Below, piece by piece: positions 1-64,000 of a DNA stretch of 64,000 nt (positions are counted from its first letter, which is position 1; every line of letters starts with the position of its first letter). Made by a program: the position numbers and the translations under genes. A model generated the notes under the pieces. The model saw nothing but the letters and a program-made list of their open reading frames with translations. It was not told the DNA's origin and did not search any database. The DNA comes from Mariprofundus aestuarium (GTDB taxonomy: Bacteria; Pseudomonadota; Zetaproteobacteria; Mariprofundales; Mariprofundaceae): assembly GCF_002795805.1 (NCBI RefSeq), contig NZ_CP018799.1, positions 124,001 through 188,000 on the forward strand. The letters are read 5' to 3'.

Positions 1-206
1 TGCATTTGAATAAATTCCGTATAGATCCCCTCTATGTCTTTTGGACTAACTTCCTTTATTTGCGGCATGCGCTTGGCAAGATTTACCAATCCCTGATCGT
101 CCAGAAGCCCCAATACTTGTGAAGCGACCTCAGGGCCTACTGAAAGTAAAAAAATGGCGGCCCTGTCGAGCCCTGTTAGAGTTTTGTTCGCGTTACCTTT
201 ATTCAT
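1..206 (-). CDS. fliG: FliG, flagellar motor switch protein (N-terminal part only)
   Basis: The first 68 codons of FliG; the gene continues past the left edge. FliG sits in the C-ring, binds the cytoplasmic tail of FliF through its N-terminal domain and transmits stator torque. The visible residues start MNKGNANKTLTGLDRAAIF, followed by a stretch of the FliG-N type (LLSVGPEVASQVLGLL) and helices rich in acidic and hydrophobic residues. The start ATG overlaps the fliF stop as ATGA, so the two are translationally coupled, which supports the start and the identity. Only the FliF-binding domain can be judged here; the middle and torque domains lie outside the window. Confidence 0.88.
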   Translation of the reverse strand, partial: MNKGNANKTLTGLDRAAIFLLSVGPEVASQVLGLLDDQGLVNLAKRMPQIKEVSPKDIEGIYTEFIQM

Positions 207-1903
207 GACTGTTGTGTCCATTGCTGAATGATGCGGGCCGCCATCTTGGCGTCCTTGCTGATCATATCTTTTGCAGCACCTTGCAGGGCCTGCTGTTCCA
301 AATTATCTGCGCCAATGGACTGTAAATTCATGGATTCCAGGGCTGCCTCAACGGCACCTGTTGCCGACGAGTCCTGGATGGCCAGATCTTTTTTTCCGGC
401 ACTCTCTTTTCCAGTCGCCTCTGATTCCTGAGAAACAAAGCGCTTACCCAGTGGACGCAGGACAAACCAGGCGAGCAGTATCAGAGCGAGTCCGGCAACG
501 CCGTAACGGGCCAACTCCAAGTAGTAGGCCTTTGCTTCTACCTCTTGCATTGCTGCAGCATCTTCGGTGCTGGAAATATCCAAAAGCGGCATGCTCTGCA
601 CTTCCAGAGAGTCGCCACGGTCTTCATTAAAACCCATGGCTCGCTCAACCAGCCCGCGTATTGATTTCAGCTCCTCCGCTGTTCTGGGAACAAAGGTGGA
701 GATGTCGTTTTCTTTACTGACGCTGCCTCCAATCAGAACTGCGACGGAGAGTTTCTCCAGCTCACCGAAGGGGATAATACGTTTTTCATTCGTGGAGCTT
801 ATTTCAAAGCTGCTGATATGCTCCTTGCGCCCTGCCTCTTCCCTTGGCTGTGCTGAGCCTGCCTGCATATTGCCGCTCTTGTCAGGGCTGTTGGAGGAAA
901 CGCCAGGCACACCCATAGCCCTGCTGTCCGATGCCTTTCTATTCTCCTCGATGACACGCTCACTGCGCAGCACTGCTTCATCAGGGTTGAATCTCTGGTT
1001 GTTCTGCTCCACGTGTTCGCGGTTGATCTGCGCCGTAACCCTGACGACAGCCTGTCCGGCGCCAACAATTTGCTCCAGCATCATCGTCAGGCGCTCTTCC
1101 AGCCTTCTTTCAAAATTCACCTGATATTCCTGATGTGTCTGCACGGCACTTGTCGTCGAGCTGGATTCACCTTTTGAAGTTAGCAGGTTGCCTGCTGAAT
1201 CAACCACTGTGACATCTTCCCGATCCAGTTCTGGTACGCCGGCAGCAATCAGGTTTTGAATTGCCAGTATGGACTGCTTGGAGAGCCGGCTTGAGCCGGC
1301 CAGCTGCAGCATGACTGATGCGGATGCATCTCGCTTGCGATTAATAAAGGCGGACTCTTTCGGTAGAACAAGATGAACTCTGGCAGAAGATACCTGAGGC
1401 AGAATCTCAATCGTCCGGGCCAGCTCGCCCTGCAGAGCCCGCTGAAGATTAATATTCTGGACAAAATCGCTGATGCCGAGCTGGTTTTCGCTATCAAATA
1501 ACTCATAGCCTGTTTTGTTCCCCGGCAGCATATCCTGCCCTGCAAGCTTCAGTCTCAATGCATAAACCTGATCCGATGGGACCATTACAGTGCCTCTTCC
1601 CTCAAGGCGGTAAGGCACCTTCTCTTTCTGAAGCAATTCAATAATTGAAGCTGCTTCTTTTTCATCGATGTTCGCAAACAGAGGCCTGTATGGCGCATCT
1701 GCTGACCAGAAAAGAAGACTGATAAAGCCAGCCAGCATCAGCACGCTGGCAATGACCAGCAGCAGGCGACGGTTCTTTAACAGCAAGCCCTGAATATTGG
1801 AGACGCCAGCCTGCAGTGACTGTTCATTTTGCGAAAAAGAACCAGTCGCTGATGAATTGGCGGCAACGGCTTGCGTCTGTGAAGGTGCGATTTCATTGGC
1901 CAT
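203..1903 (-). CDS. fliF: FliF, flagellar MS-ring protein
   Basis: Encodes the 566-residue MS-ring subunit, the inner-membrane base on which the basal body and export gate assemble. A first membrane segment lies near residues 47-67, followed by the periplasmic YscJ/FliF ring-building domains (motifs such as RALQGELARTIEILP and ARVHLVLPKES). A Ser/Pro/Gly-rich low-complexity region spans about residues 325-375. A second membrane segment lies near 462-484. The C-terminal tail (AKMAARIIQQW) is the FliG-binding peptide. Length is normal for the family. AAGGAA lies 7 bases before the ATG. It follows fliE after a 132-base gap and overlaps fliG by 4 bases. Confidence 0.96.
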   Translation of the reverse strand: MANEIAPSQTQAVAANSSATGSFSQNEQSLQAGVSNIQGLLLKNRRLLLVIASVLMLAGFISLLFWSADAPYRPLFANIDEKEAASIIELLQKEKVPYRLEGRGTVMVPSDQVYALRLKLAGQDMLPGNKTGYELFDSENQLGISDFVQNINLQRALQGELARTIEILPQVSSARVHLVLPKESAFINRKRDASASVMLQLAGSSRLSKQSILAIQNLIAAGVPELDREDVTVVDSAGNLLTSKGESSSTTSAVQTHQEYQVNFERRLEERLTMMLEQIVGAGQAVVRVTAQINREHVEQNNQRFNPDEAVLRSERVIEENRKASDSRAMGVPGVSSNSPDKSGNMQAGSAQPREEAGRKEHISSFEISSTNEKRIIPFGELEKLSVAVLIGGSVSKENDISTFVPRTAEELKSIRGLVERAMGFNEDRGDSLEVQSMPLLDISSTEDAAAMQEVEAKAYYLELARYGVAGLALILLAWFVLRPLGKRFVSQESEATGKESAGKKDLAIQDSSATGAVEAALESMNLQSIGADNLEQQALQGAAKDMISKDAKMAARIIQQWTQQS

Positions 1904-2035
1904 GGTTCAATTCCTTAGCGGGAGCTTTTTATTATTGTAAATCGTTGTTGCAAAAACATTCGGGTCTCCATTGATGCTGTTCCGGCCCTGACGAGCGATA
2001 ACCCTCAAAGGCCACAATGAACTGTTATATATTTA

Positions 2036-2323
2036 CTAAACCTGCATGCGCATGACTTCCCGGTATGCGTCGACCAGTTTATTTCTGACACCCACCATCA
2101 AGTCGAACGAGAGGCTGGCTTTCTGCATGGCCAGCAGGGTTTCAGAAACATTGTTACTTTTACCCATAGCAAGCTCCACGCCCGCCGCATTTGCACTCTT
2201 GGTATCCTGATTTGCCTGCTGCACATAATGCTGCATAAGTGCAGCAAAATTATCCGGCTTTTTAGCTACAGGCTGTGATGACGGAATCTGTGCGTTGATA
2301 CTGCTTACTGAGTTAATGTTCAT
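2036..2323 (-). CDS. fliE: FliE, MS-ring/rod junction protein
   Basis: A 95-residue FliE, the small adaptor between the FliF ring and the proximal rod. The C-terminal half has the usual pattern: ALMQHYVQQANQ, then VSETLLAMQKASLSFDLMVGVRNKLVDAYREVMRMQV, which is the conserved rod-type helix of the family. I chose the ATG at 2323 (MNINSV) because AGAGGT sits just upstream. An in-frame upstream start would add seven residues with no ribosome site. It lies between flgC and fliF in a flgB-flgC-fliE-fliF-fliG order, typical of many bacteria. Confidence 0.93.
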   Translation of the reverse strand: MNINSVSSINAQIPSSQPVAKKPDNFAALMQHYVQQANQDTKSANAAGVELAMGKSNNVSETLLAMQKASLSFDLMVGVRNKLVDAYREVMRMQV

Positions 2324-2407
2324 CGTTGACCTCTTGATCTGCAAATATTGTTATCATTATGTTGGAAAATTGACGGTTGTGATATCCGGCAGGGATACCA
2401 GCAATCG

Positions 2408-2854
2408 CTATCTCAACAGTTCGAGTGTTTTCAGGAACATCCGCTTGGATGCCTGCATCACTGTGACATTTGATTCAAACCCTCTGGATGCAGAGTTCAA
2501 ATCCACCATCTCTTCAACCGTATTTACATTGGGGAACTTAACCATGCCTGTGCTATCAGCATCGGGGTGAGACGGGTCATACAGCTCCTGTGGTGGCCGG
2601 CTGTCCTTGATTACCTCCGCCACTTTCACAGTTTGGGAGTTCTGCCCTTGCAGCGATGATGAAAACACACTGGAAAAGCTGTTCTGTGGTGAAATGGTTT
2701 CGAAAATAACCTGGCGACGCTGATACGGGCCGCCATCGTCTGTGCGGGTGGACTCTGCATTGGCAATATTCTCTGCCACAATATCCATGCGCGATCTCTG
2801 CGCGGACATACCTGCCGCACTAATGTGCATCGAGCCTACAAGCGAATCAGACAT
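2408..2854 (-). CDS. flgC: FlgC, proximal rod protein
   Basis: A 148-residue rod protein. The N-terminus carries the flagellar axial-protein signature (ISAAGMSAQRSRMDIVAENIANAES). The C-terminus has the matching helix (NVNTVEEMVDLNSASRGFESNVTVMQASKRMFLKTLELL). FlgC is exported by the flagellar type III system and joins FlgB, FlgF and FlgG in the rod. The ATG overlaps the flgB stop as TAATG, and an AAGGAAGGT ribosome site lies close upstream. Confidence 0.95.
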   Translation of the reverse strand: MSDSLVGSMHISAAGMSAQRSRMDIVAENIANAESTRTDDGGPYQRRQVIFETISPQNSFSSVFSSSLQGQNSQTVKVAEVIKDSRPPQELYDPSHPDADSTGMVKFPNVNTVEEMVDLNSASRGFESNVTVMQASKRMFLKTLELLR

Positions 2855-3243
2855 TACCTACCTTCCTTGATGGCATTTCTCAGGCTGCTGATCTTGCCCT
2901 TAACCATACGCATCGTAAGTTCATGCATCAGCTGGTTTTCAGCCATTCGGGCCATCTCTTTTTGTGTGTCTACAGTGTTCCCATCCAGGCGATGGGTGGA
3001 ACTTGCAGAATCAAGACGGGAATCCTTCATGATAGTGCTGTTGGATTCAGAAAAATGACCGCTCTCTAACCGGCTCCGTCTGGCCTGCTCAGTCGCAAAC
3101 ATGTCGGCAAAGGTGCGCGTGTCAGCTTTATAGTGGGGGGTATCGGCATTGGCGATATTGGATGCATGGGTGGTTTGCAGCTTCTCGCGTGCAACCAATG
3201 CAGTCTCAAGGTTGAGAAATCCACTGCTGAATAATCCACTCAT
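2854..3243 (-). CDS. flgB: FlgB, proximal rod protein
   Basis: A 129-residue FlgB. It has the axial-protein N-terminal motif (TTHASNIANADTPHYKADTRTFADMF) and a C-terminal amphipathic helix (NTVDTQKEMARMAENQLMHELTMRMVKGKISSLRNAIKEG). I chose the ATG at 3243 (MSGLFSSG), which has an AAGAGGGG ribosome site upstream; the open frame runs 29 codons further up, into the end of the preceding regulator gene. It overlaps flgC by one base. A strong sigma-54 promoter candidate lies at 3311-3326, inside the 3' end of the upstream regulator, so flgB likely heads its own transcription unit as well as being read from upstream. Confidence 0.94.
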   Translation of the reverse strand: MSGLFSSGFLNLETALVAREKLQTTHASNIANADTPHYKADTRTFADMFATEQARRSRLESGHFSESNSTIMKDSRLDSASSTHRLDGNTVDTQKEMARMAENQLMHELTMRMVKGKISSLRNAIKEGR

Positions 3244-3267
3244 GACATACCCCTCTTTAACGGCGTT

Positions 3268-3297
3268 CATCTGCCGTAAAAAAGCGTCAGGCAGATG
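3268..3297 (-). other. Stem-loop at the predicted 5' end of the flgB transcript
   Basis: Two perfect 8-base arms, CATCTGCC at 3268-3275 and GGCAGATG at 3290-3297, enclose a 14-base loop with a T6 run on the transcribed strand. It overlaps the stop region of the activator gene. If the sigma-54 promoter at 3311-3326 is used, transcription would start near 3300, so the stem would form the first bases of the flgB mRNA. It may stabilise the message or end transcripts arriving from upstream; the sequence alone does not decide. Confidence 0.4.
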
Positions 3298-4639
3298 ACA
3301 CCATGTTTTCAGCAAGTACCATGCCAGCATCCATCTCCTTCAACTTGTTCCTTAATGTACGGATGCTGATGCCGAGCAGTTTTGCTGCCTCAGTACGGTT
3401 TCCTTTCACATGCTTGATCGTCTGCTTTATCAGAGCCTGCTCCATATCCCGGATACTGATACCAGCCTTGATTTCACCCTCCCCGGCGACAGGTGGCTTC
3501 GAAGCCCCGTCGAGACTCAAGTATTCAACCTGGAGCTGATCTCCCGCACAGGTCAGAAATGCACGGTGCATGCAGTTTTCAATTTCACGCGCATTGCCAG
3601 GCCAGTTGTACTGCTGCAAATAATCCATGCAGGCCTCGCTGATGCGTGGTGCGGGTTTGCCATACATTTCACTGAAACGCCCGAGGAAGTGCTCGGCCAG
3701 CGGTATGATGTCATCGGGACGGTTGCGCAGGGGAGGCAGTGACACCGTCACCACATTCAGGCGGTAATAGAGATCCTGGCGAAACACGCCTTCACTGATG
3801 GCTTCCTCGATATTCCGGTTGCTGGTGGCAATAATGCGCACATCCACCTTGATGGGGCTTCTTCCACCCAGGCGGTCAACCTCCCCCTCCTGAATCACGC
3901 GGAGCAATTTCGCCTGCATATGCATCGGCATCTCGGTGATCTCATCGAGCAGCAGCGTGCCGCCATGCGCAAGCTCGAACTTGCCCGGCCGGGAGCCTGT
4001 GGCGCCGGTAAATGCCCCCTTTTCATAACCGAACAGTTCAGCCTCAATCATCCCTTCGGGAATAGCCGCACAGTTGACGGCAACAAAGGTGCAGTCATGT
4101 CGATTCGAACACTGGTGAACATACTGGGAAAGACGCTCCTTGCCCGTTCCTGATTCGCCAAGCACAAGAATGGAGGCGCGACTGGGCGCAACTAGGGCTA
4201 CCTGGTCCAGCAAACGCCTGGTTTCAATGTCCCTGGTGACAAATATGTTGGTGCCTTTACGTTGCTTGTTGGCCTGTGATGAGAGGTCCGCCTGATGTTG
4301 TGCCTTACGGATATAGATACTGAGAATCTCATCAGCGCACGGCAGTGCACGGTAGTCTGTAGCTCCGGCAATCATGAGCTGCGAGGCGCGATCAGCATTC
4401 ATCTGATCCGCCAGCACAACCAGGGTGGCCATCGGCGCATGTTGAAAAATCTGTTTCGCCTGCATATTGGCAAGGTGTGAGTCCATCAGGAAAAACAGCG
4501 TCTCGGAATCCGCCTGCAAACAGTCGGCCTGAAACTGTTCCTGTGCTTCAACAGGAAGGTCCGGCGCTACGCGCCCAAGCTGAACACACAACTCTGGTGA
4601 AATAGCCTCTGGAAAGCCCAATAAATATATCTTCTTCAT
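3287..4639 (-). CDS. Sigma-54-dependent flagellar activator, FleQ/FlrA-like, with degenerate receiver
   Basis: A 450-residue bacterial enhancer-binding protein. The N-terminal 110 residues resemble a receiver domain, but the acidic pair near the N-terminus is missing and the conserved Lys-Pro is changed (YRALP). An Asp at 53 is in about the right place. The AAA+ domain is intact: Walker A GESGTGKE (161-168), GAFTGA sigma-54 contact loop (208-213), LLLDEI Walker B and the R-finger region. The C-terminus is a Fis-type helix-turn-helix (NRTEAAKLLGISIRTLRNKL). This build is that of FleQ/FlrA, the master flagellar activator, which does not need phosphorylation. The start ATG overlaps the stop of the TPR gene. 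It directly precedes flgB. FlrC is an alternative name, but the second activator at 10469-11863 fits FlrC better. Confidence 0.88.
   Translation of the reverse strand: MKKIYLLGFPEAISPELCVQLGRVAPDLPVEAQEQFQADCLQADSETLFFLMDSHLANMQAKQIFQHAPMATLVVLADQMNADRASQLMIAGATDYRALPCADEILSIYIRKAQHQADLSSQANKQRKGTNIFVTRDIETRRLLDQVALVAPSRASILVLGESGTGKERLSQYVHQCSNRHDCTFVAVNCAAIPEGMIEAELFGYEKGAFTGATGSRPGKFELAHGGTLLLDEITEMPMHMQAKLLRVIQEGEVDRLGGRSPIKVDVRIIATSNRNIEEAISEGVFRQDLYYRLNVVTVSLPPLRNRPDDIIPLAEHFLGRFSEMYGKPAPRISEACMDYLQQYNWPGNAREIENCMHRAFLTCAGDQLQVEYLSLDGASKPPVAGEGEIKAGISIRDMEQALIKQTIKHVKGNRTEAAKLLGISIRTLRNKLKEMDAGMVLAENMVSSA
3311..3326 (-). promoter_or_regulatory. Sigma-54 promoter candidate for flgB-flgC-fliE-fliF-fliG
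   Basis: On the minus strand this reads TGGCATGGTACTTGCT, matching the TGGCAC-N5-TTGC consensus with GG and GC exactly 10 bases apart. It lies inside the last codons of the activator gene, about 70 bases before flgB. It is one of the best matches in the window. Confidence 0.75.
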
Positions 4640-6603
4640 TGATATTTCCTCTTCGCCTGGTCTGCCTGCTCCTGAGCTAGCAGCAGGCGTGCCCTTAACT
4701 GATAGTCCGGGTCAGAATCAGACGTACTTAATGGAATGAGATGTTCCCTGGCCTTGCTCCAGCGCCCTGTATTAAGAGCGCATAGTGCCATCGCATAGTG
4801 CCATGCTGCTTTCTGCTCAGATTCCGGCAGTTGCAGTAAAGCTGTCTCTGCCTCTATGTATCCCTTGCTCTGGATCAGGGCATCGGCCTGCTCCAGGAGA
4901 TACTGCCATCTGTTATCGCCCTCGCTTGCATCAGCCAGCTGTTTCCATGCTTCAGCAGCGGTGTGCCAGCGTTTCAAGTTCAGGTTGATGCGAGCTTTGG
5001 TGAGCCAGTATGTTTTACGCAGCTCGGGCGTCAAATCACCCGCATTGATATTTGCCAAGGTCTGGCTGGCTGCCGAAGCATCTTCCTGGCTGTTCTGTAT
5101 GCTCGCTGCGATCAGCAGAAAGTCCTGGCGATAAAGTGTCTTCTCATGCTTGGCCAGCCATTGCATGATTTTAATGACACCATCGGGATCATTGCGGTCG
5201 GCCCAGAGGCGGGCTTTTTCAAGCATAATGCGCTGCGACCAGACTGAATTGGCAGCCTCAGTATATAAACGCTCCAGCATCTCCTCGGCGTGTACGAAGT
5301 CCAGTAAACGGATGTAGGCCTGTGCAATCCCGAAAGCCAGTTTTTGCGACTTTTCAGGCCTGATCTGTGGGTATCGTTTCCACAGCACAACAGCCTGAAG
5401 CCACTGTTTCTGCTCAAGCGTGCTCTGGATATGCCTGCCCAGCAGCTCCTTTCCCTCGCTACGGGCAGCATCAACAAATCTGGAGGGGGATTCCGAGGAT
5501 GCCGCAATGGCATAGGATGCGGTGGCCCTGGAGAGGTATGCGGGGTCATTGGCACCAAGGCGTACCAGAGTGCGCGCCTGATATAGCGTTGCCTCGATTT
5601 CAATTTCAGAAAGCTGGTTGTTCGCCACTATCCGCGAGAGCTTATCCAGCAGCTCCTTCAGCTTTTCAGTGTCGGTGAGATCCCTGTTCTGCTGCATCAG
5701 GTGGCGTATATAGGCTCGTTTGCCGACCGCCGACTCCCTGTAGCGGCTTGCCAAAATGCCGTAAATGGTATCTGCGCCGCGGATATCCCCCTGCTCAGCC
5801 AGAATATCAGCTTGCAGCAGACGTACATCCAAAGCCTCTGGTTTAGCAGCATATTTCTTCAGAAAACGAACGATATGAGCAGATTGAACCTGGCGGGTTT
5901 CGTACTGGGATAAAAGGCGGATGTATGCAGCATAAAGAAACGGATCCTTCTCAATGACCCCTGGGTGATGGTTGTAGGCATCGGCCATATTCCTGAAGGC
6001 CTGTTTACTGTTGCCATCAGCATCATCGATAATGGCCAGCCAGACAAACCCCTCTGCCTCCTCCAGATCAGAGACATCCGTACCCAGGCCGAAATACCTG
6101 AACAGGACTCCCCGAGCGTTTTGGAACTTGCTCCGCTGAATGAGGTAGCGCGCATGTAGCAGGGCCGCTTTTTTCGCCTCTGGAGCGTGAGGATACTCCT
6201 GTAAAATAGCCTGCAGGGCAGAATCCGCTTGATCATACTTGCGCTGGTTCCAGCTTAGCCATGCCACTTTCCAGTGCATTTTCACAGCTTCGAATCGCTG
6301 CGGATACTCTTTATGCAAATCCTGATATGCCCGGATGCTCAGTTCTGCACCGTCATAATTCCTCGCTGTTGTGAGTTTTTCCTCCGACTCAGCCAGCAAA
6401 AGCAGCAGTTCATAACGCTGGTTGTTACTCAGGCTGGTGTCGGCCAGAAGCGTGCGGGCCAGGCTGATGGCGCGATGTGTTTCGCCCTGCATCACGAAAG
6501 AGCGCACATTATTAACGTCACTCTGATCCGCCGCATGGCAGATGCCCGTGTTGAGGATCAGGATCGTCAAAATAGTCGTAATAAGAACTGAGGCAGAATG
6601 CAT
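4636..6603 (-). CDS. Exported TPR-repeat protein of unknown function
   Basis: About 655 residues starting MHSASVLITTILTILIL, a classic signal peptide ending near CHA-AD, so the protein is predicted to be periplasmic. The rest is helical repeats with many TPR-like units (for example AWLSWNQRKYDQADSALQAILQEYP). I recognise no catalytic domain. I chose the ATG at 6603; the frame also has an upstream TTG at 6621, but that would put charged codons before the signal peptide. The stop overlaps the start of the sigma-54 activator, and a sigma-54 promoter candidate ends about 14 bases upstream, so it is probably the first gene of a flagellar operon. A periplasmic scaffold around the basal body or stator is possible, but this is inference from context only. 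Confidence 0.75.
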   Translation of the reverse strand: MHSASVLITTILTILILNTGICHAADQSDVNNVRSFVMQGETHRAISLARTLLADTSLSNNQRYELLLLLAESEEKLTTARNYDGAELSIRAYQDLHKEYPQRFEAVKMHWKVAWLSWNQRKYDQADSALQAILQEYPHAPEAKKAALLHARYLIQRSKFQNARGVLFRYFGLGTDVSDLEEAEGFVWLAIIDDADGNSKQAFRNMADAYNHHPGVIEKDPFLYAAYIRLLSQYETRQVQSAHIVRFLKKYAAKPEALDVRLLQADILAEQGDIRGADTIYGILASRYRESAVGKRAYIRHLMQQNRDLTDTEKLKELLDKLSRIVANNQLSEIEIEATLYQARTLVRLGANDPAYLSRATASYAIAASSESPSRFVDAARSEGKELLGRHIQSTLEQKQWLQAVVLWKRYPQIRPEKSQKLAFGIAQAYIRLLDFVHAEEMLERLYTEAANSVWSQRIMLEKARLWADRNDPDGVIKIMQWLAKHEKTLYRQDFLLIAASIQNSQEDASAASQTLANINAGDLTPELRKTYWLTKARINLNLKRWHTAAEAWKQLADASEGDNRWQYLLEQADALIQSKGYIEAETALLQLPESEQKAAWHYAMALCALNTGRWSKAREHLIPLSTSDSDPDYQLRARLLLAQEQADQAKRKYQ

Positions 6604-6616
6604 AATAGTGGGTATA

Positions 6617-6632
6617 AGCAAAACCCATGCCG
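6617..6632 (-). promoter_or_regulatory. Sigma-54 promoter candidate for the TPR gene and activator
   Basis: The minus strand reads CGGCATGGGTTTTGCT, with GG and GC 10 bases apart and a T-rich -12 element. The predicted start of transcription would be near 6605, only two or three bases before the TPR ATG at 6603, so the message may be leaderless or nearly so. Confidence 0.6.
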
Positions 6633-6743
6633 CACTCGATTAAATAGCTACTTCCGGCCAAGCCCGGACATTCAAAATTAATGATACCTCAGCTGGCAGT
6701 TTTATGGGGGTGTGCTATTAATTTAAAATTAAAGGAGGAGATC

Positions 6744-7205
6744 ATGCCGATTGAGTATTGCATCAATAGTCGACTAAATACGGTCTTCTTGCGCGCATGG
6801 GGGCATGTGTCTGTCGAAGAGGTCTTCGATGTTACTGAAACGCTACGGGATGACCCAGACTTCCATCCTGATGGTAAGGGAGTTTACGATCTGTCTGGAG
6901 TAACATCGACTAACTATTATTATAAGCAGATGAAAGAAATAATGCTCATTGAGCCTTGGGGAGGAAATTCCAAACGAGCTGTTATTGTCAAAAGCGCTTT
7001 GGTTTTCGGCCTGACTAGAACCTTCATCCTTCTGGCCAAAAAGTCTCACGGCAAGATTGCGATTTTTAATGACATGGGACATGCCGCCAAGAACTTGGAT
7101 ATCCAGGCATCGGATGTACCTTGGTGTGCAGAAATACCCCCTCCGATCATTAGTCCCTTTAAGCGTATGGTGGATGTATTTAAGTTCAAAAGAAAAGCGT
7201 TATAG
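6744..7205 (+). CDS. Small SpoIIAA/STAS-like cytoplasmic protein, function unknown
   Basis: 153 residues, starting MPIEYCINSRLNTVFLRAWG. The ATG at 6744 has an excellent AAAGGAGGAG ribosome site 4 bases upstream; longer in-frame starts have none. The pattern of a short beta-strand N-terminus, a VSVEEVFDVTETLRDDPDF helix and a DLSGVTS strand end resembles the SpoIIAA-like/STAS-type proteins often found as single-domain regulators. I do not recognise a closer family. It has no signal peptide or membrane segment and ends in a basic tail (FKRMVDVFKFKRKAL). It is divergent from the flagellar TPR gene and convergent with the cyclase-like gene, so its link to motility is uncertain. Confidence 0.7.
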   Translation: MPIEYCINSRLNTVFLRAWGHVSVEEVFDVTETLRDDPDFHPDGKGVYDLSGVTSTNYYYKQMKEIMLIEPWGGNSKRAVIVKSALVFGLTRTFILLAKKSHGKIAIFNDMGHAAKNLDIQASDVPWCAEIPPPIISPFKRMVDVFKFKRKAL

Positions 7206-7223
7206 TTTAGTTCAATGAACGAC

Positions 7224-7244
7224 TGCTCCTTTAGGGGAGGAGCA
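7224..7244. terminator. Stem-loop between convergent genes, possible bidirectional terminator
   Basis: Arms TGCTCCT (7224-7230) and AGGAGCA (7238-7244) form a perfect 7-base stem with a 7-base loop, in the 57-base gap between two convergent genes. There is no strong T-tract on either side, so termination is plausible by position but not proven. Confidence 0.4.
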
Positions 7245-7262
7245 CCTGATGCCTTTAATCGT

Positions 7263-8657
7263 TCAGATGGAAGGTGCAGCCAGGCCATCAGGCTCCATAT
7301 TGCTGATTGCTGCAGAGACACCTTGTTGCACTGCTTCAATCAGGCGCTCTGTATTAGGGGTGATGTTTGCGACCTGTAAACTTTCGCCGCCAGCAAGTGT
7401 CTGGGTTCCCAGGCTGCTCTGTTCGAAACCATATCCGAGTTGATGCAGAATCTCGCCGCCGGCAATGATTTCATCGCCACTCCCCAGCAAGGCCAGATGC
7501 TCTGCCAGTGATACCGGTGCGCCAACAGCCCTGAACTCCCTATGTTTGCCACTCCCCAGGTAGCCGGTAAGCACCTCGCCCTGAGCAAGGCCGACGTTGA
7601 AGGCAACAGCGGTTCCGTCGGATTGCTGCAGCGATAGATTTTTAGAGGCCTCAATGATTTCCAGGGAGGCCATTGCTGCCCGCTCCTGATAGTTCTTCAG
7701 GTTTAATGGGTGATTAAATACGGCAACCATGCGGCTGCCTGAAATCGAATCGACATGGCCTCCATTGGCCGAAACGATGTTGTCCAATACGCTGAAAAAC
7801 CGGTTAAGCCCAGAGAGCCCTCCGGACTCACGAATTGAGGAGGAATAGGCTCCGAAATCGACCATTTCGACGGCCATGACGGCAACCGTTCTAGCCGGCT
7901 GGTCTGAATTGACCAATGTTCTGTCGAAGCTGTCAGAGACCTGTTGGGGGTTTTGATAGCGGCCGAACAGTCCAAGGGTCATCTGCCGACTGGAGAGCTG
8001 AGAAACCATTTGATTAAAATCACCCACACTCTTCCCCATCTCACCGCTGCCATAACCGGGAATGTGAACGGAGAAGTCGCCTGTCCCAACCTTCCTTGAT
8101 GCCGCTGAAAGCCTGTGCATCAATTGCGTGATAGCAGCAGAGAAACGATAGGCCAGAGCACCAGCCAGCATGGCAAGCAGCAGCGCTAGCATGGCGAGAA
8201 ACAGTTTCATTTCGCCGCTATAAATATCATCTTCCGGAGCCGGGAGATGCAGTGCAATTGTCCCCAGATTTGAGTTGTTGAAATCAATGCCCTGGGCATA
8301 CCAGCGCTCCTGCCTTTCAACAGACGCCCCTTTCACATGAAGGGAGGAGGTTACGTCGCTGGGGATCCTCCCTTCACCAAACGTTTCGCTTTCGCCATTG
8401 GCCCAGCGAAGATAAATCATCGCGCCAGGTGAGGTTTCAATAAACTTCTCCAGCAGCCGGTCAACTTCAGCCCTGCTGTCGGCCATCATCGGCATGCTCA
8501 GGGCTTCTGACAGTATGGAGGCTGTTAATCGAAGCTGATTTTCCTGCCCGGCTCGCAGCGCATCACGCTCAACAGTAATCATGCTAAGCGCTATGACAGC
8601 AGAGCTGACGAGCGTCAGCAAAACTGAAAATAAACTCCAGGACCAACGTAAAGACAT
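7263..8657 (-). CDS. Membrane sensor with HAMP and degenerate adenylate/guanylate cyclase domain
   Basis: 464 residues. Membrane segments lie near 8-26 and 151-170, with a periplasmic sensor region between. A HAMP region follows near 170-225 (VGTGDFSVHIPGYGSGEMGKSV), then a class III nucleotide cyclase-like domain from about 255. In that domain the first metal-binding Asp is replaced by Glu (VEMVDFG, E264) and the second, normally in a GD pair, is Ser (SGSRMVAVF, S308). Purine nucleotide cyclisation is therefore doubtful, and the domain may act as a sensor or binding module. The ATG at 8657 is preceded by AAGGGAGAT. It is divergent from motAB, which hints at a link to motor control, but that is inference. 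Confidence 0.8.
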   Translation of the reverse strand: MSLRWSWSLFSVLLTLVSSAVIALSMITVERDALRAGQENQLRLTASILSEALSMPMMADSRAEVDRLLEKFIETSPGAMIYLRWANGESETFGEGRIPSDVTSSLHVKGASVERQERWYAQGIDFNNSNLGTIALHLPAPEDDIYSGEMKLFLAMLALLLAMLAGALAYRFSAAITQLMHRLSAASRKVGTGDFSVHIPGYGSGEMGKSVGDFNQMVSQLSSRQMTLGLFGRYQNPQQVSDSFDRTLVNSDQPARTVAVMAVEMVDFGAYSSSIRESGGLSGLNRFFSVLDNIVSANGGHVDSISGSRMVAVFNHPLNLKNYQERAAMASLEIIEASKNLSLQQSDGTAVAFNVGLAQGEVLTGYLGSGKHREFRAVGAPVSLAEHLALLGSGDEIIAGGEILHQLGYGFEQSSLGTQTLAGGESLQVANITPNTERLIEAVQQGVSAAISNMEPDGLAAPSI

Positions 8658-8748
8658 CCGATCTCCCTTGTACATTTCAAGCAACTGAGCCGCTGTGTTT
8701 GCAAATCAGTGAATCAGCATAAGCAAAATATCAGCCAGCTCGAGGGGG

Positions 8749-8764
8749 TTGGCAGTAAAATTGC
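8749..8764 (+). promoter_or_regulatory. Sigma-54 promoter candidate for motAB
   Basis: TTGGCAGTAAAATTGC: GG and GC are 10 bases apart and both consensus halves (TTGGCA, TTGC) are good. It lies 65 bases before the motA ATG in the divergent gap with the cyclase-like gene. Confidence 0.75.
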
Positions 8765-8828
8765 TCAACCTCTCCGCAAACGCTTTATTCAATTCAACAT
8801 GACCGTTATAAAACAAGGAGAGGGTTAA

Positions 8829-9677
8829 ATGGATTTTTCAACCATTGCCGGCATTTTGGCAGGATTCGGGCTGATCGTGCTCTCCATTTTCCTCTCAGCT
8901 GTAGAGCCGGGGATATACGTCAACCTGACAGGTTTGATTATTGTAATTGGCGGCACTATGGCCGCGACACTGGTCAGCTATCCAACCCACGAGCTGAAGA
9001 AAATCAGTAGAGCCCTAGCTAATGTTTTCCATCGCACCGAATATTCTATCCGTGATGACATTTATGAGATCGCCCAAGCTGCTCGCTTTCGCAGGCATGG
9101 AAACCTGGCGGGAATAGAAGAGCGGCTCGCAAAAATTGAAAATCCATTTCTGCGCACCTCCATCCAACTGGTGGTCGACAACACGCCAGCCGATGAGATT
9201 GTAAATATGCTGCAATGGCGCATTAAACGCTTGAGGGAAAAGGAGCGGGCAGAGGCACAGATATTTCACACCATGGCCGCTTATGCACCTGCCTTTGGCA
9301 TGTTCGGCACGCTCGTAGGCATGGTCAATATGCTCTATGGCGTGAATGGTCCTGACGCATTGAATATGGGTCATAATATGGCGGTGGCGCTGATGACAAC
9401 GCTCTACGGCGTATTGCTGGCCAATCTTATTTTTAAGCCCGTTGCGATCAAACTTGAACGGCGCACTGAGAAACGCACCATGATCATGCGTATGATTGTC
9501 GAGGGTGCGATTATGCTTGCGAGTGACCGAGGCCCTATATTTATCCGGGAAACATTGAAATCATTTTCAGCACAATATGAGGATGAACTGCGGGGCAGTA
9601 GTGATTCACACGACGATGAGCTGCGCACATCATCCGGAAAGCGTTCCCTGCGCGCCAGCCCGGATGATAATTTCTAA
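8829..9677 (+). CDS. motA: MotA/PomA-family stator protein
   Basis: 282 residues. The N-terminal segments (STIAGILAGFGLIVLSIFL; GLIIVIGGTMAATLVSYP) and the paired segments further on (AAYAPAFGMFGTLVGMVNML; MAVALMTTLYGVLLANLIF) are the four-helix MotA/ExbB-type channel fold. The cytoplasmic loop between them contacts FliG. The ATG has an AAGGAGAGGG ribosome site. The last 40 residues are polar and acidic. The stop overlaps the motB start as TAATG. PomA (sodium type) cannot be ruled out from sequence, so ion specificity is open. Confidence 0.93.
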   Translation: MDFSTIAGILAGFGLIVLSIFLSAVEPGIYVNLTGLIIVIGGTMAATLVSYPTHELKKISRALANVFHRTEYSIRDDIYEIAQAARFRRHGNLAGIEERLAKIENPFLRTSIQLVVDNTPADEIVNMLQWRIKRLREKERAEAQIFHTMAAYAPAFGMFGTLVGMVNMLYGVNGPDALNMGHNMAVALMTTLYGVLLANLIFKPVAIKLERRTEKRTMIMRMIVEGAIMLASDRGPIFIRETLKSFSAQYEDELRGSSDSHDDELRTSSGKRSLRASPDDNF

Positions 9678-10435
9678 TGCTGGAGACAGTGAACAAAGAA
9701 CAGTCAGGTGATAGCCCTGCAGCCCTTTCATTGCTTCGCACACATGGGTTGGATGAGCCGGAACCCATCGATGACTCACCTGAGATAACGCAAGATACCT
9801 GGATGGTCTCCTATCTGGATTTGGTGACCCTGCTGTTGAGCCTTTTTATTGTCATGGGGACACTTAATGCACCAAAAGCCGGCGTACAAGTGCAGGAGAC
9901 CTCTGATGGAATGAAAGCAGAGAATCAGAAGACACCAGTCACAATGGATGCGACGATCAAACGGCAGGGCCAGCGCCAGGGGCTGGAGGAGGAACTCAAC
10001 CGTATCATCGGCAGCAACTCACTGGGCGGGGTCATGGACGTCAAGGTTTCCCCCGGTCAGATACGCCTGCAGATGCATGCCAGCATGCTTTTCGGGGCTG
10101 GTGAGGCTACTCTCAACGAATCAGCCGGCACCCCGCTAAAGGATCTGGCAAAGCTCTTACAGGGTTACCCCGGCAGGGTCGAGGTCGCTGGCCATAGTGA
10201 TAACATCCCTATCTCCGGAGGGCGCTACCGCTCTAACTGGGAGCTCTCTTCAGCGAGGGCCGCTTCAGTGGTTGAGTCACTGATTGAAGTCGGCATCTCC
10301 CCCGACAGGCTGCATGCAACAGGTTATGCCGATACGCGACCGATCACCTCCAATGCCACCCCTGAGGGCAGAGCGAAAAATCGCCGCGTTGAATTTATTG
10401 TTGAAATGGGCTCAGAACTGCTGCATCAACGCTAA
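9677..10435 (+). CDS. motB: MotB/PomB-family stator protein
   Basis: 252 residues. A single membrane segment carries the essential ion-carrying Asp (SYLDLVTLLLSLFIV, D48). The C-terminal OmpA-like domain binds peptidoglycan and anchors the stator (GHSDNIPISGGRYRSNWELSSARA; DTRPITSNATPEGRAKNRRVEF). It forms the stator with MotA, and the two genes overlap by one base. It ends 33 bases from the convergent flrC-like gene, with no clear terminator in between. Confidence 0.94.
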   Translation: MLETVNKEQSGDSPAALSLLRTHGLDEPEPIDDSPEITQDTWMVSYLDLVTLLLSLFIVMGTLNAPKAGVQVQETSDGMKAENQKTPVTMDATIKRQGQRQGLEEELNRIIGSNSLGGVMDVKVSPGQIRLQMHASMLFGAGEATLNESAGTPLKDLAKLLQGYPGRVEVAGHSDNIPISGGRYRSNWELSSARAASVVESLIEVGISPDRLHATGYADTRPITSNATPEGRAKNRRVEFIVEMGSELLHQR

Positions 10436-10468
10436 CGCACAGATAGGCGGGCAGGCGCGACATGCGTA

Positions 10469-11863
10469 TTACTCTGAAGGCTGGGAGATGCCTTTCTTTT
10501 TGATTTTCTCAACCAGTGTTGTCCGGTTCATGGAGAGAAAGTTAGCCGCACGATTTTTGTTCCAGTTGAAGCGCTCCAGCGCAGATTGAATAAGGTGGTT
10601 CTCAAACTCATCCACAGTGGCTTTTAGATCGATATGATCCACCTCATTGATATCGATCTGGAAATTCTGAGCCATACGAGCCTGCTCACTAATCATGCGT
10701 GATGGCAGGTCACTTGTTTCGACTACGCCCTCGCGCTTCAGTGTGCAGACCCTCTCCACCAGGTTGCGTAATTCGCGGACATTGCCCGGCCACTCATAGG
10801 AGAGTAGTGCCTGTTTGGCATCATTGGAGAGTCCTGTGATATTTGAACCTTTTTCGGAATTGAAATAGTTCAGGAAGTGGTTAACCAGCAGCAGGATATC
10901 GTCACCTCGCTCCCGCAGCGGAGGCAGATGCAGTGGAATCACATTAAGCCGATAGTAGAGATCTTCCCGGAAGCGTCCAGCTGCAACCTCCTCTTCCAAA
11001 TCCCGGTGCGTTGCTGCTATGACGCGCACATCCACCTCAATACTCTGCTGGCTGCCGACTGGTTCAAAACTTCTCTCCTGCAAAACGCGCAGGAGTTTCA
11101 CCTGAAGTTTTGGGCTCATATCTCCGATTTCATCAAGGAATATGGCGCCCCCATTGGCCAGTTCAAAGCGTCCAGGACGCGACTTGATGGCGCCGGTAAA
11201 GGCTCCTTTGACGTGGCCAAACAGCTCCGATTCCAGTAGCTCCTCCGGAATCGCGCCGCAATTAATTGAAACCAAAGGTTTGTTTGAGCGGCTGCCTGTG
11301 CGGTGCAGCGCCTTGGCCAGCACCTCCTTGCCACTGCCGGATTCGCCAGAGATCAAAATGGTGCTGTCAGAGCTGCCAAGAAGATTCACCGTCTCCTGCA
11401 GATGGCGCATCGCGGCACATTGACCAGTGAACCCAGTCAGGTTTTCTGTTGAACGAACCTGCTCCCGTAGTGAGGTATTGTCCTTACGCAGCTGCCGCGT
11501 TTTCATCAATTCGGTAACGCGTACCAGCATTTCATCAAGAGCAAACGGCTTCTTCAGGAAGTCGTTGGCACCTAAACGTACAGCGTCGATGGCGGTGTCT
11601 ATTTCTGCATAGCCAGTCATGATAATGATGCCCATGTCCGGATCACCCTTACGGAATTCACGCATCAGCTCTATGCCATTGCCATCTGGCAGGCGCACAT
11701 CAAGTATGCACATATCAAACTTTCCCAGGTCGAGTGCTTCACGAGCTCTGGTAGCATTGGGCGCAGCAGTGACATGATATCCTGATGTTTCCAGCAACTC
11801 TTTCAGGATTTGACGGAACTCATCATTGTCTTCAACCAGTAAAATAAACGCGGACTGTTCCAT
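10469..11863 (-). CDS. flrC: NtrC-family sigma-54 response regulator, FlrC-like
   Basis: 464 residues. It has a complete receiver (acidic pair E11-D12, phospho-acceptor D55 in CILDVRLP, T83, K105). The AAA+ domain has Walker A GESGSGKE (173-180), GAFTGA (220-225) and the FLDEIGDM Walker B. A Fis-type helix-turn-helix ends the protein (NWNKNRAANFLSMNRTTLVEKIKKKG). This is the layout of FlrC/FleR, which activates class III flagellar genes after phosphorylation by FlrB/FleS. No histidine kinase lies beside it in the window. GAGGAG precedes the ATG. It is divergent from fliQ, and a palindromic sigma-54-like site lies between them. The exact orthology (FlrC versus another NtrC-type regulator) is inferred from context. 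Confidence 0.82.
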   Translation of the reverse strand: MEQSAFILLVEDNDEFRQILKELLETSGYHVTAAPNATRAREALDLGKFDMCILDVRLPDGNGIELMREFRKGDPDMGIIIMTGYAEIDTAIDAVRLGANDFLKKPFALDEMLVRVTELMKTRQLRKDNTSLREQVRSTENLTGFTGQCAAMRHLQETVNLLGSSDSTILISGESGSGKEVLAKALHRTGSRSNKPLVSINCGAIPEELLESELFGHVKGAFTGAIKSRPGRFELANGGAIFLDEIGDMSPKLQVKLLRVLQERSFEPVGSQQSIEVDVRVIAATHRDLEEEVAAGRFREDLYYRLNVIPLHLPPLRERGDDILLLVNHFLNYFNSEKGSNITGLSNDAKQALLSYEWPGNVRELRNLVERVCTLKREGVVETSDLPSRMISEQARMAQNFQIDINEVDHIDLKATVDEFENHLIQSALERFNWNKNRAANFLSMNRTTLVEKIKKKGISQPSE

Positions 11864-11883
11864 TCGGGACTCCTCTGCAGTCT

Positions 11884-11900
11884 AGGCATCTCTTATGCCA
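11884..11900. promoter_or_regulatory. Palindromic sigma-54-like site between flrC-like gene and fliQ
   Basis: The core is a perfect inverted repeat, GGCAT at 11885-11889 and ATGCC at 11895-11899 around CTCTT. Read either way it gives GG-N10-GC. The minus-strand version (TGGCATAAGAGATGC) is the better sigma-54 match and would start transcription about 11 bases before the flrC-like ATG. The plus-strand version would serve fliQ with a leader of about 120 bases. It could instead be a protein-binding palindrome. Confidence 0.5.
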
Positions 11901-12029
11901 GTCAAAATAATGACGCATGAAATTCAAAAGGCAAGCATATAAATAAACAGATGCTGGTGGAAACGTCAAAATCAAGGCTGTTGTCCATCTGTCTGACGAA
12001 AGCCTGCAGCTGTTAATGCAGGCACATGA

Positions 12030-12332
12030 ATGAATATGGCCTCTAATTTGCTCATTGGTCGCATGGGCATTGACGGCGTTATAAATCTGGGCACTGAAGC
12101 CCTCTACATGGTACTCAAGCTTTCTCTACCGACACTAGCTGTCGCTCTGATCGTGGGTGTGGCTATTTCCTTGTTTCAGGCGGTTACACAAATACAGGAA
12201 ATGACACTTACCTTTGTTCCAAAGATTGTTGCCGTCTTTCTCTGTCTCGCCCTGATCTCCCCCTGGCTGGTTGAAGTTTTGGTGGATTATACCAGGCATA
12301 TTTTTGAATTGATTCCAACCATTACCAATTAG
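12030..12332 (+). CDS. fliQ: FliQ, export-gate membrane protein
   Basis: Up to 100 residues, with two membrane segments and the conserved FliQ block VAISLFQAVTQIQEMTLTFVPKIVAVFLCLALISPWLV. It forms the export gate with FliP and FliR. Start uncertain: the ATG at 12030 has only a weak GCAGG upstream, and an internal ATG at 12063 would give 89 residues, the usual family length. Neither has a clear ribosome site. FliP, normally just upstream, is absent here and must be encoded elsewhere. Confidence 0.93.
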   Translation: MNMASNLLIGRMGIDGVINLGTEALYMVLKLSLPTLAVALIVGVAISLFQAVTQIQEMTLTFVPKIVAVFLCLALISPWLVEVLVDYTRHIFELIPTITN

Positions 12333-12333
12333 C

Positions 12334-13116
12334 ATGGAACTTCCTCTGCTGAATATTGAAGAAGTCGTCGGTGCTATGCTGGTGCTGTTGCGGGTAAGCG
12401 CTCTGCTAATACTACTGCCCGTAATCGGACACCGTCTGGTTCCTAGTCAGGTTAAAATCGGGTTGAGCGCCCTGCTTGCCATTCTTCTGTACCCAGTCGT
12501 GGCAACTTCACTGCCTCAGATGCCTGCATCTCCAGTGGCTCTGATGCTCATAGCCATTCAGGAGATATTGATTGCCGCCATGCTAGCCATGGTAGCACAG
12601 CTTATATTCGCTGCTGCTCAGCTTGCCGGGCAGCTTATGGGTTACCAGATGGGTCTGGCTATTGCTAATGTATTTGACCCTACTACCAGCTCGTCGATTT
12701 CCGTAGTTGGTCAATTTGCAAGTGTGTTGTCCATGCTGGTCTGGGTCTCAGTAGGTGCCCATAACGCCTTTTTATTTGCGCTGACAGATTCATTCCATGT
12801 ATTGCCCATTGGTCAGCCTCTGGATCTCTCCGGGTTTATGGCACTCAATGATATGGCAAGCAATATGTTTGCCCTTGGCCTCCGCCTAGTTGCACCCATG
12901 CTTTTGCTGCTATTTTTCCTTTATGTCGCATTAGGTTTGGTTGCCCGCGCAGTGCCTCAGATTCAGGTGTTTTTTGTCAGCCAGCCGCTGGGCATTGGGC
13001 TCGGGTTCTTGGCCTTTGCGCTTGCCCTGCCCGGTATCGTTTCGCTGATGTATGACAGCTATTCCGGGATCTCAAAGAGCCTCCCCTCGCTGTTGCAATC
13101 CCTGGCCGGTGTATAA
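12334..13116 (+). CDS. fliR: FliR, export-gate membrane protein
   Basis: 260 residues with about six hydrophobic segments. Characteristic motifs are LLRVSALLILLPVIGHRLVP near the start, GQLMGYQMGLAIANVFDPTTSS in the middle and a hydrophobic C-terminus. It assembles with FliP and FliQ to form the helical export gate in the MS-ring. The ATG follows the fliQ stop by one base. Confidence 0.95.
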   Translation: MELPLLNIEEVVGAMLVLLRVSALLILLPVIGHRLVPSQVKIGLSALLAILLYPVVATSLPQMPASPVALMLIAIQEILIAAMLAMVAQLIFAAAQLAGQLMGYQMGLAIANVFDPTTSSSISVVGQFASVLSMLVWVSVGAHNAFLFALTDSFHVLPIGQPLDLSGFMALNDMASNMFALGLRLVAPMLLLLFFLYVALGLVARAVPQIQVFFVSQPLGIGLGFLAFALALPGIVSLMYDSYSGISKSLPSLLQSLAGV

Positions 13117-13145
13117 TAAGCTATGAAACCAGGCTGGTTTAGCTA

Positions 13146-14222
13146 ATGGCGGAAGATCAGAGCCAAAAAACGGAAGAAGCCACCCCCAAGCGGCTAGAAG
13201 ATTCCCGAAAAAAAGGTCAGGTCCCATCGAGTAAAGAGCCCTCAACAGCATTTGCTTTTCTGGTGTTGGCATCGATTGGTTTTACTGGCGCGGGCGAGTT
13301 TATGATTGAGCGTTTCGCCGCACTGATGCGCGACTGCTTTTCAGGGCGCTTGGTTGTCGATCTCAGTCCGGGCGGCATGCAAGACCTGATAATAAAAATA
13401 TTCTCTGATGTTGCTGCCATTGTCCTTCCCATCGCTATTCCTATTTTGCTTATAGGCGTGCTTGCTACGGTAATGGTTACCGGCCCGGTATTCTCCTTTG
13501 AGACACTCAAGCCCAAGTTTGAAAAAATAAGCCCGATGAAAGGAATCAAGCGGCTATTTTCGACCCGCGCATTGTCAGAATTCGTCAAATCTTTGGTCAA
13601 GTTAAGTGTCATTAGTTTGGCGTGCTGGTTTAGCATAGTTGACCTTCTGCCCCTAGCAATTGCCTCAGTGAGGCAAGATGCACTCTCCATTGCCAGGATT
13701 GCAGTGGAGGGGAGTTTGACGTTGGTCGGCCTGGTGGCGTTTATCTTTTTCTTTATAGCCTTGATGGATGTGATCTACCAGCGGTGGGAGCATGCCAAAT
13801 CACAACGTATGGCGCAAAAAGAGATTCGCGACGAGCACAAGGAGTCAGAAGGCGACCCGCACCTTAAAGGAAAAATAAGGCAAATTCAGATGGAGCAGTC
13901 CAGAAACCGTATGATGTCAGATGTTCCCAAGGCAGATGTCATCATTACCAACCCTACCCACATCGCCATTGCCCTATCCTACCCTCTTGGCAGCGCAGGC
14001 GCCCCCAAGGTTCTGGCAAAAGGCAGGGGCAAGGTTGCTGAAAAAATAAGGGAAATTGCCCGGGAAAATGAGATTCCCATCAGGGAAAACAAACCTTTGG
14101 CGCGATCCTTGTTTAAGAGCGTAAAGATCGGAGATGAAATTCCCGAACATCTGTATGAGGCGGTCGCCGTTATCATTGCAGAAATTTATAGAATCAAGGC
14201 GGAAGGTAATGCCAGAGCTTAG
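13146..14222 (+). CDS. flhB: FlhB, export apparatus substrate-specificity switch
   Basis: 358 residues. The polar N-terminus (DQSQKTEEATPKRLEDSRKKG) is typical, followed by four membrane segments. The cytoplasmic domain has the NPTH autocleavage site with Asn at 269, then the C-terminal part (LAKGRGKVAEKIREIARENEIPIRENKPLARSLF). Self-cleavage there switches export from rod/hook to filament substrates. It follows fliR after 29 bases. A short paralogue of the C-terminal part is encoded at 20640-20918. Confidence 0.96.
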   Translation: MAEDQSQKTEEATPKRLEDSRKKGQVPSSKEPSTAFAFLVLASIGFTGAGEFMIERFAALMRDCFSGRLVVDLSPGGMQDLIIKIFSDVAAIVLPIAIPILLIGVLATVMVTGPVFSFETLKPKFEKISPMKGIKRLFSTRALSEFVKSLVKLSVISLACWFSIVDLLPLAIASVRQDALSIARIAVEGSLTLVGLVAFIFFFIALMDVIYQRWEHAKSQRMAQKEIRDEHKESEGDPHLKGKIRQIQMEQSRNRMMSDVPKADVIITNPTHIAIALSYPLGSAGAPKVLAKGRGKVAEKIREIARENEIPIRENKPLARSLFKSVKIGDEIPEHLYEAVAVIIAEIYRIKAEGNARA

Positions 14223-14353
14223 GGATAACAGGCAAAATACAAGCTTCTCTGTACTGTCGCCTATGGCGCTTCAGCAAACGGAAGGTTTGTTCATGTCTGC
14301 GCCATTCTATCACCGTTCCGTAGATGATCAGAAAGCTATGGGGGGGCTGTAAC

Positions 14354-16441
14354 ATGCAGGCAATAGCCTCTAGGGCCTTCAAAAGCATGGGCGGTAACTC
14401 TGATGTCATGCTGGCAGTCGGTGTCCTTGCTGTCCTGATGATCATGGTCGTGCCTTTGCCGACTGTGCTTATGGATATGTTCCTGGCTATAAATATATCT
14501 GTAGGCATATTGATATTGCTGACGTCCCTTTACGTACTCAAGCCGCTTGATTTTTCCATTTTCCCCTCCCTGCTGCTGCTGACCACCCTGTTCCGCCTGG
14601 CGCTGAATGTGGCCACTACCCGCCTGATCCTGCTCAATGGGCAGGAGGGGCCTTCTGCTGCCGGGCATGTCATCGAAGGTTTCGGCGAGTTTGTGGTCGG
14701 CGGCAACACCGTCGTTGGCTTAATTATCTTCCTTATTCTCGTGCTGATTAACTTTATCGTTATCACCAAGGGCTCCACCCGTATTGCTGAAGTCTCTGCC
14801 CGCTTCACACTTGATGCCATGCCCGGTAAACAGATGGCCATTGATGCCGATCTGAATGCAGGTCTGATTGATGATAACCAAGCCAGGCAGCGACGCGAAT
14901 CCGTTGCCCGTGAAGCGGAATTTTATGGCTCCATGGACGGCGCTTCGAAGTTTGTTCGAGGAGATGCTGTCGCAGGCTTGATTATTACCGCCATCAATAT
15001 TTTTGCTGGCCTTATTATCGGCACAATGCAGCAGGGAATGCCGCTGGCAGAAGCCATGTCGATATACAGTATTCTGACGGTTGGAGACGGGCTTGTGTCG
15101 CAAATCCCTGCGCTCGTTATTTCAACAGCAGCAGGTATTATTATCACCCGAGCGGGAGGCGACAAATCCCTTTCGGTAGAGCTTACTGACCAGTTCACCC
15201 AGTTCCCTCGTCTGTTTATCGTGGGTTCCGGCGCAATGTTAATGCTCGGCTTTATGCCAGGCCTTCCCTTTATTCCGTTTGCCGTATTATCTGCCGGAGC
15301 GGCTATAGTCTGGTGGTACCTTAAAACGGAGGCTGAAAGCCGTGCTATGCAGGCCGAAGCGATTCAACCAGCACAGCAGGAAGCAGGGGAGCAGCAGGAA
15401 GCGCCTCTGACTGACTTGCTGGTGGTGGATCCTATCAGATTGGAAGTGGGTTACGGGCTGATTGACCTGGTTGAATCGAGCAATGATGGCAATCTTCTGG
15501 ATCGCCTGAAAAGCGTGCGTAAGCAAATCGCACAGGAAATTGGTTTCATCCTGCCATTCGTCCATATCAAGGATAACCTTCAGCTCGGGGTGGGTGAGTA
15601 TAAAGTATTGATCCGTGGTGCAGAGGTTGGTCGCGGAGAGATGAAGCCCCGCAGTCTGCTGGCACTTGAAAGCCAGGTTACAGGCCCCAGTATCCAAGGC
15701 GAACCAACGCTTGAGCCTGCTTTCGGTCTTCCTGCAATCTGGATTTCCAATGAGCAGCGCCAGAAGGCAGAGCTATCAGGTTATACGGTGGTAGAGCCGG
15801 CAACTGTAATCGCGACACATGTGACCGAAATTCTGCGTAAATATTCACATGAAATACTCGACCGAGCCCAAGTGCGTAAGATGGTAGACACACTCTCTGA
15901 GCAGCATGGCAAAATCATCGATGAGATTATCCCCGCACAGGTCTCTATAGGTCTGCTGCAGAATGTATTGCATCAGCTGCTTGCCGAGTGGGTGCCGATC
16001 CGCGACCTGCTCATGATCGTTGAATCACTTGCCGACAACAGCGGGCAGAACCTTAGTGTCGCTGAATTGACGGCAAGGGTTCGGGTTCGACTGGGGCGGA
16101 ATATTGTTCAGCAGCATCTTAACCCAACAGGTGAGTTAGGCGTGTTTACCATTAAGTCTGACATCGAACAGGAGATGCTGGAGAGGCTTGGAGAGTATAC
16201 GGAGTGGGCACTGCCTCTGAATATCAACCGTTGGCAGAGCTTCCTGATGCGTTTGAATGATGCTGTTTCAGAACATGATCTGAGCACCACCATTATCCTG
16301 ACTACACCAGAATTAAGGGCACCACTGTCAGCCTCCCTTAGTAAGGCCATGGCTCGTATTGCGGTACTTTCCATCGCCGAAATACCTTCCTATATAAGGG
16401 TTCAAACCTTGGGAAGTATTGGACTACAAGATGCAAATTAA
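14354..16441 (+). CDS. flhA: FlhA, export-gate protein
   Basis: 695 residues: an N-terminal half with about eight membrane segments and the FHIPEP-family block TLDAMPGKQMAIDADLNAGLI, plus a large cytoplasmic domain that docks chaperone-substrate complexes. I chose the ATG at 14354 (MQAIASRAF), which has a GGGGGGG run 8 to 14 bases upstream and gives normal family length. An ATG at 14324 in the same frame has no ribosome site. The end overlaps the flhF start by 11 bases. A 131-base gap to flhB holds nothing I recognise. Confidence 0.95.
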   Translation: MQAIASRAFKSMGGNSDVMLAVGVLAVLMIMVVPLPTVLMDMFLAINISVGILILLTSLYVLKPLDFSIFPSLLLLTTLFRLALNVATTRLILLNGQEGPSAAGHVIEGFGEFVVGGNTVVGLIIFLILVLINFIVITKGSTRIAEVSARFTLDAMPGKQMAIDADLNAGLIDDNQARQRRESVAREAEFYGSMDGASKFVRGDAVAGLIITAINIFAGLIIGTMQQGMPLAEAMSIYSILTVGDGLVSQIPALVISTAAGIIITRAGGDKSLSVELTDQFTQFPRLFIVGSGAMLMLGFMPGLPFIPFAVLSAGAAIVWWYLKTEAESRAMQAEAIQPAQQEAGEQQEAPLTDLLVVDPIRLEVGYGLIDLVESSNDGNLLDRLKSVRKQIAQEIGFILPFVHIKDNLQLGVGEYKVLIRGAEVGRGEMKPRSLLALESQVTGPSIQGEPTLEPAFGLPAIWISNEQRQKAELSGYTVVEPATVIATHVTEILRKYSHEILDRAQVRKMVDTLSEQHGKIIDEIIPAQVSIGLLQNVLHQLLAEWVPIRDLLMIVESLADNSGQNLSVAELTARVRVRLGRNIVQQHLNPTGELGVFTIKSDIEQEMLERLGEYTEWALPLNINRWQSFLMRLNDAVSEHDLSTTIILTTPELRAPLSASLSKAMARIAVLSIAEIPSYIRVQTLGSIGLQDAN

Positions 16442-16664
16442 GATATTTTCAGCTCCCAAACTGCATGAAGCACTGGCCAAGGTGCGTCAGGGATATGGCC
16501 CGGATGCGATCATTATGGATCGCCACAAAAGCGTTGATGAGAATGGGGATCCCGTTTGGCACGTGCATGCGGCGCGTGACGTTGGCAGCAGCATGCAGGC
16601 GACCACGGCACCTGTAGAGAAGCGGCCTGTTGTCCCCCCGAGGATGCACATAAAAAGCTGCTGA
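16431..16664 (+). pseudogene. flhF: flhF, 5' fragment ended by a frameshift
   Basis: The first 77 codons of FlhF, the SRP-type GTPase that sets flagellar position at the cell pole. The N-terminus (MQIKIFSAPKLHEALAKVRQGYGPDAIIMD) is standard FlhF. The reading frame passes a run of six C (16634-16639), becomes non-FlhF (RMHIKSC) and stops at 16664. One extra C, or a -1 slip at that run, would join it to the downstream frame as PPEDAHKKLLTAMSQLERI. The start overlaps the flhA end by 11 bases. Real mutation, programmed slippage and sequencing error are all possible. Confidence 0.85.
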
Positions 16665-16669
16665 CTGCC

Positions 16670-17488
16670 ATGAGCCAGTTAGAGCGCATCGTCGATGGAC
16701 TGGGCAGGCAAGAGCTTGAGGGGCTGCGTGCTTCGCTGCCAAATCCAAGAACCCAACAGGGTTTTGATGCCTTGATTAAGCTGGGTGTAGCTCCGCATTT
16801 TGCATCAGATATAGCTGAAGATTTTGTCAATAATGCGCCGGTGGCTGAAGAGCTGCTGACATGGGGCTCGATATTAAACCCGAAGAAAAAGCGGGAAATC
16901 ATTCTTCTGACCGGCCCAAGCGGTTGCGGCAAGACCACGCTGGCAGCCAAGCTTGCCGCACATTTTTTGCTCAATGACATCAGTGTAGCGTTTCTTAGCA
17001 CTGATACCGAACGGATCGGCGGCCTGAATGGTCTTCAGACCTACGCCACCAGTCTTGGTGTTCCCCTTATCCCTGTTGCAAGGGAGTCAGATATTGAGCC
17101 AGCGCTACGTAAGGTTAAATCGGCACAGTTAGTGCTAGTAGATACTGAGAGTTGCTCAAGGAACCAGCCTGTCAAACTGCAGAAGCAGTTCGCATTGTGG
17201 AACGGGATCCCATGCAGCCGGAGGTTTATTGTGCTTCCAGCCAATATGGATGAAGCCGATGGCATGGAGACGCTTCTTAAGGCGCAGGAGATGGGTGTCA
17301 ATGAAATGGCATTCAGCAAGCTGGATGAAACATCCTATCCCGGAAAGCTGATCAACTGGGCTGCAACGGGGCTTGCCATTTCATACTGCAGTTTTGGCCC
17401 GGAGATTCCGGATCAGATGGGATGGCTTTCAGCCAAGGCGATAACAGCACTGCTCGACAGTCATACAAAAACCAAGGAGTCATCATGA
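16670..17488 (+). CDS. flhF: FlhF GTPase domain, 3' fragment after the frameshift
   Basis: 272 residues with the FlhF NG domain. The P-loop GPSGCGKTTLAAKLAAHF is intact, as are STDTERIGGLNGLQTYATSLGVPL and the FSKLDETSYPG guanine-specificity motif. The G3 motif, normally DTAG, reads DTES (VLVDTESCS), which is unusual. The frame stays open back through the C6 run at 16634-16639, so this is the continuation of the fragment at 16431-16664 rather than a separate gene. The joined protein would be about 352 residues. The ATG at 16670 has no ribosome site in front. The stop overlaps flhG as ATGA. Confidence 0.85.
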   Translation: MSQLERIVDGLGRQELEGLRASLPNPRTQQGFDALIKLGVAPHFASDIAEDFVNNAPVAEELLTWGSILNPKKKREIILLTGPSGCGKTTLAAKLAAHFLLNDISVAFLSTDTERIGGLNGLQTYATSLGVPLIPVARESDIEPALRKVKSAQLVLVDTESCSRNQPVKLQKQFALWNGIPCSRRFIVLPANMDEADGMETLLKAQEMGVNEMAFSKLDETSYPGKLINWAATGLAISYCSFGPEIPDQMGWLSAKAITALLDSHTKTKESS

Positions 17489-18348
17489 ACAATCGTCCTG
17501 ACGAGATTACCTCCCGCCGCTCACCGCAAGTTATTGCTGTCTCCAGTGGCAAGGGTGGTGTTGGCAAAACATTTATATCTGTTCATCTGGCCGCACGGGC
17601 TGCACAGCAGGGTAAACGTGTGCTGCTGATTGATGCGGATCTGGGGATGGCCAATGTGGATATCATGCTTGGCCTGACAGCCAAAGGCTCCGTTCTACAG
17701 GTCATTGAAGGTCAGTCAGAACTTAATGATATCCTGGTGCAAGGTGGCGAGCGCCTTGATGTGCTGCCGGGCGGCAGCGGCCTGCATGAACTGTCGCATC
17801 TATCGGCTGCCCACCAGCACATCCTGCTCGATGCGCTGGATAATCTAACCCAGAATTATGATCTTGTACTGGTTGATACAGGTGCAGGGATAGGGGAGAA
17901 CGTGATGTTCTACGCCTCCAGCTCCGAAACCGTCCTGATCGTTTTGACGCCTGATCCCACATCGCTGACAGATGCCTATGCGCTTATCAAGGTGCTTTCA
18001 ACCCAGCACAACACAACCCGTTTCATGGTTGCTGTAAATCAGGCTGATGAAGTGGCAGCACAAACGGTATTCCGCCGCCTGCTCTCTGTATCGGATCGCT
18101 ATCTGGATGTAGTCCTTGATTATGTGGGGCAGATGTCCGAATGCCCATCGGTCAGAAAAGCTATCCAGTCACAAAAGTTGCTATACTCATGTGGCAGCCA
18201 GAAAGATATCGACAACCTGAACAGGCTGGCCGACACCGTACTGGCTCGTCCAAGGCGAGGCTCGGGCGGCGGCCTGCAGTTTTCCTGGCAAAGCACGCTG
18301 GCTGAAGGCCTGTATGCCGGCAATGTCCGCGAAGACGAAGTCATATAG
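17485..18348 (+). CDS. flhG: FlhG (FleN), MinD-like ATPase controlling flagellar number
   Basis: 287 residues, ParA/MinD family. The deviant Walker A motif is SSGKGGVGKT (20-29), followed by DADLGMANVDIMLGL and the VDTGAGIGENV switch region. FlhG counts flagella by antagonising FlhF and, in Pseudomonas and Vibrio, FleQ/FlrA. I chose the ATG at 17485 (MNNRPDE), which has an AAGGAG ribosome site. It overlaps the flhF stop. Its gene is intact even though flhF is frameshifted. Confidence 0.93.
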   Translation: MNNRPDEITSRRSPQVIAVSSGKGGVGKTFISVHLAARAAQQGKRVLLIDADLGMANVDIMLGLTAKGSVLQVIEGQSELNDILVQGGERLDVLPGGSGLHELSHLSAAHQHILLDALDNLTQNYDLVLVDTGAGIGENVMFYASSSETVLIVLTPDPTSLTDAYALIKVLSTQHNTTRFMVAVNQADEVAAQTVFRRLLSVSDRYLDVVLDYVGQMSECPSVRKAIQSQKLLYSCGSQKDIDNLNRLADTVLARPRRGSGGGLQFSWQSTLAEGLYAGNVREDEVI

Positions 18349-18350
18349 CC

Positions 18351-18563
18351 ATGAAAGTACGTGACATTAGCACCTACGGTGGCATCGCAGGCTTTCTTCT
18401 TGGAACTGTGATCACGCTCGTTTACGACATGCCGCTTGGCGATGCCGCCTTCCGGCTTCTGGCCTTGAGCGTATGCGGAGCATGGATGGGAGCTATCATC
18501 TGCTGGCTGGACCATCTTCTTCCTAAAAGCGAAGAACAAGATTCAGCCGAAACTGAGAATTAA
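18351..18563 (+). CDS. Small two-helix membrane protein between flhG and fliA
   Basis: 70 residues with two hydrophobic segments (YGGIAGFLLGTVITLVYDM, about 9-27, and LLALSVCGAWMGAIICWLDHLL) and an acidic tail (PKSEEQDSAETEN). The ATG follows the flhG stop by two bases and fliA starts five bases after its stop, so it is in the operon. I do not recognise a family. Its place between number control and sigma-28 suggests a motility role, but nothing in the sequence says which. Confidence 0.7.
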   Translation: MKVRDISTYGGIAGFLLGTVITLVYDMPLGDAAFRLLALSVCGAWMGAIICWLDHLLPKSEEQDSAETEN

Positions 18564-18568
18564 CAGTC

Positions 18569-19321
18569 ATGACCACACCGTACGATAAACAGGCATCCCC
18601 GCAGTTCCAGAGTCCCGATCAATTGCTCGAGACGCACCTGCCGCTGATTCGCTACCATGCCAACCAGCTGATCCGGCGTGTTCCCGACTCCATTGAAATG
18701 GATGACCTGATTGATGCTGGCGTACTCGGCCTTCTCGATGGTGCCGGTCGTTTCGATCCGACAAAGAATGCCCAGTTCAAAACCTTTATCTCCTATCGTA
18801 TACGAGGCTCCATGATCGACTACCTGCGGGCTTTTGACTGGATGCCGAGAAGCCTGCGTGACTCTTCGAAAGAGCTCCAGCAGGCGATGTCTGTTCTGGA
18901 GCAGCAGTATGACCGTCCTGTCGAGGAGGAGGATGTTGCTGTTCACCTCGGCATCAGCTTGGATGAATACCGGAACCGCTTGATGCATGTGCGTAGTCTT
19001 TCCATCATCTATTTCGATGACCTGCCTCAATTTGGCAATGATGATGATGTATCAAGTGTTATTGATTCCATTTCCGGGGATTCGGACCAAATGCCCGACT
19101 CTCAGTTGGAGTTGTCTGATTTTACTCAAATGCTAGCCAGAGCCATTACGAGCCTGCCGACACGCGAAAAGGTGCTTATTTCCCTCTATTACTATGAAGA
19201 GCTGAATATGAAAGAGATCGCGCTGGTTATGGATATAACGGAATCACGGGTGTCTCAGCTGCACAGCCAGATGGTATTGCGACTCAGGACCAGGCTTGGG
19301 CTGGACTTCCCCAATGGGTAG
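18569..19321 (+). CDS. fliA: FliA, sigma-28 factor for late flagellar genes
   Basis: 250 residues. Region 2 is clear (RVPDSIEMDDLIDAGVLGLL; FKTFISYRIRGSMIDYLR). The sigma-28 hallmark DWMPRSLRD follows. The region 4 helix-turn-helix is MKEIALVMDITESRVSQLHSQMVLRLR. FliA is held by FlgM (25569-25862) until hook completion, then drives late genes. The three flagellin genes carry matching promoters (35699-35725, 37855-37881, 38991-39017). The ATG lies six bases after the preceding stop. The stop overlaps the next small gene. Confidence 0.96.
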   Translation: MTTPYDKQASPQFQSPDQLLETHLPLIRYHANQLIRRVPDSIEMDDLIDAGVLGLLDGAGRFDPTKNAQFKTFISYRIRGSMIDYLRAFDWMPRSLRDSSKELQQAMSVLEQQYDRPVEEEDVAVHLGISLDEYRNRLMHVRSLSIIYFDDLPQFGNDDDVSSVIDSISGDSDQMPDSQLELSDFTQMLARAITSLPTREKVLISLYYYEELNMKEIALVMDITESRVSQLHSQMVLRLRTRLGLDFPNG

Positions 19322-19505
19322 TTCAGACAGTATCGCGCCTGTTACCGCCATTCCAGCCGTCGTGCCGGTCACCCCGCGAAACCCCAGGCAGCAGCAAGCT
19401 GACAATGAAAATGATGATTCATCAAAAGGCAAGCCGTTGTCTGAAGAGAAACCCCAGGCCACTGACGATAACAAGAAGCCGGGGGGCTTGGACTGCTATG
19501 CCTGA
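19314..19505 (+). CDS. Small disordered polar protein, unknown
   Basis: 63 residues, starting MGSSDSIAPVTAIPAVVPVTP and then very polar (Gln, Asn, Asp, Lys, Pro rich). The ATG overlaps the end of fliA and its stop overlaps the next start, which suits a coupled operon. Composition suggests an intrinsically disordered protein. No family recognised. A chance open frame is possible. Confidence 0.5.
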   Translation: MGSSDSIAPVTAIPAVVPVTPRNPRQQQADNENDDSSKGKPLSEEKPQATDDNKKPGGLDCYA

Positions 19506-19905
19506 AACCCTCCCTTATGGCGTCATGCTGGATCTGCTGATTATCGTAGCGGTTGCAGGTTTATGGATGGCCTGGTGGCGGAACCTGAACCGGTTGAAAA
19601 AAACCGAATGCCTTCTTGCCGGCAGCATCCAGCAGTTGGATCAGGCAACTGTGCAGTTAAAGCAGGCGATGGATCACATTCGGGCATTTGAGAAAGAGAG
19701 GTGCGTTGAGGAGCGGCCTCGCAAAAAAAACGCGTCAGGAAAACGCCCGCTCCCGGCCGAAAACCTTTCAGATGATACTGTTCTCGTACGCACGCTGCTC
19801 CTGCAGCGTAAGGGGAAATCAGATGAAGAGATTGCAGATAGTCTGAGTATCCCGATCAATCAGGTCCGCCTGATGTTGAAAATGCATTCGACAAGAGACA
19901 GTTAA
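19498..19905 (+). CDS. Membrane-anchored coiled-coil protein with DUF2802-like C-terminus
   Basis: 135 residues. One N-terminal membrane segment (VMLDLLIIVAVAGLWMAWW, about 9-27) is followed by a helical, probably coiled-coil stretch and a C-terminal mini-domain resembling a helix-turn-helix (KGKSDEEIADSLSIPINQVRLML). This resembles DUF2802 proteins found near flagellar and chemotaxis genes in gammaproteobacteria; the match is from memory. I chose the ATG at 19498, which overlaps the previous small gene by eight bases. A longer frame upstream lies in the overlap and has no ribosome site. Confidence 0.65.
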   Translation: MPETLPYGVMLDLLIIVAVAGLWMAWWRNLNRLKKTECLLAGSIQQLDQATVQLKQAMDHIRAFEKERCVEERPRKKNASGKRPLPAENLSDDTVLVRTLLLQRKGKSDEEIADSLSIPINQVRLMLKMHSTRDS

Positions 19906-19908
19906 CAG

Positions 19909-20643
19909 ATGTACTCCATTATCATCCCAAATCTTCTTAGTTTGCCAGAGGCTGGTTCTCCTAAGCAGCAGGCAAGCCAACAGCGACTTCCCTGGTCAAA
20001 CGGCAGCCTGATGGCTGCAAAATTAACGCCAACAGAGACAGCAGGCGTGGTCCAGTTGATTATCGGCGGCCACCGCCTGAGTGCTAAAGTGCCACCATCC
20101 ACACCGATGGGTGATATGTGGCTGCAGCTGATCAATCGTGAGATGCCCGCGCAGTTCCGTTTGCTTAGCAGTGCTCAGGCCGAAACATTGCTCGCCAAAA
20201 TGCTGCAAAAATCAGCGGCCAACTCAACAGAGTCCCAGACAACAAAACAAACCACCGAGCAGGGCTGGGGCAAGCTGGATACAGCTTCGCTACCATTTAA
20301 TGCCGAAGTCGCAGTCCACGGGCAGCACCTGACAATTCAGGATCGCGAAAGCGGTCATCGCGATGTATTGCTGAGCAGTACCATTGAAGGCGATAAGTTC
20401 TGCCTGGTAGGACGCGTTGATCTTGAGCGTCTTGGCCCGGTGGCATTCAACCTTCACGGTGGTGATGACTGCGATTGGTCATTAAGGGTTTTTTCCACCA
20501 ACCCGCAGCTACTCTCCTACCTTCGAGCCCATTTCAATGTATGGTTGAAAGAGGAGCAGGAGAAACATCAGAATCTGGATGGCGAGGTGCTATACGGCAT
20601 GCCGGAGAGTATGACGGCACTTGCAGGCGAGGCGAAGGCATGA
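19909..20643 (+). CDS. FliK-like flagellar hook-length-control family protein
   Basis: 244 residues. The N-terminal part is variable. The C-terminal third (LERLGPVAFNLHGGDDCDWSLRVFSTNPQLLSYLRAHFNVW) has the strand pattern of the FliK C-terminal domain, which contacts FlhB. At 244 residues it is much shorter than a usual FliK. It is followed, with an ATGA overlap, by an FlhB-C paralogue, as in the Bacillus ylqG-ylqH pair. The main hook-length FliK may lie elsewhere with flgD and flgE, which are absent here. The match is weak, so the name is left open. Confidence 0.55.
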   Translation: MYSIIIPNLLSLPEAGSPKQQASQQRLPWSNGSLMAAKLTPTETAGVVQLIIGGHRLSAKVPPSTPMGDMWLQLINREMPAQFRLLSSAQAETLLAKMLQKSAANSTESQTTKQTTEQGWGKLDTASLPFNAEVAVHGQHLTIQDRESGHRDVLLSSTIEGDKFCLVGRVDLERLGPVAFNLHGGDDCDWSLRVFSTNPQLLSYLRAHFNVWLKEEQEKHQNLDGEVLYGMPESMTALAGEAKA

Positions 20644-20918
20644 GTGAGCGAGAAGTCGCCATTGCCTTGGGCTATGATTCCGAGCTTGGTGATGCCCCCA
20701 AGGTTCTGGCAGCCGGGTATGGCCATATTGCCAGACAGATTATGGCCATCGCAAGCAAGGAGGGCATCCATATCCACCAGGATGAGAACCTGGCCCAGGT
20801 TCTGGCTCAGGTTCCAGTGGGTTATGAAATTCCGGAAACGGCTTATCAACTGGTGGCGGAAATTCTTGCCTTTCTTTACCAGACAGATCGAACACTGCAG
20901 GAAAAGATTTCCAGGTAG
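20640..20918 (+). CDS. FlhB C-terminal paralogue (FlhX/YlqH-like)
   Basis: 92 residues. It resembles the cytoplasmic part of FlhB after the NPTH site: AIALGYDSELGDAPKVLAAGYGHIARQIMAIASKEGIHIHQDENLAQVLAQVPVGYEIPE, with the family pattern of APKVLAKG, GI.I.EN..LA..L and G..IPE. It has no membrane segments and no NPTH. In other bacteria such proteins can partly replace the FlhB C-terminal domain. The ATG overlaps the stop of the FliK-like gene, so the two are coupled and likely work together. Confidence 0.85.
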   Translation: MSEREVAIALGYDSELGDAPKVLAAGYGHIARQIMAIASKEGIHIHQDENLAQVLAQVPVGYEIPETAYQLVAEILAFLYQTDRTLQEKISR

Positions 20919-21005
20919 GCAGGAAAAATATGCCGTCTGTCCACCTTCGTTCTAAAGTGGAGATGAAAAAAACCATTAAACAGTGCGCTTCAGGGAACTT
21001 CGAGT

Positions 21006-21021
21006 TTGGCATGATAGATGC
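21006..21021 (+). promoter_or_regulatory. Sigma-54 promoter candidate for the flgF operon
   Basis: TTGGCATGATAGATGC, with GG and GC 10 bases apart. It sits 37 bases before the flgF ATG in a 139-base gap that separates the fliQ and flgF operons. The -24 half is strong, the -12 half (ATGC) fair. Confidence 0.65.
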
Positions 21022-21057
21022 GTAAGGTTTAACAGCCCTCAACGATAAGGAGAGAAG

Positions 21058-21795
21058 ATGCAATCAGGTTTTTATTTATCAGGTGTTGCCAGCCAGATGA
21101 CCCAGCACAAACTAAACGACATCAACCATAATCTAGCCAACGTCAATACTGTCGGCTTTATGGCCAGCCGTTCGTCATTCTCTTCTACGCTGGCTGAGCA
21201 GATGACTGGCCAAACAGATCCGGCCTCAGCTTCATATGCCAGTTATGAAAATTCATTTGTCGACATGAAAGAGGGGGCTATCAAGCCGACAGGCAATGAT
21301 CTCGACTTTGCTATTCAGGGGGGGGGCTTCTTCAAGGTTCGCCTCGACGATGGCCAGGAAGCGTATACAAGGGCTGGGAACTTCATGCTGGGTGCCAATG
21401 GCAGCTTGCTTACCCGAGGTGGCCATCCGGTGCTGAATGCCGGTGGGTCTGAAATTCAGCTGCCACAGGGCAAGGTCAGCGTCAGCCAGGATGGTACCCT
21501 TTCGGTAAATAACATTCCGGTTACTGCATTCGGCATGGTAACGATCAAGGATGCATCGCAACTTACCAGGCTTGGCAATGCGCTGATGGCTACTCCCCTA
21601 GACAATACCGCCCCAGCAGAAAGTGATGCGATTGTTCGTCAGGGCGCGGTGGCGGGATCGAATGTCAACTCCATACTGGAGATGACGGAAATGGTTTCTA
21701 CAACACGAAATTTTGAAGCAACAATGAAAGTAATTGAACAATATAGTCAACAGGCAAGCCAGCTCAATGACCGAGTTGGAATGGTCCAAGGTTAA
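21058..21795 (+). CDS. flgF: FlgF, distal/proximal rod protein
   Basis: 245 residues. The axial-protein N-terminus is LNDINHNLANVNTVGF. The flagellar basal-body rod C-terminal part has NSILEMTEMVSTTRNFEATMKVIEQY. It makes part of the rod that crosses the periplasm. AAGGAGAG lies just before the ATG. It is the first gene after the sigma-54 promoter candidate and precedes flgG by 12 bases. Confidence 0.95.
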   Translation: MQSGFYLSGVASQMTQHKLNDINHNLANVNTVGFMASRSSFSSTLAEQMTGQTDPASASYASYENSFVDMKEGAIKPTGNDLDFAIQGGGFFKVRLDDGQEAYTRAGNFMLGANGSLLTRGGHPVLNAGGSEIQLPQGKVSVSQDGTLSVNNIPVTAFGMVTIKDASQLTRLGNALMATPLDNTAPAESDAIVRQGAVAGSNVNSILEMTEMVSTTRNFEATMKVIEQYSQQASQLNDRVGMVQG

Positions 21796-21807
21796 CAGGA
21801 GAAAATT

Positions 21808-22596
21808 ATGATACGCGCTTTATGGACAGCAGCTACAGGCATGTCGGCACAAAACCTCAACGTAGATGTGATCGCCAACAACCTTGCAAACGTTAACACA
21901 ACAGGATTCAAACGCGGTCGGGCAAACTTCCAGGATCTGATGTACCAGCAGGTTAAATCTCCAGGTGCCGATGCAAGCTCGGCCGGCACACAGGTTCCGA
22001 CCGGTATTCAGGTTGGTCTTGGTGTCAAGGCTGCCGGTGTGGAGAACATCTTCCTGGAAGGCAGCCTGAAGCCTACCGGAAACCCACTGGATTTTGCCAT
22101 TGAAGGACGTGGATTCTTCCAGATTCAGATGCCTGATGGCGAGCTTGCATATTCGCGGTCTGGCTCTTTCAGCCTCGACAGCCAGGGTCAGATTGTTACG
22201 TCTGATGGCAACATCCTGCAGCCAGCGATCAATATCCCAGCCGATGCCCTCACTGTCTCAGTGGGAGCGGATGGAACTGTTTCAGTACTGCAGCCGGGCG
22301 GCACCAGTTCGGTTATCGGTCAAATTCAGCTTGCTGATTTCAGCAATCCTGCCGGCCTTGAACTTCTCGGAAGCTCCCTGTTCAGGCCAAGCAACGCATC
22401 CGGAGAGGCCATTCTGGGCACACCCGGCAGTAACGGAATTGGTAGTATTGGCCAGAACATGCTGGAGATGTCCAACGTCAATATCGTAGAAGAGATGGTG
22501 AATCTGATCGCCGGACAGCGTGCTTACGAAATGAACTCAAAGGCCATTAAGGCATCTGATGAGATGCTGCAGACAGCCAACAACATCAGGGCTTAA
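21808..22596 (+). CDS. flgG: FlgG, distal rod protein
   Basis: 262 residues, with the classic FlgG N-terminus ([20 protein letters not shown], then [26 protein letters not shown]) and the C-terminal helix ([34 protein letters not shown]). It is the main distal rod subunit and reaches through the P- and L-rings. Length is normal. AGGAGA precedes the ATG. Confidence 0.97.
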
Positions 22597-22597
22597 T

Positions 22598-23290
22598 ATG
22601 CTGCTGCGTAACTTCCTGTCCGCTCTTGTGCTCCTGTTCATGCTTCCTGCTGTTGCAGGTGCTGGAACGGAGGGTGCTATGCGGGACTCCATCAAGCAGT
22701 TTTTTGCTCAGGGTGTCTATTTGCATGGCGCAAGGGCGGAGCTTGTTGAAGTTTTGCGCTGGCCGGATGCGACAGAAAAACTGCGCTGGAGAATGCCTGA
22801 GCTTAAAAACCACCCCGGCCAGCTCTCCCTGATTGCGGAAAGGGGGCAGGGGCAGTCACTGAAGCGCTGGTATGTTCCTGTGCGCCTGAACTGGTGGGCG
22901 AAAGCCGTTGTTGCCAGAAAAGACCTGCCAGTGCGTTCTCATCTGACGGCAGAGATGCTCAATATCGCCCGCATTAATGTTGCCGGCCATTCGGGATCCT
23001 GGTGGAGAAAAACTGAAGGGCTGATGGGTACACGCCTTACCCGCCCACTGAAAGCCGGGGATGCCATATTCGCATCCTATGTACACCGGCCCAAATTGAT
23101 CAGCCGTGGTGATCAGGTCACAATGATTGCCAGCTATGGCGGTCTCAAGGTGACAGCGGTCGGCAAGGCTCTTCGTTCAGCAGGGCTTGGTGATCGCCTG
23201 TCTGTGCGGAACCTTAAAAGCAAACAGGTTGTTCAGGGTGTAGTTGCAAGTGCATCCACAGTCCACATTCTCACCGGAGAAACGCTATGA
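22598..23290 (+). CDS. flgA: FlgA, P-ring assembly chaperone
   Basis: 230 residues with a signal peptide (MLLRNFLSALVLLFMLPAVAGAG). The C-terminal SAF-like domain has VVARKDLPVRSHLTAEMLNIARINV, LTRPLKAGDAIFASYVHRPKLISRGDQVTMIA and the YGGLKVTAVGKALRSAGLGD stretch. FlgA works in the periplasm to help FlgI assemble. The ATG lies one base after the flgG stop; a longer frame into flgG is unlikely because it would bury the signal peptide. It overlaps flgH as ATGA. Confidence 0.94.
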   Translation: MLLRNFLSALVLLFMLPAVAGAGTEGAMRDSIKQFFAQGVYLHGARAELVEVLRWPDATEKLRWRMPELKNHPGQLSLIAERGQGQSLKRWYVPVRLNWWAKAVVARKDLPVRSHLTAEMLNIARINVAGHSGSWWRKTEGLMGTRLTRPLKAGDAIFASYVHRPKLISRGDQVTMIASYGGLKVTAVGKALRSAGLGDRLSVRNLKSKQVVQGVVASASTVHILTGETL

Positions 23291-23994
23291 AACTAATATG
23301 GATTCTTGGATTGATCACTCTCCTTTCCGGCTGCATGCCTTCAGCAAAATCGGTCTCCACCGATGTTAACAAGGATAAGGTTGAGGCTGCCCTGCAGGCT
23401 CCTCTGCCCGACCCCTCACAAACCGGTTCGCTGTGGACAGGGAACAGCTCACAGCTGTTTACCGATGCCAAGGCGCGCAATGTCGGTGATCTGGTGACCG
23501 TGTTGGTTCTTGAGGAGGCCTCTGCAACCCGCAAGCTCGGAACAAAAAAGAGCAAGAAGTCGAGCCGGAAAACAGAGCTGAATGCTGCTTTCGGTGTTTT
23601 AGATGGCATTAATGCAGTAATTGCCAAAAATAAGCAGATATCCCCTCTTGATCCAAGAATTGGCATGGATATCAATGATGCATCAAGTTTCGATGGCAAC
23701 GGCTCTACAAACAATTCGGATACACTGACAGCAAGTGTGACTGCCGTGGTCACCAAGGTCTATCCGAATGGTAATCTGGAGATTACAGGGCGCAGGCAGG
23801 TAAGTATTAATCACCAGCCGCAGGCCCTTGTCTTTACCGGAATTATTCGCCCCAGCGACATCAGTTCAGACAATACCATCGCCTCTGCCAAGGTTGCACA
23901 GGCCATGGTCAGCTATGGCAGTGGCGGCGAACTTGCTGAGGTAGCACATCAGGGGTGGCTGGCACGCACGCTTAATGAAGTATGGCCATTCTAA
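23287..23994 (+). CDS. flgH: FlgH, L-ring lipoprotein
   Basis: 235 residues. A lipoprotein signal (MKLIWILGLITLLSGC) puts the lipidated Cys at 16. The conserved block NVGDLVTVLVLEEASATRK and the later NGNLEITGRRQVSINHQPQALVFTGIIRPSDIS are FlgH-specific. It forms the outer-membrane L-ring. The presence of flgH shows a Gram-negative envelope. GGAGA lies upstream and the ATG overlaps the flgA stop. Confidence 0.96.
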   Translation: MKLIWILGLITLLSGCMPSAKSVSTDVNKDKVEAALQAPLPDPSQTGSLWTGNSSQLFTDAKARNVGDLVTVLVLEEASATRKLGTKKSKKSSRKTELNAAFGVLDGINAVIAKNKQISPLDPRIGMDINDASSFDGNGSTNNSDTLTASVTAVVTKVYPNGNLEITGRRQVSINHQPQALVFTGIIRPSDISSDNTIASAKVAQAMVSYGSGGELAEVAHQGWLARTLNEVWPF

Positions 23995-24006
23995 AGGAGT
24001 ATGAGC

Positions 24007-25158
24007 ATGTATCCGGAATATGACGATCAGGCAACAAATGCACTCGGTGGCAAACTCTTTACGGCACTGTTCATGGCTTCACTTCTTCTGGTTGGCTTTT
24101 TTGCATCCTCAGCTGCGTATGCAGAACGCATCAAGGATCTGGCTACCATACAGGGCGTCCGCAGTAATGAGCTGATCGGCTACGGCCTTGTTGTTGGTTT
24201 GAATGGTACAGGCGACTCCTCCAACTCCTCCCCGTATACCATCAGCAGTATCAATGCCATGCTGGAGCGGTTTGGTATCAACGTACGTTCAAAAATTGCT
24301 ACCATGAAGCCCAAAAATATTGCGGCAGTTATGATTACGGCAACCCTGCCTCCGTTTGCAAGGCCCGGGCAGAAGCTGGATGTAACCGTCTCAAGCATGG
24401 GTGACTCAAAGAGTCTGCGTGGAGGCACGCTTCTGTTAACGCCGCTATTGGCTGGCAATAATCAGGTTTATGCGGTTGCACAGGGTGCTCTATCGGTGGG
24501 CGGCTTTACCGCTGGCGGCAATGCCGCATCGAAAACAGTGGGGCACCCGACAGTTGGACGTATACCAAACGGGGCCAATATCGAAAGGGCGGCCCCAACA
24601 GGCATGCGCTCAGGCCAGGATAAAGTGACACTGCAGTTGAATAACCCAGACTTCAGCACCATCAAACGCATGCGCGATGCCATCAATGCCAATTTCGGCG
24701 CAGACATGGCCAGAACTGTTGATGCAGGCACCATCGAGGTCTGGAATCCTGAGGCAGATGCGATTGAATTGATCGCGCGCCTGGAACAGATTGAGTTAAC
24801 CACAGACCACCGCGCTGTCGTGGTTATGGATGAACGCACTGGAACCATCGTTATGGGTCAGGAAGTGCGCATCGACACGGTAGCGGTAGCCCATGGCAGC
24901 ATCAGTGTTACGGTGACTGAATCACCGCAGGTCTCTCAACCCAATGCGTTTGCTGGCGGCGAAACAACGACCGTTGACCGCACTGATGTCCAGATCGAGG
25001 AAGAGGCAGCCCAGCTCGTTGTGCTGCCGAGGCAGGTCTCTCTGAGCACACTAGTCACCGCCTTGAATGCAGTTGGTGCAACGCCAAGCGATCTGATTGC
25101 AGTGTTACAGGCCATCAAGGCAGCCGGAGCACTGCATGCTGAACTGAGGGTGATATGA
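24007..25158 (+). CDS. flgI: FlgI, P-ring protein
   Basis: About 383 residues. A polar N-terminus is followed by a hydrophobic signal segment (FTALFMASLLLVGFFASSAAYAER), so a periplasmic location is expected. FlgI motifs are clear: RIKDLATIQGVRSNELIGYG, LVVGLNGTGDSS and the C-terminal LSTLVTALNAVGATPSDLIAVLQAIKAAGALHAEL. I chose the ATG at 24007; GGAG lies 7 bases upstream, whereas it would be only one base from the ATG at 24001. The stop overlaps flgJ. Confidence 0.95.
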   Translation: MYPEYDDQATNALGGKLFTALFMASLLLVGFFASSAAYAERIKDLATIQGVRSNELIGYGLVVGLNGTGDSSNSSPYTISSINAMLERFGINVRSKIATMKPKNIAAVMITATLPPFARPGQKLDVTVSSMGDSKSLRGGTLLLTPLLAGNNQVYAVAQGALSVGGFTAGGNAASKTVGHPTVGRIPNGANIERAAPTGMRSGQDKVTLQLNNPDFSTIKRMRDAINANFGADMARTVDAGTIEVWNPEADAIELIARLEQIELTTDHRAVVVMDERTGTIVMGQEVRIDTVAVAHGSISVTVTESPQVSQPNAFAGGETTTVDRTDVQIEEEAAQLVVLPRQVSLSTLVTALNAVGATPSDLIAVLQAIKAAGALHAELRVI

Positions 25159-25562
25159 GCGAGATGAATCTCACTCCGGCAATATTGGCCATGTCCCAGG
25201 GCAGTACGCAGGCACGGGCACAGGAAGCCGGCAATGCCAAATCATCGGTTCAGCAGGATGCTCATACAAAAGACCCTGCCCTGTGGGACGTAAGCTTGAA
25301 GTTCGAGGCCATGCTGATGCAGCAGATGATGTCAGCGATGCGTAAGACAGTGCCGCAGGATGGGCTGATGTCTTCAGGGTTTGCCAATGACATGTATTCA
25401 TCCATGTTTGACCAAGCTATTGCAGAAACCAGCAGTAAAAGTGGGAGCCTTGGTATAGCGGAAAACATCTATCGCCAGATGAGTGCCAACCATCCGATTA
25501 AGGAAAATCCAATATCTGCCGATATAAATAGAGATAACCCTTCTACCAGGCCAGAGGAGTAA
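25155..25562 (+). CDS. flgJ: FlgJ rod-capping domain, without the muramidase domain
   Basis: 135 residues, matching only the N-terminal FlgJ rod-assembly domain (LKFEAMLMQQMMSAMRKTVPQDGLMSSGFANDMYSSMFDQAIAE). The C-terminal glycosidase domain found in Salmonella FlgJ is absent. This short form is common outside enterobacteria, where a separate lytic enzyme opens the wall; the tandem transglycosylase at 29877-31043 is a candidate. The ATG overlaps the flgI stop. Confidence 0.9.
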   Translation: MSEMNLTPAILAMSQGSTQARAQEAGNAKSSVQQDAHTKDPALWDVSLKFEAMLMQQMMSAMRKTVPQDGLMSSGFANDMYSSMFDQAIAETSSKSGSLGIAENIYRQMSANHPIKENPISADINRDNPSTRPEE

Positions 25563-25568
25563 GCGGAT

Positions 25569-25862
25569 ATGGTACGAATTGACAAATCGACAGGTATTAA
25601 TGCTCCGGCTGCCATGGGGTCAGCAAAGAAAAAGCGTGAGACCAACAAGGGCGGTTCAACAGCTAAAGGCGGACAGATTCATGTTGGCGATGCATCAGCT
25701 CTGCGTGAGAAAGCAAAGGTTATGTTATCCGACATATCCGACGTGCGTATGGAGCGAATCGAAGAGATTCGCAATGCACTGGAGGATGGCAGCTATCAGG
25801 TCAATGAACAGGATGTTGCAGTGCAGATTGTAACCAACGCCTTGGGAGAAAAACCATGGTAA
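25569..25862 (+). CDS. flgM: FlgM, anti-sigma-28 factor
   Basis: 97 residues. The polar, disordered first half and the conserved C-terminal region (DISDVRMERIEEIRNALEDGSYQVNEQDVAVQIVTNAL) are typical of FlgM. It binds FliA and is exported through the hook, releasing FliA. It is encoded just before flgN, the classic order. Its end overlaps the flgN start. Confidence 0.92.
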   Translation: MVRIDKSTGINAPAAMGSAKKKRETNKGGSTAKGGQIHVGDASALREKAKVMLSDISDVRMERIEEIRNALEDGSYQVNEQDVAVQIVTNALGEKPW

Positions 25863-26305
25863 TGCACTCCCAGGCAGCTGAAAACCTGCAATCCCTTCTC
25901 AAGGAGATGGACTCCTCTATCGCTGCAATCGAAGAAATCATTCCGCTGGAGCAGGCAGCCATAGGTCAACTTGACGCTAAGGAAATTCTTAGACTGACAG
26001 AAAAGAGAAAGCTGCTCTGGCAGGAACTTAAGGGCAGTAAATCTCAGTGCCAGCTGCTGTTTCAGCAGCATGATATGCCGCAGGAGAGCGGCCTCAGTCA
26101 GTTTATTGACGCCTATCTGGCAGAAGATGCTGAAGACCTTCACAGGCAGCGGCAGGAGCTCAATGAACGGATTATAACCATCAGCCGGGAGAATGAATTC
26201 AATGCCATTCGCCTCAAGGCCGCTGGAGATACTGTTGCCAGTACCCTGCAAGGTCTCGGACTGATGAAAACCAATGCTACTTACGGTCAGGATGGCACGC
26301 TGTGA
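25856..26305 (+). CDS. flgN: FlgN-family export chaperone
   Basis: 149 residues, predicted all helical. The FlgN pattern is seen in LLKEMDSSIAAIEEIIPLEQAAIGQLDAKEILRLTEKRKLLWQEL. It is expected to chaperone FlgK and FlgL, which follow directly. Start uncertain between ATG at 25856 and ATG at 25862; the GGGAG upstream suits 25856. The stop overlaps the flgK start. Confidence 0.82.
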   Translation: MVMHSQAAENLQSLLKEMDSSIAAIEEIIPLEQAAIGQLDAKEILRLTEKRKLLWQELKGSKSQCQLLFQQHDMPQESGLSQFIDAYLAEDAEDLHRQRQELNERIITISRENEFNAIRLKAAGDTVASTLQGLGLMKTNATYGQDGTL

Positions 26306-28023
26306 TTGTCCGGACCCTTCAAGTCGCATCCAAAAGCCTGACAACTCAGCAGCAGGCCATGGATACAGTTTCGCAGAATATTGCCAACGTAAATACACCG
26401 GGTTATTCACGCCAGACGGCTAATCTCACCACCTCCAGGCCAGACAGGATCGGGGTAATGAACTTCGGAAATGGTGTCGAACTGGCAAGTATTACTCGCT
26501 CCATGGACCCTTTGGTGGCCAACGCCCAGGTCTCTAATAACTCCCTGTCATCCTTTGCCAATACGATGAGGGATGGGTTGACTAGTGTTGAAGCCACCTT
26601 CGGCAGTCTTGGGGCTCCGGGGCTAACCTCCACACTGGATGCATTCTTCACCGCTCAGCAGCAGCTTACCAACTCACCTGGTGACCCGATTACCCGAACA
26701 GATATGGTGGCCAAAGCGAACGACTTTACAAACCTGACTACCAGTATGCAGCAGCAGCTGGTTTCAAGGCAGCAAAGCGCCGACGTGGAAGTCGGTGTAC
26801 AGGTCGATAATGTCAATATAGTGCTTGATAAAATTGCTGAGCTGAACAAGCAGATTGTTCGCAATGAAACCGGAGGTCAGGTTTCTGGTGCAGCTAACGA
26901 CCTGAGAGACCAGCGAGACCTCGCCATCATGGAGTTGGCAGCAATTATCCCTATTCAGCGGGTGACCACACAAAACGGTGGTCTTATGTTACAAACGCCC
27001 GGAGGAGACTTGCTTGTTCAGGATGGATTAGTGCGTCACCTGCAAATGGGGCCGGTTGCGGGTTCCTCTTTTAGTCAGGTTCAGTTTGCTGATAGTGGGC
27101 TGCCTGCGACAGGCATTGAAAGCGGGGGGAAAATCGGCGGCCTTGTAACAATCAGGGACTCCCAACTGGCCAGCTATATTGATGCGCTCGACAGCCTAGC
27201 TCAGAATATTATTTTCTCTGTCAACCAAATGCATGCGGGTGGCACGGGCACAACAGCCGTAACCAGTTACACATCGGGACTTCCTGCTGCCAATGCTGCA
27301 GCTCCAGTAAGCGGTGATGCTGCTATTCCCTTTGCTTCCAAAATAGTAAATGGCTCCTTCACCATACATGTTCTGGATGGCCCTCCGGCAACCAATCCAG
27401 GTGGTACAGCCATCAATATCACGGCGGGCACAACTAGTCTCAACCAGATTGCTGCCGACATATCAGCCGTTGCAGGTGTTACGGCTACTGTCGATGCATC
27501 AGGCGCTTTGGTCATCAATGGCGGAGCAAACCGCGTTGCTTTCTCTAATGACAGCAGTAATTTTTTAGCTGCCTATGAGATCAATACATTCTTCCATGGC
27601 GGCGGAGCTTCAGACATCAGTGTTGATGCAGCAATCGTGGGTGACCCTGGGCGTATTGCTACCGCCACCGCAGACGCCACTACCTCTGCCGTGGCAATCA
27701 TGGATAACAGCGCTGCCATGAATATCCTTGCTCTGCGCGATCAAGCTATGAATGTGGATGGAGGCACACCTTCAACCCTGATTCAGCGCGCTGCCAATAT
27801 GGCTGGCCAGTTTGGCCTGGATGTTGCCACCGCCACTCAGGAAAGCGTATTTCGCACAGCTCAGGCGGCCGCCCTTTCAGTCCAGCGTGAGTCTGTTTCC
27901 GGAGTAAACCTGGATGAGGAGATGATTAATATGATGGTCTTTCAACGTAGCTATGAGGCTTCTGCCAAGGTTATCCAGACAGCGAACCAAATGCTTACTA
28001 CTTTGATGGGGATACTGCGATGA
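26302..28023 (+). CDS. flgK: FlgK, hook-filament junction protein 1
   Basis: 573 residues with the N-terminal axial motif TVSQNIANVNTPGYSRQ and the C-terminal helix VSGVNLDEEMINMMVFQRSYEASAKVIQTANQMLTTLM. It lies between the hook and filament. It starts with GTG, overlapping the flgN stop as GTGA. A central stretch rich in Ala, Gly and Thr (about residues 310-470) is the variable domain. It has the flagellar D0/D1 ends expected of HAP1. Confidence 0.95.
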   Translation: MIVRTLQVASKSLTTQQQAMDTVSQNIANVNTPGYSRQTANLTTSRPDRIGVMNFGNGVELASITRSMDPLVANAQVSNNSLSSFANTMRDGLTSVEATFGSLGAPGLTSTLDAFFTAQQQLTNSPGDPITRTDMVAKANDFTNLTTSMQQQLVSRQQSADVEVGVQVDNVNIVLDKIAELNKQIVRNETGGQVSGAANDLRDQRDLAIMELAAIIPIQRVTTQNGGLMLQTPGGDLLVQDGLVRHLQMGPVAGSSFSQVQFADSGLPATGIESGGKIGGLVTIRDSQLASYIDALDSLAQNIIFSVNQMHAGGTGTTAVTSYTSGLPAANAAAPVSGDAAIPFASKIVNGSFTIHVLDGPPATNPGGTAINITAGTTSLNQIAADISAVAGVTATVDASGALVINGGANRVAFSNDSSNFLAAYEINTFFHGGGASDISVDAAIVGDPGRIATATADATTSAVAIMDNSAAMNILALRDQAMNVDGGTPSTLIQRAANMAGQFGLDVATATQESVFRTAQAAALSVQRESVSGVNLDEEMINMMVFQRSYEASAKVIQTANQMLTTLMGILR

Positions 28024-28901
28024 GAATCACATCACAAAGCATCTATGATTCGCTACTGGCCGGCATTCGCAATCAGATGCAGGTGCAGCGTGATGGGGCG
28101 GATCAGGTCAGTAGTGGCAGGCGCTTCTCCAGTCCGAGCCAGGATGGCGTTGCCTATAAAACATCACTGGATATCCGCCATGTCCAGAGCGGTATTGATT
28201 CAAGCCTTAGCGCTATCGGTGTGGCAAAGTTGCGGCTGGGCGTCAGTGAAAATGCTCTGGCGCAATTCATTCCAATCATGCAGAGAGCCCAAGTTCTTGC
28301 CGTTCAGCAAGCGAACTCAGGGCTTACTGCCAGCGAGCGCCAGACTGCTGCTGTAGAGGTCGCGGCACTGGAAAACCAGCTGATTTCTCTGGCAAACACT
28401 GCCTTTGAAGGCAAGTCCTTGTTTGCCGGCACAGCTACGGACGTACAACCCATTCAGATAGATGCTCTTGGAAATGCTGTCTATCAGGGTAATACCCAGG
28501 ATAGAACCGTAGCCATTACTCCGACAGAAAGTATGGTCAGTAATGTGCGAGGAGACCACACAGCATTCACACAGGTCTTTTCATCCATCAAGTCGTTGAA
28601 AGACTCACTTAGTGGCAATAATGTGCCTGGCATTCAGGCCTCTATCGACCTGCTATCCAGCGCTTCCAGTGCAATGGTAGGCCTTGACGCCGAGGTCGGT
28701 GGTAAACTGAACTCTATTAATTTACGCGAAGAGACGCTGCTGAATATGAAGACACAGATGCTGATTAAGCTTAACCAACACGAAGGCGTAGATTTAGCAG
28801 CAGTGGCCACAAATCTGAAGCAGTCGGAGTCATCTCTGCAGGCAGCTTATGTTCAAGTATCCAACTTCAACAAACTGAGCCTGGTAAACTTCCTGAGATG
28901 A
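28020..28901 (+). CDS. flgL: FlgL, hook-filament junction protein 3
   Basis: 293 residues. The N-terminus is flagellin-like (MRITSQSIYDSLLAGIRNQM, then VSSGRRFSSPSQDGVAYKTSLDIRH) and the C-terminus has VDLAAVATNLKQSESSLQAAYVQVSNFNKLSLVNFL. It joins FlgK to the filament. It overlaps flgK and csrA by ATGA at both ends, so translation of flgK-flgL-csrA is coupled. Confidence 0.94.
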   Translation: MRITSQSIYDSLLAGIRNQMQVQRDGADQVSSGRRFSSPSQDGVAYKTSLDIRHVQSGIDSSLSAIGVAKLRLGVSENALAQFIPIMQRAQVLAVQQANSGLTASERQTAAVEVAALENQLISLANTAFEGKSLFAGTATDVQPIQIDALGNAVYQGNTQDRTVAITPTESMVSNVRGDHTAFTQVFSSIKSLKDSLSGNNVPGIQASIDLLSSASSAMVGLDAEVGGKLNSINLREETLLNMKTQMLIKLNQHEGVDLAAVATNLKQSESSLQAAYVQVSNFNKLSLVNFLR

Positions 28902-29125
28902 TAGTCCTGCGCAGGACGCTTGGGCAGGCAATTCATATAGGCGATGATATCCGGATTGTTGTTACTGAAACCGAAAAAAATGGTCGAGTTCATCTGGGCA
29001 TAGAAGCACCAGATGCAGTCAGTATTCATCGCCTGGAAATTTACGAGAAGATTCAGGCCGAAAACTTCGCAGCTATCAACGGCAACATTTTGGATTGGCT
29101 CAAGGGGATATCAAATGAAGGGTAA
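28898..29125 (+). CDS. csrA: CsrA-family RNA-binding regulator, divergent copy
   Basis: 75 residues. The CsrA core is recognisable (MIVLRRTLGQAIHIGDDIRIVV) with the key L4, R6 and the Arg of the VSIHR motif (R45; the protein has one extra residue). The Glu that follows this Arg in other CsrAs is Leu here. It is flagellin-cluster CsrA, expected to bind GGA motifs in mRNA leaders. It overlaps flgL at its start and fliW by 11 bases at its end, and a second CsrA lies beyond fliW. The divergence may mean altered RNA or FliW binding. Confidence 0.88.
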   Translation: MIVLRRTLGQAIHIGDDIRIVVTETEKNGRVHLGIEAPDAVSIHRLEIYEKIQAENFAAINGNILDWLKGISNEG

Positions 29126-29570
29126 AAGCGCAGGCTGGAAAGCAAAAATTGAAGTCGATGATGCAAAGCTTCTAAGTTTTCCTCATGGTATGGTTGGATT
29201 CTCTGAAGATAGAGAGTTCGTTGTTCTGAACTCTGGCACTGGCGACATCGTTTGCCTCCAGTCCACTAAACGACCCGAAGCATCTTTCCTGATGACCCTC
29301 TGGGATAATGAGCGATTAGGTTCACCACCACCCCTGACCCCGGACCAAAAGGCAACGCTAAAGCATAGTGACGACTCTCAGTTGCTCTGGTTCTTGGTGC
29401 TCAATCCGTTTGCTGATAAGGACTGGGTACTGGCCAATCTGAAAGCTCCTGTAGCGATGAACCTGGATCGCGGGATTGGTATGCAATGCATTCAGGCGAA
29501 TCCAAAGCTTGAGCTTCGCTACCAATGGATGCCACAGCCATCTAAGGCTGATGACAAGAAAGCGGCCTGA
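29115..29570 (+). CDS. fliW: FliW, flagellar assembly factor and CsrA antagonist
   Basis: 151 residues. Conserved FliW parts are FPHGMVGFSEDREFVVLNS and the later DWVLANLKAPVAMNLDRGIGMQCI. FliW binds flagellin and CsrA in turn, linking flagellin level to its own translation (known from Bacillus and Campylobacter). I chose the ATG at 29115, which overlaps the first csrA by 11 bases. A longer frame upstream of it is inside csrA. It sits between two csrA genes, which is a striking arrangement. Confidence 0.92.
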   Translation: MKGKSAGWKAKIEVDDAKLLSFPHGMVGFSEDREFVVLNSGTGDIVCLQSTKRPEASFLMTLWDNERLGSPPPLTPDQKATLKHSDDSQLLWFLVLNPFADKDWVLANLKAPVAMNLDRGIGMQCIQANPKLELRYQWMPQPSKADDKKAA

Positions 29571-29612
29571 TGCAGTCGGCAATACTATTAACTCAGGGGC
29601 GATAATTTATTT

Positions 29613-29840
29613 ATGCTCATCCTCTCTCGCATGGCTGGTGAAACGATCATGATCGGCAACGACATCCGCATTCAGGTGCTCTCAAGTAAGAACGGCCAGG
29701 TACGCATTGGCATCAATGCTCCCAGAAGTATCCCCGTTAAACGTGAAGAGATAATCAATCAGGAAAAAACAGAGGTGTCGGATGACTTACCCGCTATTGA
29801 GACGCCTGCTTTATCTAAACAGGGTTCAGAACCGATCTAG
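29613..29840 (+). CDS. csrA: CsrA, second copy, canonical
   Basis: 75 residues: MLILSRMAGETIMIGNDIRIQV, then GQVRIGINAPRSIPVKREEI, with R44 and both Glu residues as in standard CsrA. The C-terminal extension (about 20 residues) is polar. A 42-base gap from fliW separates it. It is the more typical of the two copies and likely the one closest to a global CsrA. Confidence 0.93.
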   Translation: MLILSRMAGETIMIGNDIRIQVLSSKNGQVRIGINAPRSIPVKREEIINQEKTEVSDDLPAIETPALSKQGSEPI

Positions 29841-29850
29841 CCCATCAAGT

Positions 29851-29866
29851 TTGGCATGGTCAATGC
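29851..29866 (+). promoter_or_regulatory. Sigma-54 promoter candidate for the transglycosylase gene
   Basis: TTGGCATGGTCAATGC, with GG and GC 10 bases apart. It lies 11 bases before the transglycosylase ATG at 29877. The expected transcription start (about 29878) would coincide with the ATG, so the message would be leaderless unless a later start codon is used. Confidence 0.6.
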
Positions 29867-29876
29867 TTAGTAATAA

Positions 29877-31043
29877 ATGATGAGTCCGCCAACCATAGCC
29901 CAACCGATTATTCAAGAAACGCATCTGCGCACAAACAACCGTATGCGCCCGGTTGCAAATGGCCAGGCGGATGCATTTCGTCAATCACTGAGAACCCATG
30001 TCAACAACCACAAAGCCGACGAAGCGAACCTGAAGCGAATCATTCACAAGGCAGCGCAATCCAACGGTCTTGATCCGGGCTTGATAAGGGCTGTGATTCA
30101 GGCGCAGAGCAATTGTGATCCCAAAGCTATTTCTCCGGCAGGAGCGCAGGGTTTAATGCAGCTGATGCCGGAAACAGCTGCCGAGCTCGGCATCACTGAT
30201 GCATTTGATCCGGAACAGAATGTCATGGGTGCCAGCCGCTACCTGAAAAGCCTCGTTGATCGCTACGATGGTGATATGGGCCGTGCCCTTAGAGCTTATA
30301 CATGGGGTATGGGGAATGTGGATAGGAATCCGAATCCACCACCGCTGGAGGTTGAAAGGTTTGTTGCAAAGGTCTCCGCAGCAGCATCTCTGGGTGTCGC
30401 AACAGAGCGGACACCCACCAGTACCCTGTTGGCTGAAATGTCAGCTGCTGTCCAAATCAGGCCAGAACAAACGTTCCGGTTGGATGCGGTTCAATACAAA
30501 GCGAAGCGAAGTGGTGTGGATGGCATTATTCATCAGGCGGCTCAACACTATAAGCTGAATCCAGACCTGATTGCTGCTGTTATCCATACCGAAAGTAATT
30601 TTGACAAAAATGCCGTATCACACGCCGGAGCTCAGGGGCTGATGCAGTTGATGCCAGCTACGGCAGCGGAACTCGGCGTCACAAACCCTTTTGATCCAGA
30701 GCAGAACATCATGGGTGCCAGTCGCTACCTGAAGGGGCTTGTTGAGCGCTACGATGGTGACCTGCGCCTTGCTCTTGCCGCTTATAACTGGGGAATGGGG
30801 AACCTTGAACGTCACCCCGGCAGGCTGCCTGCAGAGACATCAAACTACATTGCAAAGGTACTGGCCTTGATTCCGACAGAGGTGAAATATACCGTGGCTA
30901 CAGGTGAAATGACTCCTGCTGCGGAGCAGCGTTCGCGACAGGTGGGGCAAGAAGCAATATCCCCTGACAAAATATCACCAACCATTGGGCAGGCGACACA
31001 GGCCTATGCTCCTGATTCTCTTCGGATAAAAACCAGCGTCTGA
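29877..31043 (+). CDS. Tandem lytic transglycosylase-like protein (first domain degenerate)
   Basis: 388 residues with two SLT domains in tandem. Domain 1 (about 51-167) and domain 2 (about 215-332) align closely, each with AGAQGLMQLMP and DPEQN.MGASRYLK. In domain 2 the catalytic Glu (HTESN, E239) and AYNWG are present. In domain 1 the Glu is Gln (QAQSN, Q77) and the motif is AYTWG, so domain 1 is probably inactive. There is no signal peptide, so export may use the flagellar type III system or the protein may act in the cytoplasm. FlgJ here lacks its own muramidase domain, so this may open the wall for the rod. Start uncertain (29877 or 29880). Confidence 0.85.
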   Translation: MMSPPTIAQPIIQETHLRTNNRMRPVANGQADAFRQSLRTHVNNHKADEANLKRIIHKAAQSNGLDPGLIRAVIQAQSNCDPKAISPAGAQGLMQLMPETAAELGITDAFDPEQNVMGASRYLKSLVDRYDGDMGRALRAYTWGMGNVDRNPNPPPLEVERFVAKVSAAASLGVATERTPTSTLLAEMSAAVQIRPEQTFRLDAVQYKAKRSGVDGIIHQAAQHYKLNPDLIAAVIHTESNFDKNAVSHAGAQGLMQLMPATAAELGVTNPFDPEQNIMGASRYLKGLVERYDGDLRLALAAYNWGMGNLERHPGRLPAETSNYIAKVLALIPTEVKYTVATGEMTPAAEQRSRQVGQEAISPDKISPTIGQATQAYAPDSLRIKTSV

Positions 31044-31159
31044 TTCTAAGGGGATGAAAGCCCTCACCATTGAGGAGTCTAAACCCTATGTGGTTCGATT
31101 TTTTTAATGATAAGTAGTCTGAAAGTGTGAATTAAACTGCGCATGTGCCCCTATATCTG

Positions 31160-31477
31160 TCAACTCAGGGTAGAGGCCACCTGACTGGAGCTGTTTAGTC
31201 TTTTGCTGGCGCCTTCAACAGCAGAAAGTTTATCAGCTGTTTCTTTTAACTTCTGTGAGACAAGCCTCTGCAGTCGACGATGCTGCTGATCAAGGTGTAC
31301 CATGGCCTGCAGGGCAGCATTATCCATATCGCCTGCAGTGACCTCCGCTTTCAGCCGCATGAAGGTTTGCTCATATTCAGACTCAAACGTTGAGAGTTTC
31401 TGCCACTTGTCTGCCCGTATAAAGCGCAGCATGCTCTCTATTAGGCGCAGACAATGTGAAATATGGTGGTCAATCAT
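31160..31477 (-). CDS. fliT: FliT-like flagellar chaperone
   Basis: 105 residues, all helical and highly charged (MIDHHISHCLRLIESMLRFI, then AALQAMVHLDQQHRRLQRLVSQKLKETADKL). It fits a FliT-type chaperone for the cap protein FliD by position and size; sequence similarity alone is weak. The ATG overlaps the fliS stop as TAATG. The 116-base gap to the transglycosylase gene is convergent and holds no terminator I can support. Confidence 0.65.
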   Translation of the reverse strand: MIDHHISHCLRLIESMLRFIRADKWQKLSTFESEYEQTFMRLKAEVTAGDMDNAALQAMVHLDQQHRRLQRLVSQKLKETADKLSAVEGASKRLNSSSQVASTLS

Positions 31478-31878
31478 TAATAACCATTGACCTGTCTTGA
31501 CTGGGAGGGTGAATTGCCGTCAGCAAGCCCCTGCCACCCTTCGCGAAGGGTGTTTGCAAGTGCCAACACCTCATCAATAGCTTCTGCAATGTCACCGCCA
31601 GCATTAGCTTCTATGAGCCTTCGGTTCATATAGGCATAAAGGCTGCCTAGGCTGCTAGCGATTGTTCCTCCATTTTCTGAATCCAGACTTGTAACAAGCT
31701 CGACAAGTGCTTCTATTGCGCGAGAAAGGTTTTGTGCCTCCGCGGCATAGTTTTTCTCCTCACCTGCGAACTTGGCAAGGTTCAATGACTTAATCAAAAC
31801 ATCATAAGTCAAAAGCACCAACTCAAGCGGGTTGGCACCCTCTACCTGAACGCCGCGATATTTTTGATATCCTGTCAT
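31477..31878 (-). CDS. fliS: FliS, flagellin export chaperone (copy 1)
   Basis: 133 residues starting MTGYQKYRGVQVEGANPLEL, the FliS signature with the helix bundle after it (LVLLTYDVLIKSLNLAKFAGEE). FliS holds the C-terminus of flagellin and prevents early assembly. I chose the ATG at 31878, which has AGGAGAATTCG upstream. It lies between fliD and fliT and has a second copy at 35923-36321. Confidence 0.93.
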   Translation of the reverse strand: MTGYQKYRGVQVEGANPLELVLLTYDVLIKSLNLAKFAGEEKNYAAEAQNLSRAIEALVELVTSLDSENGGTIASSLGSLYAYMNRRLIEANAGGDIAEAIDEVLALANTLREGWQGLADGNSPSQSRQVNGY

Positions 31879-31889
31879 CGAATTCTCCT

Positions 31890-34268
31890 CTATCTCTGGT
31901 TCGAACTCATTGCATTGATCTGCTGGCCCAGCCATGCACCTGTAGCATTGGATTGAGACATAAATCGTTCCATCGCCAAGAACTGGCTCATAAGACGCTC
32001 CCGCTCCTTACCTAGTTGTAAGGTCAGGCTGTCAATCTGTGACTGTAGGCTGTCATATGTACTAACCGATGAATCAATACTCATCTGAGTTAGACCGGTA
32101 ACAGGAAACGTATAAGCCTCTAGAGTGCTGCTCATTTGGGCTGCAAGCCCAAGGTTCACGGACATAGTACCAATAGCGCCAGTGGCTGTTCCGGAGTAGG
32201 CCAACAATAAGCCATCAATATTGCCGCTGCTTCCGGTAAGTACTTGTCCATTTCCGGTGGCAGCAATTCCTCCAATTGTTCCAGCTACATCCTGACCAGC
32301 ATATGTCTGGTCTATAATGCCTAGGTTATTGGCGGACTGTGCAACCGTGAAACTCTCCGCGGATCCATAATCATTGCTCTGCAGTTGCAGGAAGTTTCCA
32401 GAAGCGGCGGCTGTAAGTTGCATGGCATGACGCCCCTCCTGAACAACCGTATCAGCTCCGAATGCAAGGGATCCGCCGCCCTCATTGTTAGCGGTCATAG
32501 AGAGTGTAAGGTTGCTATCCCCTGTCTGGTTGTCGGTAATGGTGACCTGTCCTGATGCATTCAAACTGGCCGTAATATTCTGCCCAAATTCCACCTGAAT
32601 GGAGGCCAAAAGATCCGCAATAGTGTCAGTTGCCGGGTCCGAAACAGTAAAGGCATAGTTAACTGCAGAGCCGAATCGGCTTGTGCCGCCAATAGTAATG
32701 GTATCGCCCGCCACAATTCCAAGGCTGCCACCGGCGCCATCGGTCAAATCCTGCAACAGCGATGCGCTGGTGGCAGGCGTACCAAGCCCGGTGACCAGAG
32801 CCGTGCTCATCTGGCGCTGCTCTGTATAGGTTGCAGCAAACTCAGCATTAAGAGCAGAAGCAATACTACTCAAACTCTGGCCATTGGTAAGGTTTACTAC
32901 AGCCTGGCGAGCTGATCCATCTGTAATGGTCACCTGCTCGGCTCCGGCAAGTCCGGCCGAAAGGTCTGTTGCGCCAGTTGCTGTAGCCTGCAGGGCAGCA
33001 GCTGTAATATTCACTGCATAGCTGCCAGCTACTGTGTTCGCTCCATATGTTAGGAATTCCAAGGCAGAATTGTCGCTCGTGCCACTTGCAGCGAAAAGAT
33101 CCCGTACGGAGTTAGGGTCAGTGGTCAGCAGGTTGTCCAGTCTGGATGAGTTGATGCCAAGATGTCCTTTACTGTCCGGCTCTACGCCGATCATGGCCAA
33201 GCTGTTTCTGTCGCTGGCCAAGCCCGAAACAGTGGTAAGCAGGCTTCCAGCTAGCTGAGACTTGACCTGACGTAATAAAGACTCATTGGCAAGAGGGCCA
33301 CTTGTCTTGGTATCAGGATTGAAAGTCATTTGCGCATTGATGAAGTCCATTACCTCGTTGTAGCTATCTACAACCGCTTGGACCTTCCCCTTTACAGCCG
33401 TCGCATCAATAGACGTATTCACTGTGATGGTTGTAGCTGGATCGGCACTTTTCAAATCAAGCGTATAGCCGGCAAGGGCATCGCTGATCGAGTTGCTTTC
33501 ACGGCTAATTGTAATGTTGTCCACATCGATAGAGGCATCAGCCGCGGCCTGCAGGGTTTGCCTTGCATTACCCTGGGCAGTAGCACCAAGCTGTAGGTTG
33601 GCAAGACCTCCAGCCGCATCCAGGTCTGTACCGGCAAGATTTACCACACCATTGGTCAAGCCGGTATCATCGGCGGCCAGAACCAAGCGGAAATCACTGG
33701 TTCCAACCTTGAGAATGCTTGCGCTCACGCCAGTGGCATCACTTCCCGTATTCAACTGGTTGATTTTATCCCTTATGTCTCGAAGTGAGTCCGTGCTTGC
33801 CACATCGATAGTTTTTGCGCTCGCGGATTTACCCTGAATGGTAAAAGTTCCAGCTGTGTAGCCTAAGCCAGCCGTATCACTAGTGATGGCGGTGCCTGTT
33901 GAATCTTTGACGGCTGAACTTGAGCCCAGTTTCTCAGCCGCAGCCAGCTGATTTACCTTAATGGTGTGGCTGCCCGTTGCAGCGCTTGATGATGGTGTTA
34001 CAGTCAGTAGTGAATCTGCACTCGTAGCGGTGTTGCTTCCAAGCGTTGACTGATTTACCAGGAAGTTAGCTTGATTGGCCAGTTCGAGAAACTTGGAACG
34101 CAGTGATGAGAGTGATGAGTCCAGTTGACTAATGAGCCTCTGCTTGATCAACTCATCAGCCTGCTTATCTTGCAAGAGGGTTACCTTTCTACCCTCAATC
34201 TTCATTAGCTGATCGACAATGTTTGCCGAATCAATGCCTGACGACAATCCTGATATGCTACTCACCAT
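31890..34268 (-). CDS. fliD: FliD, filament cap protein
   Basis: 792 residues, long for a FliD, which is usually about 450-670. The N-terminus (ISGLSSGIDSANIVDQLMKIEGRKVTLLQDKQADE) and the C-terminus (STYDSLQSQIDSLTLQLGKERERLMSQFLAMERFMSQSN) are clear FliD parts. The extra length is in the Gly/Ala/Thr-rich middle. It caps the growing filament. AGGAGCG lies upstream of the ATG. It sits between flaG and fliS. Confidence 0.93.
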   Translation of the reverse strand: MVSSISGLSSGIDSANIVDQLMKIEGRKVTLLQDKQADELIKQRLISQLDSSLSSLRSKFLELANQANFLVNQSTLGSNTATSADSLLTVTPSSSAATGSHTIKVNQLAAAEKLGSSSAVKDSTGTAITSDTAGLGYTAGTFTIQGKSASAKTIDVASTDSLRDIRDKINQLNTGSDATGVSASILKVGTSDFRLVLAADDTGLTNGVVNLAGTDLDAAGGLANLQLGATAQGNARQTLQAAADASIDVDNITISRESNSISDALAGYTLDLKSADPATTITVNTSIDATAVKGKVQAVVDSYNEVMDFINAQMTFNPDTKTSGPLANESLLRQVKSQLAGSLLTTVSGLASDRNSLAMIGVEPDSKGHLGINSSRLDNLLTTDPNSVRDLFAASGTSDNSALEFLTYGANTVAGSYAVNITAAALQATATGATDLSAGLAGAEQVTITDGSARQAVVNLTNGQSLSSIASALNAEFAATYTEQRQMSTALVTGLGTPATSASLLQDLTDGAGGSLGIVAGDTITIGGTSRFGSAVNYAFTVSDPATDTIADLLASIQVEFGQNITASLNASGQVTITDNQTGDSNLTLSMTANNEGGGSLAFGADTVVQEGRHAMQLTAAASGNFLQLQSNDYGSAESFTVAQSANNLGIIDQTYAGQDVAGTIGGIAATGNGQVLTGSSGNIDGLLLAYSGTATGAIGTMSVNLGLAAQMSSTLEAYTFPVTGLTQMSIDSSVSTYDSLQSQIDSLTLQLGKERERLMSQFLAMERFMSQSNATGAWLGQQINAMSSNQR

Positions 34269-34279
34269 TTTGAACGCTC

Positions 34280-34645
34280 CTAGGCATTCCTATCAAGGAT
34301 CATGCCAATCATCTCACTCATGGCGGCCTGCTGCTCAATCAGCTTCTTGGGCGGAATTTCCCGCACGACTTCGCCTGTTGCGTTATCCTTGATCTGCACA
34401 TAGAGCCGGTTCAAACGCTCTTCATAACCAAAGCTCAATCGTTCACTTGAAGCTGCTGTCAATCGGGCATTCGCTTGATCAACGGCTTTCTTAATAGCTT
34501 CATTGTCAATAGGTGTGTCTTGCTTCTGTAGTGTTTTATCTAAATCTTTCGAGTTGCTTACAACAAGGGGCTTTTGCTGCGCCGCTGTTCCTATGGCACT
34601 AGAAGTAGTTGCTGATGAAGATGAAATTGCACTTATTTCATTCAT
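34280..34645 (-). CDS. flaG: FlaG family protein (copy 1)
   Basis: 121 residues with a Ser/Thr/Gln-rich N-terminus and the FlaG block LSFGYEERLNRLYVQIKDNATGEVVREIPPKKLIEQQA near the C-terminus. FlaG is linked to filament length in other bacteria. The ribosome site is strong (AAGGAGG). A close copy lies at 36429-36800, with the C-terminal half almost identical. Confidence 0.92.
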   Translation of the reverse strand: MNEISAISSSSATTSSAIGTAAQQKPLVVSNSKDLDKTLQKQDTPIDNEAIKKAVDQANARLTAASSERLSFGYEERLNRLYVQIKDNATGEVVREIPPKKLIEQQAAMSEMIGMILDRNA

Positions 34646-34681
34646 AACAATTTACCTCCTTTTAATTTATTGAGATGAGAG

Positions 34682-34712
34682 AAGCCGGCAAAGGTATTGC
34701 CTCAACCGGCCC
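34682..34712 (-). terminator. Rho-independent-type stem-loop after flagellin copy 1
   Basis: GCCGG and CCGGC arms (34684-34688 and 34706-34710) with an inner AGG/CCT pairing and a T-rich tail on the minus strand. It separates fla copy 1 from flaG copy 1. It probably reduces read-through so that flagellin mRNA exceeds flaG-fliD-fliS mRNA. The T-tract is imperfect. Confidence 0.5.
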
Positions 34713-34753
34713 CTCTTTCTACTCATGGATTAAGTGTTCTATATCTGTTTCGA

Positions 34754-35590
34754 TTAACGGAACAGTGAAAGAACGTTCTGCGAAGACTGGTTGGCCTGAG
34801 CCAGCATTGATGTGCCAGCCTGCACCAGAACCTGAGACTTCGTGAAGTCAGCCATCTCTTTCGCCATGTCGGCATCCTTGATGGTTGAGATCGAGGCACT
34901 TACCTGCTCCATCTGAGTCGCCAGATTAGCACTTACGTAGCTCAGCTGGTTCACAGCAGCACCGAATGCAGCACGGTCTGTGGTCAGGCCGTCCAGTGCA
35001 GTATTGAGGGTGTCAATAGCTGCAGCAGCGCCAGAGGCAGAAGCAAGGTCAATGGCAGTAATGCCCAAGCCAGTTGAAGCTGTAGTGAAGTCTGCACTGA
35101 AATCAACCGCCACCTGGTCATTAGCACTGTTTGCAGCGCCAACCTGGAAGGTGGTAGTGGAAGCTCCGCTACCGTCGAGCAGCTTGGTGCCGTTGTAGTT
35201 AACACCGTTGGCGATTTTGTCGATCTGACCAAGAAGGTTAGCAGCCTCGCCAGCCAGCTTGGTGCGCTCATTTGAACCGTTGTTCGCACTTGAAGCCTGA
35301 GTTGCCAGAACCTGCAAACGACGAACCATGTTCTCAATCTCATTTACACCAGATTCAGCAGTTTTCACCATGGCGGTTGCCTGAAGTGAATTCTGAGAAG
35401 CTGCTTCCAGCTTGCCTTTTTCGCCCTGAAGCTTAGCTGAAATCGCATAACCTGCTGCATCGTCTGATGCAGAGTTAATCCGGAAGCCCGAAGACAAGCG
35501 CTCCAGTGACTTGTTCATGTTTGACGAGTTGATGTTCATGTTCTTCAGGGCTGAGATTGAACCCATGTTGGTTTGTACGGACATTGCCAT
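34754..35590 (-). CDS. fliC: Flagellin (copy 1)
   Basis: 278 residues with flagellin D0/D1 ends: LERLSSGFRINSASDDAAGYAISAKL at the N-terminus and the C-terminal helix (STIKDADMAKEMADFTKSQVLVQAGTSMLAQANQSSQNVLSLF). The middle (about 140-200) is short and rich in Ala, Thr and Ser and would be the exposed region. Copy 3 encodes the identical protein; copy 2 differs at three residues. AAGGAGAG lies upstream. A sigma-28 promoter lies at 35699-35725. Confidence 0.97.
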   Translation of the reverse strand: MAMSVQTNMGSISALKNMNINSSNMNKSLERLSSGFRINSASDDAAGYAISAKLQGEKGKLEAASQNSLQATAMVKTAESGVNEIENMVRRLQVLATQASSANNGSNERTKLAGEAANLLGQIDKIANGVNYNGTKLLDGSGASTTTFQVGAANSANDQVAVDFSADFTTASTGLGITAIDLASASGAAAAIDTLNTALDGLTTDRAAFGAAVNQLSYVSANLATQMEQVSASISTIKDADMAKEMADFTKSQVLVQAGTSMLAQANQSSQNVLSLFR

Positions 35591-35667
35591 AATATTCTCT
35601 CCTTAGTATGTTAAATAGGTTACGTAAACGACATCATGCCCTGTTACGTTCGAGCCTCTGGGCTCTT

Positions 35668-35689
35668 CCGGTAAGGTTCTTTCTCCCGG
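35668..35689 (-). promoter_or_regulatory. Leader hairpin with GGA motif, flagellin copy 1 (CsrA site candidate)
   Basis: On the minus strand CCGG arms enclose a loop with a GGA. A further GGA follows in CCGGAAG, and the ribosome site (AAGGAGAG) holds a third. The matching site of copy 3 is at 38960-38981, where the stem is six base pairs. Confidence 0.45.
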
Positions 35690-35698
35690 CACATATAT

Positions 35699-35725
35699 CT
35701 ATCGACAGAGAGATCTCCAACTTTA
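35699..35725 (-). promoter_or_regulatory. Sigma-28 promoter, flagellin copy 1
   Basis: On the minus strand TAAAGTT then a 15-base spacer counted from TAAA and GTCGATAG, close to the sigma-28 consensus TAAA-N15-GCCGATAA. It lies 109 bases before the ATG. The same element occurs at the other two flagellin genes. Confidence 0.85.
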
Positions 35726-35816
35726 ATTTTTTTTCAGATATTTCTGGCTGCTGAAGAGGCAGTCGCGATTGGGCTGTGGGCGGAAGAGGCTAACTACCCC
35801 GGTTGCGGCACAAAAG

Positions 35817-35848
35817 AAGCCGGCCAGAGGTTGCCCCCTGGCCGGCTT
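35817..35848. terminator. Strong hairpin terminator between fliS copy 2 and flagellin copy 1
   Basis: AAGCCGGCCAG and CTGGCCGGCTT arms form an 11-base stem with a 10-base loop. T-rich flanks exist on both sides. It ends transcripts arriving from the upstream (higher-coordinate) genes and isolates the flagellin copy 1 promoter. The same hairpin is at 37972-38003. Confidence 0.8.
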
Positions 35849-35891
35849 CTTTCTTTTTATTGCTGTTTAAGCTGTTCTATATCTGTTTCGA

Positions 35892-35923
35892 TTAACGGAA
35901 CAGTGAATGGTGTTGATTATCAT
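35892..35923 (-). pseudogene. Remnants: fliT start fused to a flagellin 3' tail
   Basis: Just after the fliS copy 2 stop an ATG overlaps it as TAATG, exactly as fliT begins after fliS copy 1, but only a few fliT-like codons follow. The sequence then becomes the last codons of flagellin (Ser-Leu-Phe-Arg-stop, 35892-35907) followed by the flagellin 3' flank. This is a deletion or recombination junction, not a working gene. Confidence 0.7.
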
Positions 35924-36321
35924 TAATAACCATTAACCTGTCTTGCTTGGGGGGCTGAGTTAGCGTCGGCCAAGCCCTGCCACCCTTCCCGCAGGGTATT
36001 TGCTAGTGATAGCACCTCATCAATGGCAGCAGTTGTGTCGCCGGCGCTACCCTCCATGATTCTGCGACTCATATAGGTGTAGAGGTTGCCTAAGCTGGCG
36101 GCTATTGCACCACCATTCTCCATGTCGAGGCTGGTAACAAGCTCAACCAGCGCTGCAATTGCTCGTGAAAGTTGATCCGCTTCGGCTGCATGGTTGTTCT
36201 CTTCCCCTGCAAGCTTGGCCAGGCTCAGGGATTTGATCAAAACATCATAGGTCAAAAGGATAAGTTCCAATGGGTTAGCCCCTTCTACCTGTACACCGCG
36301 ATACTTCTGATATCCTGTCAT
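35923..36321 (-). CDS. fliS: FliS, flagellin export chaperone (copy 2)
   Basis: 132 residues, MTGYQKYRGVQVEGANPLEL, very close to copy 1 with scattered substitutions. GGAGATTAGC precedes the ATG. It lies after flaG copy 2, with no fliD between them. The next sequence after its stop is a broken fliT/flagellin junction, so this copy has lost its usual partner. Flagellin chaperoning would be redundant. Confidence 0.92.
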   Translation of the reverse strand: MTGYQKYRGVQVEGANPLELILLTYDVLIKSLSLAKLAGEENNHAAEADQLSRAIAALVELVTSLDMENGGAIAASLGNLYTYMSRRIMEGSAGDTTAAIDEVLSLANTLREGWQGLADANSAPQARQVNGY

Positions 36322-36428
36322 GCTAATCTCCTATTATCCCTGATAAAGGCGCTGAGTTGATTTTTGACCTGACCATGAAACTGCTGCCAAGCCTGATACA
36401 CAGGTGGAGCTAATCAAGACGAATGCTG

Positions 36429-36800
36429 CTACGCACTCCTGTCAAGGATGATGCCAATCATTTCACTCATGGCGGCCTGCTGCTCAATCAGCTTCTTGGG
36501 CGGAATTTCCCGCACGACTTCGCCTGTTGCGTTATCCTTGATCTGTACATAGAGCCGATTCAATCGCTCTTCATAACCAAAGCTCAGATGCTGGTTGGAT
36601 GCTGCTGTCAGCTGGGTGTTCGCCTGCGCGACGAGCTTCTTAACGGTCTCGCTATCAACAGGTTTTTCTTGCTGCTGTAGCGAATTGACTGCTTTTTCTT
36701 CAGTTGAAACTGGTTGTTTTTGTTGCTGAATCTTTGGTTGCGTTGCGGCACTAGAAGTAGCTGTTGATGAAGCAATACTATTAATATTGATCGCATTCAT
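36429..36800 (-). CDS. flaG: FlaG family protein (copy 2)
   Basis: 123 residues. The C-terminal half matches copy 1 almost exactly (FGYEERLNRLYVQIKDNATG) and the N-terminal half has diverged (MNAININSIASSTATSS). The upstream ribosome site is the same. It follows flagellin copy 2. A 107-base gap to fliS copy 2 holds nothing I recognise as fliD. Confidence 0.92.
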   Translation of the reverse strand: MNAININSIASSTATSSAATQPKIQQQKQPVSTEEKAVNSLQQQEKPVDSETVKKLVAQANTQLTAASNQHLSFGYEERLNRLYVQIKDNATGEVVREIPPKKLIEQQAAMSEMIGIILDRSA

Positions 36801-36836
36801 AACAATTTACCTCCTTTTAATTTATTGAGATGAGAG

Positions 36837-36867
36837 AAGCCGGCAAAGGTATTGCCTCAACCGGCCC
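36837..36867 (-). terminator. Stem-loop after flagellin copy 2
   Basis: The same GCCGG/CCGGC stem-loop as at 34682-34712, at 36839-36843 and 36861-36865, between fla copy 2 and flaG copy 2. Confidence 0.5.
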
Positions 36868-36909
36868 CTCTTTCTACTCATGGCTTAAGCTGTTCTATAT
36901 CTGTTTCGA

Positions 36910-37746
36910 TTAACGGAACAGTGAAAGAACGTTCTGCGAAGACTGGTTGGCCTGAGCCAGCATTGATGTGCCAGCCTGTACCAGTACCTGAGACTTCGTG
37001 AAGTCAGCCATCTCTTTCGCCATGTCAGCATCCTTGATGGTTGAGATCGAGGCACTTACCTGCTCCATCTGAGTCGCCAGGTTAGCACTTACGTAGCTCA
37101 GCTGGTTCACAGCAGCACCGAATGCAGCACGGTCTGTGGTCAGGCCGTCCAGTGCAGTATTGAGGGTGTCAATAGCTGCAGCAGCGCCAGAGGCAGAAGC
37201 AAGGTCAATGGCAGTAATGCCCAAGCCAGTTGAAGCTGTAGTGAAGTCTGCACTGAAATCAACCGCCACCTGGTCATTAGCACTGTTTGCAGCGCCAACC
37301 TGGAAGGTGGTAGTGGAAGCTCCGCTACCGTCGAGCAGCTTGGTGCCGTTGTAGTTAACACCGTTGGCGATTTTGTCGATCTGACCAAGAAGGTTAGCAG
37401 CCTCGCCAGCCAGTTTGGTGCGCTCATTTGCACCGTTGTTCGCACTTGAAGCCTGAGTTGCCAGAACCTGCAAACGACGAACCATGTTCTCAATCTCATT
37501 TACACCAGATTCAGCAGTTTTCACCATGGCGGTTGCCTGAAGTGAATTCTGAGAAGCTGCTTCCAGCTTGCCTTTTTCGCCCTGAAGCTTGGCTGAAATC
37601 GCATAACCTGCCGCATCGTCTGATGCAGAGTTAATCCGGAAGCCCGAAGACAGGCGCTCCAGTGACTTGTTCATGTTGTTTGAGTTGATGTTCATGTTCT
37701 TCAGGGCTGAAATGGAACCCATGTTGGTTTGTACGGACATTGGCAT
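36910..37746 (-). CDS. fliC: Flagellin (copy 2)
   Basis: 278 residues, differing from copies 1 and 3 only by Pro at residue 2, Asn for Ser in the NINSNNMN segment and Ala for Ser in NNGANERT. Other features are as copy 1. The high identity of coding and flanking sequence means recent duplication or gene conversion. A sigma-28 promoter lies at 37855-37881. Confidence 0.97.
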   Translation of the reverse strand: MPMSVQTNMGSISALKNMNINSNNMNKSLERLSSGFRINSASDDAAGYAISAKLQGEKGKLEAASQNSLQATAMVKTAESGVNEIENMVRRLQVLATQASSANNGANERTKLAGEAANLLGQIDKIANGVNYNGTKLLDGSGASTTTFQVGAANSANDQVAVDFSADFTTASTGLGITAIDLASASGAAAAIDTLNTALDGLTTDRAAFGAAVNQLSYVSANLATQMEQVSASISTIKDADMAKEMADFTKSQVLVQAGTSMLAQANQSSQNVLSLFR

Positions 37747-37854
37747 AATAATCTCTCCTTAGTATGTTAAATAGGTTACGTAAACGACATCATGCCCTGT
37801 TACGTTCGAGCCTCTGGGCTCTTCCGGTAAGGTTCTTTCTCCCGGCACATATAT

Positions 37855-37881
37855 CTATCGACAGAGAGATCTCCAACTTTA
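37855..37881 (-). promoter_or_regulatory. Sigma-28 promoter, flagellin copy 2
   Basis: Same element as copy 1: minus-strand TAAAGTT, 15-base spacer from TAAA, GTCGATAG. The flanks are nearly identical to those of copy 1. Confidence 0.85.
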
Positions 37882-37971
37882 ATTTTTTTCAGATATTTCT
37901 GGCTGCTGAAGAGGCAGTCGTGATTGGGCTGTGGGCGGAAGAGGCTAACTACCCCGGTTGCGGCACAAAAA

Positions 37972-38003
37972 AAGCCGGCCAGAGGTTGTCCCCTGGCCGG
38001 CTT
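37972..38003 (-). terminator. Rho-independent terminator of flagellin copy 3
   Basis: AAGCCGGCCAG/CTGGCCGG-type arms (11 bases) with a short loop, followed on the minus strand by a run of seven T. It directly follows the flagellin copy 3 stop. It is the best terminator in the cluster. Confidence 0.85.
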
Positions 38004-38046
38004 CTTTCTTTTTACTGCGGTTTAAGCTGTTCTATATCTGTTTCGA

Positions 38047-38883
38047 TTAACGGAACAGTGAAAGAACGTTCTGCGAAGACTGGTTGGCCTGAGCCAGCAT
38101 TGATGTGCCAGCCTGCACCAGTACCTGAGACTTCGTGAAGTCAGCCATCTCTTTCGCCATGTCGGCATCCTTGATGGTTGAGATCGAGGCACTTACCTGC
38201 TCCATCTGAGTCGCCAGATTAGCACTTACGTAGCTCAGCTGGTTCACAGCAGCACCGAATGCAGCACGGTCTGTGGTCAGGCCGTCCAGTGCAGTATTGA
38301 GGGTGTCAATAGCTGCAGCAGCGCCAGAGGCAGAAGCAAGGTCAATGGCAGTAATGCCCAAGCCAGTTGAAGCTGTAGTGAAGTCTGCACTGAAATCAAC
38401 CGCCACCTGGTCATTAGCACTGTTTGCAGCGCCAACCTGGAAGGTGGTAGTGGAAGCTCCGCTACCGTCGAGCAGCTTGGTGCCGTTGTAGTTAACACCG
38501 TTGGCGATTTTGTCGATCTGACCAAGAAGGTTAGCAGCCTCGCCAGCCAGCTTGGTGCGCTCATTTGAACCGTTGTTCGCACTTGAAGCCTGAGTTGCCA
38601 GAACCTGCAAACGACGAACCATGTTCTCAATCTCATTTACACCAGATTCAGCAGTTTTCACCATGGCGGTTGCCTGAAGTGAATTCTGAGAAGCTGCTTC
38701 CAGCTTGCCTTTTTCGCCCTGAAGCTTAGCTGAAATCGCATAACCTGCTGCATCGTCTGATGCAGAGTTAATCCGGAAGCCCGAAGACAAGCGCTCCAGT
38801 GACTTGTTCATGTTTGACGAGTTGATGTTCATGTTCTTCAGGGCTGAGATTGAACCCATGTTGGTTTGTACGGACATTGCCAT
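38047..38883 (-). CDS. fliC: Flagellin (copy 3)
   Basis: 278 residues, identical in protein sequence to copy 1. It is the first flagellin read from the upstream end of the cluster and has the best sigma-28 promoter and the most stable leader hairpin, so it may be the main flagellin. A terminator follows directly. Its AAGGAGAG ribosome site carries a GGA that CsrA could cover. Confidence 0.97.
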   Translation of the reverse strand: MAMSVQTNMGSISALKNMNINSSNMNKSLERLSSGFRINSASDDAAGYAISAKLQGEKGKLEAASQNSLQATAMVKTAESGVNEIENMVRRLQVLATQASSANNGSNERTKLAGEAANLLGQIDKIANGVNYNGTKLLDGSGASTTTFQVGAANSANDQVAVDFSADFTTASTGLGITAIDLASASGAAAAIDTLNTALDGLTTDRAAFGAAVNQLSYVSANLATQMEQVSASISTIKDADMAKEMADFTKSQVLVQAGTSMLAQANQSSQNVLSLFR

Positions 38884-38959
38884 AATATTCTCTCCTTAGT
38901 GTTTCTTATATATTTTTCGTAACGACATCATGCCCTGTTACGTACGAGCCTTGGCTCTT

Positions 38960-38981
38960 CCGGGAAGGTTCTTTCTCCCGG
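38960..38981 (-). promoter_or_regulatory. Leader hairpin with GGA motifs, flagellin copy 3 (CsrA site candidate)
   Basis: Arms CCGGGA and TCCCGG, six base pairs, with a 10-base loop, placed about three bases from the predicted transcription start. GGA occurs in CCGGGAG and CCGGAAG, and again in the ribosome site 70 bases on. A second stem (CGTAAC/GTTACG) follows in the leader. This is the usual layout of CsrA-controlled flagellin leaders. Confidence 0.5.
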
Positions 38982-38990
38982 CACAAATAT

Positions 38991-39017
38991 CTATCGCCAG
39001 AGAAATTTTTAACTTTA
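38991..39017 (-). promoter_or_regulatory. Sigma-28 promoter, flagellin copy 3
   Basis: Minus strand TAAAGTT, 15-base spacer from TAAA, GGCGATAG, closest of the three to the consensus. The predicted start is near 38984, giving a leader of about 100 bases. Confidence 0.88.
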
Positions 39018-39082
39018 ATTTTTTATGGATTCCTGTGGCAACTTGTATCGTGATGCTTATTGATAGAGCTATGAGGACAGCC

Positions 39083-39098
39083 TGGTGTTTTAGTTGCA
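39083..39098 (+). promoter_or_regulatory. Sigma-54 promoter candidate for the giant glycosyltransferase
   Basis: TGGTGTTTTAGTTGCA: GG and GC 10 bases apart, TTGCA at -12 is ideal, the -24 half has TGGT for TGGC. It lies about 140 bases before the ATG. It would place the gene under the flagellar cascade. Confidence 0.5.
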
Positions 39099-39153
39099 CA
39101 TTCAAATGGTAGCCACTGATCGGTAAGGGCACTCGGGCTTCAGTAGCCAATGC

Positions 39154-39183
39154 CACAAAGGGTGGCCCTTCTCTTGCTTTGTG
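39154..39183 (+). other. Leader stem-loop before the giant glycosyltransferase
   Basis: Outer arms CACAAAG (39154-39160) and CTTTGTG (39177-39183) with an inner GGG/CCC pairing. It falls in the expected leader of the glycosyltransferase mRNA. It has no T-tract after it, so a terminator is unlikely. Function unknown. Confidence 0.35.
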
Positions 39184-39239
39184 TTTTCGCAACAGTGCCT
39201 AAGGGATTGGGCTGACTGCCACCTGTGGGAGATATACAC

Positions 39240-42200
39240 ATGACCAAAGCCAACTCATTGTCCGTGCTCAAGTTGACGAAAAAAATTCGCAAGTACATGG
39301 AGAGTGGTGACATCAACAAAGCAGAACTGGCCTGTGATAATGCACTCCCCAAAAACAAAGAAGACCCTGACTTTCTATTCCAAGTTGGATACGTGTACTA
39401 TGTTCGCAAGCGTTATAGCGATGCTGCAGAGGCTCTCAGAAAAGTGCTACAAGTGCGGCCTCGGGATCCTAGTGCGCGCCTGACATTGTGGGGCGTCTAT
39501 AGAGATGCAGAGGATTTCGATCAGATGCTAACACTTGCCCATGAGTTTGCCCGTGCTCCCCTGAGTGCCGATGAGCTGCTTCTGGCTTTCAGGAGCTATC
39601 TTGCTGTCTTAGATTGGAAGCGTGCGGAAAAAATACAAGCTCAGGTCATCGAGCTTCTTCATCATGGTAAAATGACCCCCACGCTAGCTTCAGCCGTGTT
39701 CATTGAATTATGCACTATCCCAAGTCTATCGTCAGAAATAGTATATAATATCCATAGGAACTGGGGAGACAACCTGGTTGGAAGCGTGCAGCCGTTCTAC
39801 ACCTCTAACACCCCTGCACCTTCAGTCAACGAACGCTTAAAAATTGCATACGTATCAGCTGATTTTAATGCACATCCTGTTGGCATGTTTATGCATCAGC
39901 TCATTCGCCTGCACGACAAAACAAAGTTTGAGGTCTATTGCTACGCCCATATAGAAAAAGAAGATTCAATGACTAGATATTTCCGTGAACATGCTGAGCA
40001 TTTCATCGATATCACAGACCTAAACAATGGGCAATTGGCAAAGCATATTCATACTGACGGAGTCCATATTCTTATTGATCTAGGTGGGTTCACGAGCAAC
40101 TCGAGGGTGGGTGCCCTGGCTTACAAACCGGCCCCGGTACAGATCTCCTATCTTGGTTATCCAAATACAACTGGCCTGCCGACAGTTGACTATCGTATTA
40201 CAGACAGATTTGCAGAGTGTGATGAGGGAACCCGATATGTGGAAAAACTTCTCTACATGCCACAAAGCTTTCTCTGCTACAGCGCACAACTGGCTCCACC
40301 ACCAGCCAATGGTGCCCCTGTTGAACGCAATGGTTTTATTACCTTCGGTTCTCTAAATCATTTAAGAAAGTTGACACCTCAGACCATTGAGGCTTGGAGT
40401 AGAATCATGAACCGTGTTCCCGGTTCAAAGTTCGTAATGAAAGCAAGAAGTGTCGAGTCCGGAGGTGCTATCATCCAGGACAATATCTTGCGTGAGTTCT
40501 CGAGCCATGGCATTGAAGCGGAACGCATTTTGTTCCTTCCATATGTGGATAGCCACAAGGAACACATGCTACAGTACAATGAGATCGACATTGTACTTGA
40601 TACCTTCCCCTACAACGGCACGACTACGACCTGCGATTCCCTGATTATGGGCGCACCTGTTGTAACAATCGTCGGCAAAACACATGCACAGCGCGTTTCC
40701 TACTCTATTCTGAAAAACATCGGCTATGAGGAGACGATTACCGACAGTGTCGATGCCTATGTTGAAAAGGCCGTACAGTTAGCCGAGCAACCGGAAAATC
40801 TTTCCATGCTGAGGAAAGTTTTACCTGCCCTGTTCAAGCACTCCAGTCTTCATCAACCAGATCAGTTTACCCGGCAGATGGAAGACCTTTTTCTACAGGC
40901 ATGGCAGGAGAAAATGGGGGAGGCGGCCTTTACGAAAGCGGTAGCAGCCACCATGAACGAAGATATTTCCATCATGGTGCCTCGGGACCTTAACGAGATA
41001 ACAACGTATGTACTATCTGAGCAGGGTGATTGGTATGAAGATGAATTGCGCTTTTTGCGCCTGATCACCAGACCGGGTATGCGAGTGCTGGACTTAAGTC
41101 CGGAGTATGGCTGTTTCTGCTTAAGTCTGGCGAAACAGGTGGGAGAAACAGGCAAAGTACTGGCGCTGCAGAGCGACGCCAGCAAGCGTAAACTCCTGGA
41201 AGAGAGCGCCAGTCTAAATGAATTTGATTGGCTGCAAATCGAAAGTGACAACAACACGGCTGCTTTCTTGCAGGACGGCATCGATATCATTATTCATTTA
41301 TCAGGAGAAGTTGATTCTATATCTGACAAGTTGGATATTCCGGCTGACAGCTCTCCGGTTGTGATGCTCCATTGCAGAGAGAAGGGAGGCATTAACACCA
41401 CCCTTATCATGCATATGCAACAGCTGGGGTATATTCCCTATCGCCTGCTGCCAGAGTTGAACACTCTAATAGCTTTAACGGAGGATTTTTCACCTGCTTC
41501 GTGGCATCAACAGCTGTTTTTCTGCAAGCCGGAGAGAGCTGATGCGCTTGCCTCGAAAGGGTTCCTGATCCAACAGGAGCTGGAGTCAATTGAGTTGCCT
41601 GATAGCCCGTCATACTGGATCAACGCCATCGAACATCGCCCTTTTGCCGAAGAGCTGTTGCCTCACTGGATAGAGCAGGTTAAGGCGCAACAGGTTTCTA
41701 ACGAGTGGGAGTTGGTGCAAGCTGCATTAAGCGCTTACGCCATGGCAAACCACAACGACACCACTCCAGAGCAACGCTATGCATTTCTTTCAGCATCTCT
41801 GAATATACTCTTGAATACGGAAGAGCTTCTATCCAACACAGCCAGATTATCCACCGTTGCACGTATTGCAGCTGAACTCGGAAACTATGATGCCGCCAGG
41901 CAGGCATCTGAGATGGTTGTAGAAGGGATAAAAACCCTTCAGGAGTTCACGACCAATGAGCCTTTTCTGCCAATATCGAAGAGGCACGACAATGAGGCTG
42001 CGCAAAACAAGCTTGCCGAGTGGATGCTCGCCCAAGCACTCGTGCAAGCAGAGTTGTTAATAAACCCAACATCGTTCTCTTCGAATCTCGAACACCTGAT
42101 TCAGCTCAATACTGAGCTTTCCAATCTAGGGTGCCCGAACGAAGAGTTGAAATATAGAGAGAAACTTCTGGCCGCCAAGAACGCGGGTGAGTTCAAAAGC

Positions 42201-43442
42201 TTTGAGACTCTGAGAGCACCGAGATTTTCCATTATCATTCCGACTAGGGAGCGTCATGACACATTGCCATCAGCGATTGAAAGTGCTCTGAATCAACAGG
42301 GGTTCGATGATTACGAAGTCGTTGTCATGGATAACTTTAGTTCAGAAGAGACCTATAGCGTCGTTGCATCTTTCAATGACGATAGAATCAAATACTTCAG
42401 ATCCACGAAAAGATTGCCTATGCATGACAACTGGGAGCTCGCATTAGGCTACAGCCAGGGTGAGTACATATTCTTCCTCGGCGACGATGATGCCATCATG
42501 CCCGATGCCCTTGCTATTGCAGATTCGCTTATCAGAAAGCATAAATGTGATCTTCTTGCATGGCAGAAGCCGACCTATTGGTGGTCCAACTCCATTGTCC
42601 CTTACCAGAGAGGCAAGCTTTACGCCTCACTCGGTGATAAAGCCGTTCACATAAGGAACTCGAGGGAGATGCTGAAGAAGTTCTGTGCCTCCGAAATTTC
42701 TTATGACGAGTTGCCAGGCGTCTACAACTCATTTGTGCACAGGGGTATAATCGATAAGATCAAGTCGATTCATGGCCGCTACTTTATGACTCTGGTTCCG
42801 GACGTGTCCTCATCGATTCTTAATGCATATTTTTCAAACCACTACCTCCACACCAGTAGAGGCCTGTCTCTATCAGGAAACTCGGGAAACAGTGGCGGGT
42901 GCGCTTATATGTATTCGCACTTGATGGATGAATCCCATAAGGAAAAACAAGCGCAATATGCGTCCGAATATGTCTTACAGATAGAATTTACGCGTGACGG
43001 TCACAAGCGAATCATTGATTACAACAACTATGAACATGAGGAGATCACAAAATCCGAAACTTTTGCGATGGCTTTGGCAAAGGAGTTTCTGGTGAATAAA
43101 GAGATCTTTTTTCCAGATGATAATGATCTAAAGGTACAGCCCAACAACATATTGTCTTCCATGGCCATGGGGATTAATACCAACCCTCATCGCTATGAAC
43201 AAACCATCGAAGAGATGAAGGAGATGGCAAATCTGCACAATCTGCATATCGATTTTTCCAAGGTTCCGGAAAAAATCACTGACGATATCTCTCCGATACA
43301 GGGATATAATCCCAAATCAATGATGATAGCTATCAACTGCGCACAGGCAGGCATTGAAACCGCCGCACATGCAGCCAAAGCCGTACAAGGCATCTCGCCG
43401 GATTGGCGACACTGGCTTGCTCAGCAGATTAGCAAGTCGTGA
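39240..43442 (+). CDS. TPR-OGT (SPINDLY) / FkbM-like / GT2 fusion glycosyltransferase, probable flagellin glycosyltransferase
   Basis: 1400 residues. TPR-like helices occupy about 1-130. A GT41 O-GlcNAc-transferase (SPINDLY) domain at about 198-550 has VSADFNAHPVGMF (His212), NHLRKLTPQTIEAW and DTFPYNGTTTTCDSLIMG. About 605-770 resembles an FkbM-type methyltransferase (RVLDLSPEYGCFCLSLAKQ), but the SAM-binding glycines are altered and the DVEG motif is not evident, so it is probably inactive. A helical linker follows. A GT-A family 2 domain begins near 995 (SIIIPTRERHDTLPSAIESAL) with a GDDDA metal site (1081-1085). The ATG at 39240 has GGGAG upstream. It follows the flagellin cluster, and bacterial OGT-type proteins in that position often glycosylate flagellin Ser/Thr. 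The GT2 domain could extend the first sugar. Confidence 0.85.
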   Translation: MTKANSLSVLKLTKKIRKYMESGDINKAELACDNALPKNKEDPDFLFQVGYVYYVRKRYSDAAEALRKVLQVRPRDPSARLTLWGVYRDAEDFDQMLTLAHEFARAPLSADELLLAFRSYLAVLDWKRAEKIQAQVIELLHHGKMTPTLASAVFIELCTIPSLSSEIVYNIHRNWGDNLVGSVQPFYTSNTPAPSVNERLKIAYVSADFNAHPVGMFMHQLIRLHDKTKFEVYCYAHIEKEDSMTRYFREHAEHFIDITDLNNGQLAKHIHTDGVHILIDLGGFTSNSRVGALAYKPAPVQISYLGYPNTTGLPTVDYRITDRFAECDEGTRYVEKLLYMPQSFLCYSAQLAPPPANGAPVERNGFITFGSLNHLRKLTPQTIEAWSRIMNRVPGSKFVMKARSVESGGAIIQDNILREFSSHGIEAERILFLPYVDSHKEHMLQYNEIDIVLDTFPYNGTTTTCDSLIMGAPVVTIVGKTHAQRVSYSILKNIGYEETITDSVDAYVEKAVQLAEQPENLSMLRKVLPALFKHSSLHQPDQFTRQMEDLFLQAWQEKMGEAAFTKAVAATMNEDISIMVPRDLNEITTYVLSEQGDWYEDELRFLRLITRPGMRVLDLSPEYGCFCLSLAKQVGETGKVLALQSDASKRKLLEESASLNEFDWLQIESDNNTAAFLQDGIDIIIHLSGEVDSISDKLDIPADSSPVVMLHCREKGGINTTLIMHMQQLGYIPYRLLPELNTLIALTEDFSPASWHQQLFFCKPERADALASKGFLIQQELESIELPDSPSYWINAIEHRPFAEELLPHWIEQVKAQQVSNEWELVQAALSAYAMANHNDTTPEQRYAFLSASLNILLNTEELLSNTARLSTVARIAAELGNYDAARQASEMVVEGIKTLQEFTTNEPFLPISKRHDNEAAQNKLAEWMLAQALVQAELLINPTSFSSNLEHLIQLNTELSNLGCPNEELKYREKLLAAKNAGEFKSFETLRAPRFSIIIPTRERHDTLPSAIESALNQQGFDDYEVVVMDNFSSEETYSVVASFNDDRIKYFRSTKRLPMHDNWELALGYSQGEYIFFLGDDDAIMPDALAIADSLIRKHKCDLLAWQKPTYWWSNSIVPYQRGKLYASLGDKAVHIRNSREMLKKFCASEISYDELPGVYNSFVHRGIIDKIKSIHGRYFMTLVPDVSSSILNAYFSNHYLHTSRGLSLSGNSGNSGGCAYMYSHLMDESHKEKQAQYASEYVLQIEFTRDGHKRIIDYNNYEHEEITKSETFAMALAKEFLVNKEIFFPDDNDLKVQPNNILSSMAMGINTNPHRYEQTIEEMKEMANLHNLHIDFSKVPEKITDDISPIQGYNPKSMMIAINCAQAGIETAAHAAKAVQGISPDWRHWLAQQISKS

Positions 43443-43561
43443 GCAACTCTCCAGTCTAGCCTGCCCAAAGACTCAAACACCATTAGTACATGTCTGGGTA
43501 GTTGAAAGAACACCTTAGAAGCGGCATGGTGCTTGGATAAAGCCTGTTGCGGCCAACATGA

Positions 43562-44113
43562 TTAGCCCTCTTTGGCTTCGGCGTAGCGGAGGAATTGCTC
43601 GATATCATTGTGCATGAGCATCGGAGCAGCGGCCCGGATATCTTCATCCCCCCAGTTCCACCATTGAACGGTGAGGAGTCGCTCTATCGTACGGCGGTCA
43701 AAACGATACTTGATTAACTGCTGGGGGTTACCAGCCACAATCGCATAGGGGGGCACATCCTTAGCAATTACCGCTCGGGCTCCCACAACTGCGCCATCGC
43801 CAATCGTAACTCCGGAGAGAATAAGCGCCCCGGTACCGATCCAGACATCATTACCGATAGCCACATCACCCTTGCTGCGAGGGTGGCCATGCATGGGAAC
43901 ATCCGGCCATAAGCTCCCCAAAGGTGATGTGGTTACCCAGTCTGGCCGGTGCTCACCTCCCAGCAGAATCTGTACATCGGTGGCAATCGAGGTGAAGTTG
44001 CCGACTTTCAGCGTCGCGCCATCTTCGCGCGCACGCACTTTGGCAAAGCTATAGCTACCCTTGCCGTAGAGATATTGCGGATAAAGCTCGCGTAAATCCT
44101 TTATGTTGTTCAT
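43562..44113 (-). CDS. CatB-type hexapeptide-repeat O-acetyltransferase
   Basis: 183 residues with left-handed beta-helix hexapeptide repeats (VAIGNDVWIGTGALILSGVTIGDGAVVGARAVI) and the catalytic His region (LGGEHRPDWVTTSP). CatB/Vat-family enzymes acetylate sugars or antibiotics; here acetylation of a glycan sugar is likely from context. It is the last gene of the sugar operon and starts with an ATGA overlap. Its end faces the giant glycosyltransferase across about 120 bases in which I see no clear terminator. Confidence 0.88.
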   Translation of the reverse strand: MNNIKDLRELYPQYLYGKGSYSFAKVRAREDGATLKVGNFTSIATDVQILLGGEHRPDWVTTSPLGSLWPDVPMHGHPRSKGDVAIGNDVWIGTGALILSGVTIGDGAVVGARAVIAKDVPPYAIVAGNPQQLIKYRFDRRTIERLLTVQWWNWGDEDIRAAAPMLMHNDIEQFLRYAEAKEG

Positions 44114-44934
44114 CGCTCAAACTCTGAACTAGAACCGACGACAACCCGCTTTAGATAGCCATCTGGCGAACCTGTGACAGCAATTTTATGCTCGATCTGC
44201 GAGTCAATCTCAAGCCTCAGCGGTTTGCTATCGGCCCCTTTGACATCACCCTCGGCGAGTTCGGAAAGATAAGCCCGGATAGCAGACTTCGGACTATTTC
44301 CCTTGCCCCAGGGGCGCGCTGAAACCATCGATTCCGGCGCATCCTCAATGACCGTGTCGCCCACCATGCAGTAGCTGCCTTCGCTGACCAGCGGCGCATA
44401 AGCCCGAAGCTCAGCCAACACGTGATCGTGAGTATGGTTGCTATCGAGGAACAACATCACCCGCTTATAACCCTTGGCAAAGGCATGCACCCGCTCAACC
44501 ATCTCCTCAGCAATGCTGGATCCCTCGAACATGGTGATATATTTACTCAACGGGTGGGCAAGGATGTTCGCCTTGTTGTGCTCACGGATATCGATATCGA
44601 TGCCCAGCACCTGTGGCTTCTCAACCAGGTCGCACGACTCCAGCACCGCAAGCATTGAGGCCGAAAACATTAACGAACCTCCCCATGCGATACCGGTTTC
44701 GATGATGAGGTCTGGCTTGGCTTCCCAGATGATCTCCTGCATCGCCTGCACATCCTGCGGTATCTGGATCAGCGGCACTCCCATCCAGAAAAAGTTGTAT
44801 ACGTAGTCGGCCTTTCCTATGCCGATCTCATCAAAGAAATTGCGTGAAGCGTGTTGCAGCCCATCGCGTTCGGGGTAATTGGCAACACGCTCCCTCATCT
44901 CCTGCTTATACTGCTCCAATGGCGTTAAACTCAT
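44110..44934 (-). CDS. CmcI-family sugar O-methyltransferase or related enzyme
   Basis: 274 residues. It resembles the CmcI family, once called cephalosporin hydroxylases, with a SAM-type fold: ETGIAWGGSLMFSASML, VLGIDIDIREHN, LFLDSNHTHDHVLAELRAYAPLVSEGSY. Members in glycan clusters are usually O-methyltransferases of deoxy sugars. I chose the ATG at 44934, which has AGAGG upstream; an in-frame start 12 codons earlier has none. Twenty bases separate it from the FkbM gene upstream. Confidence 0.82.
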   Translation of the reverse strand: MSLTPLEQYKQEMRERVANYPERDGLQHASRNFFDEIGIGKADYVYNFFWMGVPLIQIPQDVQAMQEIIWEAKPDLIIETGIAWGGSLMFSASMLAVLESCDLVEKPQVLGIDIDIREHNKANILAHPLSKYITMFEGSSIAEEMVERVHAFAKGYKRVMLFLDSNHTHDHVLAELRAYAPLVSEGSYCMVGDTVIEDAPESMVSARPWGKGNSPKSAIRAYLSELAEGDVKGADSKPLRLEIDSQIEHKIAVTGSPDGYLKRVVVGSSSEFER

Positions 44935-44954
44935 TTGCCTCTCCCGTAATGTGG

Positions 44955-46067
44955 TTACTTGGTATAACAATAGAGCACGAAATCGCCGAACAGTGGCGCG
45001 TGCTGGCGCAATTGGAAACGGTACTCCGGCACCATCGCATGCACCATTTCAGCAATCTCGAAAAGATCGCTCGGATAGTGGTAGGCGCAGAGCGCCATTT
45101 TCGGCTTGCAGCGCCTGATTGTCTGCTCCGCTCCTTTCAGTAGATCAACCTCCCAGCCTTCGACATCAGCCTTGATAAAGCTAACCGGTCGCCCATCAAG
45201 GTAAGCATCGAGTGAATAGACAGGCACGCTCTGCTGCTCGCCGCGCTCCACTTCAGCGGTAAGGCCATGTCGAAGCGGCGCATCGGCGGTAAATGTGCAG
45301 GCCATTGAGCCGTTTTCGGCAGCCAGCCCCGCCCGCTCGAGCGATACACTGGCAGGATCAAAGGCCCACTCATCGGCAAGGCGCTGCATCCGTTTCGTCA
45401 TAGCCCGATACTGCCGATCACCCGGCTCAAAAGCATAGATGTGCCGGAATGTTCCAAGATTCTCCCAGATAAATCGCTCCACGCTGTCGCCAGCAAACGC
45501 GCCAGCATCGACGAAAATTTCGTCGAAATTACCGCTGAATTCGGGCAGGCCGAAATACATATCCTTCTCCATCACCCGCAGGCAGCTCTCAATGGAACCG
45601 GTGAGCATTGAGATCAGTAGGGCGTTGAATGTCTCTAGCGAGCGCGCATCCCAGCCCAAGAAACGACTCCGCACCGCACACAAGCGCTCGTAGTTGCGGA
45701 TCACGAAATAGCCGTCGAAAGAGATATGGCAGGCATCGGGATTTTGCATGTCGATCAATGTTTCGACATCGCGAATCACATGGCGGGCCGCGATAAATAT
45801 CGCCTGCTGCTCTTGCAGCGAACAGTCATCAGGCAGCCGAACTGGTATCCCGTGAATGTGTGTGCCGGCCTTGGCCGGATCGCGATCGATAAAGCAGGTG
45901 ACATTGGCACCGGCCTCGATCAGAAAACGGGCTGCCCACTCCCCGAGAAAACCAGCCCCGTAGATCGCAACACCGGAGACAAAATGCGACTCCATCACTG
46001 CTGAGCGCGCCCGGAGCGCTTTAACCAGCGCCTCGACCTGCGCATCACTGTAGTTCGTTTCGCTCAT
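44955..46067 (-). CDS. FkbM-family methyltransferase with N-terminal Rossmann-like module
   Basis: 370 residues. The first 110 hold a GAG-type nucleotide-binding module (VAIYGAGFLGEWAARFLIEAGANVTCFIDRDPAKAG). The FkbM methyltransferase domain follows: VDAGAFAGDSVERF, IYAFEPGDRQY and FIKADVEGWEVDLLKGA, so both key motifs are intact. FkbM enzymes O-methylate sugars. AGGGGA lies before the ATG. One of two FkbM genes in the operon. Confidence 0.87.
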   Translation of the reverse strand: MSETNYSDAQVEALVKALRARSAVMESHFVSGVAIYGAGFLGEWAARFLIEAGANVTCFIDRDPAKAGTHIHGIPVRLPDDCSLQEQQAIFIAARHVIRDVETLIDMQNPDACHISFDGYFVIRNYERLCAVRSRFLGWDARSLETFNALLISMLTGSIESCLRVMEKDMYFGLPEFSGNFDEIFVDAGAFAGDSVERFIWENLGTFRHIYAFEPGDRQYRAMTKRMQRLADEWAFDPASVSLERAGLAAENGSMACTFTADAPLRHGLTAEVERGEQQSVPVYSLDAYLDGRPVSFIKADVEGWEVDLLKGAEQTIRRCKPKMALCAYHYPSDLFEIAEMVHAMVPEYRFQLRQHAPLFGDFVLYCYTK

Positions 46068-46077
46068 CCCAATCCCC

Positions 46078-47244
46078 TTATTTCAATACCATGATCGACG
46101 TCTCCGGCCAACCCTGCCTCAGGGCCGCTTCCGTAATAGCCTCGCGGTGCAGGAAGGAGCTGACCACTAGCCGACCTTCAGGCTCTGCCGCTTCCGGCGC
46201 AAGGATCGGAATCCCCTGCCAGAGGCTGCGCTGCTTGCTGGGGCTCGCATCGCACAAACGGATACGCTGGCGATCCATCAAAGGTAACAGACTGTACATC
46301 ACCGACGAGCAACCCCAAAACGTAATCGCTCCACCATCGCTGGCAAAGGCTTCGACATCGGCTGTCAGTGCAGTCATCTGCCGCCTTGCATCCAATGCAT
46401 AATCGGCAACCGTATCGGCTTGCGGCTGCAATCCTGCCGATACAGCTGAAGTCCGGCCTTTACGGGCGACAACAATCAACGACGGATAATCGAACTCAGG
46501 CGTGGAGAGCTCGCTCTGAACCACCTGCGATACGCCGAAGCCGAAACGGGCAAGTGCAGCCTGAAATGCCTGAGGGGTAAAGTGATAGACATGCTCGCGA
46601 ATCGCCAGCCAGAAAGCTGTACCCATCGGATATGCGGCATACCGCGTCGCATCGGGCACCTCGATCATCAGCGCTCCATCGTCATTCAGCACCCGCGCTG
46701 CCTCACCCAGCAGGCGATCGATATCGCGGATGTGTTCGACCACATGAAAGTAGCTTAAGCAACTGCGGCTACCATCGGTAAACGGCAGCGATACAGCACT
46801 ACCCTCGTAGAATGCCGCGCCTCCATGCTCCGAATCATGCAGCGCCATACTTGTCACATCGACATCCACGCCCGTGCAGTCTCCCTGCCAGCCGTGCTGC
46901 TTCATCCAGATCATAAAGCCGCCGCGACCGCAGCCGACATCGGCAATCGCCGCGTCCTTCAGCCCCTCCCGCTCCAGCACCGACCGGTAGTGACGATACT
47001 TTGCAATATTGCTCTCCGAATGAATGTCGAAATGCTGGTTCTCGCTATAAAGGCACTCCTCGCGATAGAATCGTGCCAACTGCGTATCGTTGATATTGGC
47101 AATATGCAGCAGGCCGCAGTGCGGGCAGGCGGCAAACTCGGCGGTGTAGTTGAACACAGAATTGTCGAGACCGCTGAACGGCCACTTCAACAGCAGTTCC
47201 GCTTCTTTACCGCATGCGGGACAACTTATGCGTGACTGCGTCAT
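46078..47244 (-). CDS. Class I SAM methyltransferase with N-terminal zinc ribbon and C-terminal Rossmann-like module
   Basis: 388 residues. CPACGKE and CPHCGLLH form a zinc-binding N-terminus. The SAM site is IADVGCGRGGFMIWMKQHGW, with LSYFHVVEHIRD following. The C-terminal 110 residues (ITFWGCSSVMYSLLPLM, then RLCDASPSKQRSLWQGIPIL) resemble the C-terminal domain of NDP-hexose C-methyltransferases. It is probably a sugar C- or O-methyltransferase. The ATG at 47244 overlaps the radical SAM stop by one base; a GTG one codon earlier is less likely. Confidence 0.83.
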   Translation of the reverse strand: MTQSRISCPACGKEAELLLKWPFSGLDNSVFNYTAEFAACPHCGLLHIANINDTQLARFYREECLYSENQHFDIHSESNIAKYRHYRSVLEREGLKDAAIADVGCGRGGFMIWMKQHGWQGDCTGVDVDVTSMALHDSEHGGAAFYEGSAVSLPFTDGSRSCLSYFHVVEHIRDIDRLLGEAARVLNDDGALMIEVPDATRYAAYPMGTAFWLAIREHVYHFTPQAFQAALARFGFGVSQVVQSELSTPEFDYPSLIVVARKGRTSAVSAGLQPQADTVADYALDARRQMTALTADVEAFASDGGAITFWGCSSVMYSLLPLMDRQRIRLCDASPSKQRSLWQGIPILAPEAAEPEGRLVVSSFLHREAITEAALRQGWPETSIMVLK

Positions 47245-48272
47245 CACTTTCCGCCCCGCTCAGCTTCGATGCGCTCCAGCAGCATCTCGGCGTAAGGATC
47301 AATATCGTCTACCTGTGCATATTTGATATGGCCGCATCCGCTGCAGATTGAATTCTCCATGCGTTTGCGCTGCAGATGCTGTTTTCTCAGCTCGTAAAAG
47401 GCTTCTGAATTCCATATCTCCTTCAACGACTCTGTGCCCAGGTCGCCGATTACCAGCCCCTGACTCCAGTCAGGGCAGCAGGCGCTCACCGTGCCGTCGG
47501 AATTGATCACCGCTGAATAGAAGATGTAGCTGCAGACATCCTTCACTTTCAACTGCTGACTGTACTGGCCGACTTCTTCGTTGAATTCGACACCGGCATG
47601 CTCCTCGACGTCGAAGTTTGGCCAGATCGGCGACAGGTCTTCGATAAAGATCCTGTCGCAATGATCACCGAAGGTATCGAAGAAGGTTTGCTTCTGATCC
47701 TCTTCGATACAGGAAGATGGAATCTTCACCGTCACCTCGCAATCGCCGCGGTGAGCATAAAGCCAACGCACCATTGCCACCAAGTGATCGAAATCGAAAT
47801 CGACCAGCGCCGTCTTCTTGTACTGCTCGGCACTCATCCCCTCCAGTGAGATATTGATGCGATCCAGCCCTGCCGCCACCAGTTCACTCAGCAAGGTTTC
47901 GGAAAAGAGCGAGGCATTGGTCGCCAGATCTATGTAGTTCACCCGTCCGCTCGCCTTGGCCAGTGCGATCATCTCCGGCAGTTGCTTGTTCAGCAGTGGT
48001 TCGCCGATCTTGTTCATGCGCATCACGCGCAGTGGTTGCTCGAACTGGCCCAGATCATCGAGTAGTTTTCTGAATAGCTGCATATCCAGCACACCACGGC
48101 GATAGCCAGCACCGTTGATAATATCCTTATGGCCGGTCGGACAGAAACGGCACTGGAAGTTGCAGGCGCTTGAGGGGTCGACATAGAGCAGATACGGCGT
48201 AGCAAGCGGTATCACCGATTGAAGATCGGTTCGATTCTGCAAGTTCAGTTTGGACTCTACTTTTGCCTTCAT
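47244..48272 (-). CDS. Radical SAM/SPASM protein, glycan cluster (copy 1)
   Basis: 342 residues. The radical SAM site is CNFQCRFC (CxxxCxxC). A C-terminal SPASM-type cysteine set (VKDVCSYIFYSAVINSDGTVSACC and CSGCG) suggests extra Fe-S clusters. The start MKAKVESKLNLQNRTDLQSV aligns with the second copy (50708-51784), and AAGGAA lies upstream, so I chose 48272; a longer frame begins at 48311. The reaction is unknown. Related radical SAM enzymes in sugar clusters catalyse epimerisation, dehydration or oxidation of sugars, or modify peptides. Confidence 0.85.
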   Translation of the reverse strand: MKAKVESKLNLQNRTDLQSVIPLATPYLLYVDPSSACNFQCRFCPTGHKDIINGAGYRRGVLDMQLFRKLLDDLGQFEQPLRVMRMNKIGEPLLNKQLPEMIALAKASGRVNYIDLATNASLFSETLLSELVAAGLDRINISLEGMSAEQYKKTALVDFDFDHLVAMVRWLYAHRGDCEVTVKIPSSCIEEDQKQTFFDTFGDHCDRIFIEDLSPIWPNFDVEEHAGVEFNEEVGQYSQQLKVKDVCSYIFYSAVINSDGTVSACCPDWSQGLVIGDLGTESLKEIWNSEAFYELRKQHLQRKRMENSICSGCGHIKYAQVDDIDPYAEMLLERIEAERGGK

Positions 48273-48276
48273 CCCA

Positions 48277-49425
48277 TCATTCCTTATGAAAACGTTCTTC
48301 CGGAAGCGCATATATCACTGCCCCGGTTCCGCACCAGGCATGCAACCTGAATAGCACCCTGTAACGCTCAAGGTTTTCAAAAAACCACATCGGCAACTTC
48401 CACAACCCGAGACGATTATGATAGGCCGTGGCCGCAATCAAAGGGCGATGCGTGGAAATCACCTGCAACGCTCCCTGCAGAGCAGCCAGTTCGCCACCCT
48501 CAAGATGAAGCTTGAGGTAGGTAACAGGGTCGGAACAGAGCGTATCGAGTGTTTTCACATCCATCATGTCGCCGCCACGCGGGTCAAGTTGAGAGGCATA
48601 ACCAAGACCGGAAAAGAATTCCGCCCGCCCGGCAGTTGCACCTACAGCACAGTGCAGCACCGACATATCGGGGTACTGCGCAGCAACGGTAAGGCACGCG
48701 CCATGATTGTCTGCGTCAGCCTCGATCATGGTTACCTTTCGGTAGCGTCCTTTAACATGGCTAACAAACTGTTGCGTCACTTCGCCAAGATGCGCCCCTA
48801 CATCAACCAGTCGTTCACTGCTGTGCATCAGCGCCAGAAGTTCGGGGATAAAATAGCGATCCTCCGTCGTTACCTCGGCGCCATTAAAATGCCACTCCTG
48901 CCGCAATGCATGCCAGGCGATAAACTGCAGATGATGCGCTCGCGAACGATCATCATGCCATAGCCCAAGCACCTTTCCGATGCTTGCGGCATCCCCATCG
49001 AGGGAGCCTGTAAACCAGCCGTTCCCCAACGGATGGCGATCCCTGTATGCCTCGATAATATCATAGACAGGGGTAATATCCGTCCACCCTTTCCGCTTTA
49101 ATCCGGCAGCAATGGGCATATAGGCCGATGTCGCAATGCATATGGCCAGGATCGCTTCTTGTCGAACCTGTTTCGGCACATCGTCTATAGCCAGTAGTCT
49201 GACTCCCTGCCAGCAGGGGTCGCTGCGATGAGCGGCAGCATTTGCATCGACTACCATCGATACGGGCACCCCGATCCTGTCGAAATAGGCTTTGGCCATT
49301 TTTCCCAGATTGCCTGCGCCATACAGTACCAGTGGCCGATCGACTGCTCTGGGGGTGACGACCGGAGGTGTTCGGACTAGCTCATGCAACAGCGCTATAG
49401 CCTCTTCTCGATCAGGTAGCTGCAC
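48277..49425 (-). CDS. FkbM-family methyltransferase, N-terminal Rossmann-like module, altered active site
   Basis: 382 residues. The N-terminus has PLVLYGAGNLGKMAKAYFDRIGVPVSMVVDANA, like the second FkbM gene (44955-46067). The FkbM domain has LVDVGAHLGEVTQQF and the IEADADN strand. The motif usually reading K-x-D-x-EG-x-E is YLKLHLEGGELAAL here, with His for Asp, so activity is uncertain. It lies four bases before the radical SAM gene and two bases after the glycosyltransferase. Confidence 0.82.
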   Translation of the reverse strand: MQLPDREEAIALLHELVRTPPVVTPRAVDRPLVLYGAGNLGKMAKAYFDRIGVPVSMVVDANAAAHRSDPCWQGVRLLAIDDVPKQVRQEAILAICIATSAYMPIAAGLKRKGWTDITPVYDIIEAYRDRHPLGNGWFTGSLDGDAASIGKVLGLWHDDRSRAHHLQFIAWHALRQEWHFNGAEVTTEDRYFIPELLALMHSSERLVDVGAHLGEVTQQFVSHVKGRYRKVTMIEADADNHGACLTVAAQYPDMSVLHCAVGATAGRAEFFSGLGYASQLDPRGGDMMDVKTLDTLCSDPVTYLKLHLEGGELAALQGALQVISTHRPLIAATAYHNRLGLWKLPMWFFENLERYRVLFRLHAWCGTGAVIYALPEERFHKE

Positions 49426-49427
49426 TG

Positions 49428-50711
49428 TTATCTCATCCTCTCAAGGCGATCACGCCACTTAAGCAGCAGCGCATCTTTAGGGAACGCGCCTGCAAAGTGG
49501 TACACGCTTCCCTTGCTCTGCTCATACATGGCATCACGCAGGTAATCCTGCGGCATATTCACACTGCCATCATCAGAGAAGCGGAGTGGCGCCCCCACAA
49601 AGGCGCGGAACCATTCTGACGGCCTCTCCCCGAAGACCTGAGCATAGTCGAATCTGCACTTTGCCAGCGCCATAACATCCGCGTATAGCAGTTCAAACTG
49701 CGCAATCATCCGCGCATAGGTAAACTGATTGCGTACAAAAGCGGCTGCCCTGCGCCCCATCTCGATACGCTGCTGTTCATGATCGCGCAGCCACTTGACC
49801 CTCGCTGCCAGCGATTCACTGTCGGTAACGACAAAGCCGGTAACGCCATCCTCTACAATCTCTCTCTCACAGCGGTTGCCCATCACGATTGGAACAACCT
49901 GCATTGCCATCGCCTCCAGCAATGCGATCTCAGCAGTACCATAATGGGTCGGATTGAGTAGGTAGACCAGAATATCCAGTTCGGCCAACTCCGCCATCAC
50001 ATTGGTCGTATAACCGGCGAAGTCGAGCATGCCGGGCCGTCCGACATCGGCGCACTGCCGCTCCAGCGATGCGCGGTTTGATTCGTCTCCAATCATGCGT
50101 ACCGACAAGGTCGAATCGGCAATAGCGCTCAGCAGAGCAACATAATCCGGATGCAGTTTGCTGAAATTGAGACTGCCCACATAACCCGCACGCAAGCTTG
50201 ATCGCTGATCTCGGTTGCGTAACGGCAACCGTTCCATACCACCTGCACTGGAGATTATTGCCAGGCGTTCACGTTGCACTGTATCCATGGTCTGTACATT
50301 GGCTGCCTGCAATGAACATGCAGAGGTAAATACAAAGCGATGGCAGGTAGCGAAGAGCGCATCCGGAAGCGCCGGAAAATGGAGGCCGGAGCTGTGACAC
50401 CAGATCACCATCCGAAGTGGCGGTATTTCCAACTCGCAGATTGCGCGGATCAGGGACGGGTGATTCCAGAACTCCAGCTGTACGATATCTGCATCCGCGA
50501 TCATGCACTGCAGTGCGGCATCATCCGGAGCGATGGTAACCTCGCAGCCCGCCTGCTCCAGCGAATCGATAAACTGGCGTTTCTCTGGCTGCTCCAGGCA
50601 GACGAGCCGATGCCTCCAATTGGGGCTGTCCCCGGCAGCAGTGAGCAAGCCGGACAGGGCGCGGCCGACGCCGCCTCCCAAGTGCGGCGTTATATGCAAT
50701 ACCTGCTTCAT
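49428..50711 (-). CDS. GT4-family glycosyltransferase
   Basis: 427 residues. The N-terminus has HITPHLGGGVGRALSGLL, a Rossmann glycosyltransferase start, and the C-terminal half has the GT4 signature region (GTAEIALLEAMAMQVVPIVMGN, EIVEDGVTGFVV). It is expected to transfer a nucleotide-activated sugar; donor and acceptor unknown. The start overlaps the upstream radical SAM stop as ATGA. It is the only clear glycosyltransferase in this operon. Confidence 0.85.
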   Translation of the reverse strand: MKQVLHITPHLGGGVGRALSGLLTAAGDSPNWRHRLVCLEQPEKRQFIDSLEQAGCEVTIAPDDAALQCMIADADIVQLEFWNHPSLIRAICELEIPPLRMVIWCHSSGLHFPALPDALFATCHRFVFTSACSLQAANVQTMDTVQRERLAIISSAGGMERLPLRNRDQRSSLRAGYVGSLNFSKLHPDYVALLSAIADSTLSVRMIGDESNRASLERQCADVGRPGMLDFAGYTTNVMAELAELDILVYLLNPTHYGTAEIALLEAMAMQVVPIVMGNRCEREIVEDGVTGFVVTDSESLAARVKWLRDHEQQRIEMGRRAAAFVRNQFTYARMIAQFELLYADVMALAKCRFDYAQVFGERPSEWFRAFVGAPLRFSDDGSVNMPQDYLRDAMYEQSKGSVYHFAGAFPKDALLLKWRDRLERMR

Positions 50712-51784
50712 GAGGCGGCGTACTTAACCGCATTTACCGCACCTCCGGGCGGCTGCCCATCGATATTTTCAGCTGCAAATTGCAGTAACTTTGGCAGCAA
50801 CTCAGCGCGATGGGCATCGATATTGTCAGGCAGGCAGTGTGTGAGCTGTCCGCATTGGCTGCATACGCCGTTTTCGCAACGTCGACCTTCCAAATGCTGT
50901 CTGCGCAGTGCGTTCAGCGCACCGGAGTTCCAGATCTCTTGCAGTGTCTGTTTGTTGGCATCGCCAATAAGCAACTTGCGCCCCCAGTCGAGGAAACAGG
51001 AGCTGACCAGGCCATCAGCATTGACCGACATCGAGTAGAAGATGTAGGGGCAGGTGTCGGTCGGCGTCACCGGTTGCTGATAGATGCCCTCTTTAATGGT
51101 CACGCCGGTGAAGGACTCAACGTCGAACTCAGGCCAGCAGGGGGCAAAGTTCTCGATAAATATACGATCGCAGTAGTCGCCGAAGAGGTCGTAGAACTCC
51201 AGCTTCTGCGCTTCAGAAATTAGCTCACCGGGAATCTTGATCGAGATTTCGCAATCTCCCTTGTTGGCGTAGAGCCACTGTACATTGCTCACAAAGGCAT
51301 CGAAATCGAAATCAAAACCGGTAAAGCGCTTGTACTGCTCGTTGTTCATGCCATCTACTGAGATGTTGATCTTGTCGAGCCCAGCTTCCAGAACCGGCCC
51401 CAATCGCTCCGGCGTCATCAGCGAACCGTTGGTGGTGGTATCGATATATCCGATCTGACCGCTGGCCTTGGCATAAGCAATCATCTGCGCCAGATTCTTG
51501 TTCAGGAATGGCTCACCGTCTTTATACATGCGCAGCACCTTGATCGGCTGAGCGAATCCGGTCAGTTCGTCGATTACCTTGCGAAACAGGTCGAATTTCA
51601 TCACACCCTGATAACGGCCCGTTGCATCGATCAAATCACGATGGCCGGTCGGGCAAAACGGACAATGGAAATTACAGGCGCTGGCCGGATCGACGAACAG
51701 CACGAACGGTGTTGCAAGCGGAATAACATCCTGCAGGGGGGTTCGGTCATCCAAATTGATGCGTGGCTTGATCGCCGCTTTCAT
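50708..51784 (-). CDS. Radical SAM/SPASM protein, glycan cluster (copy 2)
   Basis: 358 residues, a paralogue of the protein at 47244-48272: both open with MKA, then LQ-V-IPLATP, FVDP-SACNF-C-FCPTGH. The radical SAM motif CNFHCPFC is intact, and the C-terminal SPASM cysteines (CPYIFYSMSVNADGLVSSC, CSQCGQLTHC) are present. Finding two such paralogues in one sugar operon suggests two related but distinct steps. Twenty-eight bases separate it from the epimerase gene. Confidence 0.86.
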   Translation of the reverse strand: MKAAIKPRINLDDRTPLQDVIPLATPFVLFVDPASACNFHCPFCPTGHRDLIDATGRYQGVMKFDLFRKVIDELTGFAQPIKVLRMYKDGEPFLNKNLAQMIAYAKASGQIGYIDTTTNGSLMTPERLGPVLEAGLDKINISVDGMNNEQYKRFTGFDFDFDAFVSNVQWLYANKGDCEISIKIPGELISEAQKLEFYDLFGDYCDRIFIENFAPCWPEFDVESFTGVTIKEGIYQQPVTPTDTCPYIFYSMSVNADGLVSSCFLDWGRKLLIGDANKQTLQEIWNSGALNALRRQHLEGRRCENGVCSQCGQLTHCLPDNIDAHRAELLPKLLQFAAENIDGQPPGGAVNAVKYAAS

Positions 51785-51812
51785 ATATGACTCCTTGGTA
51801 GCTCGGTTTCAT

Positions 51813-52679
51813 TCATACGACGAGGATACCCCTGTCCTCTAGCAAGCAGGACTCCAACTTCACCGTTGAACCCCAAAACTCCATCGGCTCGTAATCAGGA
51901 TAGGGATAATGACCCAGATTCAGCGCCATCTCGACACCTCGCTCGCGCAACCGGGCCTCAACCATGTCTCGGACCCTCACCGGCCTGCCGGAGCATACGT
52001 TAACAATCCCGAAATCAGCTCTCTTTTCAATAAGTTGCGACAGAATAAAAGCGACTTTCTCAACCGGAAGATAGTCACGTAACTGCTCACCTCCGGACAT
52101 ATCGAATGTGCTCTCGCCCCGCACAATTGCACGGTCAAGCTGAGCCAGTAGACTGTTAGGGCTCTGGCCCTCGCCAAAGAGGTAGAAGAGCCGTGCCCAA
52201 ATCAGCTGAAACGGCATTTTTTGCTGAAGCTGCTGCAAAAAATGCCGTAACATATCCTTAGCCAGCGGATAGGCCAGTTGTGGATCGCTCGGCATTGACT
52301 CATCCAGACAGCCTTCACGCATGCCATATTCTAGGCAAGTTCCGCTTACCAGCACATGCTTTAATCCCTGCTCGACCAGTGCCTTGATAAAGCGGTAGTC
52401 GGCCTGAAGGTTGATTTCGTAATGGAACTGTTCCCGGTAGTTCGGCAAGCCACTCCAGGCTAGGTGTGCCAATGCCTCGGGCTCTCCCAGTTCGGCAATT
52501 GCCGGAAGCTGGAGGTTATGAATATCGTATCGCACAAATCGTACATCATCACGCCACGGCATCGACTCAATTCGAACAGGATCGCGGCCCAGTACGATCA
52601 CTTCATGGCCACGCTCCAATAACTGGGACACCAGATGGCGACCGATGAATCCCGATCCACCCGTTACCAGTATCTTCAC
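51813..52679 (-). CDS. NAD-dependent sugar epimerase/reductase (extended SDR)
   Basis: 288 residues with the Rossmann start MKILVTGGSGFIGRHLVSQL and an SDR catalytic YPLAK. It resembles sugar 4-epimerases and 4-ketoreductases. With rfbF, rfbG, the 3,5-epimerase and the C-methyltransferase upstream, a 4-ketoreductase completing a CDP-6-deoxy sugar is the best inference. It overlaps the C-methyltransferase stop as ATGA. Confidence 0.85.
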   Translation of the reverse strand: MKILVTGGSGFIGRHLVSQLLERGHEVIVLGRDPVRIESMPWRDDVRFVRYDIHNLQLPAIAELGEPEALAHLAWSGLPNYREQFHYEINLQADYRFIKALVEQGLKHVLVSGTCLEYGMREGCLDESMPSDPQLAYPLAKDMLRHFLQQLQQKMPFQLIWARLFYLFGEGQSPNSLLAQLDRAIVRGESTFDMSGGEQLRDYLPVEKVAFILSQLIEKRADFGIVNVCSGRPVRVRDMVEARLRERGVEMALNLGHYPYPDYEPMEFWGSTVKLESCLLEDRGILVV

Positions 52680-53902
52680 GCAAAAATCTCCAACTCCGGC
52701 ACCGCCACCACGAAGCGGCCTCCCCAGGCAGTGATCTGCCGCTGATGGTTTGTGATCTCGTCACGGATATTCCAAGGTAGAATCAGCAGATAGTCGGGGC
52801 GCGCCTCGGCGATGTGATCTGGATGCAAAATGGGAATATGGCTGCCGGGCATAAACTTTCCCTGCTTGGAGGGTGCGGCATCGCAGACGAACGGTAATTG
52901 CTTGGTCGTTACGCCGGCAAAGTTCAGCAGCGTATTTCCCTTGGCTGCTGCGCCATAAGCCGCGACCAACTTGCCGGCCACTTTCTGCTTCTGAAGAAAG
53001 CTGAGCAGGTCGGCTCTGATCTTCTCAACCCTTGGCTGCATGGCGCGATAGGTGTCCATATCCTGTAATCCAGCCTTGCGCTCATCATCAAGCAAGTTGC
53101 TCACGACACCCGTCACGCTATGGGATGAGTCGGAATGCGATGCATAAACCCTGAGGCTGCCGCCATGCGTCGGAAGTTGTTCCACGTCGTAGGCTTTTAG
53201 CCCAGCAGATTCCAAAATGCTGATCACCGCGTAGAGTGAGAGATAGGAGTAGTGTTCATGATAAACGGTATCGAACTGGTTAAGTTCTACCAGGTTTTTA
53301 AGGTGTGGAAACTCCAGCGTAATCGTACCTTCGGGTTTGAGCAATCGCGTCATGCCGCGCGTGAAATCGTTGATGTCGGGCACGTGTGCGAAGACATTGT
53401 TGCCGATAATCAGGTCTGCGCGTTTTCCGGCCTCGCATAACTCATCGGCCAGCACTTCGCCAAAAAATTGGCGCACTACTGGCACCCCTAGTTTTTCGGC
53501 GGCATCGGCGGTGCTGTCGGTCGGCTCGATGCCCAGGCACGGAATGCCTGCAGCCACGAAGTTTTTCAGCAAATAACCATCGTTGGAGGCAATCTCAACC
53601 ACCATTGAATCTGCGTCCAGCATCAGGCGCTCGCTAATCATCTGATAATAGTCCGAAGCATGTTTTAACCAACTCTCGGAGACCGATGAAAAATAGGCGT
53701 AATCGCTGGTGAATAGTTCGTCGCAATGGGAAAAATCTTCAGCCTGCACCAGCCAGCAATGATCGCAGACATAGACGCGCAGAGGATAGACAGGTTCAGC
53801 AACCTGCAGTTGCGCAGAACTCAAATAGGCATTGGAGGGGGGCATGTTGCCTAGGTCGAGAAACAGGTGCTCAAGCAGTACGCCACAGTGCCTGCAGTTC
53901 AA
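52676..53902 (-). CDS. NDP-hexose C-methyltransferase (TylCIII/NovU-like)
   Basis: 408 residues. An N-terminal zinc-binding part (CRHCGVLLEHLFLDLGNMPPSNAYL, CDHCWLVQ) is followed by the SAM domain (VVEIASNDGYLLKNF) and the C-terminal domain (AAYGAAAKGNTLLNFAG, then FVCDAAPSKQGKFMPGSHIPI). This is the build of sugar C3-methyltransferases acting on 4-keto-6-deoxyhexoses. It follows a CDP-glucose 4,6-dehydratase and a 3,5-epimerase, so a CDP-3-C-methyl-6-deoxyhexose is a reasonable prediction. It overlaps neighbours at both ends. Confidence 0.9.
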   Translation of the reverse strand: MNCRHCGVLLEHLFLDLGNMPPSNAYLSSAQLQVAEPVYPLRVYVCDHCWLVQAEDFSHCDELFTSDYAYFSSVSESWLKHASDYYQMISERLMLDADSMVVEIASNDGYLLKNFVAAGIPCLGIEPTDSTADAAEKLGVPVVRQFFGEVLADELCEAGKRADLIIGNNVFAHVPDINDFTRGMTRLLKPEGTITLEFPHLKNLVELNQFDTVYHEHYSYLSLYAVISILESAGLKAYDVEQLPTHGGSLRVYASHSDSSHSVTGVVSNLLDDERKAGLQDMDTYRAMQPRVEKIRADLLSFLQKQKVAGKLVAAYGAAAKGNTLLNFAGVTTKQLPFVCDAAPSKQGKFMPGSHIPILHPDHIAEARPDYLLILPWNIRDEITNHQRQITAWGGRFVVAVPELEIFA

Positions 53903-54486
53903 GTGTCCAGCCCCTGAAAGTGTTCTGAAAGTAACGAGTGCGACTGATCCCGACTTGAGAGCTCAGACACAGGTAGTGGCCAATTTATAGAGAGTAACAG
54001 GTCATCATAGCGAAGCCCCCCCTCTGCATCAGGTGCATATGCTGCCGTATGCAGATAAAGCAGCTCAGAGTCTGCTTCCAAGATCTGGAATCCGTGAGCA
54101 CACCCTTCCGGGATGATCATCATCTCATTGTTCTCCACGCTTAATTCCTGGGCATGATAATGAAGAAAGGTAGGCGAACCTCTGCGCAGGTCTACAGCCA
54201 CATCCCATACCCTGCCTTTCAGACAACGCACCATCTTCATCTCAGCATGTGGAGGGTGCTGATAGTGTAAGCCTCTAATCGCGCCAGGCTTGCAGGTCAG
54301 CGAACGGTTAATCTGAACAATTTTTCTTCCATCTAAAAGCGATGATAGCTCCTCTTCGCAAAACAGCCGGATAAAACTACCTCGTGGCTCTACTACAGGT
54401 TTACTCACTACAATATTTACGCCCTGAATTGCTGTCGGAATCACGTTCAAATCAACCAGCCCAGATGCAGCGGCTATGTTGTGCAT
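53899..54486 (-). CDS. dTDP-4-dehydrorhamnose 3,5-epimerase family protein
   Basis: 195 residues. RmlC cupin fold: GSFIRLFCEEE, NRSLTCKPGAIRGLHYQHP (catalytic His), EMKMVRCLKGRVWDVAVDLRRGSP. It inverts C3 and/or C5 of a 4-keto sugar. Because rfbF and rfbG precede it, the likely substrate is a CDP-4-keto-6-deoxyhexose and not dTDP-sugar. The start is 35 bases inside the rfbG gene. Confidence 0.92.
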   Translation of the reverse strand: MHNIAAASGLVDLNVIPTAIQGVNIVVSKPVVEPRGSFIRLFCEEELSSLLDGRKIVQINRSLTCKPGAIRGLHYQHPPHAEMKMVRCLKGRVWDVAVDLRRGSPTFLHYHAQELSVENNEMMIIPEGCAHGFQILEADSELLYLHTAAYAPDAEGGLRYDDLLLSINWPLPVSELSSRDQSHSLLSEHFQGLDT

Positions 54487-55528
54487 CCATTATGTATTTT
54501 TCCAGTTGCTGATGTGTACCAGTAAACTGGTCATTCAAATATGCGCGATACCACTCAGTGCATGCGCTGATCCCACTGATCAGATTCCAGACAGGTTTCC
54601 ACGCCAGTTGTTCTTTTGCCTTTGAGCTATCCAGGTGCAGAAGAGCAGCTTCATGAGGCTGCTTTTCACCATTCAGATGCCATTGCAGATCGGGCAACTC
54701 ATGTTTCATAAGCTGTAATATCTCGATCACCTGACTGTTCCCTTCCCTCTCTGGGCCAAAGTTCCAGGCTGAAGCTGCTTTTCTGTCGCCTTGCAGTAAT
54801 CTTTGACCAAGCAGCAGATAACCGGAAAGCGCATCAAGGACATGTTGCCAGGGTCGTGTTGCATGCGGAGAGCGAATTTCCAGCGAATCGCCAGTAGAGA
54901 TGGCCCGCACCAGATCGGGAATCAAACGACCTTCAGACCAGTCACCACCACCGATAACATTTCCCGCTCTCGCCGTTGCAAGAAGTGGCGCTCCGGGAAA
55001 ATCAAAGAATGATTTCCGAAAGCTTGCAGCCACCAGCTCTGAAGCAGCCTTTGATGCCGAATATGGGTCATGCCCTCCCAGCGCATCTTCTTCATGGTAA
55101 CCACGCGGCAAGTCTCTGTTTTCATAACATTTATCTGAAGTGACAATCACAATAGCTTTCACGCTGGGAACATGGCGACAGGCCTCCAGTAGATTGGCCG
55201 TTCCCTGTACATTCGTAGCCCAGGTTGTAAGCGGATCATTATAGGATTCCCGCACCAGCGGTTGAGCAGCCAGATGAAAAACAATCTCTGGTTGAGTGTC
55301 CGAAATGATTTTTTGTAGCGCAATTGCATCGCGGATATCTTCTATGTGCTCATCAATATCAAGCTGAAGCAGCTCCCAGTGATTGGGCGAACTGTCAGGA
55401 TTAAGTGCAATACCTGTCACCTTCGCACCCATTTGATCCAGCCACAGCGTCAGCCAACTGCCCTTGAATCCTGTATGCCCCGTCAAAAGAACTTTCCTGC
55501 CTCGATAGGCGTCATTAAAAAGCGCCAT
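54452..55528 (-). CDS. rfbG: CDP-glucose 4,6-dehydratase
   Basis: 358 residues. The N-terminal GHTGFKGSWLTLWL motif is typical of RfbG, and the catalytic YSASK lies in DPYSASKAASELVAASFR. It turns CDP-glucose into CDP-4-keto-6-deoxyglucose. I chose the ATG at 55528 (MALFNDAYRGRKVLLTGH); an in-frame start 13 codons upstream lies inside rfbF. It follows the rfbF stop by two bases. Confidence 0.94.
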   Translation of the reverse strand: MALFNDAYRGRKVLLTGHTGFKGSWLTLWLDQMGAKVTGIALNPDSSPNHWELLQLDIDEHIEDIRDAIALQKIISDTQPEIVFHLAAQPLVRESYNDPLTTWATNVQGTANLLEACRHVPSVKAIVIVTSDKCYENRDLPRGYHEEDALGGHDPYSASKAASELVAASFRKSFFDFPGAPLLATARAGNVIGGGDWSEGRLIPDLVRAISTGDSLEIRSPHATRPWQHVLDALSGYLLLGQRLLQGDRKAASAWNFGPEREGNSQVIEILQLMKHELPDLQWHLNGEKQPHEAALLHLDSSKAKEQLAWKPVWNLISGISACTEWYRAYLNDQFTGTHQQLEKYIMDAQHSRCIWAG

Positions 55529-55530
55529 GG

Positions 55531-56301
55531 TTACCACACTTTCCAGGGCGGGTTGCCGGATTCCCATAGCTGCTCCAGACGCACCTTGTCCCTCAATGTA
55601 TCCATCGGCTGCCAGAAACCGTCATGTTTGAAAGCCGACAGCTCACCCTTGGCCGAAAGCTGCTCGAGCGGTTCCCTTTCCCAGACGGTGGCATCACCTT
55701 CGATAAGCTCTATAACCTTCGGCGATAGCACAAAGAATCCGCCATTCACCCAGCCACCATCACCCTTCGGCTTCTCATTGAATGCTTCGATTTTATTCCC
55801 ATTGAATTCCAGCGAGCCGAAACGGCCGGGTGGTTGAACAGCCGTTACCGTCGCCAGACGATTGTTCTGCTTATGAAACGCGATCAATTTCTCAATATCG
55901 ACACTGCACAGGCCATCACCATAGGTGAAACAGAATGGTTTATCAGGCGCAAGGTGAGGTGCTACCCTCTTGATTCGACCTCCGGTTGAAGTCTCATCTC
56001 CAGTATCAATAAGTGTCACTTTCCAGGGTTCTACAGTATTCTGATGCACTTGCATGGAATTGTTTTCCATATCAAATGTTACATCCGACATATGCAGGTA
56101 ATAGTTGGCAAAGTACTCTTTGATCAAATAGCCTTTATAGCCTAGGCATATAATAAACTCATTGATTCCGTAAGCACTGTAGGTTTTCATGATATGCCAT
56201 AGAATCGGTTTGCCTCCAATCTCTAACATTGGCTTCGGTTTCAGGTGAGTCTCCTCACTGATCCGAGTCCCCAGTCCTCCAGCTAATATCACCGCCTGCA
56301 T
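55531..56301 (-). CDS. rfbF: Glucose-1-phosphate cytidylyltransferase
   Basis: 256 residues, starting MQAVILAGGLGTRISEETHL with the nucleotidyltransferase loop and KPKPMLEIGGKPILWHIMK. It makes CDP-glucose from glucose-1-phosphate and CTP. It is the first gene of the sugar operon. I chose the ATG at 56301, which has AGGGAAG upstream; an in-frame start five codons earlier has no better site. There is no rfbH homologue, so no 3,6-dideoxy sugar is expected. Confidence 0.95.
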   Translation of the reverse strand: MQAVILAGGLGTRISEETHLKPKPMLEIGGKPILWHIMKTYSAYGINEFIICLGYKGYLIKEYFANYYLHMSDVTFDMENNSMQVHQNTVEPWKVTLIDTGDETSTGGRIKRVAPHLAPDKPFCFTYGDGLCSVDIEKLIAFHKQNNRLATVTAVQPPGRFGSLEFNGNKIEAFNEKPKGDGGWVNGGFFVLSPKVIELIEGDATVWEREPLEQLSAKGELSAFKHDGFWQPMDTLRDKVRLEQLWESGNPPWKVW

Positions 56302-56679
56302 AAATACTTCCCTCACCGTTTAAGCTAACCTTTGCAAGGTTAGCATGGCCCCATCGTTTAAAACATTATCCTCTAAGCTAGCCATTATCAGTGATGAGTG
56401 ATGAGCAATTAAAATGCCAAACCTGGAAATAGGGTTTGACATGCCTCTTCAAGACACTGACGGGGCACGAGCACCTGCATGCATTTTCTTCCTGCTTCAC
56501 TGACTCCTGTTCAGAATCGACCCTGAACATTGTTGCGCATCTCAATTGTGACGATTCTGAATTGGGGCCTACAGGGACTTGATCGTCTCGATAGAGGCGG
56601 TGAATAGGGAATGATTGCATAAAACAGGCTGATGGATTCGAATCCGCCATATGAAAACTGAACACATGATGGCCAGATA
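56302..56679. other. 378-base divergent gap between rfbF and the fetB-like gene
   Basis: Apart from the inverted repeat at 56324-56344 I find no gene. A 95-codon minus-strand open frame at 56378-56665 has no ribosome site or recognisable content. Promoters for both flanking genes are expected here, but I cannot place them with confidence. Confidence 0.6.
56324..56344. promoter_or_regulatory. Perfect inverted repeat upstream of rfbF
   Basis: Arms GCTAACCTT (56324-56332) and AAGGTTAGC (56336-56344) around TGC. It lies about 23 bases before the rfbF ATG. It could be an operator, a leader hairpin, or a terminator without a T-tract. I cannot tell which. Confidence 0.5.
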
Positions 56680-57372
56680 ATGAATTTCGACGCGGGCATG
56701 ACCGAGACGCTGATTAAGCTGTTTGCAGCGTGGATGCTGATTGCCGGTGTGGCTTACTGGGCCAATCGCGAGGGGCTGGGGCTTTCACGGCGGATGCTGA
56801 TTGCATCTGGTCGTGGACTGCTGCAGCTGTTGGCTCTGGCGTTCGTGCTGCACTGGATCTTCGATATTCACTCCCACCTGGCACAGGCAGCCCTTATTGC
56901 AGGCTTCTGTGTTTTGGCCGGACACAACAGTGCCTCCCACTATGATAGCGCCAGAGGTACATGGCTGGCATGTGCTGTCGGCCTGGTGTGTGCCTGCCTT
57001 GTGACACTGCCGTGGCTTGCCCTGACCGACTCGATCTCCGATGACACCCGAACGCTGGTGCCGCTTGGCAGCATGATTGCAGCTAATGGCATGAATGCGA
57101 TTTCGATTATGTTCGAACGCCTGAAATCGGGCAGCGAGGTTGGCGAGGGGTTAAAAACCGCAATGATTCCGACGATCGATACACTGCGTGTGGTTGGCTT
57201 GGTACATATGCCAGGCATCTTTGTCGGTATGGTGCTGGCGGGGGCTGCGGCGTTCGATGCGGCGGTCGCCCAGTTGATCGTCCTCTATATGGTCACCACA
57301 TCCAGCTTTACCGCCTGTCTGGTCAGCTTCCTGATGATGAACCGTTTAAAGAAGAGGCAGGCAGGGCAATAA
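56680..57372 (+). CDS. FetB/YbbM-like (UPF0014) membrane permease
   Basis: 230 residues with about six membrane segments. The C-terminal half (GLKTAMIPTIDTLRVVGLVHMPGIFVGMVLAGAAAFDAAVAQLIVLYMV) matches the UPF0014/FetB family, membrane part of an ABC-type exporter linked to iron resistance in E. coli. The ATPase partner FetA is not next to it in the window. I used the ATG at 56680; another at 56698 is possible. Confidence 0.82.
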   Translation: MNFDAGMTETLIKLFAAWMLIAGVAYWANREGLGLSRRMLIASGRGLLQLLALAFVLHWIFDIHSHLAQAALIAGFCVLAGHNSASHYDSARGTWLACAVGLVCACLVTLPWLALTDSISDDTRTLVPLGSMIAANGMNAISIMFERLKSGSEVGEGLKTAMIPTIDTLRVVGLVHMPGIFVGMVLAGAAAFDAAVAQLIVLYMVTTSSFTACLVSFLMMNRLKKRQAGQ

Positions 57373-57504
57373 ACGCAGCATCAGACCAAGGCGGAAAGAA
57401 TAACATCGCACCATCTTGATATAGATTGTTTTTCCTGCGACTCTCTGCCTTATGACAAGGGAGAGGAGAGCCATACCCACCGGGCATTATAGAGTGATTT
57501 GCAG

Positions 57505-60500
57505 ATGCGGCTGAAGCGAATAGAGCTGGCTGGCTTCAAATCATTTGTTGATCCGACAAAGATCGACCTCGATCGTGGCATAACCGCCATCGTCGGCCCT
57601 AACGGGTGTGGTAAATCAAACATCGTTGATGCGCTGCGCTGGGTGCTGGGTGAACACTCGGCCAAACATCTACGTGGCGGTGTCATGGATGACCTTATCT
57701 TTCAGGGGTCCGATACACGTTCGCCAGTAGCAGTCTGCGATGTGGAACTCACCTTTTCTATTGAAAAAGGTTCGCTGGCCAGTCCTTACCATGAGTTGAA
57801 TGAGATCAGTATCCGTCGCCGCCTGACACGTGATGGCGGCTCTGATGGTTTTATCAACGGCAAGATGGTGCGCATGAAGGACATTGTCGACCTCTTCCTC
57901 GACACCGGCATCTCCACCCGCGCCTATGCCATCGTTGAACAGGGTTCTATCGCCCGCATGGTGACCGCCAAACCTGAAGAGCGGCGTGTGATTTTCGAAG
58001 AGGCGGCAGGCGTGATGAAATATCGTTCCCGCCGTAAAGAAGCCAGTCGTCGCATGAAGGACACTCAGCAGAACCTGGATCGCGTACTCGACCTTCTGGA
58101 GGAGGTGCGCAGCCAGTGCCGCAGCCTGAAACAGCAGGCATCACGTGCCGAGCGTTTCAAAAAGCTTCAGGATGAATATACCCACCTGCAGTCGGTCAGC
58201 CTTGGGTTGCGCTACCAGAACCTGAAAGAGGGTTTCAAAGCCATTGAGCAACGACTGAAACAGGCACGCTCATCCGAAGCGGTGGCATCCCGGCAGTTGT
58301 CTGCATCTGAAAAGCTGGTGTCTGAAAGGCGCGAACAGGTTGTCAGCCATGAGGGCGAGGCGCAGGCGTTGCAGGACCAGCTGCGAGAAGCTGAGCGCCT
58401 TCGCGCCGATCTGCAGCAGCAGGCTGAACGCATAGCAGGTGAGCGCCGCCTGTTTACAGAGCGCAAGGCAGCCCTCAATAGCCGGATCGAAGAGGCGAAC
58501 CAGTACAGAGACCGTGTTGACGAAGAGCTGGAGATGGCTGAGCAGCGTCTGGCTGATCAAGATGATTCCGAGCTGCAGTCACTGAAAGCGCTGGCCACAA
58601 CGAGCGTTGAACAGGCGCAGCTGAATTTCCAGCAGCAGGGGTTGCAGCGCGATGGTTGCCTCTCCGAATATGAACGTTTGCGTCACAGTGGTGAGCAGGC
58701 CAGGCAGCAGCGCGATAAGGCAGAAGCGGCACTGGCGCGGCTAAGTGAGCGCGAAACCCGTTTTGCCAATCAGTTAACAGAGATAGAAGCTCAGATCAGA
58801 AGCAATGCGAAAGCTGTAGGGGAAGCAGAGCAGCTTCTGACAATAAGCGAGCAGGCATATCGCTCTGCTGAAGCGCAGGTTACTGCGGCTCAGGATGCGT
58901 TGGACCGCAGCCGTAGCGGTCGTGAAATGGCCTCAAAGGCGCTGGCTAATCAGGAAGCGGTAGTTCGTGAACTGAAAGGTGCAGTGCAGGAACTGCGCGG
59001 CCGAACGAAAAATCAGGATGTGCCGGACGACCTGCGCGACAGTTTAAGGGCGCGCGGTGCGGTATGGGTTGATGAGTCACTGAATGTGCCGGAGGGGCTG
59101 GAGGCGGCAGTAGCAGCTGCACTTCGAGGTCGCTCTGCCGATGCACGCATTCCGGTTAATCCGGATATCGAGAGTTGGAAAGGGATGTTCGGGCGTGTGG
59201 CAGGTGCGCCGGTGGCACTATTTGCCGGCAACGCATCCAAGGTGGTTTCGGCACAGTCGCTGGCTGATGCCATAGGCGTAAAGTCGAATCACCCGCTTTA
59301 TGACCTGTTTGCACCGATCGGGTTAGTTGATGAAATTACTCAGGGGTTTGGCCGTAGTGAGTGCTGTGTCAGCCGTGATGGCTGGCGCTTTGAGCCCGGA
59401 GGCTGGCTGGTGCCACCGGCAGGTAACAGGACAGCACACCGCCTGGCAACACAGCGCAAGCTTCGCGATGCGGAAAGCGAACTGGCTGAAGCTGAGGCGG
59501 TTATGCTTGCTGTGTCGGAGACGTTCTCCGAAGCAGAAAGCAGGCTGGAACAGCAGCAGAAGAGTTGGCAGCAGGCCCATATCGAGGTAACCCGCACTGA
59601 GGGTGAGTGGCACAAAGGGCAGGCGGAGTTGGCACGTTCAAAATCGGAGCTGATCTCCCTGAATGAGCGCCAGCAGCGTCTGCAGTCAGATATCAAAGAG
59701 GCGACCGGTGAGAGCAATCACTGGCAGCAGCAGCTGGATCAGGCTGGTGGTGTAGATCAGGCAGCACTTGATTTGGCACGACACAAGCTGGATGAGCAGA
59801 ATGATGCTGTTGCCCGTTCCGAACACTCTCTGAATCAGGCGCGTACGGGGCTGGCTCAGGCAGAGCAGTCGCTGGCTCTGTTCGCACAGGCTCAGGGTAA
59901 CTTGCAGCGTGAATGTGAGCGGCTCAGGCAGGAGCGCTCGCGCCTTAGCAGTCAGATGGAAACCGACACGGTGCGCCTGCGGCAGGCTGATGCCGAGCTG
60001 GCGAAAGTTCGAGCCCATAGTGATCTGGATCAGCAGCTGGCTGCAGCGGCCGGACAGGTGGAGAAGATGCATCAGGCGATGAATGAGATTCGCCAGAAGG
60101 GGCATGAGCTTCAGCAGTCACAGCATGAAGCAGAACGGAGCGAAAGGCAGGCGCGCCAGCAGTTGCAACTGGCTGCTGAGCAGCGTCAGTCCATTGAGCT
60201 TTCTGAGGCACAGGATGCAACACGCCTGCAGGATATCGAAGAGGAGATCGCAAGCCGTTGCCAGTTCTCGGCGGCCGAGCTGCTTAAGCGCATTGAAGCC
60301 ATGGATGACCTTGGTGATACTGATCTCATTTTAGCGCGCAGCCATGAGCTGGGCGATCGGCTGGAGCGTTTCGGGCCAGTCAACCTGCTGGCTATTGATG
60401 AGTTTGAACAGGCAAGCGAGCGTGAACTGTTTCTCTCTGACCAGGCTGCTGACCTGGAGGCAAGCCTGATGACATTGAACGACACCATCACTCGTATCGA

Positions 60501-60972
60501 TCGAACCACCCGCCAGCGTTTCCTTGAAGTATTTGAACAGACCAACGCTTATTTTAAGCAGACATTCCCTCAGCTTTTTGGCGGAGGTCGTGCTGAGCTG
60601 CGCCTTGATTCCGACGATGTGCTGACTGCCGGTGTTGAGGTGATTGCCCAGCCACCGGGCAAACGACTGCAGGATGTTACGCTGCTCTCCGGTGGTGAGA
60701 AGGCACTGACTGCAGTGGCACTGGTGTTCTCGATCTTTAAGATTAAACCTGCGCCGTTCTGTGTGCTTGATGAGGTGGATGCCCCGCTTGACGATGCCAA
60801 TGTGGGACGCTTTGGCGAAATGGTACGCGAACTTTCGGATCGGGTGCAGTTCCTCTCTATTTCACATAACAAGATTACCATGCAGCAGGCTGATCGCCTG
60901 ATTGGTGTATCGATGCCCGAACCCGGCGTCTCAAAGATCGTCGCCGTTGATATGGCTTCCGTTTCTCCCTAG
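57505..60972 (+). CDS. smc: SMC, chromosome segregation/condensin ATPase
   Basis: 1155 residues. Walker A GPNGCGKSNIVDALRW near the N-terminus, long coiled coil, a hinge around residues 510-640 with Gly-rich turns, a second coiled coil, then the C-terminal signature LLSGGEKALTAVAL and Walker B FCVLDEVDAPLDDANV. It compacts and segregates chromosomes with ScpA/ScpB. I chose ATG 57505 (MRLKRIELAGFKSF) over a TTG two codons upstream. The ribosome site is not obvious. A terminator follows at 60989-61012. Confidence 0.96.
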   Translation: MRLKRIELAGFKSFVDPTKIDLDRGITAIVGPNGCGKSNIVDALRWVLGEHSAKHLRGGVMDDLIFQGSDTRSPVAVCDVELTFSIEKGSLASPYHELNEISIRRRLTRDGGSDGFINGKMVRMKDIVDLFLDTGISTRAYAIVEQGSIARMVTAKPEERRVIFEEAAGVMKYRSRRKEASRRMKDTQQNLDRVLDLLEEVRSQCRSLKQQASRAERFKKLQDEYTHLQSVSLGLRYQNLKEGFKAIEQRLKQARSSEAVASRQLSASEKLVSERREQVVSHEGEAQALQDQLREAERLRADLQQQAERIAGERRLFTERKAALNSRIEEANQYRDRVDEELEMAEQRLADQDDSELQSLKALATTSVEQAQLNFQQQGLQRDGCLSEYERLRHSGEQARQQRDKAEAALARLSERETRFANQLTEIEAQIRSNAKAVGEAEQLLTISEQAYRSAEAQVTAAQDALDRSRSGREMASKALANQEAVVRELKGAVQELRGRTKNQDVPDDLRDSLRARGAVWVDESLNVPEGLEAAVAAALRGRSADARIPVNPDIESWKGMFGRVAGAPVALFAGNASKVVSAQSLADAIGVKSNHPLYDLFAPIGLVDEITQGFGRSECCVSRDGWRFEPGGWLVPPAGNRTAHRLATQRKLRDAESELAEAEAVMLAVSETFSEAESRLEQQQKSWQQAHIEVTRTEGEWHKGQAELARSKSELISLNERQQRLQSDIKEATGESNHWQQQLDQAGGVDQAALDLARHKLDEQNDAVARSEHSLNQARTGLAQAEQSLALFAQAQGNLQRECERLRQERSRLSSQMETDTVRLRQADAELAKVRAHSDLDQQLAAAAGQVEKMHQAMNEIRQKGHELQQSQHEAERSERQARQQLQLAAEQRQSIELSEAQDATRLQDIEEEIASRCQFSAAELLKRIEAMDDLGDTDLILARSHELGDRLERFGPVNLLAIDEFEQASERELFLSDQAADLEASLMTLNDTITRIDRTTRQRFLEVFEQTNAYFKQTFPQLFGGGRAELRLDSDDVLTAGVEVIAQPPGKRLQDVTLLSGGEKALTAVALVFSIFKIKPAPFCVLDEVDAPLDDANVGRFGEMVRELSDRVQFLSISHNKITMQQADRLIGVSMPEPGVSKIVAVDMASVSP

Positions 60973-60988
60973 AGGTTTTTCTTGATGA

Positions 60989-61012
60989 AGGTGTGTTCGC
61001 ACCTGTTTTTTT
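60989..61012 (+). terminator. Rho-independent terminator after smc
   Basis: AGGTG (60989-60993) and CACCT (61000-61004) form a 5-base stem with a TGTTCG loop, followed by a run of seven T after one G. It lies between the convergent smc and HDOD genes. Confidence 0.75.
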
Positions 61013-61024
61013 GGCAGTTAAGCG

Positions 61025-62143
61025 TCAGGAGGAGAAGAGTTCAGGCATAACATGCCTGATACGCCCCATCTCTCTCTCCATGAGGCGATATGTCGCTTCG
61101 GAATTGAGCGGTAATAGAAGCTCAGATGCGATAAAACTGTCGTTGATGGCTGCAAATATGCAGCTCTTAGATCCCCAGATGCGCCTGCTTATCTTCTCCT
61201 CTGTATCTGCCAAGAAATGCTGGAGTACGATGTGTGCCAGGTTGACCGCGACCATGCCATGGCGCAGCTCTCTGGGGATTGAGGAGGCTGGCAGGCTGGA
61301 GGCGTGGTGATGGTATGAAATATAGTGTCGCACCTGCTTCGGTAGCCTCCAGTGCAGGGCAAGCGTAATACCTGCATCGATATGGGTGTAGCCAAGTGTT
61401 TTATGCTCTGCCCAGAGTGTGTCCCCCTCTGTTTCGATTGCACATTTCAGGACCGCCAGTTTTTTGTCGCTCTCAATATAGAGAATGGCAAGCTTGCCGA
61501 TATCGTGGAGCATTCCGATCAGGCTGGCGTCATTGAGGGAGAGGCGATGGCATGGTGCGACCAGAATACGGGTGAGTGATGAGATGACCTGACTGTGCAT
61601 CCATACATGGCGGACCTGAAATTGATTCTCCTCACCTCTTTCAAGCTTCGGGGCAAGCGTCTGGAAGATGATGTTGCTTGTCGCATCGAGCCCCAGTCGC
61701 GCAATCGCCAGAGGCATATTGGTGACCTCTGAGCTGTCTGAGGTTCTGTAGGCTGAGGAGTTGCATACCATGAGAACCTTGGCAGAAAGCACTGGGTCCT
61801 TGGCTATGCATGCCCCCAGCTCAGCCGCCGAGGCCTCTGGATCTTCCAGGATTTGCTGTATCTGGTGCCAGATCTCCGGCATGGGGGGGATGTCGTGAAT
61901 CTTTGAGCGCAGACGTTTCACGGTGTTAACATGCAGGCTTGGTGGTGAGATCAGGTCATAAACATTTGCTGGTGGGGTGACGGCGGAGCGAGCTTCCCTG
62001 AGAATGCCACGGATAGAGGCGTCTGAATATTCATTGTCGGTGCTGCTGTCGTCCGGAGTGGCTTGTTTAGCGGAGGAAAGCGTATCCTCTTTTCTGGTGA
62101 TAGCTGACAAGAGTCGCGAAAATAAATCGCCAAGCAGTGGCAT
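61025..62143 (-). CDS. HDOD-domain signalling protein
   Basis: 372 residues. A polar N-terminal stretch is followed by an HDOD domain (LRSKIHDIPPMPEIWHQIQQILEDPEASAAELGACIAKDPVLSAKVLMVCNSSAYR). HDOD is an HD-related domain in regulatory proteins, often linked to motility and stress. Part of the HD metal site is visible (MLHDIGKLAILY). I chose the ATG at 62143, which has GGAGGTAATA upstream; the frame extends 39 codons further but without a ribosome site. Confidence 0.88.
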   Translation of the reverse strand: MPLLGDLFSRLLSAITRKEDTLSSAKQATPDDSSTDNEYSDASIRGILREARSAVTPPANVYDLISPPSLHVNTVKRLRSKIHDIPPMPEIWHQIQQILEDPEASAAELGACIAKDPVLSAKVLMVCNSSAYRTSDSSEVTNMPLAIARLGLDATSNIIFQTLAPKLERGEENQFQVRHVWMHSQVISSLTRILVAPCHRLSLNDASLIGMLHDIGKLAILYIESDKKLAVLKCAIETEGDTLWAEHKTLGYTHIDAGITLALHWRLPKQVRHYISYHHHASSLPASSIPRELRHGMVAVNLAHIVLQHFLADTEEKISRRIWGSKSCIFAAINDSFIASELLLPLNSEATYRLMEREMGRIRHVMPELFSS

Positions 62144-62242
62144 TATTACCTCCAGAAAGTCGAGAGTGACGTGCATGTGATAAGCAAAAGGTGCGCCAGT
62201 AAGTTGCCTGCACCATGACTGCGCTCTAGCTTGCGCCACCTG

Positions 62243-63601
62243 ATGAAAAACGAGAATCAAAAACTACAGAGTCTGGATACGCTGTTTATTAAAACCTACG
62301 GCTGCCAGATGAATGAATATGACTCCGGACGCATGGCGGATATGATGAAACAGGCCTACGGCCTCAGGCTTGTGGCAACGCCTGATCTGGCTGATGTCAT
62401 CCTGATGAACACCTGTTCTGTCCGCGAGAAGGCGGAGGATAAGGTCTACTCTGAACTTGGCCGCTACAAGAAGCTGAAAGACAAACGTCCTGACATGATT
62501 ATCGGTGTTGGAGGCTGTGTCGGTCAGCAGGAGGGTGATCGAATTCAGAAGCGGGCACCCTATGTTGATATTGTGTTCGGTCCGCAGACCTACCATCGCC
62601 TGCCCGAGATGATCAAGGAGATTCGCCGCAATCGCGTCTGCCTGACCGAGATCGATATGCCTGAGATCGAGAAGTTCGATCACCTGCCCAAGGCGGAGAG
62701 CCATGGTGCATCCGGGTGCGTAACGATCATGGAGGGGTGTGATAAGTTCTGCACCTTCTGTGTGGTTCCCTATACGCGCGGTCCGGAAATTTCGCGGCCG
62801 GTATCCGACATTCTTGATGAGTGCCGGGAGTTGCTGGCAGGTGGTGCGGTAGAGATCAGCCTTCTGGGCCAGAATGTGAATGCCTATCGCGGCCCAGGTC
62901 CTGACGAGGAGGAGTGGGATTTCACCATGCTTCTCTATGCCGTGGCTGAATTGGCCGGGCTCAAGCGCTTGCGTTTCAGCACCAGTCACCCGATGGAGAT
63001 GACCAGTGAGCTCTGTCTCGCCTTTGCCGAGATTCCACAGCTGATGCCTTACCTGCATCTGCCGGTACAGAGTGGCTCGGATAACCTGCTTAAGGTGATG
63101 CATCGCGGCCATAACCGCGAAACCTACTTCCGCATTATCGACGAACTGCGGGAGCACTGCCCCGATATCGCGCTCTCTTCCGACTTTATTGTCGGTTATC
63201 CGGGCGAGACGGAGGAGGACTTCGAGGCCACGCTTGATCTGGTTCGCCGCGTGGACTACGGCTCGGCCTTCTGTTTTAAATATTCACCGCGTCCGGGAAC
63301 ACCTGCCTCCAAGGTTGAGGACAGCGTGCCGGAAGATGTGAAGGATATTCGGCTGCAACGGTTGCTGGCCCTGACTCGTGAGCAGACGCGTGCTGCCATG
63401 GAGTCACAGATCGGCAAGATCGTTGAGGTTCTGGTTGAGAAAGAGAGTCGTGATGCCGGCGATATGGCGGGTCGCACGGCCGATTTTAAGATCGTCCATT
63501 TCAAGGGGCAAAAGCGCCAGATCGGGCAGATTATGCCGGTGCGCATTACCGAGGCCTACGGGCAGTCACTCAGGGGCGAGTTGATTCTTGCCAGCGATTA
63601 G
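62243..63601 (+). CDS. miaB: MiaB, tRNA-2-methylthio-N6-dimethylallyladenosine synthase
   Basis: 452 residues. The N-terminal methylthiotransferase domain (TYGCQMNEYDSGRMADM; MNTCSVREKAEDKVYSELG; VGGCVGQQEGDRI) gives three cluster cysteines, and the radical SAM motif is CDKFCTFCVVPYTRG. The C-terminal TRAM domain follows. It thiomethylates A37 of tRNAs. The ATG at 62243 is used; a TTG four codons upstream lacks a ribosome site. A phoH-like gene follows, the usual order. Confidence 0.96.
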   Translation: MKNENQKLQSLDTLFIKTYGCQMNEYDSGRMADMMKQAYGLRLVATPDLADVILMNTCSVREKAEDKVYSELGRYKKLKDKRPDMIIGVGGCVGQQEGDRIQKRAPYVDIVFGPQTYHRLPEMIKEIRRNRVCLTEIDMPEIEKFDHLPKAESHGASGCVTIMEGCDKFCTFCVVPYTRGPEISRPVSDILDECRELLAGGAVEISLLGQNVNAYRGPGPDEEEWDFTMLLYAVAELAGLKRLRFSTSHPMEMTSELCLAFAEIPQLMPYLHLPVQSGSDNLLKVMHRGHNRETYFRIIDELREHCPDIALSSDFIVGYPGETEEDFEATLDLVRRVDYGSAFCFKYSPRPGTPASKVEDSVPEDVKDIRLQRLLALTREQTRAAMESQIGKIVEVLVEKESRDAGDMAGRTADFKIVHFKGQKRQIGQIMPVRITEAYGQSLRGELILASD

Positions 63602-63616
63602 AGGCATTATACAACC

Positions 63617-64000
63617 ATGACAGCAGTTACCCTGCGCCTTGAGGCGCGCGATTCATTCTCTTTGCAGAGCCTGTGCGGTGCCGGAAACCGGATACTCAAC
63701 AGGGTTGAGCAGTTTTATCAGGTTCGTTTTCACGGTCAGCCCGGCCAATGGGATATTGAGGGGGAACGCGCCGAGGCGGCGCGCGCGACCATGTTGCGGC
63801 TTGCTGAGTACGCGGCAGCACAACCTGATGAACTCAGTGATGTCGATGTTGAGGGCGTATTGAAGGACCTCGGGCAGGGAGAGCAGAGCACAAAGGATGA
63901 ACGCGATCAGGGGGTTTTGATTGCCGGGCGGCGCCATGTTGGCGGCAAAACGCCCAACCAGCGCAGCTACCTCAAGTCGATCAAGCACAACACCCTGACA
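63617..64000 (+). CDS. ybeZ: PhoH-like ATPase (YbeZ), N-terminal part
   Basis: The first 128 codons of a PhoH-family protein; it runs off the right edge before the P-loop. The visible N-terminal region (MTAVTLRLEARDSFSLQSLCG) and TPNQRSYLKSIKHNTLT are typical, the last just before the ATPase site. Its place after miaB matches the common miaB-ybeZ-ybeY-corC order. The ATG lies 15 bases after the miaB stop. Confidence 0.85.
   Translation, partial: MTAVTLRLEARDSFSLQSLCGAGNRILNRVEQFYQVRFHGQPGQWDIEGERAEAARATMLRLAEYAAAQPDELSDVDVEGVLKDLGQGEQSTKDERDQGVLIAGRRHVGGKTPNQRSYLKSIKHNTLT

Follow-up and report, generated by a model that had tools for sequence, protein, structure and literature searches.

A putative flagellum-linked lytic transglycosylase of Mariprofundus aestuarium with a degenerate N-terminal SLT copy

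Outside a few models, it is unsettled how the cell wall is opened for the flagellar rod in bacteria with a short FlgJ. A gene located in a 64,000-nucleotide stretch of the Mariprofundus aestuarium genome (this whole stretch is referred to as the window) provides a compact test case, because it encodes a lytic transglycosylase (LT) that is apparently exported by the flagellum and that carries what appears to be a natural dead copy of its catalytic domain. The locus raises two questions: why a protein should keep an altered SLT domain beside an intact one, and whether this protein serves the flagellum. The genome carrying the window (G000) is a single contig of 2,537,610 bases, and its nearest relative (G008) is a complete Mariprofundus-like genome of 2.30 Mb on one contig. 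A preliminary description had assigned two SLT domains to the protein, referred to here as P0001, and two PF01464 matches, both above the curated cut-off, agree with this assignment (91 bits at nt 30039-30329 and 105 bits at nt 30528-30815). The two domains are 58% identical, and GLMQLMP is present in each, at residues 92 and 254. The answer favoured here, held jointly with the whole explanation developed below and with confidence only slightly better than even, is that P0001 is a flagellum-linked LT whose N-terminal SLT copy turned pseudoenzyme after a domain duplication. The features on which the argument draws are collected in Table 1.

Table 1. Features of the P0001 locus and of related flagellar genes, in window coordinates
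Feature	Coordinates	Strand	Basis or remark
flgJ, 135 aa, rod-binding domain only	25155..25562	+	
flgL	28020-28901	+	upstream gene
csrA (first)	28898-29125	+	upstream gene
fliW	29118-29570	+	upstream gene
csrA (second, csrA2)	29613-29840	+	upstream gene
Sigma54-like -24/-12 site TTGGCATGGTCAATGCT, tentative	29851..29867	+	between csrA2 and P0001 gene
Tandem-SLT lytic transglycosylase P0001, 388 aa	29877..31043	+	ORF and two PF01464 matches
N-terminal region (aa 1-48) without Sec signal; putative type III (flagellar) export signal	29877..30020	+	family-wide FxxxPhi
F34-R-Q-S-L38, gate-recognition-motif-like FxxxPhi	29976..29990	+	motif definition from FlgD (PMC8983047)
Domain 1, aa 49-171, SLT fold, degenerate active site	30021..30389	+	
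Q77 codon CAG, catalytic Glu position	30105..30107	+	Slt70 E478, MltE E64
T142 codon ACA	30300..30302	+	Asn in 91/91 relatives (Slt70 N553)
V159 codon GTT	30351..30353	+	Thr in 91/91 relatives
F162 codon TTT	30360..30362	+	Tyr in 91/91 relatives (Slt70 Y587, MltE Y192)
Linker, aa 172-210, predicted disordered, fast-evolving	30390..30506	+	dN/dS 0.63 (G000 vs G008); pLDDT <50
Domain 2, aa 211-333, SLT, complete active site E239/N304/T321/Y324	30507..30875	+	
C-terminal extension, aa 334-388, not in single-domain relatives, near-neutral	30876..31040	+	dN/dS 0.99 (G000 vs G008)

The two active sites were compared with those of 91 single-SLT relatives drawn from congeners, from other Pseudomonadota, from Geobacter and allied taxa and from Bacillota, and residue equivalences were taken from alignment to Slt70 and MltE of E. 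coli MG1655. The alignment confirmed the catalytic position named in the preliminary description, which had paired Q77 and AYTWG (140) in domain 1 with E239 and AYNWG (302) in domain 2, the latter Glu being equivalent to Slt70 E478. The same description had noted that both catalytic-motif positions changed together, and the change proved to be wider than that. At the 27 columns that are invariant in all of the single-domain relatives, domain 1 deviates at six (E77Q, V106I, G119A, N142T, T159V and Y162F) and domain 2 at one, G119A, which is common to both domains. Residues Q77, T142, V159 and F162 thereby replace a Glu, Asn, Thr and Tyr found in 91/91 relatives. In MltE, E64 is both catalytic acid and base and Y192 belongs to the modelled catalytic layer (PMC5841429), while in Pseudomonas a Tyr holds the catalytic Glu of SltB1 and SltB3, and an Asn touches MurNAc at -1 in a model of SltB2 (PMC12547810). 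An E580Q substitution in the Borrelia flagellar LT gave a phenotype like that of deletion (PMC8517470). Domain 2 has the features of SLT family 1, including the catalytic Glu; domain 1 lacks both this Glu and the partner Tyr in both genomes.

That domain 1 might be a decaying remnant of duplication, or its Gln77 an error in this one sequence, is hardly credible and already contradicted, even though the stem branch in the domain tree is longer for domain 1 (0.68) than for domain 2 (0.32). The G008 ortholog, which is 91% identical to P0001, shares the Q77 codon and all four active-site changes, so that a sequencing error is ruled out. Comparison of the two genomes gives, for domain 1, 21.5 synonymous changes against 4.5 that are nonsynonymous (dN/dS 0.053; Fisher p 1.6e-10), a ratio of about 0.05 that indicates strong purifying selection rather than decay. 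The corresponding dN/dS values are 0.131 for domain 2 and 0.47 for the N-terminal region, with higher, near-neutral values for the linker and the C-terminal tail. Synonymous sites are saturated between the two domains, from which it follows that the duplication is old, and this too argues against a recent relic. When 78 genomes of the class were searched by pattern, AYTWG at the domain 1 site occurred in G000 and G008 only; two other matches to the Thr motif (L213, L215) proved to be short unrelated frames.

With four active-site columns altered jointly, the changes fixed in two species and the fold kept under strong purifying selection after loss of the catalytic residues, the earlier reading of domain 1 as a pseudo-enzyme is well supported by the sequence comparison. 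Continued cleavage by domain 1, with a different acid or a changed specificity, is highly improbable: E158 (Slt70 E583) is present and might be proposed for the task, but it is found in all relatives as well and hence is no replacement acid, and the acid, the partner Tyr that hydrogen-bonds to it and the adjoining Asn and Thr are all lost.

What domain 1 is kept for is suggested by the residues that it has not lost. It retains S86, M97, Y141 and E158, which by position correspond to the sugar contacts of Cj0843, S399, M410, Y463 and E498 (PMC5951611). Chemistry thus appears to have been removed from domain 1 while the glycan groove was largely kept, and because the sugar-contact residues are intact, glycan binding is the favoured function. 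Structures exist in the PDB for engineered counterparts, namely MltE E64Q with chitopentaose (4HJY), MltE Y192F (6GHZ) and Slt E503Q (6FCQ). The main rival, considered rather unlikely, is that domain 1 serves as a non-catalytic spacer or a protein-docking module, with FlgJ or the rod among its conceivable partners. It draws on the position of the domain, which sits where single-domain relatives have a variable region of roughly 100 residues, on the strong selection acting on the whole fold, and on Borrelia, where interaction of the LT with FlgJ was reported and its non-catalytic N-terminal part was speculated to bind FlgJ (PMC8517470). Pure docking, however, would not require the sugar-touching groove residues that domain 1 has kept.

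Modelled alone, domain 1 gave a mean pLDDT of 82.5 and a helical SLT layout, with confidence lowest near the active-site loops. Its nearest PDB matches were lytic transglycosylases and a g-type lysozyme, at E-values of 0.007 and above, and Foldseek returned no match below 1e-3 for this model. The full-length model (mean pLDDT 65.8), in which the N-terminus, linker and tail are disordered, says nothing reliable about the predicted domain arrangement.

Internal duplication is the likely, not proven, origin of the two domains. A 109-row domain tree pairs them with support of 96/88, and they have in common two derived residues that are almost absent in relatives (A119/A281 and V127/V289), yet an AU test did not reject the grouping of domain 1 with congeneric single-domain proteins (p 0.52). 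The view of the two domains as certain sisters was therefore dropped, as the test allows other placements of domain 1.

Evidence bearing on the route by which P0001 leaves the cytoplasm comes from its N-terminus, which had been described as lacking a signal peptide. Direct reading of this region agreed, in that no Sec or lipoprotein signal is visible in P0001, nor is a Sec signal evident in the single-SLT relatives. The five other SLT proteins of G000 have Sec, lipoprotein or membrane N-termini as judged by eye. The missing signal is better explained by an N-terminus that resembles the export signals of early flagellar type III substrates. In Salmonella FlgD, a hydrophobic signal occupies residues 2-5 and a gate recognition motif, FLTLL, residues 36-40, and export of early substrates improves as the separation between hydrophobic signal and gate motif nears ~24-30 residues (PMC8983047). 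FlgD, FlgE and FlgG of E. coli were found in the present analysis to have a comparable motif at 35-41. P0001 carries F34-RQSL, at the distance from the start (~30-40 residues) that characterizes early substrates, and FxxxPhi begins at residue 29-38 in 34/50 distinct (non-redundant) family N-termini, as against 3.3 (maximum 10) over 2000 shuffles. Among neighbouring ORFs the motif was found in 32/331 (9.7%; Fisher p 2e-18 versus the family). Start codons of the family were assigned by a simple rule, so that the FxxxPhi count is probably too low, and 58/91 relatives start with MSI, MSL or similar. Because a Sec signal is lacking and FxxxPhi is conserved as in early substrates such as FlgD, P0001 is probably exported through the flagellum by an early type III signal. 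As far as the literature searches go, such a family-wide export motif has not been described previously. The single-SLT proteins with FxxxPhi near residue 30 (L010-L020, L038-L117) are candidates for widespread flagellum-exported LTs.

In both G000 and G008, flgK-flgL-csrA-fliW-csrA is followed by the P0001 gene, which faces the convergent genes fliT-fliS-fliD; fliW is flanked by the two csrA genes, and this trio lies immediately upstream of the P0001 gene. Most other congeners examined have a different gene after fliW, in several cases a YihY-like gene (named from sequence only), and a single-SLT relative, when present in these congeners, sits away from fliW. Elsewhere too, members of the family lie among unrelated genes, and the idea that the family keeps a conserved place in the flagellar operon was rejected, as this position is found in G000 and G008 only among the genomes examined. 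For three Geobacter relatives (L092:6058-7518, L098:6250-7680 and L046:6162-7571), the gene immediately follows that of an NtrC-family sigma54 activator and cheA is close by, a neighbourhood that fits a link to motility.

A sigma54-like site lies in the stretch between csrA2 and the P0001 gene, which is identical in G008, and similar sites precede flgB, flgF and motA. Since the window holds 33 such sites versus 13 in shuffles, the site upstream of P0001 is suggestive only. Transcription from this site would begin at the ATG or close to it, which would mean either a leaderless message or a different start codon.

These observations bear on the possibility that P0001 is an ordinary non-flagellar LT whose place after csrA is incidental, which we regard as unlikely, although its position is conserved in two genomes only and relatives are found near housekeeping genes. 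Against it stand the early-export-like N-terminus shared across the family, the lack of a Sec signal in P0001, the resemblance of the upstream sigma54-like site to those of flgB and flgF, with the caveat on numbers given above, and the co-occurrence of the family with FlhA, which is present in 41/45 of the family-carrying genomes tested, a figure that covers carriers only.

The late flagellar cluster itself (window 22559-34645) may have an unusual history. The late genes flgK and flgL of G000 and G008 have only 32-46% identity to those of most congeners and 62-66% to those of G026, which belongs to another genus and shares the csrA-fliW-csrA order; these values point to a possible replacement of the cluster through horizontal transfer. 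Window positions 34754-38883 hold three flagellin genes that are nearly identical (at 34754, 36910 and 38047), and flaG (34280, 36429) and fliS (31477, 35923) are duplicated as well.

Whether P0001 supplies the muramidase that FlgJ lacks, as the preliminary description had suggested, received a divided answer. Its premise held, as FlgJ of the window is indeed confined to the rod-binding domain; P0001 has no rod-binding domain, and neither protein is a dual-domain FlgJ. The only glucosaminidase-domain protein of the genome (L211, G000:C1:241882-242250, in a 289-aa frame) is not part of FlgJ and is encoded beyond the window. P0001 may plausibly take over the hydrolase role of FlgJ in G000 and G008. 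As a general rule the proposal did not stand: a short FlgJ without the hydrolase domain occurs in nearly all flagellated congeners, any relative of P0001 occurs in only about half of them, and the relatives examined lie outside the flagellar operon. The family therefore does not substitute for the FlgJ hydrolase in general, nor is it essential for flagella, and the proposal that a short FlgJ must be accompanied by this LT was rejected on the same grounds.

Taken together, flagellar export, cutting by domain 2 and gripping of glycan by domain 1 make up a reading that we judge modestly probable as a whole. Guided by the N-terminal FxxxPhi at 34-38, P0001 would be exported by way of the flagellar type III gate instead of Sec and would refold in the periplasm. 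There, domain 1 would grip glycan strands through its preserved groove, in the manner of an engineered E-to-Q substrate trap, while the flexible linker would give local reach and keep domain 2 near the rod exit site, where its cutting of peptidoglycan would open the wall locally. A naturally occurring SLT domain with the E-to-Q change, maintained by purifying selection, would demonstrate that an LT fold can take on a second use as a glycan-binding module. The FxxxPhi motif that the single-domain proteins have in common predicts, in turn, that an entire group of wall enzymes is exported by the flagellum. The broader proposal, that a natural pseudo-LT has become a built-in glycan-binding module, joined to an active SLT domain in a protein that the flagellum itself delivers, and that it belongs to a widespread, unrecognized type III-exported family in Geobacter, Magnetococcales, Mariprofundus and Bacillaceae, is more tentative and falls somewhat short of an even chance.

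There are precedents for flagellar LTs, for LTs that are proteins distinct from FlgJ and for E-to-Q LTs made by engineering. Fixed-phrase literature searches, which are weak evidence of absence, found neither natural inactive or tandem LT domains nor a natural, selected pseudo-SLT fused to an active SLT. CwlQ of Bacillus subtilis, the one case known from experiment, is reportedly secreted by the flagellar type III system, a finding attributed to Sanchez et al. in 2021. CwlQ (YjbJ) belongs to the flagellar sigmaD regulon, and both LT and muramidase activity have been reported for this SLT enzyme (PMC10653849). It has a single SLT domain versus the two of P0001, and the likeness is drawn from the description of CwlQ; the Bacillaceae members of the single-SLT family have the same early-export-like N-terminus as the rest of that family. 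Borrelia LTaseBb (BB0259) and Rhodobacter SltF are, as in G000, separate LTs paired with a single-domain FlgJ, and the catalytic Glu of flagellar LTs lies in an ES-GLMQ-AYNAG motif (PMC8517470). These enzymes have a Sec or lipoprotein signal and one SLT domain, whereas P0001 lacks a Sec signal and has a pair of SLT domains, of which one is apparently dead. The single-SLT AYNWG family of Mariprofundus, Geobacter, Magnetococcales and Bacillaceae has ~45-68% identity to domain 2 and shares the N-terminal FxxxPhi, but, unlike P0001, its members lack domain 1 and the C-terminal extension and are not found beside flgL-csrA-fliW. Finally, MltE E64Q, MltE Y192F and Slt E503Q were made in the laboratory from single-SLT enzymes, while equivalents of the two MltE substitutions occur naturally in domain 1 of P0001, as Q77 and F162.
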